Assembly: GCA_026002995.1 (NCBI GenBank)
Contig: BPGK01000001.1
Span: forward strand, 2,357,988-2,421,987
Direction of reading: 5' to 3'
Source: Gaiellaceae bacterium
GTDB taxonomy: Bacteria; Actinomycetota; Thermoleophilia; Gaiellales; Gaiellaceae
DNA: 64,000 bases
Shown here: positions 1-64,000 of the stretch, in pieces
How the letters are laid out: each line of letters begins with the position of its first letter
Position numbering within the stretch: the first letter of the stretch is position 1
The notes under the pieces: generated by a model
What the model was told of the DNA's origin: nothing
The model's input: only the letters and a program-made list of their open reading frames with translations
Databases searched by the model: none
Program-made: the position numbers and the translations under genes

Positions 1-100
1 GGTCGAAGAAGAGCTCGAGAAAGCTGGTCTTGCGCTCCTCCTCCGCGACCGTCTCATCGGCAACGAGCGCGGCGATGTCCTCGCGCGCGTGCTCGCTCAC
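1..100 (-). CDS. LtrA-like membrane protein, N-terminus only (runs off window)
   Basis: Only the first 33 codons are in the window. Reading starts at a GTG that overlaps the stop of the upstream metallopeptidase gene by four bases (GTGA), so the two are probably translationally coupled. The visible peptide is acidic and ends in SFLELFFD, which resembles the first segment of low-temperature-requirement A (LtrA) proteins, where ELFFDLVFV opens the first transmembrane helix. LtrA proteins are multi-pass membrane proteins of poorly defined function. The call rests on one short motif; the rest of the gene lies outside the window. Confidence 0.5.
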   Translation of the reverse strand, partial: MSEHAREDIAALVADETVAEEERKTSFLELFFD

Positions 101-1671
101 GCCGTCACGACCTCGCGCGCGAGCGACGCCACGGAGAGCGGCGCCCCCGAGGCGCGCTCGACGAGGATGTCCCAGCGGAGCGACTGGCCCGGGGCGAAGA
201 GGCGCTCGCGGAGCAGCGCGCCGGCCTCGGGTCGGTCGACGAGCCCACCCACCTCGCGCTCGAGGGCGGCTCGGATCTGGAGCGCGACGATCATCCCGTA
301 CAGGTACGTGTGGTAGTAGACGGGGGCCGTCGCGATGTGCACCTTCGCGGCCCAGTCCGGTGCGGCCCTCCCCTCGGGTGGGTCGACGAGCTGGTAGCGG
401 CGGACGAGCTCCCACCAGAGCGTGTCGAGGTCGCCATCGGGGTTGGCGTAGAGCGCCCGCTCGAAGCCGTTCATCACGAGTACCCAGCGTGTGAACACGA
501 GCAGCTCGGCGACCCGCGCGAGACGCAGCCGCTCCTCGAGCTCAGCAGCGTCCGCTGCGCTCAGGCCTACGACCCGCACGAGCCACTCACGCTGCCACGC
601 GAGCGAGCCGAGGAGGATCGCGGCCGCCTCCGTGGCCACGAGGTGCGTCGTCCGCAGCGACCACGGGAGCTCCGATCCGAGCGCGGCGTCGTAGATCCCG
701 TGCCCCAGCTCGTGGAGCATGGTCTCCGCCCAGCCGTGCGTCGGCACGACGTTCGCGAGGATGCGAACGTCACCCGCTCTGTCGACGTCGATGCAGAAGG
801 CGTGCTGGCTCTTCCCGGATCGCGGGTAGAGGTCGCTGCGCCGGAGGATCGGCTCGACGTCGAAGCCGAGCCCGGCAAGAGTGCGCTCGGCCAGAGAGAC
901 GACCTCGGTCTCCCCGAAGAGCGCGTCCAGGTCGACGCCCGCAGCAGGCGGCACCTCCTGAAAGAAGGGATCTGCGTAGTGCCACGGCCGCAGGTCGTGC
1001 TCCGAGCAGTGGAAGCGGGCTGCCAGGCGCTCGTCGAGCGACCTCTTCCAGCGCGCGAACGGCTCCGCAGTAGCCCGGTCGGCGGCCGCGAGGGTCTCCG
1101 CGAGCCGTCGCTCGTCGAGCTCGTCGGTCGCGAGCGAGAGTGCGTACCAGTCGCGGTAGCCGAGGGAGCGGGCGGCGTCGTTCCGTAGCCGCGCGAGCTC
1201 GCGGACATCGTCGGCGACGGCTGCGCCGACCGTCTTCGAGGCCTCCCATGCCTCTCGCCGCTCGCCCGGATCGTCACTCCGTCGCAGGATCCTCTTGATC
1301 TCGTTGTCGTCTGCCTGCTGCCCCCGGACGGCGGCGCGGTGGCGAGAGAAGCGCCCTTCGATCTCGGCTTCCAACTCCACGATCCGCTCCTGAAGCGCCT
1401 CCGGCACCTGGTAGGGGAGCAGTCCGTCGCGGAGCACCCCGAGGCGCCGGCGGGCGCGGGGATCGCCCGCCGTCTCGTGCCCGCGCAGGATCGCGGCGAA
1501 CGTCTCGCGATCGGCGGCGGCGCGTGCGTACGCGAGGTCTGCAGCGACCCGCCTGCGCTCGTTGGCCTCCGAGGCCTCGACGTTGAGCTCCCACCACGCG
1601 AGCGAACGTGCGACCTCGAGGGGTTGCAGGCGCTCCTCGACGGCATCGGCGAGCCTGGCTGCGTCGTCCAC
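97..1671 (-). CDS. M3/M2-family zinc metallopeptidase (carboxypeptidase/oligopeptidase type)
   Basis: The protein is 524 residues and mostly helical, as in M2 (ACE-like) and M3 (oligopeptidase) peptidases. The zinc motif HELGH follows the stretch THGWAETML, and the likely third ligand is the Glu of VATEAA, 24 residues after the second His, as in these families. The C-terminal HIATAPVYYHTYLYG segment resembles the substrate-binding Tyr/His region. No signal peptide is seen, so it is probably cytoplasmic and trims oligopeptides. The GTG at 1671 was chosen because a -10 element TATGCT lies eight bases upstream (leaderless start); an ATG at 1809 would add an implausible Arg-rich tail. M2 versus M3 cannot be settled by eye. 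Confidence 0.85.
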   Translation of the reverse strand: MDDAARLADAVEERLQPLEVARSLAWWELNVEASEANERRRVAADLAYARAAADRETFAAILRGHETAGDPRARRRLGVLRDGLLPYQVPEALQERIVELEAEIEGRFSRHRAAVRGQQADDNEIKRILRRSDDPGERREAWEASKTVGAAVADDVRELARLRNDAARSLGYRDWYALSLATDELDERRLAETLAAADRATAEPFARWKRSLDERLAARFHCSEHDLRPWHYADPFFQEVPPAAGVDLDALFGETEVVSLAERTLAGLGFDVEPILRRSDLYPRSGKSQHAFCIDVDRAGDVRILANVVPTHGWAETMLHELGHGIYDAALGSELPWSLRTTHLVATEAAAILLGSLAWQREWLVRVVGLSAADAAELEERLRLARVAELLVFTRWVLVMNGFERALYANPDGDLDTLWWELVRRYQLVDPPEGRAAPDWAAKVHIATAPVYYHTYLYGMIVALQIRAALEREVGGLVDRPEAGALLRERLFAPGQSLRWDILVERASGAPLSVASLAREVVTA

Positions 1672-1866
1672 CGGGCGCGAGCATACAACGGCTTCCCGGA
1701 GGTGGACGACTCCCCCGACGCGACGACCCCGGGCACGCCGACGAGGCCGTCGCCCGCCCCCTGCGCTCGCCGCGTGCCGCGTGCCTCGCCCGCCTCGAGG
1801 ACGAGGCATTGACACGCGCGCCCGGGCGAGGACCGGACGACCGATCCGGCCGAGTACGATCTCGAC
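1672..1866. promoter_or_regulatory. Divergent promoter region, metallopeptidase / Rieske oxygenase
   Basis: This 195-base gap separates two divergent genes. On the plus strand TACGAT (1855-1860) is followed by six bases and the GTG of the Rieske gene. On the minus strand TATGCT (1685 down to 1680) is followed by eight bases and the GTG of the peptidase gene. Both look like leaderless -10 elements of the actinobacterial TANNNT type. I see no clear -35 or operator in the rest. Confidence 0.5.
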
Positions 1867-2928
1867 GTGGCGATTGCCGGCACGATGCGCACGCTCCCGT
1901 GGAGCTGGTACACGGACCCGGCCGCGCTCGAGCTCGAGCGCGACGCGATCTTCCGACGTCACTGGCAGTACGTGGGGCACGCCGGCGAGCTCCCGACGCC
2001 CGGCTCCTACACGAGCACGCGCCTGGCGCACATCCCGGTCGTCCTCACCCGCGACGAGACGGGCGCGCTGCGCGCGTTCCTGAACGTCTGCCGACATCGG
2101 GGGGCCCTCGTCTGCGACGGATCCGGGGAGCGGGCGACCCTCCAGTGCCCGTACCACGCGTGGACGTATGGGCTCGACGGGCGGCTGCTCGCGGCGCCCC
2201 GCTTCGCGCGTGAGGGCGGAACGGACGAGGCGGAGCTCGGGCTCGTGCCACTGCGGCTCGAGACCTGGGGTCCGTTCCTCTTCGTCTGCGCCGACGACGA
2301 CGCGCCACCGCTCGCCGAGGTGCTCGAGGACGTCCCGGAGCGAGTCGCGAGCGCGGGCATCGACGTCGACGCGCTCCGCTTCCTGCAGCGCGCCGAATCC
2401 GAGCTCGCCGCGAACTGGAAGATCGTCGCCGAGAACTTCCTCGAGTGCTACCACTGCCCGACCGCCCACCCCGGCTTCTCCGCGGTGATGGACGTGTCAC
2501 CCGACGCCTACCGCCTCGAGACGCACGCCTGGCGGATGACCCAGCACGGGCCACCGCGCCCCGAGCCGAAGGGTGCCTACGACCCGAGGGGAGCGGTCGA
2601 GCGAGGGCAGTTCCACCTCTTCTTCCCCGGCACCGTCGTCAACGTCATGCCGGGTAGGCCGAACCTCTCGATAGGGCCGATCTACCCGCTCGGGCCCGAG
2701 CAGACGTACCGCTTCCTCGACTACTTCGTCGACCCCGACGCCGACGACACCTGGATCGCCGAGATGCTCGAGTTCGACACGCAGGTCGGCGTCGAGGACC
2801 GAGCGCTCGTCGAGCGCGTCCAGGCGGGAGTCGGTTCCGGGCTCCTCGGTCAGGGGCGCCTCATGCCCGAGTCCGAGCGGCTGATCGCGCACTTCCAGTC
2901 GCTCGTGCTCGACGCGCTCGCCTCCTAG
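1867..2928 (+). CDS. Rieske [2Fe-2S] ring-hydroxylating oxygenase, alpha subunit
   Basis: The 353-residue protein has the two-domain layout of Rieske non-haem iron oxygenases. The N-terminal Rieske domain carries CRH and CPYH (CxH-x17-CxxH) in the stretch HRGALV to AWTYGLDG. The catalytic domain begins with ENFLECYHCPTAHP, giving the two His ligands of the mononuclear iron; a later Asp completes the facial triad in this family. Such enzymes hydroxylate or demethylate aromatics or quaternary amines using electrons from a separate reductase. No reductase or beta subunit is adjacent, so the substrate is open. The start is GTG 1867, supported by a -10 hexamer six bases upstream; ATG 1885 is the alternative. 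Confidence 0.9.
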   Translation: MAIAGTMRTLPWSWYTDPAALELERDAIFRRHWQYVGHAGELPTPGSYTSTRLAHIPVVLTRDETGALRAFLNVCRHRGALVCDGSGERATLQCPYHAWTYGLDGRLLAAPRFAREGGTDEAELGLVPLRLETWGPFLFVCADDDAPPLAEVLEDVPERVASAGIDVDALRFLQRAESELAANWKIVAENFLECYHCPTAHPGFSAVMDVSPDAYRLETHAWRMTQHGPPRPEPKGAYDPRGAVERGQFHLFFPGTVVNVMPGRPNLSIGPIYPLGPEQTYRFLDYFVDPDADDTWIAEMLEFDTQVGVEDRALVERVQAGVGSGLLGQGRLMPESERLIAHFQSLVLDALAS

Positions 2929-2947
2929 ACGCCGTCGTCCGAGCAAC

Positions 2948-2992
2948 GTTCACCGCCTGCTCACCCCGCTCGGGCACCTGCCGATACACAAT
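2948..2992 (+). promoter_or_regulatory. PHO-box-like direct repeat and leaderless promoter of ppk1
   Basis: Two adjacent 11-base units, GTTCACCGCCT (2948-2958) and GCTCACCCCGC (2959-2969), match the direct-repeat style of actinobacterial PhoP boxes (GTTCACC core). A -10-like CACAAT (2987-2992) lies six bases before the ATG of ppk1, so a leaderless transcript would begin at or near the start codon and the repeats would cover about -51 to -30. The same unit occurs before three other Pho-related genes in this window. Confidence 0.6.
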
Positions 2993-2998
2993 GGAGCG

Positions 2999-5098
2999 AT
3001 GGCCACGCGCGCGCACCCGGAGCCGGCCGCGACCCTCCTCAACCGCGAGCTCTCCCACCTCGAGTTCCACGGTCGGGTGCTCGAGCTCGCCGAGGACGAG
3101 TCACTCCCCCTACTCGAGCGCGTGCGCTTCTGCTCGATCTTCTCGTCGAACATCGACGAGTTCTTCCAGGTCCGCGTCGCCGGCTTGCTCGGACAGGCCG
3201 AGTCGGGGATCGCCGTCCGCTCTCAAGACGGCCTCACCCCGCAGCAGGCGCTGGCCGCGATCCGGGAGCGCATGCTCGAGCTCACGGCGCGTCAGTCTCG
3301 CCTCTGGAGACGCGTGCTCCGCACGCAGCTCGCGGCCGAGGGGATCGTCGTCGGTGGAATCGAAGACCTCGACGAGGGGGAGCTCGCGTTCCTCGAGCGT
3401 CACTACGAGCGCGAGATCTTCCCGATCCTCACCCCGCTCGCGGTCGGCCCGGGACAGCCGTTCCCGTACATCTCCGCCCTCTCGCTCTCGCTCGCGATGT
3501 TCGTCCGACACCCGGACACGGGCGACGAGCGCTTCGCTCGGGTCAAGATCCCCGAGGGACTCCCGCGCTTCCTCGACGTCAGTGGGAGCGGCGGCCGCTT
3601 CGTCCCGCTCGAGCAGGTGATCGCACACTTCCTGCCGACCCTCTTCCCCGGAGTCGAGATCGTCGAGCGAGCAGTCTTCCGCGTGACCCGCGACGCCGAC
3701 TTCGAGGTCTCCGACGACGCCGACGACCTGCTCGAGGCGGTCGAGAGCCAGCTCCGCAAGCGCCGCTTCGGCGATGTCGTACGCGTCGAGGTCAGCGCCT
3801 CGGCCTCGTCGGAGATGGTCGCGCGGCTGCGCCAGGGGCTCGGAGTCGACGAGACTCAGGTGTACCGGATCGAGAGCCCGCTCGACCTCGCCGACCTTCG
3901 GGAGCTCGCCGACCTCGACCGCCCTGACCTCCGGTTCGAGCCCTGGGTTCCCGTCGTCCCGCCGCGCCTGCAAGGCGCGCAGAGCGACCCGACGCGGATC
4001 TTCGACGAGATCCGCCGTGGCGACGTCCTCGTCCACCAGCCGTACCAGTCGTTCCGAGGAAGCTTCGAGGTCTTCGCGCAAGCCGCCGTCCGCGACCCGA
4101 ACGTGATCGCCATGAAGACCTCCGTGTACCGGACGAGCGACGACTCCAACCTCATCAGCTCGCTCATCCAGTGCGCCGAGAGCGGCAAGCAGGCCGTGTG
4201 CCTCGTCGAGCTGAAGGCGCGTTTCGACGAGCTCCGCAACATCGAGTGGGCGCGGGCGCTCGAGCAGGCGGGCGCGCACGTCGTCTACGGCTATCCGGAT
4301 CTCAAGATCCACGCGAAGATGACGCTCGTCGTCCGGCGCGAGGAGGACGGGCTCCGACGATACGTCCACGTGGGGACCGGGAACTACAACGCTGCGACGG
4401 CGCGCGTCTACGAGGATCTCGGCCTCTTCACGGCGGACGAGCAGATCGCCGCAGACGTCGCCGACCTCTTCAACTTCATCACGGGCTTCGGACGCCCGCA
4501 GCAATTCCGGAAGCTGCTCGTGGCGCCGTTCACACTCCGGAGCGGCCTCCTGGACGAGATCCGCGCCGTCACGAAGGCGGCAGAGGACGGCGAGCGAGCC
4601 CGGATCCGCTTCAAGCTCAACCACCTCGTCGACGCGGCGATCGTGCAGGAGCTCTACGCGGCCTCGCGAGCCGGCGCCGAGATCGACATCGTCGCCCGCT
4701 CGAGCTGCGCTCTCCGCCCGGGCGTCGAGGGTCTGTCCGAGACCATCCGCGTCCGCTCGATCGTCGGACGCTTCCTCGAGCACAGCCGCGTCTACGAGTT
4801 CGAGGCAGGCGAGCGGAAGACCCTGTACATCGGGAGCCCGGACCTCATGAAGCGGAACCTCGACCACCGGATCGAGATCCTCGTGCCGATTGAGAACGCA
4901 CGCCTCCAGCGCGAGATCGAAGCCGTTCTCGACAGCGCCTTCTCCGACGAGACGAACTCGTGGATCCTCGCCCCCGACGGCACCTGGTTCCGCCTCGTGC
5001 CCCCGAGCCCCGACCAGGCGTACTCGCACCACGAGGCGTTGATGCGTCGAGCGCAGGCCCGCGCGCGCCGACGGACGCGAGCGCGCCGTGGCGGCTGA
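2999..5098 (+). CDS. ppk1: Polyphosphate kinase 1
   Basis: This cytoplasmic enzyme reversibly polymerises the gamma phosphate of ATP into polyphosphate. The 699-residue length is normal for Ppk1. The N-terminal domain opens with LLNRELSHLEFHGRVLELA, and the two phospholipase-D-like C domains carry the conserved His residues in LKIHAKMTLV (phosphoenzyme His) and FLEHSRVYEF. VGTGNYNAATARVYEDLG and YIGSPDLMKRNLDHRIE are also classical Ppk1 segments. It overlaps or abuts the downstream exopolyphosphatase gene, so both directions of polyP turnover are co-transcribed. PHO-box-like repeats upstream suggest induction by phosphate starvation. Confidence 0.97.
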   Translation: MATRAHPEPAATLLNRELSHLEFHGRVLELAEDESLPLLERVRFCSIFSSNIDEFFQVRVAGLLGQAESGIAVRSQDGLTPQQALAAIRERMLELTARQSRLWRRVLRTQLAAEGIVVGGIEDLDEGELAFLERHYEREIFPILTPLAVGPGQPFPYISALSLSLAMFVRHPDTGDERFARVKIPEGLPRFLDVSGSGGRFVPLEQVIAHFLPTLFPGVEIVERAVFRVTRDADFEVSDDADDLLEAVESQLRKRRFGDVVRVEVSASASSEMVARLRQGLGVDETQVYRIESPLDLADLRELADLDRPDLRFEPWVPVVPPRLQGAQSDPTRIFDEIRRGDVLVHQPYQSFRGSFEVFAQAAVRDPNVIAMKTSVYRTSDDSNLISSLIQCAESGKQAVCLVELKARFDELRNIEWARALEQAGAHVVYGYPDLKIHAKMTLVVRREEDGLRRYVHVGTGNYNAATARVYEDLGLFTADEQIAADVADLFNFITGFGRPQQFRKLLVAPFTLRSGLLDEIRAVTKAAEDGERARIRFKLNHLVDAAIVQELYAASRAGAEIDIVARSSCALRPGVEGLSETIRVRSIVGRFLEHSRVYEFEAGERKTLYIGSPDLMKRNLDHRIEILVPIENARLQREIEAVLDSAFSDETNSWILAPDGTWFRLVPPSPDQAYSHHEALMRRAQARARRRTRARRGG

Positions 5099-5126
5099 GC
5101 GGCCGCCGGCCGACGCGTCCGAGACA

Positions 5127-6023
5127 ATGCCGCCGATGAAGGTCGCGGTCATCGACGTCGGCTCCAACTCCGTCCGCCTGCTGGTCGCGTCTGTCACGAG
5201 GACGGGCGAGATCGAGCAGCTCCGGCGAGAGCGCGCCTACCTCCGACTCGGCGACGATGCGTATGCTCAGGGGCGGATCGGCGACTCCAAGCTCGAGCAA
5301 GCGGCGCTCGTCAGCCGCCGGTTCGCTCGGAGCGCCCGCAAGCGCGGCGCCGAGCGGCTCGCGACGATCGTGACCGCACCCGGACGGCAGGCGGCGAACG
5401 GCGACGAGCTCCTCGCCGCGATCGCCGAGGCGACGGAGGCGCCGGTCGAGCTCCTGAGCGCCGAGGAGGAGGGACGGCTCGCGTGGGAAGGCTGCGTGGC
5501 CGGGATCCGAGACACCGTCGGGGCGGTGGCCGTGATCGACCTCGGCGGGGGATCGTGCGAGGTCGCCGTCGGCATGCCCGGAGAGGGGGTGGAGTGGATT
5601 CGCTCGCACGACGCGGGGGCGTTGCGCGTGACCCGCGCCTTCCTCGACGTTGCAACGCCGACGGTGGACGAGGCCCGGAGAGCGCGAGACGGCGTTCGCG
5701 CGCTCCTCGCCGACCTCGATTCGCCCCACGCCGAGCACGCCTTCGCGGTCGGCGGCACGGCTCGGGCGCTCGGCCGCCTCCTCGGGCCTCGCTTCGACGC
5801 GGACGACCTCGATCAGCTCGCTTCGCGCCTCGTGCGCGACGGCGTCGAGCGCACGATCGCCGGGACGTCGATCACGCCGCAGCGCGGCGAGACGCTGCTC
5901 GGGGGGACGCTCGTGCTCGCGGAGCTCGCCGACCGGCTCGGCAGGCCGCTTCGGGTCGGCCGTGGGGGTCTGCGCGAGGGCGCTGCGCTCGCGCTCGCCG
6001 ATGCCGACGCGCTCGCCGCGTAG
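5127..6023 (+). CDS. ppx: Exopolyphosphatase / guanosine pentaphosphatase (Ppx/GppA family)
   Basis: This is an ASKHA-fold phosphatase that releases phosphate from polyP ends or hydrolyses pppGpp. It begins with VAVIDVGSNSVRLLV (phosphate-1 loop) and has the second loop VIDLGGGSCEVAVG. At about 298 residues it is the short, two-domain form common in actinomycetes. Candidate starts are GTG 5088 (overlapping ppk1 by 11 bases), ATG 5127 and ATG 5136; the latter two fit the family better because the extra N-terminal residues are Ala/Pro-rich. It is downstream of ppk1 in the same operon. Confidence 0.92.
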   Translation: MPPMKVAVIDVGSNSVRLLVASVTRTGEIEQLRRERAYLRLGDDAYAQGRIGDSKLEQAALVSRRFARSARKRGAERLATIVTAPGRQAANGDELLAAIAEATEAPVELLSAEEEGRLAWEGCVAGIRDTVGAVAVIDLGGGSCEVAVGMPGEGVEWIRSHDAGALRVTRAFLDVATPTVDEARRARDGVRALLADLDSPHAEHAFAVGGTARALGRLLGPRFDADDLDQLASRLVRDGVERTIAGTSITPQRGETLLGGTLVLAELADRLGRPLRVGRGGLREGAALALADADALAA

Positions 6024-6070
6024 CCGCGCTACGGCTTCTCGGCCACCTCACTCGCCGCGCCGTCGGCGAG

Positions 6071-6096
6071 CGCAGGCTCAAACGAGAACGCCTGCG
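6071..6096. terminator. Possible bidirectional hairpin between ppx and sixA
   Basis: Seven-base arms CGCAGGC and GCCTGCG are separated by 12 bases between two convergent genes. The left arm touches the sixA stop codon. There is no T-run, so function as a terminator is only suggested by position. Confidence 0.25.
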
Positions 6097-6530
6097 GCGC
6101 GTTGCTGACTCGTCGGCGAGGGCACATACGCCACCGGGACGAGAGCGCCGTCTCGTCGCTCGACCACCCAAGCGGCAGCCTTCTCGCAGGTCACCTCGGC
6201 GCCGAGAATCCGTTCGAGAACCTCGCGATGAGTGCACACGAGGGCGTCGTCCGGGAGCGACGCGAGGAGGGCGACGGCCTCCTCGGGCGCCGCGTCGGGC
6301 GCGAGCGCGTTACAGGCCTCGACCGGGAGACCGCGCGAGAGCCCGAGCGCACGTACCGTCTCGAGGCAGCGAGCGTAGGGGCTCGACACGATCCGCTCGA
6401 GCGTCACGCCGGAGAGCGCCTCCGGGAGCATCCGAGCGTCCGCGCGGCCGAGGCGATCGAGTCTCCGCGCACGGTCGAGGCTCGCAGAGGAGAGGCGCTC
6501 GCCCGCGCTCGCGTGTCTCAGGAGCAGCAT
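6078..6530 (-). CDS. sixA: SixA-like histidine phosphatase
   Basis: The 150-residue protein belongs to the histidine-phosphatase superfamily. The catalytic LLLRHAS (RHG-type motif) is at residues 2-8, a conserved Arg follows in IVSSPYARCLET, and the second catalytic His is in LVCTHREVLE. SixA enzymes dephosphorylate phosphohistidine; related domains occur in mycobacterial MutT1, fused behind a Nudix domain. Here the Nudix gene lies directly upstream, 68 bases away on the same strand, so the pair looks like a split MutT1. The start is ATG 6530. Partner and substrate are not known from sequence. Confidence 0.85.
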   Translation of the reverse strand: MLLLRHASAGERLSSASLDRARRLDRLGRADARMLPEALSGVTLERIVSSPYARCLETVRALGLSRGLPVEACNALAPDAAPEEAVALLASLPDDALVCTHREVLERILGAEVTCEKAAAWVVERRDGALVPVAYVPSPTSQQRAAGVLV

Positions 6531-6598
6531 CTCGTCTCCACCCGGCCCTCGGCGCGGCATTCTCCGCGCTCGCGAGTCGGGGGTCAAGCGACCCCGCG

Positions 6599-6976
6599 TC
6601 AGAGGGAATCGAGGAGCGCGACGTCCCGCGCGTAGCTGAGGAGCGAACGCGCCTCGGAGAGAGAGACCCACCGCGCGTCGTCGACCTCGCGCACCAGCTC
6701 GATCCGATCCTGGAGCGGTCGCATCCGCCAGTACCGCACGCGCTTCGGCCGCCCCTGCGCGTCCACGTACTCCACCGACGGGAGCTCGCGCTCGAGCTCG
6801 CAACGCAGCCCGGTCTCTTCCTCCACCTCGCGGAGCGCGCACGCCTCGTCGGCCTCCCCGGGCTTGGCCTTGCCCTTGGGAAACGTCCAGTCTCCGTGCG
6901 CCGATCGATGCACGACGAGCACCTCCACGCGTCCGCCTCGCTCACGAACGACGAGCCCGCCCGCGGCGCGGATCAC
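6599..6976 (-). CDS. Nudix hydrolase (MutT1-like N-terminal domain)
   Basis: The 125-residue protein carries a Nudix box, GKAKPGEADEACALREVEEETG, with the REVEEETG core binding the catalytic metals. It begins VIRAAGGLVVRERGG, as in MutT1/diadenosine-polyphosphate hydrolases, and WTFPKGKAKPGE is typical of that group. GTG 6976 overlaps the stop of the CYTH-CHAD gene by four bases (GTGA), which fixes the start. In Mycobacterium the MutT1 gene also sits beside ppk1, so the neighbourhood is conserved while the two domains are separate genes here. Likely substrates are oxidised nucleotides or dinucleoside polyphosphates. Confidence 0.88.
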   Translation of the reverse strand: MIRAAGGLVVRERGGRVEVLVVHRSAHGDWTFPKGKAKPGEADEACALREVEEETGLRCELERELPSVEYVDAQGRPKRVRYWRMRPLQDRIELVREVDDARWVSLSEARSLLSYARDVALLDSL

Positions 6977-8380
6977 CTGCTTGCCCTCCGACCGCGCCGC
7001 TCGAGCTCGGCCCAGGCAGCAGGCCACGCCGCGCGAGCCTCGCGACGCCGCGCGCGCTGGCGCTCGACGAGCCGCTCGGCCAGCGCCTCGGCGCCAGGCT
7101 CCCGGGTCGCCCAGGCACGGACTCGTTCCTCCGCCACGCAAGCGTCCTGGTGCTCGCCGAGAACGTCCTGGAGCCGCTTTGCAGCCGCGACGAACCGTCG
7201 GCCCCGCTTACCGAGCTCCGGCTCGGCGAGCTCTGCGGCGTAGCGCGCCCGCTTCACCTGGATGCGAGCTGCGTGGAGCTCGTCGTCCGACGACCTCGGG
7301 CCGAGCGTCCGAAATCTCCGCCGCGTCCGCTCGAACTCCTCTCGCCAGAGGTCGGAGAGCGTCAACTCGACTCCGGAGACAGCCGCGGGCTGCGTGGACT
7401 CGAGGCGATAGAGGAGTGCGAAGTAGCGCGGGTGGGAGAGGGCGCTGACCGCTGCCGCTCGGGCAGCGGCGTGCTCCTCCTCGAGCGCGTTCAGCAGCGA
7501 TCGGGCCACACGCTCCCCGAGCCCGACCTCTGTCAGGTCGGCGCGAGACGTGCGCGAGGAGCACGTCGAGGTCGCGCGCCGGCCCGAGCGCCGACCCGAG
7601 CCAGCCGAGCTCCTCGCGGAGCGACCTTGCCCACTCGCGCTCAAGGAGCGGCCGCGCGGCCCGCAGAAAAGCGCGGGCACGCCGCGTGGCGACACGCATC
7701 TGGTGGAGATCCTCGGGATCGCTGCCGAGCCTCGTGCCCGGGTCGTGGACGAGCAGCCGCTCGGCCTGCTCGACGAGCGCGACGCGCAGAACCTCGAGCG
7801 GGGGTGCGTGGACCGCCATCGAGACGCGCGGCCGCGCGGGCTCGATGCCGAGCGCGCGGTACAGCTTCGGTACGAGTGGCGCCTGCTCGGCGCCGGCTCG
7901 CACGAGCTGCACGACGAGCCGCTCCAGCACGGCATTGTCGTCGGCGGTGAGCTCCACCTCGAGCTCCCGGAAGCGCTCGACGACGCGTGCGCCATCGAGA
8001 ACGGACACCGTGTCCTCGACGATCTCGGCGCCCTCGACCCGCACGCGCCGACGACGCGTGCGAAGGCGAGCAACCCGGACGAGCGGGGCTCCGCGGACGA
8101 TCGCCGGGAGGAGGTCGAGCATCGCCTGTGGCGGACGAGCGGGCGGGCCCGGCTCCTCGAGCTCGACGCGCGCCGTCCCCCGAGGGAGCTTCAACTGCCA
8201 CACGCCCGCCCCGGCTTCCAGCCGATGTCGGAGCGTAACCCCATGCCGCGCCAACCGCAGATCGGCGGTGTCGACGTAGGTGGAGACGAACTCGCGGGTC
8301 GGAAGCTCTGGGCCGAAGGCAGCGAGCCGGAAGCCGCCACCCGGGATGAGCTTCGCCTCGCGCTCGACGGTCGTTCGCAT
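6973..8380 (-). pseudogene. CYTH-CHAD domain protein, interrupted by a frameshift
   Basis: The N-terminal half is a CYTH (triphosphate tunnel) domain, starting MRTTVEREAKL with the ExExK motif EREAK. It continues into a CHAD domain with HQMRVATRRARAFLRA. Near 7541-7546 the reading frame shifts by one base: the upstream frame ends its CHAD-like sequence at ARDLDVLLAHVS, and the next frame resumes with ADLTEVGLGERVARSLL and finishes with the second conserved block HAARIQVKRARYAAELAE. Removing one base there gives a full-length protein of roughly 468 residues. CHAD domains bind polyphosphate, which fits the ppk1-ppx neighbourhood. Either a real pseudogene or a sequence error. Start ATG 8380 has TACCCT seven bases upstream (8393 down to 8388). 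Confidence 0.82.
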
Positions 8381-8451
8381 CCGTTGCAGGGTAGTGCCGC
8401 GCGCGCTGACTCGTCTCGGACCGGTGAACGTCCCGCCCGATCGGCGCGATG

Positions 8452-8802
8452 TCACGGGGAGGACGGCCGCACCGGCCCTGCGAGCAGGTCGCCGATCCGC
8501 TCGAGCGCCCCCGGCGCGAGCGAGTAGTACGCGAAGGTCCCTCGCTTCTCGCGCTCGAGGAGCCCCGCCTCGACCAACTGCTTGAGGTGGTGGCTGACGG
8601 TGGGCTGCGAGATGCCGAGCAGCGGCTGGAACTCGCAGACGCAGACCGCCTCTCCCTCCGCCGCGAGCAGGATGTTGAGAATGCGGATGCGGTGCCGGTC
8701 GGCGAGCGCCTTGAACAGGCGCTCCAGCTCGGCAGCCTCGTCCTCGGTCAGCGTCGAGCCGGCGAGCGGAGTACAGCAGTGGACGAGGGGTAGCGCGGTC
8801 AC
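8452..8802 (-). CDS. arsR: ArsR/SmtB-family metalloregulator
   Basis: This 116-residue winged-helix repressor has the ArsR recognition helix GISQPTVSHHLKQLVEAGLLE and the wing KRGTFAYYSL. A CVCEF motif at about residue 54 matches the arsenic-binding CxC of classical ArsR, and extra Cys residues sit near the N-terminus (HCC). It would release DNA when As(III) binds. The start is GTG 8802 with a -10-like TAGCAT (8814 down to 8809) six bases upstream, so it is probably leaderless. It is divergent from arsC and shares with it a palindromic operator. Confidence 0.92.
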   Translation of the reverse strand: MTALPLVHCCTPLAGSTLTEDEAAELERLFKALADRHRIRILNILLAAEGEAVCVCEFQPLLGISQPTVSHHLKQLVEAGLLEREKRGTFAYYSLAPGALERIGDLLAGPVRPSSP

Positions 8803-8814
8803 GCTCCCATGCTA

Positions 8815-8830
8815 ATCGACTCGCATCGAT
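8815..8830. promoter_or_regulatory. Predicted ArsR operator in the arsR-arsC promoter region
   Basis: The palindrome ATCGA-N6-TCGAT abuts the -10 of arsR (8809-8814) and lies upstream of a CATATT -10-like element (8845-8850) for arsC. An identical arrangement recurs before osmC, and a one-mismatch copy precedes acr3. A related half-site TTCGATGCATG follows at about 8858-8868. The pattern is seen directly; ArsR binding is inferred. Confidence 0.6.
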
Positions 8831-8913
8831 GTGCCCCGTTACCACATATTCACCGCATTCGATGCATGCTGGTGCGAAGATCGGTGAGAACACGACCAGG
8901 AGGCCTTGAAGCC

Positions 8914-9555
8914 GTGACCGAGATGCTCGACCCCGCCACCCGTAGCCACCTCGCGAAAGCGGCCGAGGCGCTCCACGACGAGTTCGCGGAGATCTTCTCG
9001 AAGCAGACGATCGAGCGCTACCTCAAGGAGTCCATCGACCTCCTCGGAGAGTCGAAGATCTCCACCTACGTGCCCGTGCTCGCGCATCGGTTCGCGCGCG
9101 AGCGTTTGCGAGCGCTCGCCCAGACGGAAGGTGCGATCCCCAAGACGCAGCCGGAGATCCTGTTCGTCTGCGTCCAGAACGCCGGACGCAGCCAGATGGC
9201 GGCCGGGCTCGTCACGCTCCGCTCACGTGGCACGGTGCGCGTCCGCTCGGCCGGCTCCGTTCCCGCCGAGGCCGTGAACCCTCGGGTCGCCGAGGTGATG
9301 GCGGAGCTCGGAGTCGATCTGGCGGAGGCCTTCCCCAAGCCTCTCACCGACGAGGTCGTGCGCGCCGCCGACGTGGTGATCACGATGGGCTGTGGCGACG
9401 CCTGCCCGATCTACCCCGGGAAGCGCTACGAGGACTGGGTCGTCGCCGATCCGGCGGAGGCACAGTCGCTCGAAGAGGTGCGCGCAATCCGCGACGACAT
9501 CGACAGGCGAGTTCGAGTGCTCTTGGGCGAGCTCGGCGTCGAGACCGACGGCTGA
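8914..9555 (+). CDS. arsC: Arsenate reductase, low-molecular-weight phosphatase type, with N-terminal helical domain
   Basis: The C-terminal domain (from about residue 80) is an LMW-phosphatase fold ArsC. The P-loop is FVCVQNAGRSQM (CX5R), and the general acid Asp lies in DWVVADPAE. TMGCGDACP supplies the resolving Cys residues used in thioredoxin-type arsenate reductases. The first 75 residues form a helical domain (LAKAAEALHDEF...YVPVLAHRFARERL) like the three-helix-bundle dimerisation domain of some actinobacterial ArsC proteins. It converts As(V) to As(III) for export. AGGAGG at 8898-8903 lies ten bases before GTG 8914 and decides that start. Convergent with the TauE gene. Confidence 0.93.
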   Translation: MTEMLDPATRSHLAKAAEALHDEFAEIFSKQTIERYLKESIDLLGESKISTYVPVLAHRFARERLRALAQTEGAIPKTQPEILFVCVQNAGRSQMAAGLVTLRSRGTVRVRSAGSVPAEAVNPRVAEVMAELGVDLAEAFPKPLTDEVVRAADVVITMGCGDACPIYPGKRYEDWVVADPAEAQSLEEVRAIRDDIDRRVRVLLGELGVETDG

Positions 9556-9558
9556 GCG

Positions 9559-10299
9559 TCACAGCACGACCGTGACGACCCTGTAGGCCGTCACGGTGGC
9601 GATCAGGATCGCGAAGAGCTGCTTCACCCACGCCGCCGGGACGTAGAGGCTCGTGATGCGGGCGCCGACGAACGACCCCGACACGCCTGCGACGAGAAGG
9701 ACAACCGTCAGCGTCGGGTTCCAGACCGCCGTGCTCAGGTGCGGGATGAGAGCGGTGAACGACGGCGGCGTCACCGCGATGGCGTTCATCGCCGCGGCGT
9801 GCTTCACCTCGACGCCCACGAGCACAAGCGTCGGCAGGAGGAGGAACCCCGGGCCGACGCCGAGGAGGCCGCTCAGGACGGCGATCGGGATCGCGAGCAG
9901 CACGGCGAGCCGGAAGCACACGCGGTCTGAGCGCGCCGTGACGGGCCGAAAGAGACGGTAGGCCAGGTAGCCGACAGCGGCCAGGTACACGCTCCAGATC
10001 GCCTCGGCGGCGACGACCTGGGCGAGCAGCGCTCCGACAGGCGCTGCGACGGCGGTAGCCCCGGCGAGGATGCCCGCACGCCGCCAGTCCACGAGACCGC
10101 TACGGGCGAAGCCGATCGCCGCGGCGAACGCCGTGAAGCCGTTCAGCAGCAGGCTCAGCGGCTGCACCTCGTGCACGAGGTCGGCCATGAAGAGCGAGAG
10201 GAACGGGACAGCGGCAAAGGCAACCCCGAGCCCGAGCATCCCGGAGAGGATCGCGAGCACGAAGAGGCCGGTGACGAGGATCAGGGTCTCGGCGTCCAT
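9559..10299 (-). CDS. TauE/SafE-family membrane transporter
   Basis: The 246-residue protein has about eight transmembrane helices in two similar halves. Each half has the family's glycine-rich signature: LSGMLGLGVAFAAVPFL near residue 20 and LSGLLGVGPGFLLLPTL near residue 140. TauE/SafE proteins are proposed exporters of sulfite or organosulfur anions. It is 18 bases downstream of the osmC gene on the same strand, and that operon carries an ArsR-type operator, suggesting a role in the arsenic or thiol response. The transported anion cannot be named from sequence. Confidence 0.88.
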   Translation of the reverse strand: MDAETLILVTGLFVLAILSGMLGLGVAFAAVPFLSLFMADLVHEVQPLSLLLNGFTAFAAAIGFARSGLVDWRRAGILAGATAVAAPVGALLAQVVAAEAIWSVYLAAVGYLAYRLFRPVTARSDRVCFRLAVLLAIPIAVLSGLLGVGPGFLLLPTLVLVGVEVKHAAAMNAIAVTPPSFTALIPHLSTAVWNPTLTVVLLVAGVSGSFVGARITSLYVPAAWVKQLFAILIATVTAYRVVTVVL

Positions 10300-10317
10300 G
10301 ATCTCTCCGCGCTCCGC

Positions 10318-10755
10318 TCACCTCGCCGGCACCGAAGGCTCCTCGACGATCACGACGCCCGTGACCTCGCAGGAGGCTGCGAGCGTGTTGTAGACGGTTC
10401 CGAACTTCATGAGGTTGCGGTGCAGCCGCTCGACGCGCTCGGGCGGCTCCCTCGTCTCGATGCGGAGCTCGTACGCGATGCGCGTGAACCGAGGCGGCGC
10501 CTCCTGCCGCTCCGCCGTCACCCGGATACGAGCTCCGGAGTAGGAGAAGGGGAGGAGCTCCGAGAAGCGCTCGAGGTTCTTCAGGACGCAGGCGGCGAAT
10601 GCGAGCGCAAGCAGCTCCGCGGGCCCCGGCAGCTCGTCGCCCTGTCCCGATGACGTGTCGAAGCGAATGGCGCTGCGCTTGCAGCGGCCTTCGGAGACCC
10701 CCGCGGCGACGACCCGCGCCTCGACCTCGTAGCGAAGGGCGGTGCTCCCCGACAT
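10318..10755 (-). CDS. OsmC/Ohr-family protein
   Basis: This 145-residue protein has the OsmC fold pattern, with PGPAELLALAFAACVLKNLER providing the first conserved Cys and LAASCEVTG the second. OsmC/Ohr proteins reduce organic hydroperoxides with this Cys pair, while other members act on sulfur compounds. A strong ribosome site (GAGAGGAGG) precedes ATG 10755. A -10-like TAGGCT (10787 down to 10782) and the palindrome at 10795-10810 lie upstream, so the gene and the following TauE gene are probably ArsR-controlled. Confidence 0.88.
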   Translation of the reverse strand: MSGSTALRYEVEARVVAAGVSEGRCKRSAIRFDTSSGQGDELPGPAELLALAFAACVLKNLERFSELLPFSYSGARIRVTAERQEAPPRFTRIAYELRIETREPPERVERLHRNLMKFGTVYNTLAASCEVTGVVIVEEPSVPAR

Positions 10756-10794
10756 CGGTACCTCCTCTCTCGCTGCGCCACAGCCTACTTCTCT

Positions 10795-10810
10795 ATCGAT
10801 TCTCGTCGAT
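10795..10810. promoter_or_regulatory. Predicted ArsR operator upstream of osmC-tauE
   Basis: ATCGA-N6-TCGAT is an exact match in half-sites and spacing to the arsR-arsC operator. It lies seven bases upstream of the osmC -10 (10782-10787), over the expected -35 position, so binding should block RNA polymerase. Confidence 0.6.
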
Positions 10811-10866
10811 GCGTGATCGCCCGAGAGTAGTCCGTCCCGGAGAGTTACGGACTCGGCGCCGACGCC

Positions 10867-11112
10867 CTACTCGGGCGCGCCGGAGAGCGCACGCACGAGC
10901 CGCTCGAGCTCGGCCGAGGGGTCGCGACCGACGGCGACGCCCGCGAGGAAGCAGGCGAGCGGCGCGTTCGTGCGGTCCCCACTCTCGTGCGCCGCGACCC
11001 GGGCGAGCTCGAGCAGTGCCTCGCTCTCCGCGTCTGTGAGCGAAAGGGTGTCCAGATCGAGCCCGGCCTCGGCGGCGAGTCGGTCCCGCGCAGCCTCGAG
11101 CCACTCGTGCAC
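10867..11112 (-). CDS. Small DUF6457-like protein
   Basis: This 81-residue soluble protein (MHEWLEAARDRLAAEAGL...APLACFLAGVAVG) resembles the DUF6457 family of actinobacteria. It is predicted helical, with no metal motif. Members are often found beside molybdenum-cofactor genes, which fits its position divergent from the molybdoenzyme operon. That link is from memory of the family, and a biochemical role is not known. Confidence 0.65.
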   Translation of the reverse strand: MHEWLEAARDRLAAEAGLDLDTLSLTDAESEALLELARVAAHESGDRTNAPLACFLAGVAVGRDPSAELERLVRALSGAPE

Positions 11113-11233
11113 GGGCCCATCCTACAGCGCCACGAATCCGTAGTTTTTCCGCCCAGGCCGCGTGCCAATCCGGATTTCCCCTCCCCCGTCGCGGACGAAC
11201 CTGTCACAGGCGAACCGCGACGGGAGGTGGCAC

Positions 11234-12502
11234 ATGGCACGCGTCCTCTCCATCTCGACCGAGACAAGCCTCGCTGCGCGCTGGCCGTGTGCCTTCGCCG
11301 GACCGTGTGCACCGCATCGTGTCCTCGCCGAGACCTCGGATCTCGGCGAGGCCTTGCGCCTGCGCGACGAGCTCCGGCCCGACGTCGTCGTGCTCGAGCT
11401 CGGGCCGGGTCGCGAGGAGGCAGTCGCAGCCTGCGAGCAGCTCGCAGACGGCGCGCCCCCGGTGGTAGCGCTTGCACCGCGCCTCGACGACGAGGAGCGG
11501 GCCGACCTGCTCGCGGCAGGCGCAACCGGATACGTCCTCACCACGATCGAAGACGGCGGCTTCGCGATCGCGCTCCAGGCTGTCGCCGAGGTCGCTGGGC
11601 CGACTCCGGCTCCAGCGAGCTCGACGACCGACCGGACGCGCGGCACCACCTCGAGGGCGGACTTCCTCCGCATGACCGGTCTCGCCGCCGCGGTTGCGAC
11701 CGTCATCCCGACGGCGAGCCGAGCGCAGACGACGACGCTCGAGACGAACCCCTCCCCATCGGCACCCGCCTCGCTCCCGACGCTGCCGGCGCCATCCGAC
11801 GGCGAGAGTGACCTGTTGCGCATGCAGCGCGAGCTCGTCGCTGCGATGCGCAAGCCGGTGGAGGAGCGCAAGTGGGTGATGGTCATCGACCTGCGCAAGT
11901 GCTCCGGCTGCGACGCGTGCACCATCGCCTGCAAGGCCGAGAACCAGTTGCCGCCCGGGGTCGTCTACCGACCGGTCGTCCAAGAGGAGGTCGGCACGTA
12001 CCCGAACGTCCGCCGCCGCTTCCTGCCCCGGCCCTGCATGCAGTGCGAGAAGCCGCCGTGCACGCCGGTGTGCCCGGTCGGCGCCACCTGGCGTCGACGA
12101 GACGGCGTGATCGCGATCGACTACGAGAAGTGCATCGGCTGCCGCTACTGCCTCACCGCGTGCCCGTACTCGGCCCGCACGACCGACAAGGGCGAGTTCT
12201 ACACCGACACCACCCCCGCGAGACAGCCCTACGAGGAGCAGGTCTCCCCGGAGTACAACGCGGGCTTCCGGCGCGCGGACGGCGGCTCGCCGATCGGCAA
12301 CGCTCGCAAGTGCCACTTCTGCCTGCACCGGCTCGAGGCGGGTCAGCTCCCCGCGTGCGTGACGAGCTGCATCGGGCACGCCACGTTCTTCGGCGACGCG
12401 AACGACCCGACGAGCCTCATCGCAGAGCTCATCGGGCGTCCCGAAGCCCGGCGCCTGAAGGAAGAGCTCGGAACCCAGCCCCGCGTCTACTACCTCACCT
12501 GA
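11234..12502 (+). CDS. Molybdoenzyme iron-sulfur subunit with N-terminal receiver-like domain
   Basis: The C-terminal two-thirds is an electron-transfer subunit like PsrB/TtrB/ArrB, with four cysteine clusters: [11 protein letters not shown] from residue 223, [26 protein letters not shown] and CHFC...CVTSC. These bind four [4Fe-4S] clusters. The first hundred residues look like a response-regulator receiver fold ([12 protein letters not shown], then PPVVALAP, then [13 protein letters not shown]), but Glu replaces the phospho-acceptor Asp. Between the two lies [19 protein letters not shown] (140-158), which resembles a Tat signal with only one Arg. ATG 11234 has GGGAGGTGG upstream. It is 12 bases before the catalytic fusion gene. 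The internal signal raises the question of maturation and location. Confidence 0.87.
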
Positions 12503-12514
12503 AGGAGGCCGTCG

Positions 12515-15500
12515 ATGAACCGCACCCACGTCGAGCGCGCACTGATCGCGACCTGGGCCGTGGCGTTTCTGCTCGGCGGGCTCGGCGTCCTCTGGCGCCT
12601 GTATTCCGAGCACGCAGACTTCGGCAGCTACATCCCGTGGGGGCTCTGGGTCGCGCTCTACGCATGGTTCGTCGGCCTCTCGGCCGGCGCATACATGCTC
12701 TTCGCCGCGGGCGAGGTGTTCCGGATCGACCGGCTGCGCCGCATCAGCCGACCCGCGCTCGTGATCTCGGTCGCATCGCTCGTCTCCGGCCTCCTCGTCG
12801 TGGGGCTCGACCTCGGCCACCTGGAGCGCTTCTGGAAGGTCTACGTGTACGGAAACCCGACCTCGCTGATGGCCTGGGAGATCTCGTTCTACACCGCGTT
12901 CGGGCTGCTCGCTCCCGTCACGCTCGTGCTCGCCTTCCGCAACGAGCTCTCGCGCTTCGGGCCGTTCAAGCCTCTCGCCGGTTCTGCCGGCGTCGACTCG
13001 CCGTGGATCCGGCCCCTCGCCCTCGTCGGCGGCATCCTCGCGATCGCGGTCTCGGGAGCGACGGGCGCGCTCTTCGGCGTCGTCGCCTCGAGACCGTACT
13101 GGCACACGGGGCTCCTCCCGCTGCTCTTTATCGCAGCCGCGCTCCTGTCGGCCGCCGCGGTGCTCACGGTCATCGTCGCGCTCACCTCCGGCGAGCGCGA
13201 CGGTGAGGACGGGGAGGTCGCCTTCCTCGGCCGGCTCACGCTCGCCTTCCTCGGGATCGCCGTGCTCGTCGAGTGGGCGGACGTCTCGATCGCCTGGGCG
13301 CAGCACTCGCAGACGGCCGCCGGCTGGGCCGCGTGGGACCTCGTCTTGACGGGGCCACGGTGGTGGGTCTTCTGGCTCGTGCACGTCGCCGCAGGCGTCC
13401 TCGTGCCGGCCGTCCTCTTGTTCAGCTGGCCGCGCAGGATCGCGGCAGTCGGGATCGCGGCCGGGCTGATCGCGGTGACGCTCGTCTCGGTCCGGCTGAA
13501 CATCGTCATCCCGGGCCTCGCGGTGCCCCAGCTCGAGGGGCTCGACGAGGCCTACACCGGCCCCGGGCTCACATTCGACTACAACCCGACGCTCCAGGAG
13601 TGGCTCGTCTCGATCTTCGCCGGCGCGCTCTTCGTCGGTCTCGTGGGCGGTTGGTACCGGCTCGTCGCCGAGCCGAGGCTCGGAGTAGCCATGCAGCCCG
13701 ACGCGTTGCCGGCCGAGAGCGAGGAGGCCGAGACGCGAGGCGAGTTCCTGAGCAAGGTCGGGCTCGCCAGCGGGGCGCTCCTCGCGACGCAACTCCCGCT
13801 CGCGATCCACGCGCTCGGCGAGCCGGGCTCAGGGCCAACGAGCCCGCTCGGTGAGGCGCCGTATGAGCTCGCGAAGCCCGAGAACATCGTCTTCTCCGTC
13901 TGCCAGCAGTGCAACACGCAGTGCGGGATCAAGGCCAAGCTCGTGGACGGCGTGCTCGTGAAGATCGACGGGAACCCGTACTCGCCGTGGACGATGAAGC
14001 CTCCGCTCCCGTACGAGACCCCGCTCGTGCAAGCCGCCGCCGTCGACGGCTGGATCTGCCCCAAGGGCCAGGCGGGGATCCAAGCCGCGTACGACCCCTA
14101 CCGCATCCGCAAGGTGCTGAAGCGCGACGGGCCGCGCGGCTCGGGACGCTGGAGGTCGATCGACTTCGACCAAGCGATCACCGAGATCGTGGAAGGTGGC
14201 GACCACTTCGGCGAGGGGCACGTCCCCGGGCTGGCCGAGCTTTGGGCGCTCCGCGACCCCGACCTCGCGAAGGAGATGAGCGCAGGCGTCAAGGCGATCT
14301 GGGACGGCGAGCTCACCGTCGAGGAGTTCAAGGCGAAGCATCGCGAACACCTCAACGTCCTCATCGACCCAGACCACCCCGACCTGGGCCCGAAGAACAA
14401 CCAGGTCGTCTTCGCCTGGGGCCGCCTCAAGTCGGGGCGCGGCGAACTGCTCCGCCGCTTCATCCAGGAGAGCTACGGCTCCGTGAACGCGCACGGGCAC
14501 ACCACGGTCTGTCAAGGGTCTCTCTACTTCGCCGGCAAGGCAATGAGCGAGCAGTGGATTGACGGCCGCTGGCAGAAAGGCGTCAAGGCGTACTGGCAAG
14601 CGGACGTCGGCGCCTCCGAGTTCGTGATCTTCGTCGGAGCGTCGCCCTTCGAGGCCAACTACGGCCCGCCCTACCGCACGAGCCAGATCACCGACGGCCT
14701 TGCGAGCGGTCGCCTGAAGATCGCGGTCGTCGACCCGCGGCTCTCGAAGACGGCGGCCAAGGCCTGGCGCTGGGTGCCCGCCAAGCCGGGGTCGGAAGGA
14801 GCGCTCGCCCTGGCGCTCATCCGCTGGATCATCGACAACCGCCGCTACGACGAGGCGTTCCTCCGCAACGCGAACAAGGCAGCTGCGGAGGCGGCAGGCG
14901 AGAAGACGTGGACGAACGCAACGTGGCTCGTGTACGCAGCCGGCGAGAACGAGGGCAAGCTCGTCCGCGCGTCGGAGATCGGCCTGGGCGAGGTGGAGGA
15001 GCGGCTCGACGCGAAGGGCAACCCGTACGAGTACGACCGTTTCGTCGTGCTCGTGAACGGGCGCCCCGTGGCCGTCGACCCTGCCGACGAGGCGAACCCG
15101 GTCGTCGGGGACCTGCTCGTGAACGGCACCGTGCGCGGAGTTCGCGTCAAGAGCGGGTTCCGGCTGCTGGCGGAGTCGGCGCGCTCGAGGACGATCCGGC
15201 AGTGGGCCGAGATCGTGGGCGTCGATCCGACGCTCATCGTCGAGCTCGCCCGCGAGTTCGTGAGCCACGGGAAGAAGGCAGCTGCGGACGTGCACCGCGG
15301 CGTCTCGCAGCACACGAACGGGTACTCCAACGTCGTCGCCTGGAACAGCCTCAACGCCCTGATCGGAAACTACGACTGGGCCGGTGGCTCGTCGAAGGCG
15401 ACGACCTACAGCGTGACCGCAGACCGAGATGGCGAGCCGATCGAGGGCATGCCGTTCCACATCCCGAGCCTGCACCCGGCGAAGCTGACGCCGTTCGGGA

Positions 15501-16927
15501 TCTCGAGCATCCGGCACGACGTCCCGTACGAGAAGTCGACCATCTTCGACGGCTACCCCGCCAAGCGGCCCTGGTACCCGCTCTCGAGCGACGTCTACCA
15601 GGAGATCGTCCCCTCGATCGGCGACGCCTACCCGTACCCGGTCAAGGCGCTCTTCCTGTACATGGGCTCCCCCGTGTACGCGCTTCCCGGCGGCCACACG
15701 AACATCGAGGTGCTGTCCGACCCGACGAAGCTCCCGCTCTTCGTCGCGAGCGACATCGTCGTCGGCGAGACCTCGATGTACGCGGACTACATCTTCCCCG
15801 ACCTCTCCTACCTCGAGCGTTGGGAGTTCGCCGGCTCGCACCCCGGCGTCGTGGAGAAGGTGCAGCCGATTCGCCAGCCGGTGATCGCGCCGCTCACCGA
15901 GAGCGTGACCGTGTACGGGGAGGAGCAACCGCTCTCCTTCGAGGCGATGCTCTTCGGGCTGGCCGAGAAGCTGGGGCTGCCCGGCTTCGGCCCGAACGGC
16001 CTGGGCGACGGGCGACCGCTCGCCCGGCCCGAGGACTACTACCTCCTCATGGTCGCCAACGTCGCGGCAGGCGACAAGCAGAACCCGGTGGATCCGGCAT
16101 CCGACGACGAGATCGCGCTCCTCACCGAGTCGCGGCGGCACCTCCCGGCAACCGTCTTCGACGCAGACCGCTTCCGGGCGATCGTCGGCGACGAGTGGTG
16201 GCCGCGCGTCGCCACGGTCCTCCTGCGCGGCGGTCGCTTCGACCGCGAGGGTCGGGACGGCGAGATGCTCGCCAACGCGTACGGCAAGCAGCTCAACCTG
16301 TACCAGGAGAAGACGGCGAAGGCGATCAACGCCATGACCGGCGAGCACTACCCGGGAGTGGCCGTCTACGTCCCCGCGCCGCGGGCGTCCACCGGCGAGG
16401 ACATCGAGGACGACGGCTTCCCGCTCCGACTCATCACCTTCCGCGAGATCATGCACACGAAGTCGCGGACCGGCGGGAACTACTGGCTGCTCGACCTCCT
16501 CCCGGAGAACCACCTGCTGATCAGCCCGACCGACGCCCGCGAGCTCGGATACCGCGACGGCGCCTGGGTGCGCCTCGTGTCGGCCACGAACCCCGAGGGC
16601 GAGTGGGCGCTCGGCAACAACCAGACAGTGCCCATGGTCGGGAAGCTGAAAGTGGTCGAGGGTATCCGGCCCGGCGTCGTCGCCTTCTCCCTCGGGCACG
16701 GGCACTGGGCGTACGGCGCCCACGACATCCTCGTCAACGGGGAGCGGATACGGGGCGACCATCGCCGCGTGCACGGCTTCCACGGCAACGCCGCGATGCG
16801 TGTCGACCCGCACCTGAAGAACACCTGCCTCGCCGACCTCACGGGCGGAAGCGCGGTCTTCTACGACACGTCGGTCAGACTCGAGCCGGCGTCGGAGTCC
16901 GACGCTGCGCCGGCCATGGCCATCTGA
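12515..16927 (+). CDS. NrfD/PsrC membrane anchor fused to molybdopterin catalytic subunit (PsrA/TtrA/ArrA-like)
   Basis: Residues 1-390 form an NrfD/PsrC-type quinone-interacting membrane domain with about nine helices. Residues 393-1470 form a DMSO-reductase-superfamily catalytic subunit. A [4Fe-4S] site is C463-x2-C466-x3-C470 with C515 (WICPKG). Cys666 in HTTVCQGS is the likely Mo ligand, which places it with the polysulfide/tetrathionate/arsenate group. The linker holds TRGEFLSKVG, a Tat-like sequence with one Arg. There is no stop between the parts; Met393 (ATG 13691, preceded by GGAG) could be an internal start. With the upstream Fe-S protein it forms a complete quinone-coupled complex. 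Substrate is unproven: sulfur oxyanions or arsenic are the leading options, the latter suggested by flanking ars genes. Confidence 0.88.
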   Translation: MNRTHVERALIATWAVAFLLGGLGVLWRLYSEHADFGSYIPWGLWVALYAWFVGLSAGAYMLFAAGEVFRIDRLRRISRPALVISVASLVSGLLVVGLDLGHLERFWKVYVYGNPTSLMAWEISFYTAFGLLAPVTLVLAFRNELSRFGPFKPLAGSAGVDSPWIRPLALVGGILAIAVSGATGALFGVVASRPYWHTGLLPLLFIAAALLSAAAVLTVIVALTSGERDGEDGEVAFLGRLTLAFLGIAVLVEWADVSIAWAQHSQTAAGWAAWDLVLTGPRWWVFWLVHVAAGVLVPAVLLFSWPRRIAAVGIAAGLIAVTLVSVRLNIVIPGLAVPQLEGLDEAYTGPGLTFDYNPTLQEWLVSIFAGALFVGLVGGWYRLVAEPRLGVAMQPDALPAESEEAETRGEFLSKVGLASGALLATQLPLAIHALGEPGSGPTSPLGEAPYELAKPENIVFSVCQQCNTQCGIKAKLVDGVLVKIDGNPYSPWTMKPPLPYETPLVQAAAVDGWICPKGQAGIQAAYDPYRIRKVLKRDGPRGSGRWRSIDFDQAITEIVEGGDHFGEGHVPGLAELWALRDPDLAKEMSAGVKAIWDGELTVEEFKAKHREHLNVLIDPDHPDLGPKNNQVVFAWGRLKSGRGELLRRFIQESYGSVNAHGHTTVCQGSLYFAGKAMSEQWIDGRWQKGVKAYWQADVGASEFVIFVGASPFEANYGPPYRTSQITDGLASGRLKIAVVDPRLSKTAAKAWRWVPAKPGSEGALALALIRWIIDNRRYDEAFLRNANKAAAEAAGEKTWTNATWLVYAAGENEGKLVRASEIGLGEVEERLDAKGNPYEYDRFVVLVNGRPVAVDPADEANPVVGDLLVNGTVRGVRVKSGFRLLAESARSRTIRQWAEIVGVDPTLIVELAREFVSHGKKAAADVHRGVSQHTNGYSNVVAWNSLNALIGNYDWAGGSSKATTYSVTADRDGEPIEGMPFHIPSLHPAKLTPFGISSIRHDVPYEKSTIFDGYPAKRPWYPLSSDVYQEIVPSIGDAYPYPVKALFLYMGSPVYALPGGHTNIEVLSDPTKLPLFVASDIVVGETSMYADYIFPDLSYLERWEFAGSHPGVVEKVQPIRQPVIAPLTESVTVYGEEQPLSFEAMLFGLAEKLGLPGFGPNGLGDGRPLARPEDYYLLMVANVAAGDKQNPVDPASDDEIALLTESRRHLPATVFDADRFRAIVGDEWWPRVATVLLRGGRFDREGRDGEMLANAYGKQLNLYQEKTAKAINAMTGEHYPGVAVYVPAPRASTGEDIEDDGFPLRLITFREIMHTKSRTGGNYWLLDLLPENHLLISPTDARELGYRDGAWVRLVSATNPEGEWALGNNQTVPMVGKLKVVEGIRPGVVAFSLGHGHWAYGAHDILVNGERIRGDHRRVHGFHGNAAMRVDPHLKNTCLADLTGGSAVFYDTSVRLEPASESDAAPAMAI

Positions 16928-16948
16928 GAGCTCCACCTCCCGGAGCGC

Positions 16949-16977
16949 GCCGGAGGCGGCCGACAACCGCCTCCGGC
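16949..16977 (+). terminator. Hairpin after the molybdoenzyme gene
   Basis: A perfect 11-bp stem (GCCGGAGGCGG and its complement) with a seven-base loop begins 21 bases past the stop codon. No T-run follows. It would separate the molybdoenzyme transcript from acr3. Confidence 0.55.
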
Positions 16978-17028
16978 AGCCTGCACCCACGAGCGTCGGG
17001 CCCCGAGGCGCGTTGCGGACGACTACGC

Positions 17029-17057
17029 ATCCATAGTTGTCGATGAATCGCTAGTCT
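17029..17057 (+). promoter_or_regulatory. Predicted ArsR operator and promoter of acr3
   Basis: ATCCA-N6-TCGAT (17029-17044) matches the ars operator with one mismatch. A -10 hexamer TAGTCT (17052-17057) starts seven bases after it, the same spacing as at osmC. Transcription would begin about 17064-17065, at the first base of a short reading frame. Confidence 0.5.
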
Positions 17058-17064
17058 CCGACCC

Positions 17065-17091
17065 GTGGGCGATTCGAAGCAGGTCGCGTGA
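17065..17091 (+). CDS. Possible eight-residue leader peptide coupled to acr3
   Basis: A GTG seven bases after the -10 TAGTCT opens the frame VGDSKQVA, which stops at TGA 17089-17091. That stop overlaps the GTG start of acr3 (GTGA), so ribosomes entering the leaderless frame would finish exactly at the pump start. acr3 itself has only a weak ribosome site. This is a reading of the layout; no expression evidence exists here. Confidence 0.35.
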   Translation: MGDSKQVA

Positions 17092-18254
17092 GGAGCCGAG
17101 CCGCCGACGAGCAACTCGTCCTCTCGCGGCTCTCGCGGCTCGACCGTCTCCTCCCGCTCTGGATCGGGCTCGCGATGGCCGGCGGCCTTCTGCTCGGAAC
17201 GCTCGTGCCGAGCCTGAACGACGGCCTCGAGAGGCTTCAGATCGGGACCGTCTCGCTGCCGATCGCGATCGGCCTGCTGGCGATGATGTACCCGGTCCTC
17301 GCGAAGGTGCGCTACGAGGATCTCGGGCGCATGAGCGACGACGGCGTCGGCAACTGGCGCTTCTTCGGCACCTCGCTCTTCCTCTCGTGGATCGTCGGGC
17401 CCGCGCTCATGTTCGCGCTCGCGTGGATCTTCCTCGCCGACCAGCCGGAGTATCGGACGGGCGTCATCGTCGTCGGGCTCGCGCGTTGCATCGCGATGGT
17501 GCTCGTCTGGAACGACATCGCGCTCGGCGATCGCGAGCGGGCGGCGATCCTCGTCGTCTTCAACGCGCTCTTCCAGGTCGCCGCCTACGCGCTCCTCGGC
17601 TACTTCTATCTGACCCTCCTGCCCGGCTGGCTCGGCTTCGACACGCAGGGTTTCGACGTCGGGATCTGGGAGATCGCGCGCACGGTGCTCGTCTTCCTCG
17701 GCATCCCCTTGCTCGCCGGCTACCTGACGCGCGTGATCGGCATCCGCCGGCGCGGCCGCGACTGGTACGAGACGAGCCTCATCCCGCGCATCGCGCCGAT
17801 CACCCTCTACGCGCTGCTCTTCACCATCGTCGTCCTGTTCGCGATTCAGGGAGAGGAGATCACCTCGCAGCCGCTCGATGTCGCGCGCATCGCGCTGCCG
17901 CTCTTCGCGTACTTCGCCCTCATGTGGCTCCTCGGCTTCGGCGCCGGGCGGCTCCTGGGGTTCCCGTACCCCCAGACGGCCGCGCTCTCCTTCACGGTCG
18001 CCTCGAACGACTTCGAGCTCGCGATCGCGGTCGCCGTCGGCGTCTTCGGCGCCGCGTCGGGGCAGGCTCTTGCCGGCGTCGTCGGCCCACTGATCGAGGT
18101 TCCCGTCCTCGTCGCGCTCGTCTACGTCGCGCTCTGGCTCAGGCGTCGCTTGGCCTGGCCACCGTACCCCCTCGCCCCCCGCCGCGCGCACGCGCATGCA
18201 GTCGCTCCTCCAGCCCGAGAGGCCGCCGAACAGGGAACGCCTGCTGCTCCCTGA
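17088..18254 (+). CDS. acr3: ACR3-family arsenite efflux transporter
   Basis: The 388-residue membrane protein has ten predicted helices and the ACR3 signatures: ARCIAMVLVWN with the essential Cys, and ALSFTVASNDFELAIAVAVGVFG near residue 310. It exports As(III) using the proton gradient and completes the arsR-arsC detoxification set 8 kb away. The C-terminus has an Ala/Pro/His-rich tail. GTG 17088 is the only reasonable start because the frame upstream is closed. An ArsR-type operator lies in its promoter. Confidence 0.95.
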   Translation: MRSRAADEQLVLSRLSRLDRLLPLWIGLAMAGGLLLGTLVPSLNDGLERLQIGTVSLPIAIGLLAMMYPVLAKVRYEDLGRMSDDGVGNWRFFGTSLFLSWIVGPALMFALAWIFLADQPEYRTGVIVVGLARCIAMVLVWNDIALGDRERAAILVVFNALFQVAAYALLGYFYLTLLPGWLGFDTQGFDVGIWEIARTVLVFLGIPLLAGYLTRVIGIRRRGRDWYETSLIPRIAPITLYALLFTIVVLFAIQGEEITSQPLDVARIALPLFAYFALMWLLGFGAGRLLGFPYPQTAALSFTVASNDFELAIAVAVGVFGAASGQALAGVVGPLIEVPVLVALVYVALWLRRRLAWPPYPLAPRRAHAHAVAPPAREAAEQGTPAAP

Positions 18255-18255
18255 A

Positions 18256-18290
18256 CGACGGGGGGCGGCCGCCAGGGCCGCCCCCCGTCG
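18256..18290. terminator. Strong bidirectional terminator hairpin between acr3 and pstS
   Basis: A perfect 14-bp GC-rich stem with a seven-base loop begins one base after the acr3 stop codon and lies between two convergent genes. There is no long T-run on either side. Confidence 0.75.
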
Positions 18291-18314
18291 GGCAGGTGTG
18301 GGGTGGAGGAAGGA

Positions 18315-19304
18315 CTAGCTCTTCCGCGCCTGCCGCACGGACAGCAGGAAGTACCTCTTCGCCCGCTTGAGCTGCGCCTTGGTCAGCGGGACGAAGTCCG
18401 CGCGCCGAGCGATGGCCGCCTCGTTGTCGAAGATGAAGCGCAGGAACGCCTGCACCTCGGGTCGCTTGAAGGAGACGCCCTTCGCGTAGATGAAGAGGGG
18501 TCGGGCAAGCGGCTTGTACGACCCGTCCTGCGCGCTCTTGACGCTCGGGGCGACGCACTGGCCGGTCTTCGGGTTCCTGATCTCGAGCGCCTTGAGCCGG
18601 CTCTTGTTCTCCTCGTAGTACGAGTACCCGAAGTAGCCCATCGCGCCTCGGTCACCCGCGACACCCTGAACCGTGACGTTGTCGTCCTCGGTGCCGAGGT
18701 AGTCCGACCGGCTCGCCTTCGCCTTGCCCACGATCGCCTCGGTGAAGTAGTCGAAGGTGCCCGAATCGGTGCCGGCGCCGTAGAGCCTCAGTGGGACATC
18801 TGGGAAGCCCGGCCGGATCTCCTTCCAGTTCGAGATCTTCGATCCCGGCTCCCAGATCCTCTTGAGCTCCTCGACGGAGAGGCACGTCGCCCACGTGTTC
18901 TGTGGGTTGACGACGACCGTCAGCGCGTCGTTCGCGACCGTGAAGGCGCGCCACGGAACGACACCGTTCTTCTTGCACTCGGCCGCCTCGGCCAGCTTCA
19001 TCGGCCGCGAGGCGTTCTGGAGGTCGGTCTCCCCCTTGCAGAAGCGCTGGAACCCGCCTCCGGTGCCGGAGATCCCCACCGTGATGCGCACGTTCTTCGC
19101 GCCGGCTCGGTTGAAGAGCTCGGCTGCCGCCGTCGTGTACGGGCCGACCGTCGACGAGCCGTCGGCGACGATGGTCCCCCGCAGCTTCGAGTAGTCCGGC
19201 TTCTTCGCTTGCGACGTCGCGCCCGTAGCGACGGACGCAACGACGAGACATGCGATCGCGCCCGCGGCGACAGCCCCCGGACGCCACCCTGAGATGCGCT
19301 TCAT
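18315..19304 (-). CDS. pstS: Phosphate ABC transporter substrate-binding protein (first copy)
   Basis: PstS binds phosphate outside the membrane and delivers it to PstCA. The 329-residue protein starts with a Sec-type signal (MKRISGWRP..., hydrophobic core to about residue 28, likely cut after TSQA). The binding motifs are DGSSTVGPYT, GISGTGGGFQRFC, NASRP, GAGTDSGTFDYF and GAMGYFGYSYY. It has no clear lipobox, unlike the second PstS. A good ribosome site (AGGAGG) precedes ATG 19304. It is downstream of phoU but has its own PHO-box-like repeats in the 180-base gap. Confidence 0.95.
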   Translation of the reverse strand: MKRISGWRPGAVAAGAIACLVVASVATGATSQAKKPDYSKLRGTIVADGSSTVGPYTTAAAELFNRAGAKNVRITVGISGTGGGFQRFCKGETDLQNASRPMKLAEAAECKKNGVVPWRAFTVANDALTVVVNPQNTWATCLSVEELKRIWEPGSKISNWKEIRPGFPDVPLRLYGAGTDSGTFDYFTEAIVGKAKASRSDYLGTEDDNVTVQGVAGDRGAMGYFGYSYYEENKSRLKALEIRNPKTGQCVAPSVKSAQDGSYKPLARPLFIYAKGVSFKRPEVQAFLRFIFDNEAAIARRADFVPLTKAQLKRAKRYFLLSVRQARKS

Positions 19305-19383
19305 CTCTTTCTGCTCCTCCTGTCGAGTAGGTGGTGCCTGCCGCTTGCGATGGTGGCGACCCTCGACCGGGAGGTGGGCTCAC

Positions 19384-19416
19384 AGGGCGTGAACACGTCG
19401 TCACAGGGTGGTAAAT
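19384..19416 (-). promoter_or_regulatory. PHO-box-like repeats upstream of pstS
   Basis: Read on the minus strand, three 11-base units lie end to end: ATTTACCACCC (19416-19406), a weak TGTGACGACGT (19405-19395) and GTTCACGCCCT (19394-19384). The outer units match the PHO core spaced by exactly two repeats. They lie about 80-110 bases before the pstS start. Confidence 0.5.
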
Positions 19417-19484
19417 GCCACCGTGCGCGGAGGTCAGGAGCGCGCACCGCGCGTGCCGGCGCAGTGACCGACGTTAGGAGGACA

Positions 19485-20147
19485 TCAGCGCGAGGCGTCG
19501 GTGAACTCGGTCAGCTCGCCGGTGACGAGGAACGCCGTCTGCTCGCCGATGTCCACCGCGTTGTCGCCGATCCGCTCGAAGCAGCGTGCGACGGTGACCT
19601 GGCGCATCCCCCACTCGAGCGCCTGCGCATCGTGAACGTGCTCCAAGACGTCCTGGAACACCTGCCGATTCGCGCGGTCGACGAGCTCGTCGAGCTGGTG
19701 GAGCTCCCGCGCCTTCTCGACGTCGCGCTCGGCGAACGCGGTGAGCGCGAGCTTGACCATCTCGGCGCAGCGCTCGCCCATGTCGACGAGGCTCTCGAGG
19801 ATTCCGCGCTGCGCTCCGAGGTGGGCGGAGAGCTTCGTGAGCTTCGCGATCGTCACGCACTGGTCGCCCATCCGCTCGAGGTGGAGACCACCGTGGAGGA
19901 GCGCGAGAACGAGGCGCAGATCCGAGGCGACCGGAGTCTGGCGCGCGAGCACGAGCTCGACCCCCCGCTCGATGGCGACGTAGCGCTCGTCGATCTCGTC
20001 GTCGAAGGCGATGACCTCGTCGCACAGCTCGACGTCCTGCGTGCGCAGCGCGTCGTTGACACCTCGCACCGCGCGGAGGACGACCTCGCCGGCCTCCTGG
20101 AACCCGGCCTCGAGCGCATCGAGCTCAGCCTGGAGCTCGATCCTCAT
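19485..20147 (-). CDS. phoU: Phosphate transport regulator PhoU
   Basis: PhoU links the Pst transporter to the Pho sensor kinase and dampens signalling when phosphate is plentiful. The 220-residue helical protein has two PhoU repeats; acidic metal-binding motifs appear as [10 protein letters not shown] with [13 protein letters not shown] in the first repeat and [11 protein letters not shown] with [13 protein letters not shown] in the second. ATG 20147 overlaps the pstB stop by four bases (ATGA), fixing the start and showing coupling. Confidence 0.95.
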
Positions 20148-21007
20148 CCGAACCTCCCCGTCACGTAGTCCTCCGTGCGCTTGTCGGACGGCATCGTGAA
20201 GATCTTCGTCGTCGTGTCGTACTCGACGAGGACGCCTCGACGAGCGCTGCCGTCCTCGTTCACGACGACACTGAAGAAGGCCGTCATGTCGGCGACGCGC
20301 GCCGCTTGCTGCATGTTGTGCGTGACGATGACGATCGTGTACTCGCGCTTGAGGTCGTGCATGAGGTCTTCGATGCGCGTGGTCGAGATCGGGTCGAGCG
20401 CGGAGGCGGGCTCGTCCATGAGGATCACGTCGGGCTCGACCGCGAGCGCCCGGGCGATGCAGAGGCGCTGCTGCTGGCCGCCGGAGAGGCCGAGCGCGTT
20501 GTCCTTGAGCCGGTCCTTCACCTCGTCCCAGAGCGCCGCTTGCCGGAGCGCGCCCTCGACGCGGTCGTCCAGGTCGCCCTTCATTCCGAGCACGCGCGGC
20601 CCGAAGGCGACGTTGTCGTAGATCGACTTCGGGAAGGGGTTCGGCTTCTGGAACACCATCCCGATGCGCCGTCGGATCTCGACCGGGTCGATGTCCTTCG
20701 CGTACAGGTCTTGGCCGTGGTAGAGCACCGAGCCGACCACCTTCGCGCCGGGGATCAAGTCGTTCATCCGGTTGAAGCACCGGATGAACGTGCTCTTCCC
20801 GCACCCCGACGGCCCGATGAAGGCCGTGACCGTGTTCTTGTAGACGTCGAGCGCGACCTCTTCGATCGCCGGCGTCCCCGAGTAGTAGACCCCGAGATCG
20901 CGCACGGAGAAGACCTTCTCCCGACGCTCGATCTCCGCCCGCTCGAGGGCGGTGGAGGTCTGAGCGATGCGCGTGCTGTCGATCTGCGGAGCTTCCATCT
21001 GCGTCAT
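20144..21007 (-). CDS. pstB: Phosphate ABC transporter ATPase
   Basis: PstB powers phosphate uptake. The 287-residue protein has Walker [10 protein letters not shown], signature LSGGQQQR, Walker [14 protein letters not shown] and switch His in [21 protein letters not shown] after Walker A is specific to PstB. It starts at ATG 21007, four bases after the pstA stop. The first 35 residues are an extension before the ABC domain proper. Confidence 0.97.
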
Positions 21008-21011
21008 GGCC

Positions 21012-21890
21012 TCACCATTGCTTGCGGTAGCGGTTCCGGAGGACGATTGCCAGGGCGTTCATGCTCAGGACGATGACGAGCAGGACGATCGCCCCGGCGG
21101 CGGCGAGTGTCTGGAACGTCGGGTCCGGCTGCTTCGTCCAGTTGTAGATCTGGACGGGGAGCGCCGTGTAGGCGCCGAGGAGCGTCGGATCGAAGGCGAC
21201 GTAGACGACGGCGCCGACCATGATCAGCGGCGCCGTCTCGCCGACCGCGCGCGAGAGCGCGAGGATCGACCCGGTCGCCATGCCCGGGATCGCCGCAGGA
21301 AGCACCTGGCGCCAGATGACCTGCCACTTCGTCGCCCCGAGCGCGAACGCGCCCTGCCGGATCGAGTCGGGCACCGACCGGATCGCCTCGCGCGAGGCGA
21401 CGACGACGGTCGGGAGGACGACGAGCGTGAGGATCAGCGCGCCCGCGAGCACGACGCGACCGAGCCCGATCCCGCGCACGATGAACGCGAGCCCGAGGAT
21501 CCCGTACACGATCGATGGAACCGCCGCGAGGTTCTGGATGTTCACCTCGATCAGGCGGTTGTACCAGCGCTCGCGGTTCGCGTACTCCTCGAGGTAGATG
21601 GCGGTGAAGATGCCGATCGGGACCGACATCAGCAGAACGAGAGCCCCGAGGTAGAGGGTGGCGAGGATGGCCGGCCGCGCGCCCGCCTCGTCTGCGATCG
21701 TCGACGGCGGCTCGGTGAGGAGCTGACGGTCGAGCTCCGGCCAGCCGGTGACGGCGGTGTCGACGAGGAGGATCGTGAGCGTCCCGAACGCGACGAGCAT
21801 CGCGAAGAGCATCGCGGCCTGGAAGACGCGGTTGCGCCACACCCGGCGCTGGCGGCCGGTTGGGAGCGACGACTCGAGCGTCGTCATCAC
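21012..21890 (-). CDS. pstA: Phosphate ABC transporter permease PstA
   Basis: This 292-residue inner-membrane permease has six helices and the PstA coupling-loop region [62 protein letters not shown] is typical of PstA. Starts GTG 21890 and ATG 21887 are adjacent and overlap the pstC stop; either fits. Confidence 0.95.
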
Positions 21891-22822
21891 TCGTAGACCT
21901 CCCGGAACTTCCGGACGAGCCGGATCGAGATGAGGTTCATGATCAGCGTCATGACGAAGAGAGTCAGGCCCACGGCGAAGATCGTCTTGTACTCGATCGA
22001 GCCCGTCGGGACGTCGCCATTGCCGGTCGCGCCGATGAACGCCGTCATGGTCGAGATCGTTTCCCGAGGATCGAACGTGATCTGCGGGAGCTGACCGGCC
22101 GCGATCAGCACGATCATCGTCTCGCCTACGGCGCGCGAGAACGCGAGCACGAAGGCGGCGATGATGCCCGAGATCGCAGCCGGGACGACGACGCGGGTCG
22201 ATACCTGGAGCTTGTCGGCGCCGAGGGCGTACCCCCCGTCGCGCAGGTCACGAGGCACGGCCGCCATCGCGTCCTCCGAGAGCGAGGCCACGGTCGGGAT
22301 GAGCATGATCCCGAGGACGATGCTCGCGGAGAGCGCGTTGAAGATCTCGACCTCGATCCCGATGTCGCGAATGAACGGCGTCACGAAGGTGAGCGCGAAG
22401 TACCCGAGGACGACGGTCGGAATCGCAGCGAGGATCTCCAGGATCGGCTTGAGGAAGCGGGTGACGCTCTCGCGAGCGTACTCGCTGAGGTAGATCGCGA
22501 CGCCGAGTCCGAGCGGGAACGCGATGAGCGAGGACCAGAAGGAGATCACGAGCGTCCCGACGACGAGCGGGACGACGCCGAACTCCGGCTCGAGGAAGAG
22601 CGGCGCCCAGGTCGTGCCGGTGAGGAACTCCCACGGCGAGACGATCCGGAAGAAGTCGATGGCCGGCAGCACGAGCGAGAGGACGATGCCGACCGTCGTC
22701 AGCACCGAGATCGTCGCCGCGACGAAGAGGACAACCTGGACGACAACCTCGCCGAGGCGGATCCGCTTCTTCGGCAGGGCGACGCTCGACGCGGCGTCGT
22801 AGGGTAGGTCGAGCGACGCCAT
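21887..22822 (-). CDS. pstC: Phosphate ABC transporter permease PstC
   Basis: This is the partner permease of PstA. The 311-residue protein has a leading helix (VVVQVVLFVAATISVLTTVGIV), the periplasmic loop WEFLTGTTWAPLF, and the coupling region LRDGGYALGADKLQVSTRVVVPAAISGI. The PstC motif FLKPILEILAAIPTVVLGYFAL is present. ATG 22822 shares its first base with the pstS2 stop (TGATG), so translation is coupled. Confidence 0.95.
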   Translation of the reverse strand: MASLDLPYDAASSVALPKKRIRLGEVVVQVVLFVAATISVLTTVGIVLSLVLPAIDFFRIVSPWEFLTGTTWAPLFLEPEFGVVPLVVGTLVISFWSSLIAFPLGLGVAIYLSEYARESVTRFLKPILEILAAIPTVVLGYFALTFVTPFIRDIGIEVEIFNALSASIVLGIMLIPTVASLSEDAMAAVPRDLRDGGYALGADKLQVSTRVVVPAAISGIIAAFVLAFSRAVGETMIVLIAAGQLPQITFDPRETISTMTAFIGATGNGDVPTGSIEYKTIFAVGLTLFVMTLIMNLISIRLVRKFREVYE

Positions 22823-23742
22823 CAGCTGGTCGCGGACACCGCCGCGTCGAGCTTCGCGAGCTGCTCGTCGATCTGCGCCTGCGACATGGGAACGAAGAGC
22901 GCCTCCTGCGCCACGGTGCGGGCGTTCTCGAGCGCGTAGCGGACGAACGCCTCCACGTTTTCGTTCCCGCGGAGTGAGGCCAGACTGACGTAGATGAAGA
23001 GCGGTCGCGAGAGCGGCGTGTACGTGCCGTTCTGCGCGGACTCGATGCTCGGAGCGACACACCCGTTCCCACCGTCGACCTCGAGCGCCTTCAGCTTGTC
23101 CTGGTTCTGCTCGAAGTACGAGAACCCGAAGTAGCCGAGCCCGCCGCGGTTGCCCGCGACCCCCTGCACCGTCACGTTGTCGTCCTCGGTGGCCGAGTAG
23201 TCCGTCCTGCTCGCTCCAGCCTCGCCGTTGATCGCCTCGGTGAAGTAGTCGAAGGTCCCCGAGTCGGTGCCGGCGCCGAAGAGCTGGAGGGGAACGTCGG
23301 GGAACGAGGGATCGACCTGCTTCCAGTTCGTCACCGTCGAGCCCGGCCTCCAGATGGCGTGGAGCTGCTCGACCGTGAGGCAGTCGGCCCAGTCGTTCTG
23401 CGGGTTGACGACGTTCGTCAGCGCGTCGATCGCGACCTGGAGCTCGACGTACTCGACGCCGTTTTCCTCGCAGAGCTCGACCTCCTCGGCGCGGATCGGC
23501 CGAGACGCGTTCGAGATGTCGGTCTCGCCGGCACAGAAGCGCTCGAACCCACCCCCGGTACCGGAGATACCGACGCTGACGTCGGCTCCACCGTCGCGCT
23601 TCCAGTCCTCGGCCGCCTTCGTCGTGAAGGGCCCGACGGTGCTCGAGCCGTCGGCCGTGACGCTCGCGCCACCGCCCCCGCCGCAACCGGAGACGAAGAA
23701 GACGAGCATGACGACGGCGACAGCGGGAAGGCGTCCGACCAC
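22822..23742 (-). CDS. pstS: Phosphate ABC transporter substrate-binding lipoprotein (second copy)
   Basis: The 306-residue protein is a lipoprotein form of PstS: the signal ends in a lipobox FFVSGCG, followed by a glycine run. Binding motifs are DGSSTVGPFT, GISGTGGGFERFC, NASRP, GAGTDSGTFDYF and GGLGYFGFSYF. It shares long stretches with the first PstS, so the two are paralogues. GTG 23742 was chosen because it gives a proper signal peptide and has a -10-like GACACT (23754-23749) six bases upstream. It heads the pstSCAB-phoU operon. Confidence 0.94.
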   Translation of the reverse strand: MVGRLPAVAVVMLVFFVSGCGGGGGASVTADGSSTVGPFTTKAAEDWKRDGGADVSVGISGTGGGFERFCAGETDISNASRPIRAEEVELCEENGVEYVELQVAIDALTNVVNPQNDWADCLTVEQLHAIWRPGSTVTNWKQVDPSFPDVPLQLFGAGTDSGTFDYFTEAINGEAGASRTDYSATEDDNVTVQGVAGNRGGLGYFGFSYFEQNQDKLKALEVDGGNGCVAPSIESAQNGTYTPLSRPLFIYVSLASLRGNENVEAFVRYALENARTVAQEALFVPMSQAQIDEQLAKLDAAVSATS

Positions 23743-23782
23743 GACAGCAGTGTCGCGGTCGCGGGCCGTGCGGCGGGGCGCC

Positions 23783-23815
23783 GGCTGGTGAAGATGTCGT
23801 GAAAGTCTGGTGAAG
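23783..23815 (-). promoter_or_regulatory. Triple PHO-box-like direct repeat upstream of pstS2
   Basis: Three contiguous 11-base units are read on the minus strand: CTTCACCAGAC (23815-23805), TTTCACGACAT (23804-23794) and CTTCACCAGCC (23793-23783). Each holds TTCAC[C/G] in the same phase. They fill the gap between the sensor kinase and the pst operon. Confidence 0.65.
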
Positions 23816-23819
23816 TCGG

Positions 23820-24743
23820 TCAGCCGGGAAAGGCGCAGCGAATCTCGAGCCCCTCTCCCCGACCCCCGCGCGCTTCGACGTGCCCGCCCGCCTGGGTGAC
23901 CACGTGCTTCACGATCGCGAGGCCGAGCCCGGTTCCGCGCGAGGCGCGCGCGCGATCCGAGCGGTAGAAGCGCTCGAAGAGCCGTGGGAGCTCGGCCTCC
24001 TCGACCCCGATCCCGTTGTCGCGGCCCGAGAGGACGATGCTGCCGTCGGGCGCCCGGGTCACCGAGAGCGTGAAAGCGGCGCCCGACCCGGCGTAGCGGA
24101 TCGCGTTCTCGGCGAGGTTGAGCGCGATCACGCGCAGCATGCGCGGCCGCACCCTCACGGTCAGGTCCGGCTCGCACTCGAGCCGGAGCTCGACCCCCGC
24201 GCGCTCCGCCCGCTCGCGGAGCTCCGCCAGTGCCTCCTCGAGGACCGGACGCACTGCGGTCGGGCCGAGGGCGACGACCCGCGCGCCGGACTCGAGCTCG
24301 GAGAGGAAGAGGATCTCGTCGATCAGCTCGGTGATCTGCTCGACCTCGCGCTGCGCCTGCTCAACGAGCCCGAGAACGTCCTCGCCGGGCAGCGCCGCGG
24401 TCTCGAGGAGAGTGAGGAGGCGCGCGAGCGGCGTTCGGAGCTCGTGCGAGACGGCGGCCGTGAACCCCGCGCGCAGCTCCTCATAGGCGGCGAGGTCGCC
24501 CTCGCGCGAGAGGTAGACGAGCCGCTCGGTGCGGCCGTCGACCTCGTAGGGAACGACGAGTGGGACGACGCCGAGGCCGCCGGTGAGAAGCGCCGCGGGC
24601 GCACGCGCCCCCTCGCGGATGCCCTCGACCGTCTGCCGCGCGCGTCGGCTCGCGAGGACGACCCGGTCTTGGTCGTCGAGGACGACGACCGCCTCCCGGC
24701 TCTCCTCGACGAGCGCCCGGGCACGCATCGCGTCCACGTCCAC
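23820..24743 (-). CDS. Sensor histidine kinase, PhoR/SenX3-like
   Basis: The kinase (about 307 residues) has a short N-terminal PAS-like region (EESREAVVVLDDQDRVVLAS), a dimerisation domain with phospho-acceptor His in AVSHELRTPLARLLTLLE, and the ATPase motifs LNLAENAIRY (N box), GRDNGIGV (G1) and GTGLGLAIVKHV (G2). No transmembrane helix is evident, so sensing is probably through PhoU/Pst, as in SenX3-like systems, or cytosolic. GTG 24743 fits a -10-like TAGAAC (24756-24751) seven bases upstream; GTG 24791 or ATG 24728 are alternatives. Its response regulator is probably the OmpR-type gene at 25632. Confidence 0.9.
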   Translation of the reverse strand: MDVDAMRARALVEESREAVVVLDDQDRVVLASRRARQTVEGIREGARAPAALLTGGLGVVPLVVPYEVDGRTERLVYLSREGDLAAYEELRAGFTAAVSHELRTPLARLLTLLETAALPGEDVLGLVEQAQREVEQITELIDEILFLSELESGARVVALGPTAVRPVLEEALAELRERAERAGVELRLECEPDLTVRVRPRMLRVIALNLAENAIRYAGSGAAFTLSVTRAPDGSIVLSGRDNGIGVEEAELPRLFERFYRSDRARASRGTGLGLAIVKHVVTQAGGHVEARGGRGEGLEIRCAFPG

Positions 24744-24750
24744 GCATCGG

Positions 24751-24763
24751 GTTCTAACAGAAC
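24751..24763. promoter_or_regulatory. Perfect inverted repeat over the kinase promoter
   Basis: GTTCT-AAC-AGAAC is a 13-base palindrome. It overlaps the proposed -10 of the sensor kinase and lies upstream of the RTX-protein gene on the other strand. It may be an operator; no known binding site is recognised. Confidence 0.3.
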
Positions 24764-24778
24764 GCTTGCGGAATCCTG

Positions 24779-24799
24779 AGGGCTCCGACACGGAGCCCT
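24779..24799. terminator. Small hairpin between the kinase and RTX genes
   Basis: An 8-bp stem AGGGCTCC/GGAGCCCT with a five-base loop lies in the divergent intergenic region. Because both neighbours start away from it, a terminator is unlikely; it may be a regulatory structure. Confidence 0.2.
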
Positions 24800-24849
24800 A
24801 ACGCGCGTGCCCGTCAATCTGCTCGGCCCCGAACGAAGGGAGGATGGAG

Positions 24850-25509
24850 ATGACGGGGAAGACAGGGGGAGCGGCAGCCGCGGGCCTCGCGACCGCAGCC
24901 GCGCTCGTCCTCGCCGCGGCCGCATGGGCTGCGGTGATCACCGGCACGCCCGGTGACGAGGTGCTCCGCGGCACCGACCAGGCCGACGAGATCCGCGCGC
25001 TCGCGGGAAACGACCTCGTCTACGCGCGAGCCGGCAACGACCTCGTCCGCGCGGGCGCGGGCGACGACGGCGTTCGCGCGCTGGACGGAAACGACACCGT
25101 GTACCTCGGACTCGGCGACGACCGAGCCGGTGGAGGCGCCGGGAACGACCGGATCGCCGGAGGCTCGGGCTCCGATCACGTCGCCGGTGGTGCCGGGAAC
25201 GACCGCGTCTCCGGAAACCGGGACGACGACGTCGTGCACGGCCACGAGGGGAATGACGACCTCTTCGGCGGCTGGGGCGCCGACCGCGTCTTCGGCGGCG
25301 AGGGCAACGACGCGCTCCACGCGCTGGCGCCGGACGGGGAGCGCGACCTGCTCGCCTGCGGTGGCGGCCAGGACAAGGCGTTCCTCCTCCGCAGCGAGCG
25401 GCGCCTGACCCGTCTTGTCGGGTGCGAGCAGGTCGTCCTCGTGGAGGTGCTGACGGCAGATCAGCAGGAGGGCGAGCTCGCAGACGCCGACGCCGAAGCG
25501 GACGGGTAG
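24850..25509 (+). CDS. Secreted RTX-type calcium-binding repeat protein
   Basis: The 219-residue protein has a Sec-type signal (GGAAAAGLATAAALVLAAAAWAA) and then about eight nonapeptide RTX repeats, such as LAGNDLVYA, GAGDDGVRA, GAGNDRIAG and GEGNDALHA (GGxGxDxUx type), which fold as a calcium-binding beta-roll. The last 50 residues have two Cys and an acidic end. No catalytic domain is visible. GGGAGG at 24838-24843 puts the start at ATG 24850 rather than 24844. It lies between the Pho kinase and regulator genes. Function unknown; a cell-surface role is likely. Confidence 0.85.
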   Translation: MTGKTGGAAAAGLATAAALVLAAAAWAAVITGTPGDEVLRGTDQADEIRALAGNDLVYARAGNDLVRAGAGDDGVRALDGNDTVYLGLGDDRAGGGAGNDRIAGGSGSDHVAGGAGNDRVSGNRDDDVVHGHEGNDDLFGGWGADRVFGGEGNDALHALAPDGERDLLACGGGQDKAFLLRSERRLTRLVGCEQVVLVEVLTADQQEGELADADAEADG

Positions 25510-25516
25510 GACACCT

Positions 25517-25550
25517 CCCGCCTCCCCGTCCCACGAGACGGGGAGGCGGG
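25517..25550 (+). terminator. Terminator hairpin after the RTX gene
   Basis: A perfect 14-bp GC-rich stem with a six-base loop (CCACGA) begins eight bases after the stop codon and ends two bases before the PHO-box-like repeats of the next gene. No T-run follows. Confidence 0.7.
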
Positions 25551-25552
25551 CC

Positions 25553-25574
25553 GTTCACCACCTGTTTACCCGAC
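25553..25574 (+). promoter_or_regulatory. PHO-box-like direct repeat before the response regulator
   Basis: Two adjacent units, GTTCACCACCT (25553-25563) and GTTTACCCGAC (25564-25574), lie upstream of a CACAAT -10-like element (25614-25619). A third unit GTTCACCGGAT (25623-25633) overlaps the start codon. The layout suggests autoregulation by the Pho regulator. Confidence 0.6.
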
Positions 25575-25631
25575 GACAACCGCACCGCCGCCCGCGGGAT
25601 CCGCGCACCCCGGCACAATCGTGTTCACCGG

Positions 25632-26330
25632 ATGGCGAAGGTCCTGATCATCGAGGACGACGAGGTCATCGCCCGGGGAATGGCCCGGCATCTCGAGGCG
25701 GCCGGCTTCGACGCGGTCGGCGTGGCCAACGGCGAGACCGGTCTCGCACGGCTGCGCTACGAGCAACCTGACGTGTGCGTGCTCGATCTCATGCTCCCGG
25801 GAATGGACGGCTGGCGGGTGATCGAAAAGGCGCGGGAGGAAGGCATCGGGACTCCGATCATCGTCGTCTCGGCACGCGGAACCGAGCACGACCGCGTGCA
25901 CGCGCTCGAGATCGGCGCCGACGACTACCTCGTGAAGCCCTTCTCGATGAAAGAGCTCGCCGCCCGCGTACGCGTCGCCGCGCGTCGCGGAGTCGCAGCG
26001 ACCGAACCGCGGCGCGGCGACGCGATCGAGATCGAGGAGCTGCGACTCGATCCGAACAATGTGCAGGCGTACGTGGACGGGGTCAGCGCCGAGCTCACCC
26101 CGACGGAGTTCCGGCTCCTCTACACCCTCGCCCGCGAGCAGGGTCGGGTGCTCACGCGCGACGAGCTGCTTCAGCGCGTATGGGGCCGACGCGCAACGCA
26201 CCGCGACCGCACCGTGGACGTGTTCGTCCGCAAGCTCCGCGAGAAGGTCGACCGACGCTCCCCACGTCACGCCTTCATCCACACGCGCTACGGCGTCGGC
26301 TACAAGCTGGAAGCGATCCCCAAGCGGTAG
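25632..26330 (+). CDS. OmpR-family response regulator, PhoP/RegX3-like
   Basis: The 232-residue regulator has a receiver domain with acidic pocket IIEDDE, phospho-acceptor Asp in CVLDLMLPGMDGW, Ser in IIVVSARG and Lys in LVKPFS. The C-terminal winged helix is typical (ELTPTEFRLLYTLAREQGRVLTRDELLQRVWG, then RTVDVFVRKLREKV and TRYGVGYKLE). It probably pairs with the sensor kinase 0.9 kb away and binds the PHO-box-like repeats before ppk1, both pstS genes and its own gene. The start is ATG 25632; an upstream in-frame extension has no support. Confidence 0.94.
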   Translation: MAKVLIIEDDEVIARGMARHLEAAGFDAVGVANGETGLARLRYEQPDVCVLDLMLPGMDGWRVIEKAREEGIGTPIIVVSARGTEHDRVHALEIGADDYLVKPFSMKELAARVRVAARRGVAATEPRRGDAIEIEELRLDPNNVQAYVDGVSAELTPTEFRLLYTLAREQGRVLTRDELLQRVWGRRATHRDRTVDVFVRKLREKVDRRSPRHAFIHTRYGVGYKLEAIPKR

Positions 26331-26395
26331 CGGCGAAGGGGCCGCGGCCGGTCGCCGCGACGGAGATCGCGTTCCAAACGACGTCGTCAGCGCCT

Positions 26396-26424
26396 GCTAG
26401 CCTTTAGCGCGGTTAATGGTTAGC
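26396..26424. promoter_or_regulatory. Imperfect palindrome over the marR promoter and start
   Basis: Outer arms GCTAGCC (26396-26402) and GGTTAGC (26418-26424) match at six of seven positions, with weaker inner arms TTTAGC/GGTTAA. A TAGCCT -10-like element (26398-26403) and the ATG (26416) lie inside. The layout suggests autorepression by MarR. Confidence 0.35.
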
Positions 26425-26859
26425 ATTCCTACGCTTTCACCGGAAGTCGTCGCGGCCGAGCTCAGACCTGCGCTCCTCCGCCTCGCGCGCGAGCTGCGCC
26501 ACGAGACGGAGCAGGCCGGGATCAGCGCGAGGCAGGCGACACTCCTCTGGCTCGTGAAGCGGAGTCCCGGACTCTCGCTCGCCGAGCTCGCCGCCGCCGA
26601 GGGGATCTCCCCACCGGCGATGTCAGGCCACGTCGACCGGCTCGAGCGCGCGGGGCTCGTTCGGCGCGTGCGCGACTCCGGCGATCGCCGTCGCGTCGGT
26701 CTCGAGCTCACTGCCGAGGGGGCTCGGCTGCTGCGCAACGTCCGAGCCCGGCGCACGATGTGGCTCACCCAACGGCTGCAGAGGCTCGAGCCGGACGAGC
26801 TGGCAGCAATCGCGGCGGCGGTTCCGGCGCTCTCCAAGCTCCTCGAGGAGGGCGCATGA
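26416..26859 (+). CDS. MarR-family transcriptional regulator
   Basis: The 147-residue winged-helix protein has the MarR core SLAELAAAEGISPPAMSGHVDRLERAGLVRRVRD followed by the wing DRRRVGLELTAEG. Dimerisation helices flank it. Its stop overlaps the ATG of the MFS gene by four bases, so it probably controls that exporter in response to a small ligand. The start at ATG 26416 sits inside a palindrome. Confidence 0.9.
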   Translation: MVSIPTLSPEVVAAELRPALLRLARELRHETEQAGISARQATLLWLVKRSPGLSLAELAAAEGISPPAMSGHVDRLERAGLVRRVRDSGDRRRVGLELTAEGARLLRNVRARRTMWLTQRLQRLEPDELAAIAAAVPALSKLLEEGA

Positions 26860-28106
26860 CCCCCCTCGCGGTCGCGCTCCGCACGCGCACGTTCCGCAGC
26901 CTGGAGGCTCACCGCAACTACCGCCTCTACTTCCTCGGCCAGGTCGTCTCACTCGCCGGCACCTGGATGCAGAACATCGCGCTCGCGTGGCTCGTCCTCG
27001 AGCTCTCGCGCTCGCCGCTCGCCGTCGGCGGCCTCGCCTTCGCGCGCTTCCTCCCGTTCACCGCCTTCGGCCTCGTGGCCGGCGTTGTCGCAGACCGGGT
27101 GGACTCCCGCCGGCTCGTGATGACGACGCAGGCCGCCGCGATGGTGGTCTCGCTCGCCCTCGCCACGGTCACGCTCACGGGAACGGCGACGCTCCCGATC
27201 GTCTACGTGCTCGCCGCGCTCGGCGGCACCGCGCTCGCGTTCGACGCGCCCGGCCGGCAGTCGCTCACCTTCCAACTCGTCGGACCGAGGGAGCTCCCGA
27301 ACGCGGTTGCGCTCAACACGGGGCTGTTCAACGGGTCGCGCATCGTCGGACCGGCAATCGCAGGCGTGCTGATCGCCGCCGTCGGTACCGGTGCGTGCTT
27401 CGCGGTGAACGCCGCGAGCTTCCTCGCCGTTCTCGCCGCCCTCGCCCTCATTCGCGAGGACGAGCTGCATCCGGTCGAGCGAGACGGCTCGGCAACGCTC
27501 GTGCGCGGGCTCCGACGCGCACTCGGGTTCGTCCGCCGGGATCCCCAGCTTCCTTGGATCCTTGCCGTGGTGACGGTCGTCAGCACCGTCGGCTTCAACT
27601 TTCACGTGCTCGTCCCGCTCTTGGCCGCGAACACCCTGCACGTCGGCCCCGAGGGCCTAGGGCTCCTCTCCGCCTCGTTCGGTGTGGGCGCCCTCGTCGG
27701 CGCCCTCGTCGCCGCCTCCTTCCACGTCGCGAGCTGGCGTCTCTTCTGCGTCGGCGCAGCCGGGTTCGGCGCGCTGGCGCTTGCGCTCGCTCCGGTCACC
27801 GATCCCGTCCTGGCCGCCCTCGTCCTCTTCGCGATCGGGGTCTCGTTCACGCTCTTCACGGCGAACGCGAACGCGCTCGTGCAGCTCGGAGCGCCGGACA
27901 CGCTGCGCGGGCGGCTGATCGGGATCTACCTCTTCGCCTTCGTCGGCCTGGCGCCGCTGGGCGGCCTCCTCGCGGGGTGGCTGGCGGAGGTGGGCGGCAC
28001 CCGACTCGCGTTCGCCGTCGCCGGCCTGACCTCCCTCGTCACGGTCACCCTGGCCCGCGCCCTCCGCAACCGCTCGCTCGCGCACGCCGCGGCTGCGGGA
28101 GCTTGA
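26856..28106 (+). CDS. MFS exporter (MFS_3/EntS-like)
   Basis: This is a 416-residue protein with 12 predicted helices. The N-terminus RSLEAHRNYRLYFLGQVVSLAGTWMQNIALAWLVLELS is the hallmark of the MFS_3 group that includes the enterobactin exporter EntS. The loop motif GVVADRVDSRRLVM and the region APGRQSLTFQLVGPRELPNAVALN are also typical. Drug or siderophore efflux is likely; the substrate is unknown. It is translationally coupled to the MarR gene (ATGA overlap). Confidence 0.9.
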   Translation: MTPLAVALRTRTFRSLEAHRNYRLYFLGQVVSLAGTWMQNIALAWLVLELSRSPLAVGGLAFARFLPFTAFGLVAGVVADRVDSRRLVMTTQAAAMVVSLALATVTLTGTATLPIVYVLAALGGTALAFDAPGRQSLTFQLVGPRELPNAVALNTGLFNGSRIVGPAIAGVLIAAVGTGACFAVNAASFLAVLAALALIREDELHPVERDGSATLVRGLRRALGFVRRDPQLPWILAVVTVVSTVGFNFHVLVPLLAANTLHVGPEGLGLLSASFGVGALVGALVAASFHVASWRLFCVGAAGFGALALALAPVTDPVLAALVLFAIGVSFTLFTANANALVQLGAPDTLRGRLIGIYLFAFVGLAPLGGLLAGWLAEVGGTRLAFAVAGLTSLVTVTLARALRNRSLAHAAAAGA

Positions 28107-28127
28107 CGGGCCCCGGGCTCCATCCGC

Positions 28128-28230
28128 TACGGTTCCGCCCGAGGGGCAGTATCCCCACACGGACGTCATCGTCAGTCCGGCCTCGTGCCCGGTGGCGTCG
28201 GCCGCGAGCCCGCGGCGGGAGAGACCTTCG
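28128..28230 (+). promoter_or_regulatory. Probable yybP-ykoY manganese riboswitch with its promoter
   Basis: A -10 element TACGGT (28128-28133) would start transcription near 28140, the first base of the predicted P1 stem. P1 pairs CGAGGG (28140-28145) with CCTTCG (28225-28230). It brings together the two conserved blocks of the class: a GGGGCAGTA stretch (28143-28151, consensus GGGGAGUAG) and GAGACCTTCG (28221-28230, consensus AAGACCUU). An internal CGTCATCGTCAG resembles the GUCGUCA region. The next gene encodes a TerC-family protein, a standard partner of this riboswitch. The first block carries one extra base, so confidence is moderate. Confidence 0.55.
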
Positions 28231-28261
28231 CACTCCAGTAAGAGCCTGACGAAGGGAGCTC

Positions 28262-29251
28262 GTGGTGGAACTCGATCTCTGGATGTGGGCGGCGTTCGGC
28301 GTCTTCGTCGTCGCCATGCTGGCCTTCGACCTCGCGTTCTTCGGACGCCGCGGCGGGGAGATCGGGTTCCGCGAGGCGGCCGTGTGGAGCGTCTTCTGGA
28401 CGCTCCTCGGACTGGGCTTCACGGTCTTCCTCTGGCAGTGGCAGGGTCGGCAGCCGGCCGGGGAGTACCTCGCAGGCTTCTTGATCGAGAAGTCGCTCTC
28501 GGTCGACAACCTCTTCGTCTTCGCGCTCATCTTCGCGTACTTCGCCGTGCCCGCCGCGTACCAGCGGCGGGTCATCTTCTGGGGCATCGTCGGCGCGGTC
28601 GTACTGCGCGGGATCTTCATCCTCGCGGGCGCGGCCCTGCTCGACGCGTTCCACTACACGATCTACGTGTTCGGCGCGTTCCTCGTCTTGACGGGCATCC
28701 GGATGGCACGCCACTCGGAGGTAGAGATCCACCCCGAGCGCAACCCGGCCCTGCGGCTCATGCGCCGGGTGCTGCCGATGACGGCCGAGTACCACGGGGA
28801 TCGGCTCACCGTCCGCACGCGGGAAGGACGGCGCATGGCGACGCCGCTCATGGCCTCGCTCGTCCTCGTGGCGGCGTTCGACCTCGTGTTCGCGGTCGAC
28901 TCGATCCCCGCGATCTTCGCCGTCACGCGGGACACCTTCATCGTGTACGCAGCCAATGCCTTCTCGCTCCTGGGACTCGCCTCGCTCTACTTCGTGCTCG
29001 TCGGGATGATGGAGAGGTTCCGATACTTGAACGTCGGGCTCGCGGTGATCCTCGTCTTCGTCGGCGGGAAGATGCTCGCCTCGGACGTGTACAAGGTTCC
29101 CGTCGCGATCTCGCTCGGGGTCATCCTCGCCGTCCTGGCCGTCACGATCGCGGTCTCGCTCCTGCGCCCGCTCCCCGAGGGCGAGAGACACGACGAGGAC
29201 GAGCCGCCCGGCCCATCACCGACCGCCGAGCCGGCCGATCAGCCGGCCTGA
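28262..29251 (+). CDS. TerC/Alx-family integral membrane protein
   Basis: The 329-residue protein has nine or so helices and the TerC signatures LIEKSLSVDNLFVFALIF (residues 77-94) and AAFDLVFAVDSIPAIFAVTRD (about 203-223), each with conserved acidic residues in the membrane that bind metal in Mn exporters of this family. Alx/TerC proteins export Mn2+ and protect secreted enzymes from mismetallation. Two GTG codons follow a GAAGGGAG ribosome site; 28262 is taken. Control by an upstream Mn riboswitch is likely. Confidence 0.92.
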   Translation: MVELDLWMWAAFGVFVVAMLAFDLAFFGRRGGEIGFREAAVWSVFWTLLGLGFTVFLWQWQGRQPAGEYLAGFLIEKSLSVDNLFVFALIFAYFAVPAAYQRRVIFWGIVGAVVLRGIFILAGAALLDAFHYTIYVFGAFLVLTGIRMARHSEVEIHPERNPALRLMRRVLPMTAEYHGDRLTVRTREGRRMATPLMASLVLVAAFDLVFAVDSIPAIFAVTRDTFIVYAANAFSLLGLASLYFVLVGMMERFRYLNVGLAVILVFVGGKMLASDVYKVPVAISLGVILAVLAVTIAVSLLRPLPEGERHDEDEPPGPSPTAEPADQPA

Positions 29252-29262
29252 GGTCGGTCTCC

Positions 29263-30141
29263 GTGGACGTCTACCGCACTCCGGACGAGCGGTTCGAGGC
29301 ACTCCCGGGCTACGGCTTCGCGCCGCGCTATCTCGAGCAGGCTGGCCTCCGGCTGCACTACGTCGACGAGGGTCGTGGCGATCCGATCCTGCTCCTGCAC
29401 GGCGAGCCGACCTGGTCGTTCCTGTACCGGAAGATGATTCCGACCCTCGCCCGGGTCGGTCGGGTCGTCGCGCCCGACTACTTCGGCTTCGGACGCTCGG
29501 ACAAGCCGACGCGGATCGAGGACTACTCGTACGACTTCCACTACGGGTCGATCGAGCGGCTCGCCGAGGAGCTCGACCTGTGGAACGCGACGGTCGTCGT
29601 GCAGGACTGGGGCGGGCCGATCGGGCTCCGCCTGGCGGTCGAGCACCCGGAGCGCGTCGCACGACTCGTGATCCTCAACACGGGAGTCGGAGCCGGGCGC
29701 GCGCCGTCCGAGGAGTGGTTGCGCTTCCGGGCGTTCGTGCGCCGAGTCGGACCGGAGATCGTCCCCGGCCAGTTGATCCGCGTTACGTGCGTGAACGACC
29801 TCGCGGACACGGTCGTCGAGGGCTACAACGCGCCGTTCCCGACGCCGGAGTCCAAGGCCGGGGTGCTCGCCTTCCCCGAGCTCGTCCCGACCGAGCTCGA
29901 CCACCCGTCGGCGCCGACGATGCTCGAGGTGCGTGACGCGCTCACGCGCTGGGAGAAGCCCGCCCTCGTGCTCTTCTCCGACTCCGACCCGATCTTCACC
30001 CCGCGCGCGGCCGAGAGAATGGCCGCTGCGATCCCAGGCGCAGGCCCGGCAGAGATCGTCGCCGGCGCCGGCCACTTCCTCCAGGAGGAGCGCGGAGAGG
30101 AGATCGCCGCCCGCATCGTCCGCTTCCTGGCTGAGACCTGA
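29263..30141 (+). CDS. Haloalkane dehalogenase-like alpha/beta hydrolase
   Basis: The 292-residue alpha/beta hydrolase has oxyanion-hole HGEPTWSFLYRK, nucleophile motif VVQDWGGPIGLRL (Asp nucleophile followed by the halide-binding Trp) and catalytic His in GAGHFLQEE. An Asp nucleophile with HGEPTWS matches haloalkane dehalogenases of subfamily I/II, which split C-halogen bonds to alcohol and halide. Epoxide hydrolases share part of the pattern but usually have HGFP. The start is GTG 29263, 11 bases after terC. True substrate is unproven. Confidence 0.85.
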   Translation: MDVYRTPDERFEALPGYGFAPRYLEQAGLRLHYVDEGRGDPILLLHGEPTWSFLYRKMIPTLARVGRVVAPDYFGFGRSDKPTRIEDYSYDFHYGSIERLAEELDLWNATVVVQDWGGPIGLRLAVEHPERVARLVILNTGVGAGRAPSEEWLRFRAFVRRVGPEIVPGQLIRVTCVNDLADTVVEGYNAPFPTPESKAGVLAFPELVPTELDHPSAPTMLEVRDALTRWEKPALVLFSDSDPIFTPRAAERMAAAIPGAGPAEIVAGAGHFLQEERGEEIAARIVRFLAET

Positions 30142-30155
30142 CGAGCGCGCAACGC

Positions 30156-30232
30156 GGGGTCAGGTCCCGTTCGTTGCACGCGCTGCGTGCAACGAACGGG
30201 ACCTGACCCCCTGTTGAACGGGACCTGACCCC
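30156..30232. repeat. Large palindromic repeat (REP/MITE-like) with an extra half-copy
   Basis: Two perfectly complementary 25-base arms (30156-30180 and 30186-30210) enclose a five-base loop; the left arm begins GGGGTCAGGTCCCGTT. A third, shorter copy of the right arm's end, AACGGGACCTGACCCC, follows at 30217-30232. It lies between convergent genes and could end transcription from both sides. The sequence resembles dispersed GGGGTCAGGTCCC-type elements that I recall from several high-GC genomes. No transposase is nearby. Confidence 0.75.
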
Positions 30233-30258
30233 ATGTTGCACCCGGCGCCGCCGGGTCC

Positions 30259-31275
30259 TCAGCCGGCGGCGCCGACAGTCCAGGTGTCGCCGGAGTGGAG
30301 CAGCGCAGCGAGGTCGCCCTCTCCGTGCTGCGCTACCGCCGCATCGAGCTGGGCGCCCATGAGCTCGTCGTAGGCAGCGCGCTCGACGGCGCGGAAGACG
30401 CCGAGCGGCAGCGCTCCATCGGTCTCGAGCGTGATGCGCGAGAGCGCGAAGGCGAGGCTCGGCTCACGGTGGGCCGGGTCGTGGACGAGCAGCCGCTCCT
30501 CTCCCACCGCGGCCACGTCCACGACTTGCGCCGATCCGTCCTCGTGCTGGATGACGCCGCGCTCGCCCTCGACGCCGAAGCGGATCGGCTCGCCCTGCTC
30601 GAGGTAGATGCGGTTCGCCTTGTCCTCGCGGACGCCGTCGAAGGCCCCGTCGTTGTAGATGTTGCAGTTCTGGAGGATCTCGACGAACGCCGAGCCTCGG
30701 TGGCGCGCCGCCGCTTCGAGCACCGCGGCGAGGCCCTTCTTGTCCGTGTCGATGGCCCGCGCGACGAAGGACGCCTCGGCGCCGATGGCGACCGAGAGCG
30801 GATTGAACGGGTAGTCGAGCGAGCCCATGGGCGTCGACTTCGTCACCTTCCCGAGCTCGGACGTGGGCGAGTACTGCCCTTTCGTGAGCCCGTAGATGCG
30901 GTTGTTGAAGAGCAGGATCTTGAGATTCACGTTGCGGCGCAGCGCGTGGATGAGGTGGTTCCCGCCGATCGAGAGCGCGTCTCCGTCTCCCGTTACGACC
31001 CAGACCGAGAGATCGGGCCGCGACACGGCGAGGCCCGTCGCGATCGCAGGGGCGCGACCGTGGATCGAGTGCATCCCGTACGTGTTCATGTAGTACGGGA
31101 AGCGCGCCGCGCACCCGATCCCCGAGACGAAGACGATGCGCTCGCGCGGGATCCCGAGCTCGGGCATGAAGCTCTGAACCACGTTGAGGATCGCGTAGTC
31201 CCCGCAGCCCGGGCACCAGCGCACCTCCTGGTCGGACTTGAAGTCCTTGGCCGTCAGCTGGACGAGATCGCTCAC
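30259..31275 (-). CDS. korB: 2-oxoacid:ferredoxin oxidoreductase, beta subunit
   Basis: This is the thiamine-diphosphate-binding subunit of a 2-oxoglutarate (or related 2-oxoacid):ferredoxin oxidoreductase, which oxidatively decarboxylates the acid to acyl-CoA. The 338-residue protein has RWCPGCGDYAIL (cluster/TPP region), SGIGCAARFPYYMNTYGMHSIHGR and the TPP motif GDGDALSIGGNHLIHALRRN with NNRIYGLTKGQ. GTG 31275 overlaps the alpha-subunit stop by four bases. The length and the LTKGQYSPTS segment are typical of KorB. Confidence 0.95.
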   Translation of the reverse strand: MSDLVQLTAKDFKSDQEVRWCPGCGDYAILNVVQSFMPELGIPRERIVFVSGIGCAARFPYYMNTYGMHSIHGRAPAIATGLAVSRPDLSVWVVTGDGDALSIGGNHLIHALRRNVNLKILLFNNRIYGLTKGQYSPTSELGKVTKSTPMGSLDYPFNPLSVAIGAEASFVARAIDTDKKGLAAVLEAAARHRGSAFVEILQNCNIYNDGAFDGVREDKANRIYLEQGEPIRFGVEGERGVIQHEDGSAQVVDVAAVGEERLLVHDPAHREPSLAFALSRITLETDGALPLGVFRAVERAAYDELMGAQLDAAVAQHGEGDLAALLHSGDTWTVGAAG

Positions 31276-33116
31276 GAGTCCACCAACTCTGTGATCGCCG
31301 CCTCGAGCTCGGCTGCTCGGAACGGCCGGCCGCGAACCTTGTTGTAGCCGCGAGCATCTACGAGGAACTCGGCGCGTAGCAGCATCCGCAGCTGGCCGAG
31401 ATTCATCTCCGGCACGAGCACCTTCTCGTACGCGTGCACGACCTCCCCCGTGTTGCGCGGGAAGGGGTTCAGGTAGCGGAGATGCGCTACCGCGACCTTC
31501 CGCCCGCTCGCGCGGACGCGTCGCGCCGCCGCCGCAATCGCGCCGTACGTCGAGCCCCAGCCGAGCACGAGCGTGTCGGCGCCGTCCGGATCGTCCACCT
31601 GGAGCTCGGGGATGTCGTCTGCGATCCCCGCCACCTTCTGCGCGCGCAGATGAACCATGAGGTCGTGGTTCTCCGGGTCGTACGAGACGTTGCCGGTCTC
31701 GTGCTCCTTCTCGAGGCCCCCGATCCGGTGCTCGAGACCCGGGGTGCCGGGGATCGCCCAGGGTCGTGCCAGGGTCTCCGGATCCCGCGCGTAGGGCAGG
31801 AACCCATCTCCGTCGCCGGTCGCGAACTCGACCGGGATGGCCGGAAGATCGGCGACGTCCGGGATGCGCCACGGCTCGGACCCGTTGGCGAGGTAGGCGT
31901 CCGAGAGGAGGAAGACGGGCGTTCGGTACGTGATGGCGATCCGCGCCGCCTCGATCGCCATCTGGAAGCAGTCGGCGGGCGTCGCGGCGGCGAGAACCGG
32001 CACAGGCGACTCCGAGTTGCGACCGAAGAGCACCATCAGGAGATCCGCCTGCTCCGGCTTCGTCGGCATCCCGGTCGAGGGCCCCGCGCGCTGGACGTCG
32101 ATCACGACGAGCGGAAGCTCGAGCGCGACGGCGAGCCCGACCGTCTCCGACTTCAGGACGACGCCCGGCCCCGCCGACGTCGTGACGCCGAGGGCGCCTC
32201 CGAAGGACGCGCCGAGCGCTGCGCCCGAGGCCGCGATCTCGTCCTCGGCCTGGAACGTGCGCACGCCGAAGTGTTTCAGCGCGGCGAGCTCCTCCAGGAT
32301 GCTCGATGCAGGCGTGATCGGGTAGGCGCCGAGGAAGAGCGGGAGACCGGACAGGCGGCTCGCGGCGACGAGCCCGTACGAGAGGGCCGTGTTCCCGGAG
32401 ATCTGTCGGTACGTCCCCGGCCGGAGCTTCGCCGGAGCGATCTCGTACGAGACCGCGAAGTCCTCGGAGGTCTCGCCGTAGTTCCAGCCCGCCTTGAAGG
32501 CGCGCGTGTTCGCCTCGACGATCTCGGGGCGGCGCGCGAACTTCCGCTCGATGAAGGCGAGCGTCCCCTCGGTCGGGCGGTGGTAGAGCCAGGACATGAG
32601 ACCGAGCGCGAAGAAGTTCTTCGAGCGCTCGGCCTCGCGGGAGGTGACCCCCTCGACCTCCTTGAGCGCCTCGATCGTCATGGACGAGAGCGCGACCGCG
32701 TGCACGTGGTAGTCGGAGAGCGAGCCGTCCTCGAGCGGGTTCGACTCGTAGCCCGCCTTCTGGAGGTTGCGCTCGTTGAACGCGTCGGTGTTGACGATGA
32801 TCGTCGCGCCCTTGGGGAGATCGGCGAGGTTCACCTTCAGCGCCGCCGGGTTCATCGCCACGAGCACGTTCGGCTGGTCGCCGGGCGTGAGGATGTCGTG
32901 GTCGGCAAAGTGAACCTGGAACCCGGACACGCCGGGGAGCGACCCGGCCGGCGCGCGGATCTCGGCCGGGAAGTCGGGCAGCGTGACGAGGTCGTTGCCG
33001 AAGACCGCCGTCTCGCTCGTGAAGCGGTCGCCCGTGAGCTGCATCCCATCGCCGGAGTCACCGGCAAACCGGATCACGACCCGATCGATCTGCTCGACGG
33101 GCTTCGAAGAGCTCAT
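31272..33116 (-). CDS. korA: 2-oxoacid:ferredoxin oxidoreductase, alpha subunit (gamma domain fused)
   Basis: The 614-residue protein joins an N-terminal gamma domain (RVVIRFAGDSGDGMQLTGD, LPDFPAEIRAPAG) to the alpha domain (GNTALSYGLVAASRLSGLPLFLGAYPITPASSILEELA, EDEIAASGAALGASFGGALG, TSAGPG, STGMPTKPEQADL). This is the actinobacterial KorA layout. With KorB it forms a heterodimer that gives acyl-CoA and reduced ferredoxin. ATG 33116 is supported by TATACC (33128-33123) six bases upstream; GTG 33134 is the alternative. Confidence 0.95.
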   Translation of the reverse strand: MSSSKPVEQIDRVVIRFAGDSGDGMQLTGDRFTSETAVFGNDLVTLPDFPAEIRAPAGSLPGVSGFQVHFADHDILTPGDQPNVLVAMNPAALKVNLADLPKGATIIVNTDAFNERNLQKAGYESNPLEDGSLSDYHVHAVALSSMTIEALKEVEGVTSREAERSKNFFALGLMSWLYHRPTEGTLAFIERKFARRPEIVEANTRAFKAGWNYGETSEDFAVSYEIAPAKLRPGTYRQISGNTALSYGLVAASRLSGLPLFLGAYPITPASSILEELAALKHFGVRTFQAEDEIAASGAALGASFGGALGVTTSAGPGVVLKSETVGLAVALELPLVVIDVQRAGPSTGMPTKPEQADLLMVLFGRNSESPVPVLAAATPADCFQMAIEAARIAITYRTPVFLLSDAYLANGSEPWRIPDVADLPAIPVEFATGDGDGFLPYARDPETLARPWAIPGTPGLEHRIGGLEKEHETGNVSYDPENHDLMVHLRAQKVAGIADDIPELQVDDPDGADTLVLGWGSTYGAIAAAARRVRASGRKVAVAHLRYLNPFPRNTGEVVHAYEKVLVPEMNLGQLRMLLRAEFLVDARGYNKVRGRPFRAAELEAAITELVDS

Positions 33117-33169
33117 GAACGAGGTATAGCGCACGCGGAGGCCGGGAGCGCGAGTAGCCTTGCGGCACG
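33117..33169. promoter_or_regulatory. Divergent promoters of korA and the START-domain gene
   Basis: TATACC on the minus strand (33128-33123) lies six bases from the korA ATG. TAGCCT on the plus strand (33155-33160) lies nine bases from the GTG at 33170. Both fit leaderless -10 elements. Confidence 0.5.
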
Positions 33170-33619
33170 GTGCGAATCGTCGAGAGCATCCTGATCGACC
33201 GGCCCCCCGAGGACGTCTGGGCGGTCGTCTCGGATCTCGAGACGCACACGATCTGGCGTCCGGCGCTCGTGGAGTTCCGCCGGCTCGACGACAGGCCGCT
33301 TCGCATCGGCTCGCAGATCCGCGAAGTGCTCCGTTGGGGCACGCGCGAGATCGAGATCGAGGACGTGGTCACTGCGCTCGACCCGCCGCGGCGCTTCGCG
33401 CTGCGCGGGGGATGGAGCGCGGCCGACTTCGAGGTCGACTTCCTGCTCGAGCCCGTCGGCGACGGGACACGCGTCACGATGGACTGGCCCCTGCGCCCGA
33501 AGTCCCCGCTGCTACGCCTCGCGGCGCCCTTCCTGAAGAGAACGATGAGCAAGGCGACGCGGGAAGAGCTCGAGAAGCTGCGCGACTACGTCGAAGCCCG
33601 TCCGGCCGCGAGCGCGTGA
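33170..33619 (+). CDS. SRPBCC (START-like) domain protein
   Basis: The 149-residue protein opens with ESILIDRPPEDVWAVVSDLETHTIWRPALVE and continues as a helix-grip fold, as in polyketide cyclase/dehydrase-like SRPBCC proteins. These bind hydrophobic ligands in a central cavity. The C-terminal helix KRTMSKATREELEKLRDYVE closes the fold. No catalytic residue can be assigned. The start is GTG 33170 behind a -10 element. Confidence 0.85.
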   Translation: MRIVESILIDRPPEDVWAVVSDLETHTIWRPALVEFRRLDDRPLRIGSQIREVLRWGTREIEIEDVVTALDPPRRFALRGGWSAADFEVDFLLEPVGDGTRVTMDWPLRPKSPLLRLAAPFLKRTMSKATREELEKLRDYVEARPAASA

Positions 33620-33644
33620 GGGGCGAGCCGCGGCTCCGCCGCGC

Positions 33645-34511
33645 TCAGGTGAGGGCTCGCCGTACAGCGTCGTCGAAGCCCGTGAGCGGGATCGGTACGA
33701 GCTCGCGGATGCGCTCGTCGCGGACGACCGTGGGGTTCCGCAGGCCCTCGATCAGCGGCCGCGCGACCGATGCGCGCACCGGCGTGACGAGGTGGAGCCA
33801 CCAGGACGACAACCTCGGCGTCAGGACGGGCACCTCCACGATGAGCGGCCGACGTCCGCGGATCGCCCCGATCCGCTCGATCATCTCTCGGTAGGTCATG
33901 ACGTCCGGCCCGCCGATGTCGAACGTCTCGCCGTACGCGGCCTCGAGGCCGGCGACGCCCGCCAGGTACGAGACGGCGTCCCCGAGCGCGATCGGCTGCG
34001 TGGGCGTCGAGACCCAGCGCGGGCAGATCATCGCGGGAAGGCGATCGACCAGCGCGAGGATCGTCTCGAACGCGGCGCTCCCCTTCCCCACGACCATCGC
34101 AGCGCGCAGGGTCGTCACCGGAACCGAGCCACCGCCCAGCACCGATGCCGTCTCCTGGCGGCTGCGGAGGTGCGGCGAGAGGTCCGGGTCGTCGTCGCCG
34201 AGCCCACCGAGGTAGACGATCTGGCGGAGGCCGTTCCGCTCCGCGGCACGCGCGACGTTCGCGGCCGCCACCCGGTCCACCTGCTCGAACTCCGAGACTC
34301 CGAGCGAGTGCACGAGGTAGAACGCGACGTCTGCGCCGACGAGCGCGGCATCGAGCGTCTCCGCGCGCGTGGCGTCGGCCGTCACCCAGCGCACGCCGTC
34401 GCCGTCGGTGCGCGGCTGCCGCGAGACCGCCACGACCTCGTGCCGGCCGGCGAGCTCGGCGAGGAGCTCGCTCCCGATGACGCCCGAGCCGCCGAAGACG
34501 GTGACCTTCAC
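33645..34511 (-). CDS. NAD(P)-binding Rossmann protein, NmrA/atypical SDR type
   Basis: The 288-residue protein begins VKVTVFGGSGVIGSELLAEL (GxSGxIG dinucleotide motif; GxxGxxG-like) and continues with DVAFYLVHSLG, IVYLGGLGDD and TTLRAAMVVGKGS, as in atypical short-chain dehydrogenases/NmrA-type proteins. The catalytic YxxxK of classical SDRs is not clear. GTG 34511 overlaps the stop of the upstream small gene (GTGA). It is the last gene of the MMPL operon. Confidence 0.85.
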   Translation of the reverse strand: MKVTVFGGSGVIGSELLAELAGRHEVVAVSRQPRTDGDGVRWVTADATRAETLDAALVGADVAFYLVHSLGVSEFEQVDRVAAANVARAAERNGLRQIVYLGGLGDDDPDLSPHLRSRQETASVLGGGSVPVTTLRAAMVVGKGSAAFETILALVDRLPAMICPRWVSTPTQPIALGDAVSYLAGVAGLEAAYGETFDIGGPDVMTYREMIERIGAIRGRRPLIVEVPVLTPRLSSWWLHLVTPVRASVARPLIEGLRNPTVVRDERIRELVPIPLTGFDDAVRRALT

Positions 34512-34987
34512 AGCGGGCCCCGAGCCGCGCGTGCCAAGTACCGACGCCCGATGCCTTCGTGCAGCGGAGCCTGGAGGACGTCGAAGATCCTTCGGCGGAA
34601 GCCGATCCTCCCGTCGACCGCGAGCCGCGAGTGGAACTCCTCGACGGCGATCGAGACCTCCGCCGGTCCGGTGCCGCGCTGGGAGAGAACGAGGAAGCCT
34701 CCGGGGCCAGCCGCGAGTAGGCCTCCGGTGATGGGGTACCGACACTCGACGGCGTCCGCGCTGACGGTCGTCACGGGAACGCCGAACCGCAGGAGCGGGA
34801 TCACGCCCGCGAGCCGCAGCTCGAGCCCCTCGCCACGGTCACGGCCACGCACGAGCCCGCGTGAGAACCTCCGCACCTCCTCCCAGTAGGCCGATCCGAG
34901 GCGACGGGCTCCTGCGTCGCTGACGGGCACCGCGGGCACCGCGGCTGAGATGCGTTGCTCCGCATACGCCGCGCCGCGTCGGGGCAT
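34508..34987 (-). CDS. Uncharacterised protein coupled to MMPL and SDR genes
   Basis: I do not recognise this 159-residue protein. It has a basic N-terminal third (RRFSRGLVRGRDRGEG) and a beta-rich remainder with YPITGGLLAAGPGGFLVLSQRG and SIAVEEFHSRLA, no signal peptide and no clear membrane helix. ATG 34987 lies two bases after the MMPL stop with GAAGG upstream, and its stop overlaps the next gene, so the three are one operon. Similar short proteins beside SDR genes in actinomycetes are uncharacterised, to my knowledge. Confidence 0.7.
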   Translation of the reverse strand: MPRRGAAYAEQRISAAVPAVPVSDAGARRLGSAYWEEVRRFSRGLVRGRDRGEGLELRLAGVIPLLRFGVPVTTVSADAVECRYPITGGLLAAGPGGFLVLSQRGTGPAEVSIAVEEFHSRLAVDGRIGFRRRIFDVLQAPLHEGIGRRYLARAARGPL

Positions 34988-34989
34988 GG

Positions 34990-37098
34990 CTAGCCTTCGG
35001 ACGCGACCGCAACCTCGGACGGCCGCTCGGCCTGCGCGTCACGGCCGCGTCTCGAGAGCCGCGACGGCCACCACGTGCGCTCGCCGAGATCGAGCGTCAG
35101 CGCCGGGACGAGCACGGATCGCACGACGAGCGCGTCGAGCAGCACGCCGAACGCGACGGTCACGCCAACCTGCGTCAGCGCGATGAGCGGCAACACCGCA
35201 AGCACGGAGAACGTGCCGGCGAGGACGATTCCGGCAGATGTGATCACGCCGCCCGTTAGAGCGAGCCCCTTCAGCATCGCGTCGCGCGTGGGCATCGTCA
35301 GCGCCTCCTCCCGGACGCGCGCCATGAGGAAGATGTTGTAGTCCACGCCCAAGGCGACGAGGAAGACGAACGCGAACAGCGGATAGCTCGGATCCTCGCC
35401 CGGGAAGTCGGCGACGAGCTCGAACAGGAGCAGCGCTCCGCCCAAGGCCGCGAAGAACGAGAGCACGACCGTCGCCATGAGCACGAGCGGCGCGGTGAGG
35501 GCGCGCAGGAGCAGGACGAGGATCGCGAACACGACGAGGAGCACAAGCGGGATCAGGAGCTTCGTGTCGCGGTCGGTGGCAGCCCGGAGATCGGCCTCCT
35601 CGGCGGTCGGACCGCCCACGAGGACGTCGTCGCCCGCTGCGGCGCGCAGGTCGCTGCGAAGCCGCGAGATGGACTCGTACGCAGACTCGCTGTAGGGATC
35701 GCGCGTGAGCACGACGTCGAAGCGCGCTCCGGGCTCGCCGGTCTCCACGCGGCCGACAGATGCGACGTCGGGCGACCCCGCCGCCGCCTCGAGGGCGGCA
35801 TCGAGACGTGCCGGGTCGCGCACGAGAACCGTGGTCGGAGCGCCCGCTCCCGCCGGGAACGACTCCTCGAGCAGCCGTTGGCCCTCGACCGACTCGACCG
35901 AGCCGCGAAAGATGCTCGTCGTCGTGAGATCGTCATCGAGCGTCAGGGCGCCGAGGGAGAGAGCACCGAGGGCCAGCACGGTCACGATCCAGACGCGACG
36001 CGGCCGGCGCTCGATCCGCGCGCCGAGCTTGCTCCAGAACCCTCGTCCGGTGGTGTCCGGGTCGCCGAAGCGCGGCACGAACGGCCAGAACGCACGCCGC
36101 CCGCCGACGAGCAAGAGCGCCGGGAGGACGGTGAGCATCGCGAGCGCTGCAACCGCGACTCCCATCGCCCCGACCGGGCCGAGGCCCGAGATCGAGTTCA
36201 CGTCGGCAAGCGTGAGGCAGAGCAACGCCGCGACGACGGTGCCCGCGGAGGCGAGGATGGCGGGCCCGCCCTGGCGCACCGCGATTCGCATCGCCTCGTG
36301 CTTGTCCTCGACGCGGCGCAGCTCCTCGCGATACCGAGCTGTCAAGAGGAGCGCGTAGTCCGTGCCCGCGCCGAACACGAGCACGAGCAGGATCCCTCCC
36401 GTCTGACCGTTGATCACCAGCCCGGCATCGGCCATGAGGTAGCCCAGCCCGCGCACGACGAACTCGGCGAAGAGCACCGAGAGCAGTGGGAGCAGCCAGA
36501 AGATCGGACTCCGGTAGATGATGATCAGGAGGACGAGCACGAGCGTGGCCGTCGCGTACAGGAGCGTCGTGTTCACGCCCTCGAAGACCTTCGTCGCGTC
36601 CGCCGAAAACCCCGCCGGGCCGGTCACGCGCACCTCGAGCCCGTCGGTCGCCGCTGCGCCCGTGATCTCGCGGACGTCCTCGACTGCCCCGATGAGGACC
36701 TCCTCGTCCCCCTGCGCCTCGATCGGAACGACGAGGATCGCGGCCTTCCCATCCTCGGAGAAGGTCGGCGGCGGAAGCTCCTTCACGCCCTCGATGGAGG
36801 AGGCGCCGATCGCCTCGCGCGCTTCCGTGACGGCCTCTCGGCCCCGTGCTCCGAGGCCAGCGTCGTCGCGGAAGACCACCACCGCCGGGATGACCTCTCC
36901 GGAAGGGAAGCGCTTCGACGCCTCGAGGACGGCGACGGACTCGGCGCCCTCGGGGAGGAAGCTCGACGGCTCGTTCCGCTGCACGGACTCGAACCGGCTT
37001 GCGAACGGGGCAAGGCCCACGAGCAGCGCGATCCAGAGCCCGAGCACGACGAGCTTCGATCGACGACCCGAAACGCGGGTAGCGAGCCACGCAAGCAC
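34990..37098 (-). CDS. MMPL/RND-family transporter
   Basis: The 702-residue membrane protein has the MMPL architecture: one N-terminal helix, a periplasmic loop, a sterol-sensing-like block of five helices (containing LVFGAGTDYALLLTARYREEL), then a second loop and block (FLVALGVDYNIFLMARVREE). The conserved GxDY pairs on helices 4 and 10 carry the proton-relay residues. MMPL proteins move lipids or small molecules across the membrane using the proton gradient. GTG 37098 has TATAAC six bases upstream, a good leaderless start. Substrate unknown. Confidence 0.93.
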   Translation of the reverse strand: MLAWLATRVSGRRSKLVVLGLWIALLVGLAPFASRFESVQRNEPSSFLPEGAESVAVLEASKRFPSGEVIPAVVVFRDDAGLGARGREAVTEAREAIGASSIEGVKELPPPTFSEDGKAAILVVPIEAQGDEEVLIGAVEDVREITGAAATDGLEVRVTGPAGFSADATKVFEGVNTTLLYATATLVLVLLIIIYRSPIFWLLPLLSVLFAEFVVRGLGYLMADAGLVINGQTGGILLVLVFGAGTDYALLLTARYREELRRVEDKHEAMRIAVRQGGPAILASAGTVVAALLCLTLADVNSISGLGPVGAMGVAVAALAMLTVLPALLLVGGRRAFWPFVPRFGDPDTTGRGFWSKLGARIERRPRRVWIVTVLALGALSLGALTLDDDLTTTSIFRGSVESVEGQRLLEESFPAGAGAPTTVLVRDPARLDAALEAAAGSPDVASVGRVETGEPGARFDVVLTRDPYSESAYESISRLRSDLRAAAGDDVLVGGPTAEEADLRAATDRDTKLLIPLVLLVVFAILVLLLRALTAPLVLMATVVLSFFAALGGALLLFELVADFPGEDPSYPLFAFVFLVALGVDYNIFLMARVREEALTMPTRDAMLKGLALTGGVITSAGIVLAGTFSVLAVLPLIALTQVGVTVAFGVLLDALVVRSVLVPALTLDLGERTWWPSRLSRRGRDAQAERPSEVAVASEG

Positions 37099-37110
37099 GC
37101 TTGAGTTATA
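37099..37110 (-). promoter_or_regulatory. Leaderless -10 element of the MMPL operon
   Basis: TATAAC (37110-37105, minus strand) lies six bases before GTG 37098. It is one of the best -10 hexamers in the window. Confidence 0.55.
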
Positions 37111-37145
37111 CAGAATCTAGACAGAGATAGGACGGCCGTGCGCGC

Positions 37146-37367
37146 TCAGCTCAGCCGGTAGACGATCCTGCCTCGCGTGAGGTCGTACGAGGAGAGCTCG
37201 ATCCGCACGCGATCCCCCGGGAACACCCGGATGCGGTAGCGCTTCATCCGCCCGCCCATGTACCCGAGCGCCTCGTGCCCGTTGTCGAGGCGGACGCGAA
37301 ACATCCGACTGCGAAGCGCCTCGATCACCTCGCCCTCCACCTCGAGCTTCTCTTCTTTCTCGGCCAT
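37146..37367 (-). CDS. infA: Translation initiation factor IF-1
   Basis: The 73-residue S1-fold protein binds the 30S A site. Motifs [62 protein letters not shown] match IF-1 closely, although [19 protein letters not shown] is a variant of the usual G(H/M)xxxAHISGKMRxxxIRI. ATG 37367 follows a GGAGG ribosome site. It is downstream of the cold-shock gene rather than in a ribosomal-protein operon, so it may be a second or specialised copy. Confidence 0.9.
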
Positions 37368-37386
37368 GGGCCTCCCTCCGGGATGG

Positions 37387-37417
37387 GAGCCGTGGCCGCC
37401 TCGCGCGGCCACGGCTC
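37387..37417 (-). terminator. Hairpin between csp and infA
   Basis: A 13-bp perfect GC-rich stem with a five-base loop follows the csp stop. It should end most cold-shock transcripts, leaving some read-through to infA. Confidence 0.65.
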
Positions 37418-37427
37418 GAGCTCGGCG

Positions 37428-37634
37428 TCAGCCGATCGCGACGACGTTGGTCGCCTCGGGGCCCTTCTGGCCCTCGCGCGGCTCGTACTCGACGCGCGCA
37501 CCCTCGGCGAGACTCTTGAAGCCCTCGCCGGCGATGTTCGAGAAGTGCACGAACAGGTCCTTCCCGCCTTCGTCGGGGGTGATGAACCCGTACCCCTTCG
37601 CGTCGTTGAACCACTTCACGGTTCCGGTTGCCAT
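37428..37634 (-). CDS. csp: Cold-shock protein
   Basis: This 68-residue single CSD protein has both nucleic-acid-binding motifs, KGYGFIT (RNP1) and DLFVHFS (RNP2). It acts as an RNA chaperone. A ribosome site AAGGGAGGTGG precedes ATG 37634, and the transcript has a leader of about 90 bases from the -10 at 37736-37731. Confidence 0.97.
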
Positions 37635-37736
37635 TGACTTTCCACCTCCCTTGCCACACTCACGAACAAGCAGGAAGGCGCTCAGCAGAAGGCAGCGCGC
37701 GAACCGGACTCGCTCTGGGCTTACGCCGAAAGCGTA
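37635..37736 (-). promoter_or_regulatory. Promoter and long 5' leader of csp
   Basis: TACGCT (37736-37731) is a good -10; the untranslated leader would be about 90 bases, typical for cold-shock genes. I see no named structure in it. Confidence 0.4.
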
Positions 37737-37758
37737 GCAGGGGGCTGGGGAGCCCGCC

Positions 37759-38244
37759 CTACGGAGCCTGTGCCAGAAGCGCGCCGAGATCGAGCGGCCT
37801 CGTGAACATGCCGAGCGACCCGTCGGGATTCCTCGGCCACTGCTCGCGCGGGCGGTCGCAGTAGAGCTCGACGCCGTTGCCGTCCGGATCGGCGAGGTAG
37901 ATCGCCTCGCTCACGCCGTGATCCGACGCCCCGTGCAGCGGAATCCCGGCCTCGAGCACGCGCCGGACGGCGTCGGCGAGGGTCGCACGATCAGGGTAGC
38001 GGATCGCCACGTGGTAGAGGCCGGTCGTCCCGGGCGGCGGCGGCGACCCGCCCTTCGACTCCCACGTGTTGAGCCCGATGTGGTGGTGGTAGCCACCGGC
38101 CGAGAGGAAGACCGCCTGGTCGCCGTAGCGTGTCTGCTCCTCGAAGCCGAGCACGTCGCGCCAGAAGCCGAGCGCTCGCTCGAGATCCGCGACCTTGAGG
38201 TGGACATGGCCGATGTCGACTCGCGGATCGATCGGGCGGCTCAT
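37759..38244 (-). CDS. VOC-family protein, catechol-2,3-dioxygenase-like
   Basis: The 161-residue protein has the vicinal-oxygen-chelate fold: [26 protein letters not shown], then [28 protein letters not shown], and [21 protein letters not shown]. The His (HVHL), His (LYHVAI) and Glu (VELYCD) are positioned as metal ligands. It looks like the one-module relatives of catechol extradiol dioxygenases; actual chemistry is unknown. ATG 38244 has TACGCT six bases upstream. Confidence 0.88.
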
Positions 38245-38265
38245 CGCGCTAGCGTAGCGCCGGCG
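38245..38265. promoter_or_regulatory. Overlapping divergent leaderless promoters
   Basis: The 21-base gap holds both -10 elements on top of each other: TACGCT on the minus strand (38256-38251) for the VOC gene and TAGCGT on the plus strand (38250-38255), ten bases before ATG 38266. Polymerases should compete. Confidence 0.45.
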
Positions 38266-38694
38266 ATGCGCGAGCTCACCCGGCAGGAGATCGACGAGTT
38301 CCTTGCAGGCCAGGTCGTGGGCCGCATCGGCTGCCACGTGGACGGCCTCACGTACGTCGTCCCGATCATCTACGCCTACGACGGCGAGAGCCTGTACGTC
38401 GCGTCGGTCGAGGGGCAGAAGATCCGGATGATGCGAGAGCGCCCACGCGTCTGCTTCGAAGCCGACGAGTACGAGCGCGGGAGCTGGCGGAGCGTCATTG
38501 CGCAGGGCGTCTACGAGGAGCTCCACGGCGGGGACGCCGAGCGCGCGCTCGAGCTCCTCGCCGAACGGTTCGGACGGAGCGCCTCGCAACGCCGTCACGG
38601 CTCGGGCGGAACCCGAACCGTGTGCTTCCGCATCCGGATCGCCGAAGTCACGGGGCGCGCGGTCACTCGGGATCTGCCCGACGACCGCGACTAG
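38266..38694 (+). CDS. Pyridoxamine 5'-phosphate oxidase-like flavin protein (NimA type)
   Basis: The 142-residue split-barrel protein starts MRELTRQEIDEFLAGQVVGRIGCHVDGLTYVVPIIYAYDGESLYVAS, as in the pyridox_ox_2/NimA group that binds FMN or a related cofactor. GQKIRMMRERPRVCFEADEY is a conserved stretch. The natural substrate is unknown. Its 3' end overlaps the convergent ligase-like gene by 32 bases. Confidence 0.85.
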   Translation: MRELTRQEIDEFLAGQVVGRIGCHVDGLTYVVPIIYAYDGESLYVASVEGQKIRMMRERPRVCFEADEYERGSWRSVIAQGVYEELHGGDAERALELLAERFGRSASQRRHGSGGTRTVCFRIRIAEVTGRAVTRDLPDDRD

Positions 38695-40048
38695 CGGCCA
38701 CAGGCCCCGCCCCCATTGCCCGCGCCTCGACGGGGCGTGCGAGCGCGAGACCGGCGGCGGCCCACAGCGTCACGGCGAGCCAGTGGACGCCGATGATGTC
38801 CGTCTGCAACCCGAGGAGGAGCACGGCCGCGAACGCCGCCACGAGCCAGGGCTCTCGCCGCCACAGGCCGCGGAGCAGCGCGAGGCTCCAGAGGACGAAC
38901 GCGGCGAGCCCAGCGATCCCGGCGTCGATGCCGAGCTCGACGTACGTCGACTCCCCGCCGCGGATCTCGACGCCGGTTCGTTTGGCGACCACTCCGGCGT
39001 TGCCGAGGCCGTAGCCCTCCGGGGTGGCCCAGACCTCGCGCAGGCCGTCCCGCAGGTTCCGCCAGTGGCTCGCGGTAGACGCGTCGTCGGGATCGAAGGC
39101 CCCGGCGCCGACTCCCGGATTCTCCTGCGCGTTCTGCCGGAGCCACTCGAGCTCCGCAGGGGTGTAGCTCGTCGACGGGCCGATGGAGGGGTACGCGAGC
39201 AAGAAGGCGGCGCCGACGGCGACGGAGACGACGGCGAGGACCGCCGGGGCTGCTCGCCTCTGCGCAAGCGCGAGAACGACGAGCCCCACAGCGAGCGCCG
39301 CGAACGCGGCGCGCGTGTGCGTGTACAGGAGCGCCACGTAGAGGAGGAGCGCCGTGAGACCCCACCACCAGCGGAACGGCCTACTGAGCACGTAGAGGAG
39401 CCCGACGACGAACACGTACGCGCTCGCAAGCGGCGAGAGGAAGGTCGAGACGAGCCGGCGAAGGGGGTTCTCCTCGTCCCCCGTGTTGAAGACCCAGTTC
39501 TCCGGCAAGCCCGAGAGGCCCTCGTAGTCGAGCCCGAGCTGCTCGCGGTACCAGCCCGGCACGCCGGACTCCCTCCAGGCCTGGAGCGAGACGAGTCCGA
39601 GGTCGAGGAGGCCAACGATCGCGAGGCCGACTGCTGTCAGCGCGACGAGGTTCCCGAGCGAGCGTCGCGAGCTCCACGCCTCCCCCACGAGACGACCGAG
39701 GGCGTACCCGGCGACGGGGAGCAGGTGGTGTCGGAGCGCGAGCAGCTCGCCGCGCACAGTCGCTCCGCCGTCGAGCCAGTCGCCCGGGAGGAGCGCGTAC
39801 ACGACGATGACCGCCGCGTACACGAGCGCGAGGGCGTCGGCGGCGCGGACGGCAGGCAGCCTGCGAACGCTGAAGCCGGCGCCGACGAGCGCGACGAGGA
39901 GCACCGCCTCCTTCCAGGCCGCAACGGCATCGAGCGCGTTCCCGCGCACGCCAACCTCCCAGAGCTGCGCCATCGCGGCGTTGTGCAGCGCGAGCCCGAC
40001 GACGAGCACGCCGAGCGCGGCGACGGAGAAGCGCTCCGCTCTCGTCAC
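38663..40048 (-). CDS. O-antigen ligase/polymerase-like membrane protein
   Basis: The 461-residue protein has ten or more helices and a large external loop (about residues 275-340, LAYPSIGPSTSYTPAELEWLRQ...GYGLGNAGVVAKRTG) followed by ESTYVELGIDAG, the arrangement of the Wzy/WaaL O-antigen ligase family. Conserved Arg in TRAAFAAL and His in SHWRNLRDGL would be catalytic. GTG 40048 overlaps the methyltransferase stop. It probably joins or polymerises cell-surface glycans. No other glycan genes are adjacent. Confidence 0.82.
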   Translation of the reverse strand: MTRAERFSVAALGVLVVGLALHNAAMAQLWEVGVRGNALDAVAAWKEAVLLVALVGAGFSVRRLPAVRAADALALVYAAVIVVYALLPGDWLDGGATVRGELLALRHHLLPVAGYALGRLVGEAWSSRRSLGNLVALTAVGLAIVGLLDLGLVSLQAWRESGVPGWYREQLGLDYEGLSGLPENWVFNTGDEENPLRRLVSTFLSPLASAYVFVVGLLYVLSRPFRWWWGLTALLLYVALLYTHTRAAFAALAVGLVVLALAQRRAAPAVLAVVSVAVGAAFLLAYPSIGPSTSYTPAELEWLRQNAQENPGVGAGAFDPDDASTASHWRNLRDGLREVWATPEGYGLGNAGVVAKRTGVEIRGGESTYVELGIDAGIAGLAAFVLWSLALLRGLWRREPWLVAAFAAVLLLGLQTDIIGVHWLAVTLWAAAGLALARPVEARAMGAGPVAASRGRRADPE

Positions 40049-40653
40049 GCGATCGCCACCAGGGTCAGGCCGAGGTTCACGATGCGTACGCGCCCCGGGA
40101 AGAGCCGCTCGAGCGAACGAGGCGAGAGCAAGTGGAGCTCCGTCGCGTGCTCGAGAGAAAGCGCGCGGTACACCGGGTGGGAGAGTCGATCGGGGAGCCA
40201 GTGCACAACGGGCAAGCGCGTGTGCACCTCGACGGGGAAGAGCCGGTTCGGGGTCGTCAGGAAGACGCTGCGGCCGACGCGCAGCGCCTCCGACACGAAC
40301 TGCCTCTGCGCGTCCCGGTCGCCGACGTGCTCGAGAACGGCGTTCGAGAACACAATGTCGAAGGAGCCGTCCGCGAACGGCAGGTCGAGCGCGTCACCCT
40401 GGACGTACTCGACGGCGGGGTAGCGGGCCCGGAACGCCGTCCCGTCGTGCTGCCCGAGCGCCGTGATGCGCTCGGGCCACGGGTAGAGCTCCTCGAAGAA
40501 GTTGAGCGTCCGACACCCCTCTCCCTCCCCGAAGCCGAGCTCGTCGGCGCCGACGTCCAAAACCGTCGTGTCCGGGGTGGGGCGCAGCTCGTCGAGGAAG
40601 AGACGGAGCTTCCGACGGCGGGAGCGCAGCGAGATGTCGTCGACCAAGCCCAC
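40045..40653 (-). CDS. Class I SAM-dependent methyltransferase
   Basis: The 202-residue protein has motif I TTVLDVGADELGFGEG, then YVQGDALDLPFADGSFDIVFSNAVLEHVGD (motifs II-III), typical of Methyltransf_11 proteins. The Gly-rich loop is DVGADEL rather than GxGxG, a mild variant. It precedes the ligase-like gene with a GTGA overlap, so it may modify a surface glycan or lipid. GTG 40653 has GATACT six bases upstream. Confidence 0.85.
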   Translation of the reverse strand: MGLVDDISLRSRRRKLRLFLDELRPTPDTTVLDVGADELGFGEGEGCRTLNFFEELYPWPERITALGQHDGTAFRARYPAVEYVQGDALDLPFADGSFDIVFSNAVLEHVGDRDAQRQFVSEALRVGRSVFLTTPNRLFPVEVHTRLPVVHWLPDRLSHPVYRALSLEHATELHLLSPRSLERLFPGRVRIVNLGLTLVAIA

Positions 40654-40692
40654 GCCGGAAGTATCGGGGCACGGTGGCAGTAGGGTGCGCGA
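40654..40692. promoter_or_regulatory. Divergent leaderless promoters, methyltransferase / glycosylase
   Basis: GATACT (40665-40660, minus) lies six bases from GTG 40653. TAGGGT (40681-40686, plus) lies six bases from GTG 40693. The sites are 15 bases apart. Confidence 0.5.
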
Positions 40693-41538
40693 GTGATCAC
40701 GGCGACCGTCGTCCCCGCGGGGCCGTACTCGCTCCGCCTGACCGCCCGCTCCGCCACCTGGCAGGCGCGGCTCCCCGGCGGGCGGAGCGCGTCCGCGGTG
40801 CAGGTCGACGACGGGCGCGTCGTGATCCGCGCAAGCGACGAAGCCGCGGTCGAGCAGGCCCGCTTCCTCCTGGCGCTCGACGAGGACACCTCGGAGTTCC
40901 ACCGGCGGTTCAGCGCCGATCCCCTGCTCGGCCCGTCGACCCGAGCGCTGCGAGGCCTGCGCCCACTGCGGAAGGCGACCGTGGCGCACGCGGCGTTACG
41001 CGCGGTCGCCGGGCAGCTCGTGCAGGCGGGGAAGGCCCGAGCGATCGAGCGTGCAGTCATCCGAGCCTGTGGCGTCGACCCGCCGACGCAGCACGCGCTC
41101 GCCTCGTTGTCGGCGGCCGAGCTCGTCTCCTGTGGGCTCGCCGCGAGCCGCGCCGCGACCCTCGCCCGGCTCGTGCGCGAGCTCGATCTCGAGTCGCTGC
41201 GGGAGCAGGAGACGAGCGTCGCGCTCGCGCGACTCGCCCGGGTGCGCGGAGTCGGCCCCTGGAGCGTCGGCGTCATCGCGCTGCGCGGGCTCGGACGCTA
41301 CGACGTGGGGCTCGTCGGCGACCTCGGCCTCGTCAAGCTCCTCGCCGCGCTGCGCGGGCGGTGGCCCGAGCCCGGCGAGACCGCTGTCCTGCTCGAGCCG
41401 TACGGCGAGTGGCAGGGCCTCGCGAGCGTCTTCCTGCTCGCGGGCCTGAAGCGCCGGCTCGTGCCGGGTGCCGACCTCGACCGCGCCCGTTCTGTCCGCG
41501 CCGGCTCGGCGGGACGCGCTGCGCCCGAGAGCATGTGA
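40693..41538 (+). CDS. AlkA-like DNA-3-methyladenine glycosylase
   Basis: The 281-residue HhH-GPD protein repairs alkylated bases. The helix-hairpin-helix is LARVRGVGPWSVGVIALRGLGRYDVGLVGDLGLVKLL, where the Asp of VGDLGL aligns with the catalytic Asp of AlkA. The N-terminal beta-rich part (residues 1-80) resembles the AlkA N-domain. No [4Fe-4S] cysteines follow, as expected for AlkA. The start is GTG 40693. Confidence 0.88.
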   Translation: MITATVVPAGPYSLRLTARSATWQARLPGGRSASAVQVDDGRVVIRASDEAAVEQARFLLALDEDTSEFHRRFSADPLLGPSTRALRGLRPLRKATVAHAALRAVAGQLVQAGKARAIERAVIRACGVDPPTQHALASLSAAELVSCGLAASRAATLARLVRELDLESLREQETSVALARLARVRGVGPWSVGVIALRGLGRYDVGLVGDLGLVKLLAALRGRWPEPGETAVLLEPYGEWQGLASVFLLAGLKRRLVPGADLDRARSVRAGSAGRAAPESM

Positions 41539-41568
41539 CGACCTGTCACTTGTTCGGTGTCGCGCCCC

Positions 41569-41574
41569 TAGACT
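41569..41574 (+). promoter_or_regulatory. Leaderless -10 of proC
   Basis: TAGACT is followed by seven bases and the GTG of proC. Confidence 0.5.
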
Positions 41575-41581
41575 CTGCGGC

Positions 41582-42403
41582 GTGAGCGACCAGCGGAAGA
41601 TCGCGATCCTCGGTGCCGGCCGGATCGGCGAGGCGCTGATCTCGGGGCTCCTCTCGTCGAGGTGGCGCGAGCCCGACGAGATCGCCGCCACCGCCCGGCG
41701 CGAGGAGCGAGTCGCCGAGCTGCGCGAGCGCTACGGCGTCGCAGCGACGCGCTCGAACCCCGAGGCCGTGGCCGGCGCGGCCTTGGTCGTCATCGCCGTG
41801 AAGCCGCAGGATCTCGACGTGCTCCTGGGCGAGATCGGCGGCCTCATCGGGCCGGAGCAGACGGTCCTCACCGTCGCCGCTGCCATCCCGACTGCCCAGA
41901 TCGAGAGCCGACTCGCCCGCGGTGTCCCGGTCGTGCGCGCGATGCCGAATACACCCTCGACCGTGCACGAGGGGATCGCGGGCCTGTGCGCAGGCGCCCA
42001 CGCAGGCGACGAGCACCTCGACCTGGCGGAGGAAGCCCTCTCGCACCTGGGAGCGGTCGTGCGCGTTCCCGAGCGCGCGATGGACGCGATCACCGCTGTG
42101 TCGGGATCCGGCCCCGCGTACTTCGCGCTCCTCGCCGAGGCGATGATCGAGGCCGGGATCCTCCTCGGGCTCTCCCGCGAGATCTCGACGCAGCTCGTCG
42201 TGCAGACGATGCTCGGCACCGCGAGGCAGCTCCGCGACGGCGGTATGCACCCCGTCGAGCTGCGCGAGATGGTCACTTCGCCGGGCGGAACGACGATCGC
42301 CGCGATCCGCGAGCTCGAGATCGCCGGAGTGCGCGCCGCCTTCCTGAACGCCATCCAGGCGGCGATGGTGCGCTCGCGCGAGCTCGCGGCTGGCGAGCCG
42401 TAG
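41582..42403 (+). CDS. proC: Pyrroline-5-carboxylate reductase
   Basis: ProC reduces pyrroline-5-carboxylate to proline with NAD(P)H. The 273-residue protein has the Rossmann motif IAILGAGRIGEALISGL, VIAVKPQDL, VVRAMPNTPSTVHEG, and the C-terminal signature AVSGSGPAYFALLAEAMIEAGI with VTSPGGTTIAAIRELE. The start is GTG 41582, seven bases after a -10 element. Confidence 0.96.
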   Translation: MSDQRKIAILGAGRIGEALISGLLSSRWREPDEIAATARREERVAELRERYGVAATRSNPEAVAGAALVVIAVKPQDLDVLLGEIGGLIGPEQTVLTVAAAIPTAQIESRLARGVPVVRAMPNTPSTVHEGIAGLCAGAHAGDEHLDLAEEALSHLGAVVRVPERAMDAITAVSGSGPAYFALLAEAMIEAGILLGLSREISTQLVVQTMLGTARQLRDGGMHPVELREMVTSPGGTTIAAIRELEIAGVRAAFLNAIQAAMVRSRELAAGEP

Positions 42404-42405
42404 AC

Positions 42406-42427
42406 GGGGCGACCCGAGGGTCGCCCC
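42406..42427. terminator. Bidirectional terminator between convergent proC and hypothetical gene
   Basis: GGGGCGACC and GGTCGCCCC form a nine-bp stem around a CGAG tetraloop, directly after the proC stop and abutting the stop of the minus-strand gene. Confidence 0.65.
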
Positions 42428-43104
42428 TACGACGATCGACGAGCCGCCGCGCGCGGCAGGAGCGGCGAGTCGACCTCGACGTCGAAGCCCCGCTCGCGCG
42501 CGAGCGCCTGCAACGCGAGGACGGTGTCCGCGACGCGGACGTCTTCGAGGAACTCCGTGCGCCGCTCGAAGTCCGCCACGAGTGCACGGATCGCGGCGCG
42601 GTAGCCCTCGAGGTCGCCGGCGCCGAGCGCCGCGAGCGCAGCGGCGACAGCCGGCGGGAAGTCGTCGCGACCGCGCAGCCCGTTCGCGAGCTCGGCCGCA
42701 CCCGCGTCGTCTCCGAGCGAGAGCAGAGCGAGCGTGGCCGCGTAGCGCCCGATCGGGCTCTCCGCCTCGACCGAGCCGGCGGCGAGCGCCCAGCGCGCGT
42801 CCTCCTTCGCGCCGTCGAGATCGCCGGCGACGAGACGCGACTTCAACGCGGCGATGGGCCGTCCCCAGCTCGCCGGCGGAGCGTCCTCCCAGCTTCGCCG
42901 GTATGTCTCCGCCGCTCGCACGAGCCACACGCGCGCGTCTTCGGCACGACCTGCCATGAGAAGCGAGAGCCCCGCTGCCCAGGCGGCGTTCCCCATGCGC
43001 GTGAGCTGCCGTTGACGCTCGTCGGGATCGTCCAGGATCCGCGCTTCCCCGTCGGCGAAGCGCTCCGCCGCGCGCGCGGCCCGTTCTTCCCAGATGACGG
43101 TCAC
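42427..43104 (-). CDS. Uncharacterised helical protein (TPR-like)
   Basis: I do not recognise a family for this 225-residue protein. It is Ala-rich and helical throughout, with repeated helix pairs such as AAWAAGLSLLMAGRAEDARVWLVRAAETYRRSWED and RYAATLALLSLGDDAGAAELANGLRG that resemble tetratricopeptide repeats. No signal peptide or catalytic motif is visible. GTG 43104 is placed by GATACT (43116-43111) six bases upstream. It shares its promoter region with fadA but runs the other way. A scaffold role is possible. Confidence 0.75.
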   Translation of the reverse strand: MTVIWEERAARAAERFADGEARILDDPDERQRQLTRMGNAAWAAGLSLLMAGRAEDARVWLVRAAETYRRSWEDAPPASWGRPIAALKSRLVAGDLDGAKEDARWALAAGSVEAESPIGRYAATLALLSLGDDAGAAELANGLRGRDDFPPAVAAALAALGAGDLEGYRAAIRALVADFERRTEFLEDVRVADTVLALQALARERGFDVEVDSPLLPRAAARRSS

Positions 43105-43125
43105 GCGGGAAGTATCGTCTCGGCG
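43105..43125. promoter_or_regulatory. Overlapping divergent promoters, hypothetical gene / fadA
   Basis: Within AGTATCGT (43111-43118) the plus strand reads TATCGT (43113-43118, seven bases from ATG 43126) and the minus strand reads GATACT (43116-43111, six bases from GTG 43104). The two -10 elements overlap by four bases. Confidence 0.5.
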
Positions 43126-44325
43126 ATGGCGCGCGAGCTCCGCGAGGTCTTCTACGTCGACGGCGTCCGCACCGCGTTCGGGCGCGCGGGCGAGAAGGGC
43201 CTCTTCTGGAAGACGCGGGCGGACGACATGGTCGTCAAGCTCGTTCGCGAGCTCCTTCGTCGCAACCCGACGCTCCCCCCGGAGCGAATCGACGACGTCG
43301 TCCTCGCCGCGACCGCGCAGGCGGGCGACCAGGGACTCACGCTCGGACGCAGCGTCGCGCTCCTCGCCGGCCTGCCGACGTCCGTTCCCGGGCTCGCCGT
43401 CGATCGAATGTGCGCCGGCGCGCTCACGGCGACGACGGTCGGCGCCGGCGAGATCGCGATGGGGGCTGCGGACGTCGTCCTCGTCGGCGGCGTCGAGCAC
43501 ATGGGCCACCATCCGATGGGAGCGGAGGTCGATTTCAACCCTCGCTTCGTCGCCGAGCGGATCGTCGACGAGTCCGCGGCCGTCATGGGCCAGACCGCCG
43601 AGAACCTCCACGACGCCTTCCCGCACCTCACGAGGGAGGACGCCGACCGCTACGCGCTCGCCTCGCAGCAGAAGGCCGGCCGCGCCTGGGACGAGGGCGT
43701 GATGGACGAGCTCGTCGTCCCGATGACGGTCTTCACCGACGAGGGGTGGCGGCTCGCGGCACGCGACGAGTTCCTGCGTCCGGAGACGACGCTCGAGGCG
43801 CTCGCCGGACTGCGCACGCCCTTTCGCGCGGGCGGACGGGTCACGGCAGGAAACTCCGCCGGTCTGACCGACGGAGCGACGGCGGCGCTCCTCGCCTCCG
43901 AGGACGCGCTCTCCGAGCACGGGCTGGAGCCGAAGATGCGGCTCGTCTCGTACGCGTACGCGGGAGTGCAGCCGGAGCTCATGGGTCTCGGCCCCGTGCC
44001 CGCGACGCACACGGCGCTCGCGCGGGCGGGGATCGGGATCGACGACATCGACCTCTTCGAGCTGAACGAGCCGTTCGCCGTGCAGGTCTTGACCTGGTGC
44101 GACGGGGTCGGGGTCGCGCCCGACGACCCGCGCCTCAACCCCTACGGCGGCGCGATCGCCTGCGGGCATCCGCTCGCCGCGACCGGGGTACGGCTGATGG
44201 CGCAGCTCGCGCGCGGCTTCCGCGACCGGCCTGGCGCGCGCTATGGCCTGACGGCGCTCTGCATCGGGCTCGGCATGGGCGCGGCGATCGTCTGGGAGAA
44301 CCTCCAGGACGGAGCCCGTGGCTAG
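43126..44325 (+). CDS. fadA: Acetyl-CoA acyltransferase (thiolase)
   Basis: This enzyme cleaves 3-ketoacyl-CoA in the last step of beta-oxidation. The 399-residue protein has the acyl-binding Cys in AVDRMCAGALTA, and the C-terminal motifs NPYGGAIACGHPLAATGVR (His) and CIGLGMGAAIVWE (second Cys). NEPFAVQ is also conserved. Its stop overlaps the start of fadB by eight bases. The start is ATG 43126. Confidence 0.95.
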   Translation: MARELREVFYVDGVRTAFGRAGEKGLFWKTRADDMVVKLVRELLRRNPTLPPERIDDVVLAATAQAGDQGLTLGRSVALLAGLPTSVPGLAVDRMCAGALTATTVGAGEIAMGAADVVLVGGVEHMGHHPMGAEVDFNPRFVAERIVDESAAVMGQTAENLHDAFPHLTREDADRYALASQQKAGRAWDEGVMDELVVPMTVFTDEGWRLAARDEFLRPETTLEALAGLRTPFRAGGRVTAGNSAGLTDGATAALLASEDALSEHGLEPKMRLVSYAYAGVQPELMGLGPVPATHTALARAGIGIDDIDLFELNEPFAVQVLTWCDGVGVAPDDPRLNPYGGAIACGHPLAATGVRLMAQLARGFRDRPGARYGLTALCIGLGMGAAIVWENLQDGARG

Positions 44326-46303
44326 CCCGACGCGGTTCGCGGTGCAACCGGTCGAGACCGCGCTCGGCCGCATCGCGCTCGTGACCATGGACAACGGGGA
44401 GGAGTGGCAGAAGCCGACCACGTTCGGCGAGGCCGCGCTCCGCTCGCTCGAGGAGGCGCTCGAGCGCCTGGAGACGGAGACCTGGGCCGGGATGATCCTG
44501 ACCGGCAAGCCGTTCGTGTTCGCCGCGGGCGCGGACATCGATGAGTTCGGAGAGATCACGCCCGAGCGCGCCCGCGAGGGGAGCGCGGCCGGCCACGCGC
44601 TCTTCGCACGGATCCGCGCGCTCCCCTTCCCCACGCTCGCGGCGATCAACGGCGCGGCTCTCGGCGGCGGCGTGGAGATCGCGCTGCACTGCGACTACCG
44701 AACGATCTCCTCCTCGGTGCGCCACTTCGCGTGCCCGGAGGTGTTCCTCGGGCTCATCCCCGGCTGGGGCGGGACGCAACTCGTGCCCCGACTCGTCGGG
44801 GCCGAGCTCGCAGTGAAGTTCATCGTCGAGAACCCGCTCCGCCAGAACCGCATGCTCGACGCCGCGCAGGCCTTCGAGCAGGGCTTCGCGGACGCCCTCC
44901 TCGCGCCGGTCGAGTTCCTCGACGAGTCGCTCGCCTGGCTCCTCCGGGCCATCGAGGAGAGTCGTCCGCCGCGCGCCGACGCCGACCTCTCGGACGCCGC
45001 CGAGGTCGTGCGGAAGGCGCGGGCGCGGGTCGACGGCCAGGTGCACGGCGCCGCGCCGGCGCCGTACCGTGCCCTCGACCTGATCGAGGGGGCGGCGCGC
45101 TGGACGCTGGACGAGGGCTACCGAGCGGAGGAGGACGCGCTCGCGGAGCTCCTCCCCGGTCCCCAGGCGCAGGCGTCCTTGTACGCGTTCGACCTCGTCG
45201 AGCGGCGTGCGAAGCGCCGAGTCGGGATCCCGAGCGCCCATCCGCGCGAGGTCGGGAAGGTCGGCATCGTCGGCGCCGGGCTCATGGCGCGACAGCTCGC
45301 ACTCGTCTTCCTCCGCCGGCTGGAGGTGCCGATCGTCCTGCGCGACCTCGAGCAGTCGCTCGTCGACGACGCGCTCTCCTGGATCGCCGGCGAACTCGAC
45401 GAGCTCGTGCGCAGAGGCCGGATCGGGGAGGGGAAGGCGCGCTTCCTCGGCTCCCTCGTCACGGGTGGGACCGACTGGGAGCCATTCGCGGACTGCGACC
45501 TCGTGCTCGAGGCGGTCTTCGAGGAGCTCGCGATCAAGAAGGAGGTCTTCGCGGAGCTCGAGCGGGTCGTCTCGCCGGAGTGCATCCTCGCTACGAACAC
45601 GTCCTCCCTCTCGGTCACGGCGATGGGCGCCGACCTCGCACATCCGGAGCGCGTGGTCGGCATGCACTTCTTCAACCCGGTTGCGATCCTGCCGCTCGTC
45701 GAGCTCGTGCGCACCCCCGCGACAGACGACGTCACGCTTGCGACCGCAGCGACGGTGACGGGGAAGCTCCGCAAGCGGGGCGTCCTCGTCCGAGACGCGC
45801 CGGCGTTCGTCGTGAACCGGCTCCTCGCCCGCCAAGGAGCCGTCGTGACCGACGCGCTCGACCACGGGAACACCGTCGAGGAGACCGACGAGGCCGTGTT
45901 GCGACTCGGCCTGCCGATGGCGCCTTCCGTCCTGCTCCAACTCGTCGGCCCACGGGTCGCGAACCACGTGCGCCACACGCTGCACGCCGCCTGGCCGGAT
46001 CGCTTCCCGCTGTCCGCGACGCTGACGAGCCTCGCCGAAGGAGGCGGGCAAGTCGTCGTCGAGCACGCGCCCCGCACGGTCGACGAGATCCACCGACAGG
46101 TGCTCGAGGCGCTCGCCGACGAGGCGGCGCACATACTGCGGGAGGGCGTCGTTCCCGAAGCCGCCGACATCGACACCTGCATGCTGCTCGGGGCCGGCTT
46201 TCCGTTCTGGCTCGGCGGGATCACGAAGCACCTCGACCAGACCGGGGTCTCGCAGCGCGTCGTCGGCAGGCCACTCGCCGAGATCACGCCGGACGAGGCG
46301 TAG
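44318..46303 (+). CDS. fadB: Fatty-acid oxidation multifunctional protein (enoyl-CoA hydratase / 3-hydroxyacyl-CoA dehydrogenase)
   Basis: The 661-residue protein has an N-terminal crotonase domain with oxyanion-hole residues in FAAGADIDEF and GAALGGGVEIALHCDY, and catalytic Glu in CPEVFLGLIPGWGG. The dehydrogenase domain starts KVGIVGAGLMARQLA, where the usual MGxGIA is changed to MARQLA, and has catalytic His in VVGMHFFNPV and the dimer domain GFVVN-like FVVNRLLARQ. It is shorter than E. coli FadB. It forms the beta-oxidation complex with FadA. GTG 44318. Confidence 0.94.
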   Translation: MASPTRFAVQPVETALGRIALVTMDNGEEWQKPTTFGEAALRSLEEALERLETETWAGMILTGKPFVFAAGADIDEFGEITPERAREGSAAGHALFARIRALPFPTLAAINGAALGGGVEIALHCDYRTISSSVRHFACPEVFLGLIPGWGGTQLVPRLVGAELAVKFIVENPLRQNRMLDAAQAFEQGFADALLAPVEFLDESLAWLLRAIEESRPPRADADLSDAAEVVRKARARVDGQVHGAAPAPYRALDLIEGAARWTLDEGYRAEEDALAELLPGPQAQASLYAFDLVERRAKRRVGIPSAHPREVGKVGIVGAGLMARQLALVFLRRLEVPIVLRDLEQSLVDDALSWIAGELDELVRRGRIGEGKARFLGSLVTGGTDWEPFADCDLVLEAVFEELAIKKEVFAELERVVSPECILATNTSSLSVTAMGADLAHPERVVGMHFFNPVAILPLVELVRTPATDDVTLATAATVTGKLRKRGVLVRDAPAFVVNRLLARQGAVVTDALDHGNTVEETDEAVLRLGLPMAPSVLLQLVGPRVANHVRHTLHAAWPDRFPLSATLTSLAEGGGQVVVEHAPRTVDEIHRQVLEALADEAAHILREGVVPEAADIDTCMLLGAGFPFWLGGITKHLDQTGVSQRVVGRPLAEITPDEA

Positions 46304-46336
46304 CGCGCACGACTCGCCCGGCCGCGGCTTCTACGG

Positions 46337-46419
46337 TATGCTCCGTGGGTACCGCTCGCCGGCGTGCGTGCGAGCGATGACACCTCGGAAGGAGCGGCGC
46401 CCGAGCGCGTGCCGCGCAC
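46337..46419 (+). promoter_or_regulatory. Promoter and 5' leader of the helicase gene
   Basis: TATGCT (46337-46342) is a good -10. The leader of about 70 bases contains a GCTCGC...GCGAGC hairpin at about 46355-46376 and a GGAAGGAGCGG stretch. It is unlike the leaderless genes around it. Confidence 0.4.
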
Positions 46420-48945
46420 ATGCACGAGACGACCACAACCCCGACGACGACGTCGGACATCCCTGAAGACCTGATCGCCGCGGCCCACCGCGCCCAGGCA
46501 TGGTTCGGCGAGCCCTTCCTCCACGAGGGCGAGGACCCGACCGTCGCTCTCGCGCCCGGCACCGCGCGGCGGGCCGCGCTCGCTGACGCGGTCGCCGAGA
46601 TGGAAGCCGGCCTCACGAGCCCGTCGGCGAGCTGGAAGGTGCGCTACGGCCTCATGCTCGGGCTCGAGCGCGTGCTGACGCAGACGCCGGTTCGCACCGC
46701 GGCCGGAACGGAGCTGCGACGCCACCAGGTCGACGCCCTCGCAGGCATGCTCACCGAGCTCATCGCCGCGACCCAGCGCCAGGCCGACGAGAACGGCAAC
46801 GGGGGCGGCAACGGCCAGCTCCCCGAGCCCGAAGGCGACGAGGAGGACGACGACCACGACGCGGGGTTCGTCGACGAGGCGCCAGAGGAGGCCGTCGGTG
46901 CGGATCCGGGAGCGGCGCGGCGCTACCGCTTCCGCCACCCGACGGCATCGGGCAAGACCATCGCCGCAGCCGGCTTCGTCGAGGCGGCTCGGCGGTTGGG
47001 CGTCCTCATCCTGACGCACCGCCGCCTGCTCGTCGCGCAGTTCGCGCGCGACCTGACCGCCGAAGGGTACGGCGAGCGCCTGAGCGATCCGGTTCTCGTT
47101 GGAACGAGCCCGCGAATCGACAACCCGATCACCATCCAGACGTACGCCTGGTTCGCACGCCACGGGAGCGAGCTCGAGCGGAGCACCTACCACCTCGTCC
47201 TCTGCGACGAGGCGCACACGGCGCTCGGGGAGAAGACGAGCGCTGCCATCCGGGCCTTCCACGAGCCGCTCTACATCGGGATGACCGCGACCGAGCAGCT
47301 CATCGCGAAGCAGGTGTCGGACGTCTTCCCCGCCTCGGTCGACGACCTGCCGCTCGCCGATGCCGCGCGTCGCGGGCTCGTCGCTCCGCTTCGCTGCCTG
47401 CGGGTCCCGCCGGCGGCGGCCATCAACTCGGTGCCGATCGTCGGCGGCGACTTCGAGGAGCGTGCTCTCGCCGCAGCGCTCGACCACCAGGCGCTCAACC
47501 AGGCGGCCGCGAGCCTCTACCGCGATCGCTTTGGCTCGACCCCGGGGATCGTGTACGCAGCCGGTGTCGATCACGCGTACAACCTCGCCCAGGAGTTCCG
47601 GGCCGCGGGGCTCAAGGCCGAGGCGGTCTCCGGGCGCACGCCGCCCGCGCGCCTGGCGGAGACGCTCGCGGCATACGAGCGCGGCGAGATCAACGTGCTC
47701 ATCAACGCCCAGCTCCTCGCGGAGGGCTGGAACTCGCCTCGCGCGACGGTGTGCATGCACCTCGCACCGACGGCCTCGAGGCGCGTGTACCAGCAGCGTA
47801 TCGGGCGCATCATGCGCATCCACCCGCGTAAGGAGGCCGGCATCGTCGTCGACTTCGTGCCGAAGGCCGCGACGCACAACGAGCGGGTCGTCTCGCTCCA
47901 TGCGCTGCTCGACGCGGACTTCTACCGCGAAGGAGCGCGCGTCACGCCGGCGCCGCGACGACGCCAGCAACGCCGAGCGCGACGCAAGCTCTCGCCGGCG
48001 CCCTGGCTCGTTCCCGTGACCCCGGACGTCGCCAGGCGGCTGGCCGTGATCCAACGGGAGTGGCAGCGGATCGACCCGAAGTACCTCGACGACGACGAGC
48101 AGCGGTTCTGGGCGACCGTGGCCGGGCGGCAGATCCGCTTCGACCAGCGGGCCGAGTTCGCGAAGAAGTTCACGGAGGGGCGCGCCTCGAAAGCGGCTCT
48201 CGAGCAGTTCCTCTCGACCTGCGCAGCCGAGAACCCGAACCGCCGGCTGCGGATGACCGCTCTCCTCGACCGCGTCGCCACGCCCGTCGAGCGCGCCGAC
48301 TTCGACGACCTCGTCACCTTGGTGACGCAGGCGCCCCCGTGGGAGAAGGACCGCGCCGCCGGCGTCCGCGTCCTCCTCCGCGCGATCGCCGAGGGGAAGG
48401 CCGTCGCGCCGGAGCAGATCCTCGCCCGCTGGACGTGGCGGCTCGCGCGCGCGACCCGCAAGGTCCAGGATCGGCGGGTCTCGACGGAGTTCCCGGAGGC
48501 GAAGCGCCTCCTCGGCGCGGTCGCGAACTCCCGCGGGTTCCGCCACGAGGAGAACGTCAGGCGCCTGGTGGAGGTTGCGAAGGCGATGCCGCTCCCGGTC
48601 GGCGCGGCGCTACTCGCGTCCGCGGACGGGTACACGCCGCGTGCGAACGCCGCGCTCGAGCAGGCGCGCGAGAGCTTGGGGACGATCGAGGAGATCGCGA
48701 ACGCCCTCGCCGACAACCTGCCGGCGCCCAAGCTGACCGCGCGACGGTCGCGCCGCCGGCGGCGCAAGCGGAAGGGCCAGACCGCCGAGCAGGTCGAGGT
48801 CTCGAGCGACGGGCGCGTCGAGGAGATCTCCGTCGAGGGCGACGGCGCCCCCGCGCTCGAGACGACGCTCGTGACCGACGTCGTCACGGAGCCCGAGGAG
48901 CCCGCGGAGCCCGAGCCGATCGAGCCGGAGGCCGCGCCGGCCTAG
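46420..48945 (+). CDS. SF2 DEAD/DEAH-box helicase with low-complexity insert and basic/acidic tail
   Basis: The 841-residue protein has RRHQVDAL (Q-like motif), Walker A HPTASGKT, motif II LCDEAHT, motif III GMTATEQL, motif V LINAQLLAEGWNSPRA and motif VI VYQQRIGRIMRIHP. Between the first motif and Walker A lies a Gly/Asn- and acid-rich insert (QADENGNGGGNGQ..., EGDEEDDDHDAGF). The C-terminal half is helical, then a basic run [12 protein letters not shown] and an acidic Pro/Glu tail. It may act on RNA or in DNA repair. I know no close named homologue. ATG 46420. Confidence 0.87.
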   Translation: MHETTTTPTTTSDIPEDLIAAAHRAQAWFGEPFLHEGEDPTVALAPGTARRAALADAVAEMEAGLTSPSASWKVRYGLMLGLERVLTQTPVRTAAGTELRRHQVDALAGMLTELIAATQRQADENGNGGGNGQLPEPEGDEEDDDHDAGFVDEAPEEAVGADPGAARRYRFRHPTASGKTIAAAGFVEAARRLGVLILTHRRLLVAQFARDLTAEGYGERLSDPVLVGTSPRIDNPITIQTYAWFARHGSELERSTYHLVLCDEAHTALGEKTSAAIRAFHEPLYIGMTATEQLIAKQVSDVFPASVDDLPLADAARRGLVAPLRCLRVPPAAAINSVPIVGGDFEERALAAALDHQALNQAAASLYRDRFGSTPGIVYAAGVDHAYNLAQEFRAAGLKAEAVSGRTPPARLAETLAAYERGEINVLINAQLLAEGWNSPRATVCMHLAPTASRRVYQQRIGRIMRIHPRKEAGIVVDFVPKAATHNERVVSLHALLDADFYREGARVTPAPRRRQQRRARRKLSPAPWLVPVTPDVARRLAVIQREWQRIDPKYLDDDEQRFWATVAGRQIRFDQRAEFAKKFTEGRASKAALEQFLSTCAAENPNRRLRMTALLDRVATPVERADFDDLVTLVTQAPPWEKDRAAGVRVLLRAIAEGKAVAPEQILARWTWRLARATRKVQDRRVSTEFPEAKRLLGAVANSRGFRHEENVRRLVEVAKAMPLPVGAALLASADGYTPRANAALEQARESLGTIEEIANALADNLPAPKLTARRSRRRRRKRKGQTAEQVEVSSDGRVEEISVEGDGAPALETTLVTDVVTEPEEPAEPEPIEPEAAPA

Positions 48946-48957
48946 CGTCGACTGCCT

Positions 48958-48987
48958 CGCGAGCGGTCGCGGCCCCCGTCGCTCGCG
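48958..48987. terminator. Hairpin between convergent helicase and aldehyde dehydrogenase genes
   Basis: CGCGAGCG and CGCTCGCG arms enclose 14 bases in the 48-base gap between the two stops. It can end transcripts from both directions. Confidence 0.45.
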
Positions 48988-48993
48988 TCCCCC

Positions 48994-50511
48994 TCACCGA
49001 AGCTGGATCCAGACTGCCTTTCGGTCGGTGAACTTCTCCATCGCGTGCAGCGACTTGTCGCGGCCGAAGCCGGACTGCTTGAAGCCGCCGAACGGAGAGG
49101 AGATGTCGCCCATGTCGAAGGTGTTCACCCAGACAACGCCGGCTCGGATCGCCCGCGCCGCGCGGTGGGCGCGGTTGACGTCGTTCGTCCACACGCCCGC
49201 GGCGAGGCCGTAGACGGTGTCGTTCGCGATCGCGATCGCCTCCTCCTCGTCGGTGAAGGAGATGGTCGAGAGAACCGGCCCGAAGATCTCTTCGCGGGCG
49301 ATCGTCATGTCGTTCGAGACCGCGTCGAAGATCGTCGGCTCGACGAAGTAGCCACCCGTCTCCTCGAGCACGCGCGAGCCGCCCGCGTGGAGCGTCGCAC
49401 CTTCCTCCTTGCCCGCCTCGATGTAGGCGAGCACCCGGCGGAGCTGGGTCTCGTCGACGATCGCGCCCATGCGCGTCGTCGGGTCGAGGGGGTCGCCCGG
49501 CCGGATGCGCGAGGCGACGCCGACGATCTTCTCGAGCAGCTCGTCCTTCACGTCCGCGTGCACGAGCAGCCGCGAGGCCGCGTTGCAGACCTCACCCTGG
49601 TTGTAGAAGACGCCCCAGGCAGCGGCGGTGGCGGCAGCGTCGAGGTCGCAGTCCGGGAAGACGAGGAGCGGCGACTTCCCCCCGCACTCGAGCGCGAGCC
49701 GCTTCATGTTCGACTCGCCGGAGTAGCGGAGGAAGAGCTTGCCGACCTCGGTCGAGCCCGTGAAGGCGACCATGTCGACGTCCGGGTGCCGCCCGAGCGC
49801 CTGCCCAGCCGTCTCGCCGAAGCCCGGGAGAACCTGGAGGACACCCGGCGGCAGCCCCGCCTCTGCGCCGAGCTCGCCGAGCCGGATCGCGGTCAGCGGT
49901 GACTGCTCCGCGGGTTTGAGGATCACGCTGTTGCCGGTCGCAAGCGCGGGGCCGAGCTTCCAGGTCGCCATCAGGGTCGGGAAGTTCCACGGCACAACGG
50001 CGGCGACAACGCCGAGCGGCTCCTTCACGATCATGACGACGCTCGACTCCGGGGTGGGGGCGATCTCGTCGTAGACCTTGTCGATCGCCTCTCCGTAGTA
50101 CTGCATGCACTCCGCGGAGAGGGGGAGATCGACGCGCTGGGCGTCGCGGATCGGCTTGCCCATGTCGAGCGTCTCGAGGAGGGCGAGCTCGTCCGCGTTC
50201 TCGGCGATGAGCTCGGCGAAGCGGAGGAGCACCTTCTTTCGCGCCTTCGGCGCCATCCGCGACCACACGCCCGACTCGAACGCCGCCCGGGCGTGCGAGA
50301 CGGCCCGGTCGACGTCCGCCGTGTCACAGGACGCGACCTCGGCGATCACCTGCCCACTCGAGGGGCTGATGCAGGAGAACGTCTCGCCCGAGAGGGCATC
50401 GACGAACTCTCCGTTCACGAAGGCCTGCGTGCGGAGGTCGAGCTCCGAAGCGAGGGCGAGCGGGTCGCGAGCCTCGGGCTCGGCGAGCCGTTCGAGGAGC
50501 GTGCTGGTCAT
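48994..50511 (-). CDS. NAD-dependent aldehyde dehydrogenase
   Basis: The 505-residue ALDH has the NAD-binding VVPWNFPTLMATWKLGPALATGNSVILKPAEQSPLTA, FTGSTEVGKLF, Glu in LALECGGKSP and catalytic Cys in YNQGEVCNAASR, followed by GPVLSTISFTDEEEAIAIAN and PFGGFKQSGFGRD. It is close to the gamma-glutamyl-gamma-aminobutyraldehyde/betaine aldehyde group. It is the last gene of an 11-kb operon and probably oxidises the aldehyde made by the alcohol dehydrogenases encoded upstream. ATG 50511. Confidence 0.94.
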   Translation of the reverse strand: MTSTLLERLAEPEARDPLALASELDLRTQAFVNGEFVDALSGETFSCISPSSGQVIAEVASCDTADVDRAVSHARAAFESGVWSRMAPKARKKVLLRFAELIAENADELALLETLDMGKPIRDAQRVDLPLSAECMQYYGEAIDKVYDEIAPTPESSVVMIVKEPLGVVAAVVPWNFPTLMATWKLGPALATGNSVILKPAEQSPLTAIRLGELGAEAGLPPGVLQVLPGFGETAGQALGRHPDVDMVAFTGSTEVGKLFLRYSGESNMKRLALECGGKSPLLVFPDCDLDAAATAAAWGVFYNQGEVCNAASRLLVHADVKDELLEKIVGVASRIRPGDPLDPTTRMGAIVDETQLRRVLAYIEAGKEEGATLHAGGSRVLEETGGYFVEPTIFDAVSNDMTIAREEIFGPVLSTISFTDEEEAIAIANDTVYGLAAGVWTNDVNRAHRAARAIRAGVVWVNTFDMGDISSPFGGFKQSGFGRDKSLHAMEKFTDRKAVWIQLR

Positions 50512-50521
50512 GGCGTTCCTT

Positions 50522-51646
50522 TCAGTCGTACGCGGCGAGATCGGGATCGACGAGCAGCACTGTACGTGCACCCTCGCCCCTGCGCAGGCGGTCGAGCGCG
50601 CCGTTGACTGCCTCGAGCGGCTCGACGCTCGTGACGACGCCGGCGAGGTCGAGCTCGCCGGCGAGAGCGAGCTCGGCGAGGGCGGGGAGGTCGCGGAGCG
50701 CGTCACCTCCTCCGTAGTACGACCCGCGGATCCCCTTGTCGGAGAGGAACTCGATCGCCGGAAGCGAGACGTCGACCCCGGTCGGAGCGAGCCCGACGAC
50801 GACGGCCGTCCCGCCCGGACGTAGGCAGTCCCACGCGAGACGGATCGTCTCCGGCCGTCCAACGACCTCGAACGCGTAGTCGGCACCGCGACCCGTGATC
50901 CGGACGACGTCACCCGCGGTCGCGGGGCCCGCCTCGAGGCCGTGGGTCGCGCCGCGCGCGAGCGCGAGCTCGAGCTTCGCCCGGTCGCGGTCGATGGCCA
51001 CGATCGGTTCCGCGCCCGCGAGGCGGAGCGCAGCAACGACCTGGAGGCCGACGCCGCCACAGCCGACGACCGCAGCGGACGCACCCGGCGCGACGCGCGC
51101 GGTGTTGCGGACGGCGCCGAACCCGGTGACGACGCCGCAACCGAGGAGGGCGCCCTGCCACAGGGGGAGCGCGTTCGGGAGCGGGACAGCCCCGGCCGCT
51201 GCGACGACGACGCGCTCCGCGAAGCAGGCCGTCATGAGCGCATGCTGGAGCGCCGTCCCGTCGGGGAGCGAGAGACGCGACGTCCCGTCCATGAGCACGC
51301 CGCGCGGCCCCGCCTCTCCCGCGGGCAGGCAGAGGGTGAGCCGGCCGGCGCGACACTCCTCGCAGCGCCGGCAGGAGGGGACGATCGAGAAGGCGACGTG
51401 GTCTCCGGGAGCGACGTGGGTCACGCCTTCGCCGACCGCCTCGACCACGCCCGCGCCTTCGTGCCCGAGCACCATCGGCCAGCGGCCCTCGCCAAGCTCC
51501 CCGTCGGCGAGCCGTACGTCGGAGTGGCAGACACCGGCAGCCGCAACCTTGACGAGCACCTCCTGTGGCCCGGGCGGCGCGAGCTCGACCTCCTCGAGCA
51601 CAAGGGGGGAGCGCGGCTCGTGGAGGACGACGGCTCGAATGCGCAT
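50522..51646 (-). CDS. Zn-dependent alcohol dehydrogenase (class III-like), first copy
   Basis: The 374-residue MDR protein has the catalytic-zinc residues GVCHSD and GHEGAGVV, the structural-zinc site CRRCEECRAGRLTLC, and the Rossmann motif VVGCGGVGLQVV. The fold and QHALMTACFAERVVV place it with class III/NDMA-type dehydrogenases. Substrate is unknown. ATG 51646 shares a base with the stop of the enolase-superfamily gene (TGATG). It resembles the second copy in this operon. Confidence 0.9.
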   Translation of the reverse strand: MRIRAVVLHEPRSPLVLEEVELAPPGPQEVLVKVAAAGVCHSDVRLADGELGEGRWPMVLGHEGAGVVEAVGEGVTHVAPGDHVAFSIVPSCRRCEECRAGRLTLCLPAGEAGPRGVLMDGTSRLSLPDGTALQHALMTACFAERVVVAAAGAVPLPNALPLWQGALLGCGVVTGFGAVRNTARVAPGASAAVVGCGGVGLQVVAALRLAGAEPIVAIDRDRAKLELALARGATHGLEAGPATAGDVVRITGRGADYAFEVVGRPETIRLAWDCLRPGGTAVVVGLAPTGVDVSLPAIEFLSDKGIRGSYYGGGDALRDLPALAELALAGELDLAGVVTSVEPLEAVNGALDRLRRGEGARTVLLVDPDLAAYD

Positions 51647-52752
51647 CAGCCGACGCGGTAGACCTCGAGCGCGTCGAAGTCGGGCGTGACGCCGAGGCCG
51701 GGCCCAGCGGGCGGCCCGATCGTTCCGTCAGGGGCGATCTCCAGCGTCACCGGAAGGAGCCAGTCCCGTCGCTCGGGAGACCAGGCAGGCGGGTCGTAGG
51801 GCACCTCGAGGTAGGGACAGGTCGAGAGCGCGAGCGCCGCGTGCAGGTTGGCGAGCAGGCCGTACCCGTTCGACCACGTGTGCGGGCTCCACGCGCTCCC
51901 CGCCTCGGCCGCGACAGCGGCGACGCGCCGGGCGCCCTCGATCCCTCCGGTGAGGACGACGTCCGTCTGGACGACGTCCACCCGGCCCCGGGTGACGAGG
52001 CCACGCGCCTCGGCGAAGGTACGCACCATCTCGCCCGCGGCGATGCGCACGCCGTTCCGGCTCAGCTCCGCGTACCCGACGAGGTCGTCCGTCGGCAGCG
52101 GCTCCTCGAGCCAGTAGACGTCGAGCCGCGCGAGCTCGTGCGCGAGCGCGGACGCGGTTCGCCGGTCCCAACGAGGCGTCAGGTCTCCCGGCATACGCCA
52201 ACCCTGATTCGCGTCGACCATGATCTCGAGCTCGGAGCCGACCGCGTCACGGACAGCCTCGATCACAGGCAGGTCGGCGCGCCAGTCCTGCGCGTGGAGC
52301 CGCAGCTTCACTGCCTTGATGCCAGCGTCGCGGAGCCTCAGGCAGCGCTCGACCCGCTCCTCCTGGCTGACGAGCTCGCCGGTCGACGCGTAGGCGCCGA
52401 TCCGGTCGCGCTCGCCCCCGAGAAGCTTCCAGACCGGCACGCCGTGCGCGCGGCCGACGAGATCCCACACCGCCACCTCGACGATCCAGTTCCTGCCATG
52501 GTGGAAGTCGACGGTCTCGAGGTGCCCGTGGATCGTCGCCACGTCCTCGGCGTCTACACCCACGAGCAGGCGCTCGACGAGCTCCCGGTCGGGGAGGCCG
52601 TCCCCGCTCGCGTACCCTTCGATCCCGTCGTCGGAGCGGACGATCACGACCGTCGCATCCTGGAAGGCCCGCGGCACCGGGTCCCAGGCGGCCGCGAACG
52701 GTGGATCGAGCGGATAGCGGTAGCTGCGGGCCTCGATGGCGGCGATCTTCAC
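51646..52752 (-). CDS. Mandelate racemase/muconate lactonizing enzyme family protein
   Basis: This 368-residue enolase-superfamily enzyme has the capping domain (residues 1-120, DGIEGYASGDG) and barrel. The KxR-type base is in GIKAVKLRLHA. Metal ligands are Asp of IMVDANQGW, Glu of VYWLEEPL and Glu of IAAGEMV; a His in SPHTWSNGYG may be the second base. It probably dehydrates or epimerises a sugar acid or similar acid. GTG 52752 directly follows the Fae-like gene. Confidence 0.9.
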   Translation of the reverse strand: MKIAAIEARSYRYPLDPPFAAAWDPVPRAFQDATVVIVRSDDGIEGYASGDGLPDRELVERLLVGVDAEDVATIHGHLETVDFHHGRNWIVEVAVWDLVGRAHGVPVWKLLGGERDRIGAYASTGELVSQEERVERCLRLRDAGIKAVKLRLHAQDWRADLPVIEAVRDAVGSELEIMVDANQGWRMPGDLTPRWDRRTASALAHELARLDVYWLEEPLPTDDLVGYAELSRNGVRIAAGEMVRTFAEARGLVTRGRVDVVQTDVVLTGGIEGARRVAAVAAEAGSAWSPHTWSNGYGLLANLHAALALSTCPYLEVPYDPPAWSPERRDWLLPVTLEIAPDGTIGPPAGPGLGVTPDFDALEVYRVG

Positions 52753-53280
52753 CTACTCGCCTCCGTAGAAGGGGTTGCGGAGCGAGTCGCGCCGCTCGAC
52801 GAGCGAGGCCGCGGCCGCCGGGTCGCGGCCCTCGACACACACGCCGATCGCCTTCCGGGTCGCGGCGCGGCTCGCCTCACGCACGGCGGTCTCGTCCTCG
52901 GCCGCCGGGTCGACCCAGACGGCGACGAGGACGACGAGCTCGCCGGTCGCCTCGAGCAGCCCGTCCGCGACGGCGTCGAGAACGCCCTGACCGATCCCGA
53001 GTTGGGCGGCGCCCCACGTCAGCGTCTGATGGCGCTCCTCGACCGCCGTCGCCTTGTTCATCATCAGCGTCGGCGGCCAGACGGGCTCGTACTCTGCCTG
53101 GGTCGGCCCGACGCAGACGAGCACCGGCGTGTGCCCGGGAGACGGATGGGCGAGCATGGAGACCGCCGCCGCCGCGGTCGGGCTCCCCCGCCGCGCGAGA
53201 ACGACGTTGACGTGCGCGCCGTTCGGGGCGACGCCGCCCCAACCCTCGCCGATCCGGCCGTCGAGGTGGTCGAGGCTCAC
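52753..53280 (-). CDS. Formaldehyde-activating enzyme (Fae) homologue
   Basis: The 175-residue protein aligns with Fae along its length: GRIGEGWGG, NGAHVNVVLARRGSP (the conserved His of AH is the catalytic one in Fae), GHTPVLVCVGP, TLMMNKAT, WGAAQLGIGQGVLDAVADGLL and LVAVWVDPAAEDE. Fae condenses formaldehyde with tetrahydromethanopterin. No methanopterin genes are in the window, so this may be a Fae-like protein with another substrate. GTG 53280 overlaps the stop of the upstream dehydrogenase gene by four bases. Confidence 0.85.
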   Translation of the reverse strand: MSLDHLDGRIGEGWGGVAPNGAHVNVVLARRGSPTAAAAVSMLAHPSPGHTPVLVCVGPTQAEYEPVWPPTLMMNKATAVEERHQTLTWGAAQLGIGQGVLDAVADGLLEATGELVVLVAVWVDPAAEDETAVREASRAATRKAIGVCVEGRDPAAAASLVERRDSLRNPFYGGE

Positions 53281-54383
53281 GGCTCGAGCACCACCCGGAG
53301 CGCTTCGCCCGACCGCATGAGCTCGAACCCGCGCTCGGCCTCCTCGAGCAGGAGCCGATGCGAGACGAGGCGGTCGAGGGGGAGCCGGCCGGCCCGGTAC
53401 AGCTCGAGCGTGCGCGGGAAGTCGCGCTCCGGCCGTGACGAGCCGTAGATGGATCCGAGCACGCGGCGCTCCATGCGTGGGAGCGTCTGCGCCGGCAAGG
53501 AGAGCACCGCGTCGGCCCGCGGGATGCCGATGAGCACGGCGGCTCCGCGCGGCCGTGTCGAGAGAACGGCCGCGCGCATCGCCTCCGGACGGCCCGTCGC
53601 CTCGACGGCGTAGTCGACCCCCCCTTCGGACTCGGCGCGAACAGCCTCCGCCGTCTCTTCCGCGTCACCCCGCCAGAGCACGGCGTGCGTCGCGCCGAAC
53701 GACCGGGCGACGTCGAGCTTGCCGGGCGCGGCGTCCACGGCCACCACCGGCTCCGCGCCGGCGGCGACCGCGGCCATGAGCGCGGACACGCCGACGCCGC
53801 CACAACCGAACACTGCAACGCGATCCCCCGGCCGCACGCCGGCCGTCCGCCAGACGGCCCCCACGCCGGTCGTCACCGCGCAGCCGACGAGCGCGGCGAC
53901 GTCGAACGGCGCGTCGGGCGGGATCGGAACGCACGACCGCTCCGGTACCACGCACGCCTCCGCGAAGGTCGAGAGGAAGGAGTAGTGGTACACGGGCTCG
54001 CCGCCGCGCGAGAGGCGCGGCGTCCCGTCCATGAGCCCGCCGGTCGCCATCGCCGGCCAGACCGTCGAGCAGAGCTGCGGGAGGTCGCGGAGGCACTCCT
54101 CGCACTCGCCGCACGACGGCGCCCACGAGAGCGCAACGTGGTCGCCCACGACCACGCGAGTGACTCCGTCGCCGATCGCCTCGACGACGCCCGCGCCCTC
54201 GTGCCCGAGGACCGCCGGACAGCGCGTCTCGGCCGTCCCGTCCACCGCGTTCCAGTCCGAGTGGCAGACCCCGCTCGCGTGCAGCCGCACGAGCACCTCA
54301 CCGGCTCCCGGCGGAGCGAGCTCGAGCTCGCACGGCGTGAGCGGCCCGCCGGTCCGCTCGAGCACGACCGCGCGGATCTTCAC
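53277..54383 (-). CDS. Zn-dependent alcohol dehydrogenase (class III-like), second copy
   Basis: The 368-residue MDR protein has GVCHSDWNAVDG, GHEGAGVV, structural-zinc CGECEECLRDLPQLC and the cofactor motif VFGCGGVGVSALMA. It shares most motifs with the other dehydrogenase of this operon, suggesting duplication. It is near NDMA- or mycothiol-dependent enzymes, so with the Fae-like gene a role in aldehyde handling is possible. GTG 54383 overlaps the ABC ATPase stop. Confidence 0.9.
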   Translation of the reverse strand: MKIRAVVLERTGGPLTPCELELAPPGAGEVLVRLHASGVCHSDWNAVDGTAETRCPAVLGHEGAGVVEAIGDGVTRVVVGDHVALSWAPSCGECEECLRDLPQLCSTVWPAMATGGLMDGTPRLSRGGEPVYHYSFLSTFAEACVVPERSCVPIPPDAPFDVAALVGCAVTTGVGAVWRTAGVRPGDRVAVFGCGGVGVSALMAAVAAGAEPVVAVDAAPGKLDVARSFGATHAVLWRGDAEETAEAVRAESEGGVDYAVEATGRPEAMRAAVLSTRPRGAAVLIGIPRADAVLSLPAQTLPRMERRVLGSIYGSSRPERDFPRTLELYRAGRLPLDRLVSHRLLLEEAERGFELMRSGEALRVVLEP

Positions 54384-56398
54384 CGAGCCACCGCCTCGGT
54401 CTTCCCCTGCAACCGGCGCAGCTCGTCGATGGGGATGTGGCAGCGCAAGTGGTGGCCGTCCTCGACCTCGACGAGGGGCGGCTCCGTCTCCTCGCAGATG
54501 CGGCCGATCTTCCGCGGGCAGCGCGTGTGGAAGACGCACCCGCTCGGAGGAGAGGCGGCGCTCGGGATCTCTCCCTCGAGCTTGATCCGATCTCGGCCGC
54601 CGCCGTCGATCGTCGGCACGGCCGAGAGGAGCGCCTCCGTGTACGGGTGGTGCGGCCCGTCGAAGACGACGTCGGCCGGCCCGAGCTCCTGGAGTCGGCC
54701 GAGGTAGAGGACGGCGATCCGGTCCGAGATGTAGCGCACGACCCCGAGGTCGTGGGAGATGAAGATGTAGGCGACGCGCTTCTCCGCCTGGAGCTCGACG
54801 AGGAGGTTGAGGATCGCCGCCTGCACCGACACGTCGAGCGCCGAGGTCGGCTCGTCGCAGACGACGAGCTTCGGATCGCCCGCGAACGCCCGTGCGATCG
54901 CGACTCGCTGCTTGAGACCACCCGAGAGCTGCACCGGCTTCTGGGTGAGCGTGCGCTCCGTCAGCCGAACGCGGGCCGCGAGGTCCTGCATCCGCGTCTC
55001 GGCCGCACTACCCACGAGCCCCGCCAGCTTCCGCAGCGAGCGCAGCAGGATTCTCCGCACCGAGTGCCTGCGGTTGAGCGCAGAGTCGGGGTTCTGGAAG
55101 ACGATCTGGAGCGCGCGCAACTCGTCCCGTGACCGCTTCTGGTAGCGAGGCGGCAGGTCAACGCCCTCGAGCCGTACAGCCCCGGCCGTCGACGGGACGA
55201 TCCCGAGGAGCGTGCGCGCGAGCGTCGTCTTCCCGCTCCCCGACTCGCCGACGAGGCCGAGCGTCTCGCCCGGCCACACCGCCGCCGAGACCGCGGTGAG
55301 GGCGTGGACGTCATGCCCTCGCTGACGGAACACCTTCGTGAGCCCTTCGAGCTCGAGGAGCGGGGGACCTGTCCGATCGACCTTCGGGAGCTCGAGGTCG
55401 GCGACGAACTCCCGCGGAAGCTCCGCCGCCCGGTCGCGGTGCCAGCAGCGGCTCGCGTGCCCCTCGCCGACAGCCTCGAGCGGCGGCTCCTCGAGCGCGC
55501 AGCGGTCGTCGGCGAGAGCGCAGCGCTCGGCGAAGACACAGCCCCGGATCTCCGCGCCGAGCGGCGGCAGGAAGCCCGGGATGGTGTCGAGCCGCCCGTG
55601 GTCCTTCCGCACCCCTCCCCGCGGGATGCAGCGCAGCAAGCCGACCGTGTAGGGATGGCGCGGATCGCGGAGCACGGTCTCGACGGGGCCCTCCTCGACC
55701 AGACGGCCGGCATAGAGGACGCCGACCCGCGAGCACATCTTCGAGATGACGCCGAGGTTGTGGCTGATGAACAGCACGGACGTGTGGAGCTCGTCCTGGA
55801 GGCTCGCCACGAGGTCGAGGACCTCGGCCTCGACGGTCGCGTCGAGCCCCGTGGTGGGCTCGTCGAGGATGAGGAGGGCGGGGTCCTTCGCGAGCGCCAT
55901 CGCGATGACGACGCGCTGCTGCATCCCGCCCGAGAGTTGGTGCGGGTAGCGGCGGAGCACCGACTCGGGGTCCGCGATCTGCACGCGCGCGAGCGCTGCG
56001 CGCGCGCGCTCGCCCGCCTCCTGCGCGCTCGCGCCGAGAACGGTGAAGGCCTCGGCGACCTGCTCCCCGACGCGGAGCGACGGGTTCAGGGCAGCTCCCG
56101 GGTTCTGGTAGACCATCGACACCGTCCGCGCCCGGTACGCGCGCAGCGTCGCGCCTCGGTAGCCGAGGACGTCGGCCCCGGCGACGCGGATTGAGCCCGC
56201 CGAGACTCGCCCGTTCCGGGGCAGGTAGCGCACGATCGAGAGCGCCACCGTGGACTTCCCGCACCCCGACTCGCCGACGAGGCCGTACGACTCGCCTCGC
56301 CCGACCTCGAACGAGACGCCGCGCAGCACCTGGCGGTCGTACCCTCGCACGCGGTAGACGACGTCGAGGCCTTCGACTCTGAGCGTGGGCTCGCTCAT
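54380..56398 (-). CDS. ABC transporter dual ATPase (DppD-DppF fusion), peptide/nickel type
   Basis: The 672-residue protein has two ATPase halves. The first has GLVGESGCGKST, LSGGMQQR and LLILDEPTTGLD; the second has GLVGESGSGKTT, LSGGLKQR and LVVCDEPTSALD. Each is followed by the oligopeptide-ABC C-terminal Cys motif (GCVFAERCALADDRC...ASRCWH and GCVFHTRCPRKIGRIC...LRCH). It powers uptake by the two permeases and solute-binding protein encoded upstream. ATG 56398 overlaps the permease stop. Confidence 0.95.
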   Translation of the reverse strand: MSEPTLRVEGLDVVYRVRGYDRQVLRGVSFEVGRGESYGLVGESGCGKSTVALSIVRYLPRNGRVSAGSIRVAGADVLGYRGATLRAYRARTVSMVYQNPGAALNPSLRVGEQVAEAFTVLGASAQEAGERARAALARVQIADPESVLRRYPHQLSGGMQQRVVIAMALAKDPALLILDEPTTGLDATVEAEVLDLVASLQDELHTSVLFISHNLGVISKMCSRVGVLYAGRLVEEGPVETVLRDPRHPYTVGLLRCIPRGGVRKDHGRLDTIPGFLPPLGAEIRGCVFAERCALADDRCALEEPPLEAVGEGHASRCWHRDRAAELPREFVADLELPKVDRTGPPLLELEGLTKVFRQRGHDVHALTAVSAAVWPGETLGLVGESGSGKTTLARTLLGIVPSTAGAVRLEGVDLPPRYQKRSRDELRALQIVFQNPDSALNRRHSVRRILLRSLRKLAGLVGSAAETRMQDLAARVRLTERTLTQKPVQLSGGLKQRVAIARAFAGDPKLVVCDEPTSALDVSVQAAILNLLVELQAEKRVAYIFISHDLGVVRYISDRIAVLYLGRLQELGPADVVFDGPHHPYTEALLSAVPTIDGGGRDRIKLEGEIPSAASPPSGCVFHTRCPRKIGRICEETEPPLVEVEDGHHLRCHIPIDELRRLQGKTEAVAR

Positions 56399-57264
56399 CG
56401 CTCCAGCACCTGCTGCACGCTGTCCGAGACGAGGTTGACGGCGACGACGAGTGAGGCGATCGCGAGGGCGGGGAAGAGAACCGTCCACCAGGAGTCGGCC
56501 AGGTACGGGTAGTTGTCGGCGATCTGCACCGCCCAGTCAGGAGAGGGCGGCTGGAGGCCGAAGCCGATGAACGTCAGCGTCGCGACGGCGAAGATCGCGT
56601 AGCCGAGCCGGATCGTCGCTTCGACGAGGATCGGCGGCATCACGTTCGGGAGAATCTCGGCCACCATGACGTACGGGGCGCGCTCGCCCCGGAGCCGTGC
56701 CGCCTCGACGTAGTCGAGCTGCGCCTCTCCTAGGACGGCTGCGCGAACCGTGCGCGCGATGATGGGAGCGAAGACGAGAGCGATCACCACCGTCACCGCC
56801 CAGGTGGATCGGCTCCCGAGCGCCGCAACCACCGTCACCGCGAGCACGATGAGCGGGATCGCGAGCACCGCGTCGATGAGTCGGCTGATCGTGTCGTCGG
56901 CGATCCCCCGGAAGTAGCCGGTGACGAGGCCGAGGCCCGCCCCGAGCATCGTCGCGAGGAGCGTCGCGAGCGGAGCGATGACGAGGATGTCCCGCGAGCC
57001 CGCGAGCACGCGCGAGAAGACGTCACGGCCGAGCCGGTCGGTGCCGAACCAGTGCTCGGCAGAGGGGGAAGCGCTGATCTCCGGCGTCTGGTCGTACAGC
57101 GGATCGAACGGCGTGATCCGGTCGCCGAGGAGCGCGCACGCGAGCCAGAAGACGATGATGGACGCCCCCAGGACGAAGCTCGGGGTGCGGACGAGCGCAC
57201 GCGCCCGCTCGCGTCTGGCAATAGCCGCCTCGGAGCGCCGCTCCGGAACCGGGACGGACGTCAC
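56395..57264 (-). CDS. ABC transporter permease, DppC type
   Basis: The 289-residue inner-membrane permease has six helices and the coupling loop VEAARLRGERAPYVMVAEILPNVMPPILVEATIRLG. HWFGTDRLGRDVFSRVLAGSRDIL is the DppC/OppC signature. GTG 57264 overlaps the stop of the companion permease gene. Confidence 0.93.
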   Translation of the reverse strand: MTSVPVPERRSEAAIARRERARALVRTPSFVLGASIIVFWLACALLGDRITPFDPLYDQTPEISASPSAEHWFGTDRLGRDVFSRVLAGSRDILVIAPLATLLATMLGAGLGLVTGYFRGIADDTISRLIDAVLAIPLIVLAVTVVAALGSRSTWAVTVVIALVFAPIIARTVRAAVLGEAQLDYVEAARLRGERAPYVMVAEILPNVMPPILVEATIRLGYAIFAVATLTFIGFGLQPPSPDWAVQIADNYPYLADSWWTVLFPALAIASLVVAVNLVSDSVQQVLER

Positions 57265-58262
57265 TCGGCCACCCCGAAGCGGATGCGCGGATTGAGGAGC
57301 GCGAAGAGGATGTCCGCGACGAGCGTGACGAGCAGGTACGCCGTGCCGACGACCATCACTCCGGCGGTCAGCAGCGTGAAGTCCTTCTGCTGCGCCGCTT
57401 GCAGCACCATCAGGCCGATTCCCTGGTAGTTGAAGAGGTACTCGATCGCGACGAGCCCGCCCAGGAGGTACCCGACCTGCGTGGCGACGACGGCGATCGT
57501 CGGGAGCAGGGCGTTCCTGAGGACGTGCCTGCGGATCACCGTTCGGTGCGGGAGGCCCTTCAGGTAGGCGGTTCGCGTGTAGTCGGCCTCGAGCGCCTCG
57601 ACGACCCCGGCCCGGGTGATCCGCGCGATGTACCCGAAGAGGACGATCACGAGCGCGAACGCTGGCAACGTCAGGTAGCGAACCTGCGTGAGCGCGCCCG
57701 CTCCCGGCTCCGGCTGGGCCGTCACGGGGAGCCAGCCGAGCCAGATCGCGAACACGAGGATGAGCACGAGCCCCGTCACGATCTCCGGCACGACGGCGAG
57801 CGAGAGGCCGACGACGGTGATGCCGCGGTCGAGAGCGCGCCCGGACCGCAGGCCGGCGAGGACGCCGCCGAGGATGCCGAGCGGCACGACGAGGACGAAC
57901 GCGAAGGCCGCGAGCTTGAGCGAGTTGACGAGCGCGGGCTCGACGATGTCCCAGACCGGCACCCCAGTCTGCGCGAGCGACTCTCCCAGGTCTCCACGAA
58001 CGGCGCCCCCGAGCCAGTCGAGGTACTGGACGACCGCGGGCCGATCGGTGCCGTGCAGGCGGTTGTACTCGGCGACGGCCTCCTCGGACGCCTCGCGCCC
58101 CAGCACCGCGCGGCCGACGTTGCCCGGGAGGAGCTGGGCCGCCGCGAACACGATCATGCTCAGGAGGACGAGCGTGATCAGTGCGAGGCCGAGGCGCTTG
58201 AGGACGTAGCGGGCGATCTCCGGTACCTGTGCCGTGGTGGCCGGGCGACGCCCGGCCACCAC
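57261..58262 (-). CDS. ABC transporter permease, DppB type
   Basis: The 333-residue permease has the DppB opening RYVLKRLGLALITLVLLSMIVFAAAQLLPGN and the coupling loop RTAYLKGLPHRTVIRRHVLRNALLPTIAVV. IEYLFNYQGIGLMVLQAAQQKDF is the usual C-terminal motif. It starts at GTG 58262, 15 bases after the binding-protein gene; the proper start could be slightly downstream. Confidence 0.92.
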   Translation of the reverse strand: MVAGRRPATTAQVPEIARYVLKRLGLALITLVLLSMIVFAAAQLLPGNVGRAVLGREASEEAVAEYNRLHGTDRPAVVQYLDWLGGAVRGDLGESLAQTGVPVWDIVEPALVNSLKLAAFAFVLVVPLGILGGVLAGLRSGRALDRGITVVGLSLAVVPEIVTGLVLILVFAIWLGWLPVTAQPEPGAGALTQVRYLTLPAFALVIVLFGYIARITRAGVVEALEADYTRTAYLKGLPHRTVIRRHVLRNALLPTIAVVATQVGYLLGGLVAIEYLFNYQGIGLMVLQAAQQKDFTLLTAGVMVVGTAYLLVTLVADILFALLNPRIRFGVAE

Positions 58263-58277
58263 ATCGGCGGTCGTCTC

Positions 58278-59975
58278 CTAGGCGAGCCAGGTCTTGGCGA
58301 TGCGGATGTGCGAGAGGCCTTCGGCCTGGTAGTTCATCACCCGCGCCGAGCCCGCGGTCACGTACGTGATGAAGTACGCCGTTATCACGGGCGTGTCGCG
58401 GAGCAGCATCCCTGCCATCCGCTTCGTCGCTGCGCGCTGCGAGGCGATGTCGGCGGAGGCGAGGTACCGTCGGGCCTCGGCGTCGAACGCGGGGTTCGCG
58501 TACTTCGAGGCGTTCCAGATGCCGTCGGACATGTACGCCGCGGTCATGAACAGGTTCGGCACGCCGCGCGCTCCGTACTCGGTGATCGTCGCGGTCCTGT
58601 TCAGCCACGGAGTCGTCGCGTAGTAGTCCGCGCCCCCGCCGTAGTAGTCGTCGGCCGTCATGACCTCGAGGTCGATGTCGAATCCGACTTGGCGGCCCGC
58701 CGCCTGGATTGCAGCCGCGTAGTCCGGGAGGTCGGCGAACCTCCAGGTCGTGATCGTGAACTTCGGGTTCTCCTGGCCTGCGGCTCGGAGCAGCGCGCGC
58801 GCGAGCTCGAGGTTCTGCTTGCGCTGTCCGATCGAGGGATCCGTCGAGGGGAACCTCGACCAGAACGGCGAGTCATTGCCGAGCGTGCCGAACCCGAGGA
58901 GGAGTCGCTGGATCAGGTCGGGGCGGTTGAGCGCGAGCGCGAGAGCTCTGCGCACCCGCGCATCGCGGAAGGGATCGCGATCGACCCGCAGTCCGAACAT
59001 CCGGTGCGCCGACGTCGGAGCGCTGAAGATCTTGTAGCGGCTGTTCCGCTGGAACGGCGCCGCCTCCTGGGGCGAGAGCTGCATGCAGAGGTCGAGCTGC
59101 CCTGCCCGGAGCGCGAGCACCTGCGGCGCCGTGCCCTCGTAGAAGGTCAGGATCGCCCCGTCGAGCGGTGGGCTGCCGCCCCAGTACTGGGGGAAGCGCA
59201 CGAGCTCGGCGCGTCGGTTCGGTTGCAGGCTCTTCAGCCGGAAGGCGCCGGTCCCGATCATCTTGCTCGCGACCCAGCTTCCTGGCCGTGCGGCGATCGC
59301 CGCCGGCTGGATGATCGCCTGGTAGGTCGTCTGGCTCACGAGGTACGGGAAGGCGTTGTTCGGCTGCTTGAGCCGGAACTCGACCGTGTACGGGCCCCGC
59401 TTCACGACGCCCTCGGGCCCGAGCAGGCTCGTCGGGATCGCCGAGTAGATCTGCGAGGTCCGCTCGGAGAGGTACTGCCTGAAGCTCGCGACCACGTCGT
59501 CCGCCGTCATCGTCTTGCCGTTGTGGAACTTGACGCCGCGACGGAGTTGGAACGTCCAGACCGTGAGGTCGCTGTTCGGTCTCCAGCTCACCGCGAGCCA
59601 CGGCTTCACCTGGAGCGCGTTGTTCGAGAAGGTCAAGTACTCGCCCGGGATGCCCGCGAGCGCGAGCGAGCCCGCCTCCCGGAGCTGGTACGGCTCGAGG
59701 CTCGACGAGTACGTCGTCAGCCCGACGCGCAGCGTGCCGCCTCGCTTCACCCGTTGCGCGGAGGCCGCGGGCGCGCCGTAGGCGACGTCGGCCTCGCCGA
59801 CGTAGCGGAGCAGCAAGCCGATCGTCCCGGCCCCGAGACCGAAGACCGTCGCGCGGCGGAGGAACTCCTGGCGGTCGAGCTCGCCCGCGACGAGCTCGTC
59901 GATGAGGTTGTTCTCGATCGGCCCCGCCTCGGTGCGGCGGTACTCGTCGACCTGCCGTCGCGTGCTGCGATCCAT
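58278..59975 (-). CDS. ABC transporter solute-binding protein, peptide/SBP_bac_5 family
   Basis: The 565-residue protein has family-5 features: GGTLRVGLTTYSSSLEPYQ, LTVWTFQLRRGVKFHNGKTMTADDVVASFRQYL and the long C-terminal lobe. It has a cytoplasmic-like N-terminal stretch, then DRQEFLRRATVFGLGAGTIGLLL, a Tat-like signal with the twin Arg broken up. Likely ligands are peptides or similar compounds. It is the first gene of the catabolic operon and divergent from the IclR gene. The 196-base gap upstream has no clear promoter for it. Confidence 0.92.
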   Translation of the reverse strand: MDRSTRRQVDEYRRTEAGPIENNLIDELVAGELDRQEFLRRATVFGLGAGTIGLLLRYVGEADVAYGAPAASAQRVKRGGTLRVGLTTYSSSLEPYQLREAGSLALAGIPGEYLTFSNNALQVKPWLAVSWRPNSDLTVWTFQLRRGVKFHNGKTMTADDVVASFRQYLSERTSQIYSAIPTSLLGPEGVVKRGPYTVEFRLKQPNNAFPYLVSQTTYQAIIQPAAIAARPGSWVASKMIGTGAFRLKSLQPNRRAELVRFPQYWGGSPPLDGAILTFYEGTAPQVLALRAGQLDLCMQLSPQEAAPFQRNSRYKIFSAPTSAHRMFGLRVDRDPFRDARVRRALALALNRPDLIQRLLLGFGTLGNDSPFWSRFPSTDPSIGQRKQNLELARALLRAAGQENPKFTITTWRFADLPDYAAAIQAAGRQVGFDIDLEVMTADDYYGGGADYYATTPWLNRTATITEYGARGVPNLFMTAAYMSDGIWNASKYANPAFDAEARRYLASADIASQRAATKRMAGMLLRDTPVITAYFITYVTAGSARVMNYQAEGLSHIRIAKTWLA

Positions 59976-60135
59976 CCTCTCTCCTCCTATCCGGGCGACC
60001 CCGGCCGGATGCAGGCGTGAAGCCCCGCGGAGCCGCCGCCCGACCAGAGGCGCGTTCTTCTCGTGGATGTCCGTTCCACTGCGGTTCCCGGGTTATCGCA
60101 CAGCAGCGGAGACTCCGTCAAGTCACGTTCCGCAT

Positions 60136-60165
60136 CTGGATTCTCGTTCCTCAATCCAGTACGGT
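60136..60165 (+). promoter_or_regulatory. IclR-type operator overlapping the iclR promoter
   Basis: Arms CTGGATT (60136-60142) and AATCCAG (60153-60159) form a perfect inverted repeat with a ten-base spacer. The -10 TACGGT (60160-60165) starts at the next base and is six bases from the ATG. Binding should block the promoter and suggests autorepression, perhaps with control of the divergent transporter operon. Confidence 0.5.
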
Positions 60166-60171
60166 TGAGAC

Positions 60172-60993
60172 ATGAGCACGCGCTCGAGCAGCACGGTCGC
60201 GGACTCCCCGCGGACCGGCAGGGCTGCGTCGTCGGCCGGCGTCACGGCGACGCTCGGCGTGCTCGACCTCCTCGCCGCGAAGAGCCCGCTCTCGCTCTCC
60301 GAGATCGCACGCGAGCTCGGCGTACCCAAGAGCACGCTCCACCGAATCTGCGCCGTCCTCGTCGAGCGCGGCTGGGCGGTGCGGGACGGAGAGGGTCGGT
60401 ACGACCTCGGGATCCGCGCGCTCCGGCTTGGCTCGTCGTCGGCCGAGCTGCCGATCGTGAACGCCTTCCGCGTCATCGCCGCACAGTTCCTCACTCGGCA
60501 CGACGAGACCATCGCGCTCGCGATCGTCGACGGCGTCGAGTCGCTCTACGTCGCGCTCGAGGAGACGTCGCAGCCGGTGCGTCTCGTAACGCACATCGGA
60601 GCGAAGACGCCCGCGTTCGCGTCGGCGAGCGGCCGTGTGGTGCTGGCCTCGCGGCCCCCGGCGGAGGTCGCCGCCCTGTTCGGAGGCCGCCCGCTCGTCA
60701 CCCCCACCGGGCGCCGCCTGAACGGCGTCGCGGAGCTGCAAGCGCTGCTGGAGGAGGTGCGGAAGCGGGGGTACGCCGAGAACTGGGGAGATACGGCCGA
60801 CGGGCTCTACGCAGCCTCGGTGCCGGTCGTCAACGACCAGGGCGTCGCGCTCGCCGCACTGACGGCGCTCGTCCCCGTGTGCAGGATGACAGCCGAACGG
60901 CGAGAGACGATCGTCGAGGATCTCCGGCGGCTCGGCGCCGAGCTCTCCGGGCTCGTGCACTGGCTGCCGGCGTTCTCGTCGCGGCGCCCCTGA
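60172..60993 (+). CDS. IclR-family transcriptional regulator
   Basis: The 273-residue regulator has the N-terminal winged helix (TLGVLDLLAAKSPLSLSEIARELGVPKSTLHRICAVLVERGW) and the C-terminal ligand-binding GAF-like domain (HIGAKTPAFASASGRVVLA, a typical IclR segment, then RGYAENWGDTADGLYAASVPVVNDQG). It is divergent from the transporter operon and convergent with the cupin-HAL operon, so it probably governs one or both. ATG 60172 is leaderless. Confidence 0.93.
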   Translation: MSTRSSSTVADSPRTGRAASSAGVTATLGVLDLLAAKSPLSLSEIARELGVPKSTLHRICAVLVERGWAVRDGEGRYDLGIRALRLGSSSAELPIVNAFRVIAAQFLTRHDETIALAIVDGVESLYVALEETSQPVRLVTHIGAKTPAFASASGRVVLASRPPAEVAALFGGRPLVTPTGRRLNGVAELQALLEEVRKRGYAENWGDTADGLYAASVPVVNDQGVALAALTALVPVCRMTAERRETIVEDLRRLGAELSGLVHWLPAFSSRRP

Positions 60994-61005
60994 CGCTCGG
61001 CCGGG

Positions 61006-61533
61006 CTACGCCACCTCGAGCAGCTCGTCCGCGTAGGTGACACCGACGCGGCGCATGCCGCGCGGGCCGGGCTCGTAGTGCCCCATCCGCCAGAGCGCGG
61101 GCGAGTACACGTGGATGGAGGTCGCGGGCGGATACCCCGGCCCTGGGTGCCGGACGCCGTGGATGTCGCCGGCGTCGAAGTCGAAGGTGCCGCCGGCGCG
61201 GTGCTCGGTCGTGCGCTCGCGCACCCAGCCGTCCTCCTCGATACGGAACCAGTCCTCGTACAGCACGCCCTCGCACACCTGCACCGCGCCCGCGGAGCGG
61301 TCGTGGTCGTGGTAGCCCGTGCTCTGCCCCTCGAGCCAGCAAATGAGCCACACGTCGAGGTTCGGGTCACGGTAGAGCTGTCGGTAGTAGCGCTCCTCGC
61401 GCTCATGGCGAACGAAGGGACGCCAGAGGTGCTCGGCGGCCACGAGGTCGGCGACGAGCTTCACCATGGTCGGACGATCGAGGTCGGTGTCGGCCGGGAC
61501 GCGCTCCCGGATCCACGTCACGATGTCGTTCAT
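61006..61533 (-). CDS. Cysteine dioxygenase-like cupin
   Basis: The 175-residue cupin has HDHDRSAGAVQVCEG with the first two His ligands and SIHVYSPAL with the third, as in type I cysteine dioxygenase and 3-mercaptopropionate dioxygenase. The Cys of QVCEG sits where the Cys-Tyr crosslink partner lies in CDO. It may oxidise a thiol to a sulfinate. It is the last gene of a coupled operon (ATGA overlap with the amidohydrolase gene). Confidence 0.85.
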   Translation of the reverse strand: MNDIVTWIRERVPADTDLDRPTMVKLVADLVAAEHLWRPFVRHEREERYYRQLYRDPNLDVWLICWLEGQSTGYHDHDRSAGAVQVCEGVLYEDWFRIEEDGWVRERTTEHRAGGTFDFDAGDIHGVRHPGPGYPPATSIHVYSPALWRMGHYEPGPRGMRRVGVTYADELLEVA

Positions 61534-62396
61534 GCGAGCAGAGTGGCCGGTGTCTCGATCTGGAGAATCTGGGCCACAGCTTCGCCGAAGCCGCGGACGA
61601 CTTCAAGGGTCGGCCTCGAGTCGACGACCGGCGTGTCGCTGCCGTAGGCGAGCTGGATGATCCCGAACGTCTCGACGCAGAGCTCGATCGCGCGGCGTCC
61701 GTACGTGGAAACCTCGAAGAACGTGTTCGTGTCGAGCACCGAGCGCACGTCCACCCCTTGGCGCGCGAGCCGCTCGAGCTGGAACGGCGCGCCCCCCGCG
61801 AGCATCGCGAAGAGGACGCGGAGGGTCGGGAATCGTGCCCGCCCGGCACCGACCCACGCGAGGTACGCCGCCTGCATCCGAGCCGAGTAGCCGACGACCC
61901 ACTCCCACCACTCGGGTCGGCGCGCGGGAACGCCCGTTCCCGCGTCGGGGTGGACGAAGAGGAACGCTCCGCGCGCCGCGACCTCCTCGAGGACGTCGAC
62001 GTGCGTATCGAGGTCGAGCAACGCCCCCGACCCGATGCTGACGCCGACGAAGCCCTCACGCCAGCGCGAGGGCGAGAGCGCGACGAAGCGGCCGCCGCTC
62101 TCGGCGACGACCTCGAGAGCCCCCTCGACCCACGCCTCCTCGAGCGCGACCCGCTCCGGGTCGGGGAGCCCGTCGAGGCCCAGCGTCGGCTGGAGCGAGA
62201 GCACGGCGACGTCGATCCCATCGCGGTCGAGGAGGCCGATGCGCGCCTCGGGGTCGTGGCTCGCGAACGCGAGCGGGAACCGCCCCTCGCGGGTCACGAG
62301 CTCCGCCCCGTCGAGAAACGGCGGAGCACGCCTCGCTCGAAGCTCCGCGAGGAAGGGCTCCGGAAAGAGGTGCTGGTGGACGTCGACGGCCTTCAT
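61530..62396 (-). CDS. Amidohydrolase-family metal-dependent hydrolase
   Basis: The 288-residue TIM-barrel protein begins with the metal site VDVHQHLFPEPFL (HxH), has HPDAGTGVPA for a later His, and ends with AYGSDTPVV for the catalytic Asp. It resembles ACMS-decarboxylase-like amidohydrolases (amidohydro_2), which hydrolyse or decarboxylate ring compounds. ATG 62396 overlaps the stop of the HAL-like gene by four bases (ATGA). Confidence 0.87.
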   Translation of the reverse strand: MKAVDVHQHLFPEPFLAELRARRAPPFLDGAELVTREGRFPLAFASHDPEARIGLLDRDGIDVAVLSLQPTLGLDGLPDPERVALEEAWVEGALEVVAESGGRFVALSPSRWREGFVGVSIGSGALLDLDTHVDVLEEVAARGAFLFVHPDAGTGVPARRPEWWEWVVGYSARMQAAYLAWVGAGRARFPTLRVLFAMLAGGAPFQLERLARQGVDVRSVLDTNTFFEVSTYGRRAIELCVETFGIIQLAYGSDTPVVDSRPTLEVVRGFGEAVAQILQIETPATLLA

Positions 62397-63817
62397 GGCG
62401 CGGCCTCCGCGAGCGCAGCCGCGAGCTCCTCCAGGCGCAGCGGCATCTGAGCGGGGTCGTCGAGGAACGGCACGTGCTCCCGCACGAGGGTGTGCGCCGC
62501 CGCGGCCCCCGAGCCGAGCTCGAGCGGCGCCCGCAGGTCGACCGCCTGCGCTGCGACCGTGAGCTCGATCGCCAGCACGCGTCGGCCGAGCGCGAGCATC
62601 TCGTCGAGCCGCCTCGCGCCGAGCGACGTGAGCACCGTGCGGTCCTCGACCCCCGACTCCTGCATCGTGGAGGCGAGCTCGAACGAGACGGGCTGCGCGA
62701 GGAGGCGGGCCTCGGCGACGACGGCCTGGGCCGCGACGCCGAGCTCGGAGAGGCCGTCCTGCCACGATCCTTCCCGGGCGACGAGGCCCTCGGTGAGCCC
62801 GCTGAAGCGCGGGCTCAAGAGCTTCAGGGCCCGCTCGACGGCGGCCGTCAGCGCCGGCGCGAGCGAGATCCGCACGAGGTCGAGCGCAGCCGCGAGCGGG
62901 AGCGAGTCGAAGTTCCCGACGGAGACGATGCGCCGCTCCTCGGGAACGATCAGCGGGTTGCCCTGGTGCGCATTGAGCTCGACAGCCAAGCTCGACTCGG
63001 CGAACCGAAGCGCGTCGCGGAGGGCGCCGTGCACCTGCGGCACGCAGCGGAACGTGATCGGGTCCTGGAGGAACCGCGCGGAGCCGGGCATCCAGAGCGC
63101 GCTGCCCGAGAGGAGCGCGTGCAGGCGCTCGATCGTCTCGACGATCCCAGGGTAGGGGCGAGCGCGGCCGACCTCCGGGTGCAACGCCCCGACGTTGGCG
63201 CGGAACGCCTCGAAGTCGAGCGCGGCAGCGGCGTCGAGGCGATCGAGGAAGGCGCGCGTGTCCGTAACCGCGAGCGCCGCTTCCGCGGTCGAGTACGCGT
63301 TCGAGACGAGCAGCGCGCCTGCCTCGCCGGCCTCGAGCCCGAGGTCGCCGAGAGCACCCGCCGCGAGGTCGGCGTTCTGCGCGAGGTCGGCGAGGCCGAG
63401 CGAGCCGAGCGAGTGGACGACGGGCGTGCGACCGGCGTTGAGAGCCTCGACGAGCGCGAGCGCGAGCTCGGGACGGGCTCCTTGATGGCCCGCGACGAGG
63501 CCGTTCGCCATCCGCACGAGCGCCGCGCGAACGACATCGGCTCGGGCCGGCGGCCCGAGCCCGACGCGGTGTCCCGCGACCGCGCTGCGGTTGAACGCGC
63601 TCGCCTCGTCGCGAGAGACCCGCGCCTCCCGGCGCATCCCGACCCCGGTCGTGACGCCGTACACGCTCTCGCCGGAGGAGACCGCCTCCTCGACGACGCG
63701 GCGGCGCTCGCGCATGCGCTCGAGCGCCTCGGCGGCGACCGTCACCGGCTCGCCCTCGCGCGCGACGCGCACGAGGTTCGCGAGCGTCAGGCTCTCCCCG
63801 GTGAGCTCGACCGGCAT
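62393..63817 (-). CDS. Histidine ammonia-lyase/aromatic amino acid lyase homologue lacking the MIO triad
   Basis: The 474-residue protein shows the HAL/PAL fold: YGVTTGVG (Tyr53, same position as in HutH), FLQDPITFRCVPQVHGAL, NAHQGNPL and VGNFDSLPLAAALD. The motif that forms the MIO cofactor, GSVGASGDLAPL in HutH, reads GSLGLADLAQNA here: residues 142-144 are Leu-Ala-Asp in place of Ala-Ser-Gly, with one residue missing after them. It cannot make MIO by the known route, so it is unlikely to be a normal ammonia-lyase. It may have another elimination or binding role. ATG 63817 lies 18 bases after the rhodanese stop. Confidence 0.88.
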   Translation of the reverse strand: MPVELTGESLTLANLVRVAREGEPVTVAAEALERMRERRRVVEEAVSSGESVYGVTTGVGMRREARVSRDEASAFNRSAVAGHRVGLGPPARADVVRAALVRMANGLVAGHQGARPELALALVEALNAGRTPVVHSLGSLGLADLAQNADLAAGALGDLGLEAGEAGALLVSNAYSTAEAALAVTDTRAFLDRLDAAAALDFEAFRANVGALHPEVGRARPYPGIVETIERLHALLSGSALWMPGSARFLQDPITFRCVPQVHGALRDALRFAESSLAVELNAHQGNPLIVPEERRIVSVGNFDSLPLAAALDLVRISLAPALTAAVERALKLLSPRFSGLTEGLVAREGSWQDGLSELGVAAQAVVAEARLLAQPVSFELASTMQESGVEDRTVLTSLGARRLDEMLALGRRVLAIELTVAAQAVDLRAPLELGSGAAAAHTLVREHVPFLDDPAQMPLRLEELAAALAEAAP

Positions 63818-63835
63818 GCTGCGGACTCTACGGGG

Positions 63836-64000
63836 CTACACGGGCTCGGGCAGTCCCATGCCCGGCCGCACGCTCGCGTCCGGCTCGGACGCGGGGCGAA
63901 CCGGGAGACCGCGCGCTTGCCAGGCCTCGAAGCCGCCGTCGAGATCGGTCACACGAGTGGACCCGAGGTCGAGGAGCGTCGCCGCCGCCAGGCTCGACGA
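63836..64000 (-). CDS. Rhodanese-like sulfurtransferase, C-terminus only
   Basis: Only the last 54 residues are in the window. SSLAAATLLDLGSTRVTDLDGGFEAWQARGLPV matches the end of a rhodanese domain, where the catalytic Cys loop lies just before it, outside the window. It heads the operon with the HAL-like gene, 18 bases downstream. A sulfur-transfer role is likely, and fits with the cysteine-dioxygenase-like gene in the same cluster. Confidence 0.75.
   Translation of the reverse strand, partial: SSSLAAATLLDLGSTRVTDLDGGFEAWQARGLPVRPASEPDASVRPGMGLPEPV

Follow-up and report, generated by a model that had tools for sequence, protein, structure and literature searches.

The gene at positions 12515-16927 (+ strand) of the window, the 64,000-nucleotide stretch of DNA analysed here, most likely represents a genuine joining of two genes of a ttrBCA-type operon, C (NrfD) and A (molybdopterin), the parts of which were most likely once exported by the Tat system. 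The product is called CA below. The original prediction, that an NrfD membrane subunit and a molybdopterin catalytic subunit share one uninterrupted frame with these boundaries, is correct: a check of the open reading frames of the window shows a single stop-free frame of 1470 codons, with Pfam domains of both kinds. Its ATG is preceded by a strong Shine-Dalgarno (SD) sequence, AAGGAGG. The same gene is seen as an open frame of 1474 residues in the whole-genome search, the source of which is the same assembly.

The NrfD module (12515-13681) has ten membrane helices and is followed by a flexible linker (13682-13732), where residues 388-405 have low pLDDT values. The linker contains an internal ATG at 13691-13693 with a GGAG sequence, and an out-of-frame TAG at 13686-13688. 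Beyond it lie the Tat-like segment TRGEFLSKVGLASGALLATQLPLAIHALG (13733-13819), which from its sequence and hydropathy is a possible eleventh membrane helix, and the molybdopterin catalytic domain (13889-16927), recognized by profiles and by alignment of its ligands. The Pfam matches comprise NrfD at residues 40-337 (PF03916, 138 bits), Molybdop_Fe4S4 at 459-526, Molybdopterin at 687-1122 and Molydop_binding at 1304-1397. Cysteines 463, 466, 470 and 515 of the [4Fe-4S] site are invariant in 21 aligned sequences, as is Cys 666, the putative molybdenum ligand. CA thus has an NrfD/PsrC module and a MopB domain with an N-terminal [4Fe-4S] site and a Cys at the molybdenum, as in CISM enzymes of the NrfD type, and the adjacent gene supplies the four-cluster Fe-S subunit (TtrB, DsrO and ArrB profiles). 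Separate anchor and catalytic polypeptides, usual in this class though not strictly defining it, are replaced by one frame.

That the two parts are normally encoded apart, as had been proposed, is borne out by the 80 top-ranking homologous loci from GTDB genomes: both genes are visible in 52 of these, and in all 52 they are separate. In all, 51 loci show the gene order B-C-A, a few of these being overlapping stretches of one place. Because this order puts C beside A, the fusion joins neighbouring genes. No homologue was found in the closest genus and family members. Two candidate fusions, L054 and L074, were rejected, their long frames being spurious overlaps with the true N-terminus of the Mo subunit and its twin arginine (RR) inside.

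Homologues that are always separate had been named as an outcome that would speak against the fusion. A database search for the same fusion found it at two groups of loci. L088 and L089 (genomes G554 and G466, Actinomycetota) encode full NrfD-Mo fusions of about 1500 residues, 72% identical over 1518 residues; the two genomes represent different families and both belong to one class of 27 genomes. Their RR motifs are intact in the fusion and in the Fe-S partner. The second, distant family consists of L105-L108 (genomes G538, G741, G556 and G537), where the Fe-S partner carries a polyferredoxin extension. Throughout the fused relatives the mid-protein Tat motif is kept in both proteins, save for one R-G. 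The extensions in the second family are polyferredoxin/FlpD-like and precede an internal RR (L105:8282-10453(-), L106:8834-10783(-), L107:3650-5842(+) and L108:4012-6117(+)); each of these Fe-S genes is directly upstream of the NrfD-Mo fusion, an arrangement that might provide cytoplasmic electron input.

The catalytic domain of the window groups with those of Methylomirabilota, Rokuibacteriota and Binatota (up to 67% identical), with the forks open, and L088/L089 are placed elsewhere. A single fusion origin for the window and L088/L089 is rejected by an AU test on the catalytic-domain tree (p = 0.002; LG+G4, 32 rows; the three-member group was chosen after the first tree had been seen), which implies that the fusion arose repeatedly. 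The trees of NrfD, where the window is on a long branch, and of the Fe-S subunit also do not unite these proteins; their deep support is low. In related bacteria the fusion has at least two further, separate origins. The N-terminal extension of the Fe-S subunit, too, probably arose more than once, and its occurrence together with the fusion is a correlation in few cases. A search of open-licence papers revealed no report of this NrfD-Mo fusion.

The Fe-S partner of CA, here called B (11234-12502, + strand; 422 residues from the ATG at 11234), is TtrB/DsrO-like by profiles and is encoded upstream of CA, at a distance of about 13 nt. It consists of a receiver-like N-terminal domain (11234-11599), a degenerate Tat segment (11651-11728) and a four-cluster ferredoxin; the same order is found in L103/L104. 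About 140 residues precede the internal Tat-like segment, which has lost its second arginine, whereas the equivalents in L088/L089 have RR. The AlphaFold model of the N-terminal domain is of moderate confidence (pLDDT 74) and has five alternating strands and helices. Its top Foldseek matches are response-regulator receivers (E about 1e-6), and the Pfam Response_reg match to B is weak and below the cut-off (E 0.0079). The phosphoacceptor Asp is absent: in an alignment read by eye its place is taken by Glu in the window (VVVLELGPG) and by His in L104. The domain is described as receiver-like (a pseudo-receiver), the receiver fold being predicted from the model. In L088/L089 the Fe-S partner has an N-terminal extension that can be aligned with this domain at 24-26% identity.

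The ten helices of the NrfD part are seen both in the model and by hydropathy. With the N-terminus inside, 16 Arg and Lys residues are on the inner side and 5 on the outer, so that the charges place both termini in the cytoplasm; ten helices with the same bias occur in all three close fusions. The nearest solved fold is that of ActC (E 3e-10), followed by PsrC (2.7e-4). The termini of ActC are on the N side of the membrane and those of PsrC on the P side (PMC8076601). An ActC-like NrfD part would have a cytoplasmic end, so that the catalytic domain has to cross by way of the Tat-like segment if it is to reach its usual side.

A Tat-like join near residue 400 had been predicted, and the segment is indeed there, but it lacks the second arginine (T407-R-G-E-F-L). 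The motifs are TRGEFL in CA and SRADFL in B, the arginine pair having become R-G and R-A, respectively. Among 97 Mo N-termini with a recognizable motif, 90 have RR and 4 have RK; R-G is limited to the window and G538 (L097 and L105 being the same gene). The loss of the second arginine in both signals suggests that either a tether suffices or the catalytic side is cytoplasmic. The segment following the motif has a hydrophobicity of 1.28-1.57 across the three close fusions, the value in the window being 1.37 as against 1.64-2.77 for its ten helices. Experiments have shown that a more hydrophobic signal can make up for the loss of RR (PMC5539426). Compensation of this kind is not supported here, the window segment scoring 1.58 in the homologue comparison, where the family mean is 1.50 (sd 0.24).

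CA resembles the actinobacterial dual Sec-Tat membrane proteins (the Rieske protein QcrA, Sco3746 and a polyferredoxin; Tooke et al. 2017, PMC5449189) in having an even number of helices, a Tat-like motif, a weakly hydrophobic helix and a cofactor domain. However, those proteins have two or four helices before the motif, whereas CA has ten and has lost the twin arginine. RR is present in L088, L089 and three of the four members of the second family. Positive charges follow the segment in the proteins P0002 and P0005, to which all dual Sec-Tat sequence features apply; in the window none is found within about 20 residues after the segment. All of these features thus fit the window save two, RR and the closely following positive charges. 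A term search of the dual Sec-Tat paper (PMC5449189) did not find NrfD. The host has TatC, and another of its Mo enzymes bears a normal LSRRDLL motif. A fragment at G000:C1:88415-88585 matches only the last quarter of TatC, the full tatC being elsewhere in the genome.

The account that we consider probable as a whole is that of a real, Tat-derived fusion assembled in the following way. Sec would insert the ten helices of the NrfD part, leaving its two ends cytoplasmic; the catalytic part would fold together with its cofactors before leaving the cytoplasm by Tat. Residues from about 408 to 435 would remain as an eleventh helix, and anchor and enzyme would therefore stay one chain. CA would pair with B, the receiver-like domain of which would stay in the cytoplasm, and electrons would pass from quinol through the Fe-S subunit to Mo, or in reverse. 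The substrate would be an oxyanion, most likely arsenate or arsenite.

As to the side of the membrane, a catalytic domain that is outside, with the tether making the twin arginine dispensable, is slightly favoured. SoeABC is an NrfD-anchored Mo enzyme without export. A real fusion in which export was abandoned, so that the catalytic domain faces the cytoplasm together with its Fe-S partner, as in SoeABC, is the less probable but still plausible arrangement. The loss of the second arginine from both subunits, where RR or RK is retained by 94 of the 97 homologous Mo N-termini that have a recognizable motif, would be explained by it, as would the missing positive charges close to the C-terminal end of the segment; receiver-like domains are, moreover, cytoplasmic by nature, and SoeA is listed as cytoplasmic (PMC10100899). 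It agrees less well with the ActC-like NrfD module, whose charge bias puts both termini inside, so that the usual docking face for the Fe-S subunit would be outside. B also retains the shape of a signal peptide, and the Fe-S and Mo domains are close to those of relatives that have export signals (up to 73% and 67% identical, respectively).

Two further explanations concern the junction itself. If an indel had been introduced in sequencing or assembly, there would be two genes, NrfD ending at the TAG at 13686 and the Mo subunit starting at the ATG at 13691. The TAG, GGAG and ATG are arranged exactly at the junction, with the ATG at the distance from the Tat-like motif that is normal for Mo-subunit N-termini, and codon statistics identify about 8 frameshift-like places in 464 kb of the assembly (L126-L145 of G000, 400 kb, and the window), one of them in the window at 7542. 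This count bears on the trust to be placed in single-gene readings of the assembly, and at such a rate spurious fusions are not impossible genome-wide. Nevertheless, an error here is very improbable. The in-frame alignment of NrfD extends to about residue 386, which leaves about 13 nt for the indel, or a chance of about 2e-4 at that rate, and this stretch has no homopolymer. Through the junction a single frame is favoured by codon statistics, which are positive for that of CA and negative for the other two at 13620-13740. The other two loci with an Fe-S partner extended like that of the window are fused as well, and a frameshift or lost stop, of which the original prediction had warned, is unlikely since the partner is similarly extended in fused relatives. 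The gene at 6973-8445 (- strand), which by its sequence pattern putatively encodes a CYTH/CHAD-domain protein, is split near 7542, either by a sequencing error or as a young pseudogene. The other explanation, that both the full fusion and a free catalytic subunit starting at 13691 are made, is improbable, though less so than an indel. The predicted internal ATG is present, lies in the frame of CA and is preceded by GGAG at a spacing of 5 nt; what did not hold up as well is its use. SD-like matches of at least 4 nt precede 5 of the 67 internal in-frame start codons of CA (6 of 68 with the main start), so the evidence for an internal start is modest, although among the six this is the only ATG besides the main start. 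In L103, L104 and L107 the linker lacks an ATG from the last helix up to RR (GTG is present in L103 and L104), and a free product would carry the same R-G signal.

The suggestion that CA acts on arsenic oxyanions comes from its neighbours; this context, like the receiver-like domain of B, goes beyond the original prediction. The next gene downstream encodes an ACR3 arsenite efflux transporter (17088-18254, + strand; NCBIfam acr3, 414.6 bits against a cut-off of 282.8). An ArsR/SmtB-family regulator, recognized by profile matches, is at 8452-8802 (- strand), and an LMW-phosphatase/ArsC-like protein, for which the arsenate reductase models are below cut-off, is at 8809-9555 (+ strand). Just after the stop of CA the sequence can be read as a G+C-rich, terminator-like hairpin of 11 bp without a T run (16949-16977, + strand), which was missed by the terminator scan. 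It separates CA from ACR3 and so counts against the arsenic link. ACR3 is also in the flanks of L033, L052, L055, L067, L084 and L106, whereas chance would give fewer than one such locus, by an estimate that has no control and takes a genome to carry one or two ACR3 genes. The closest match to the arsenic context of the window is L033 (L033:5160-12081; Chloroflexota), where separate genes have the order B-C-A-ACR3-ArsR. The neighbours thus suggest that arsenate or arsenite is the favoured substrate. The best curated (NCBIfam) profile match of CA is TtrA, at 504.6 bits against an equivalog cut-off of 1750; the ArrA score is 106.6 bits against a cut-off of 1600. The catalytic domain and enterobacterial TtrA share about 32% identity. 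Apparent pst phosphate-uptake genes and a PhoR/PhoB-like pair, judged from translations only, are found at 18315-26330, beside the arsenic genes.

In B-C-A order, domain content and a Cys at the Mo ligand place, the operon resembles the TtrBCA tetrathionate reductase, the SrdBCA selenate reductase and the alternative (archaeal) arsenate reductase, and its best curated profile matches are TtrA and TtrB. Unlike these systems, it has C and A fused and a receiver-like domain on B. Alternative complex III shares with it the ten helices of ActC, the nearest fold of the NrfD part, but it keeps its anchor as a subunit apart, and what is fused there is the Mo-like part with the Fe-S part (ActB, PMC10100899). 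SoeABC sulfite dehydrogenase differs in its three separate genes and belongs to a different branch.

A broader reading, offered tentatively, is that Actinomycetota may repeatedly build two-chain machines from NrfD molybdoenzymes, with an anchor, Tat helix and catalytic domain in one chain, and a receiver-like or polyferredoxin domain, Tat helix and Fe-S subunit in the other; the lineage of the window may work without RR, either tethered or flipped to the cytoplasm. In the partner Fe-S subunits the internal Tat signal is preceded by a cytosolic domain, and the testable question is raised whether Tat can pass a substrate that ten helices, or a folded cytosolic domain, keep in the membrane, and whether both arginines are then still needed. 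The fusions add a candidate dual Sec-Tat family with ten helices ahead of the Tat step, and show that among quinone-linked molybdoenzymes the joining of anchor to catalytic part has happened repeatedly.
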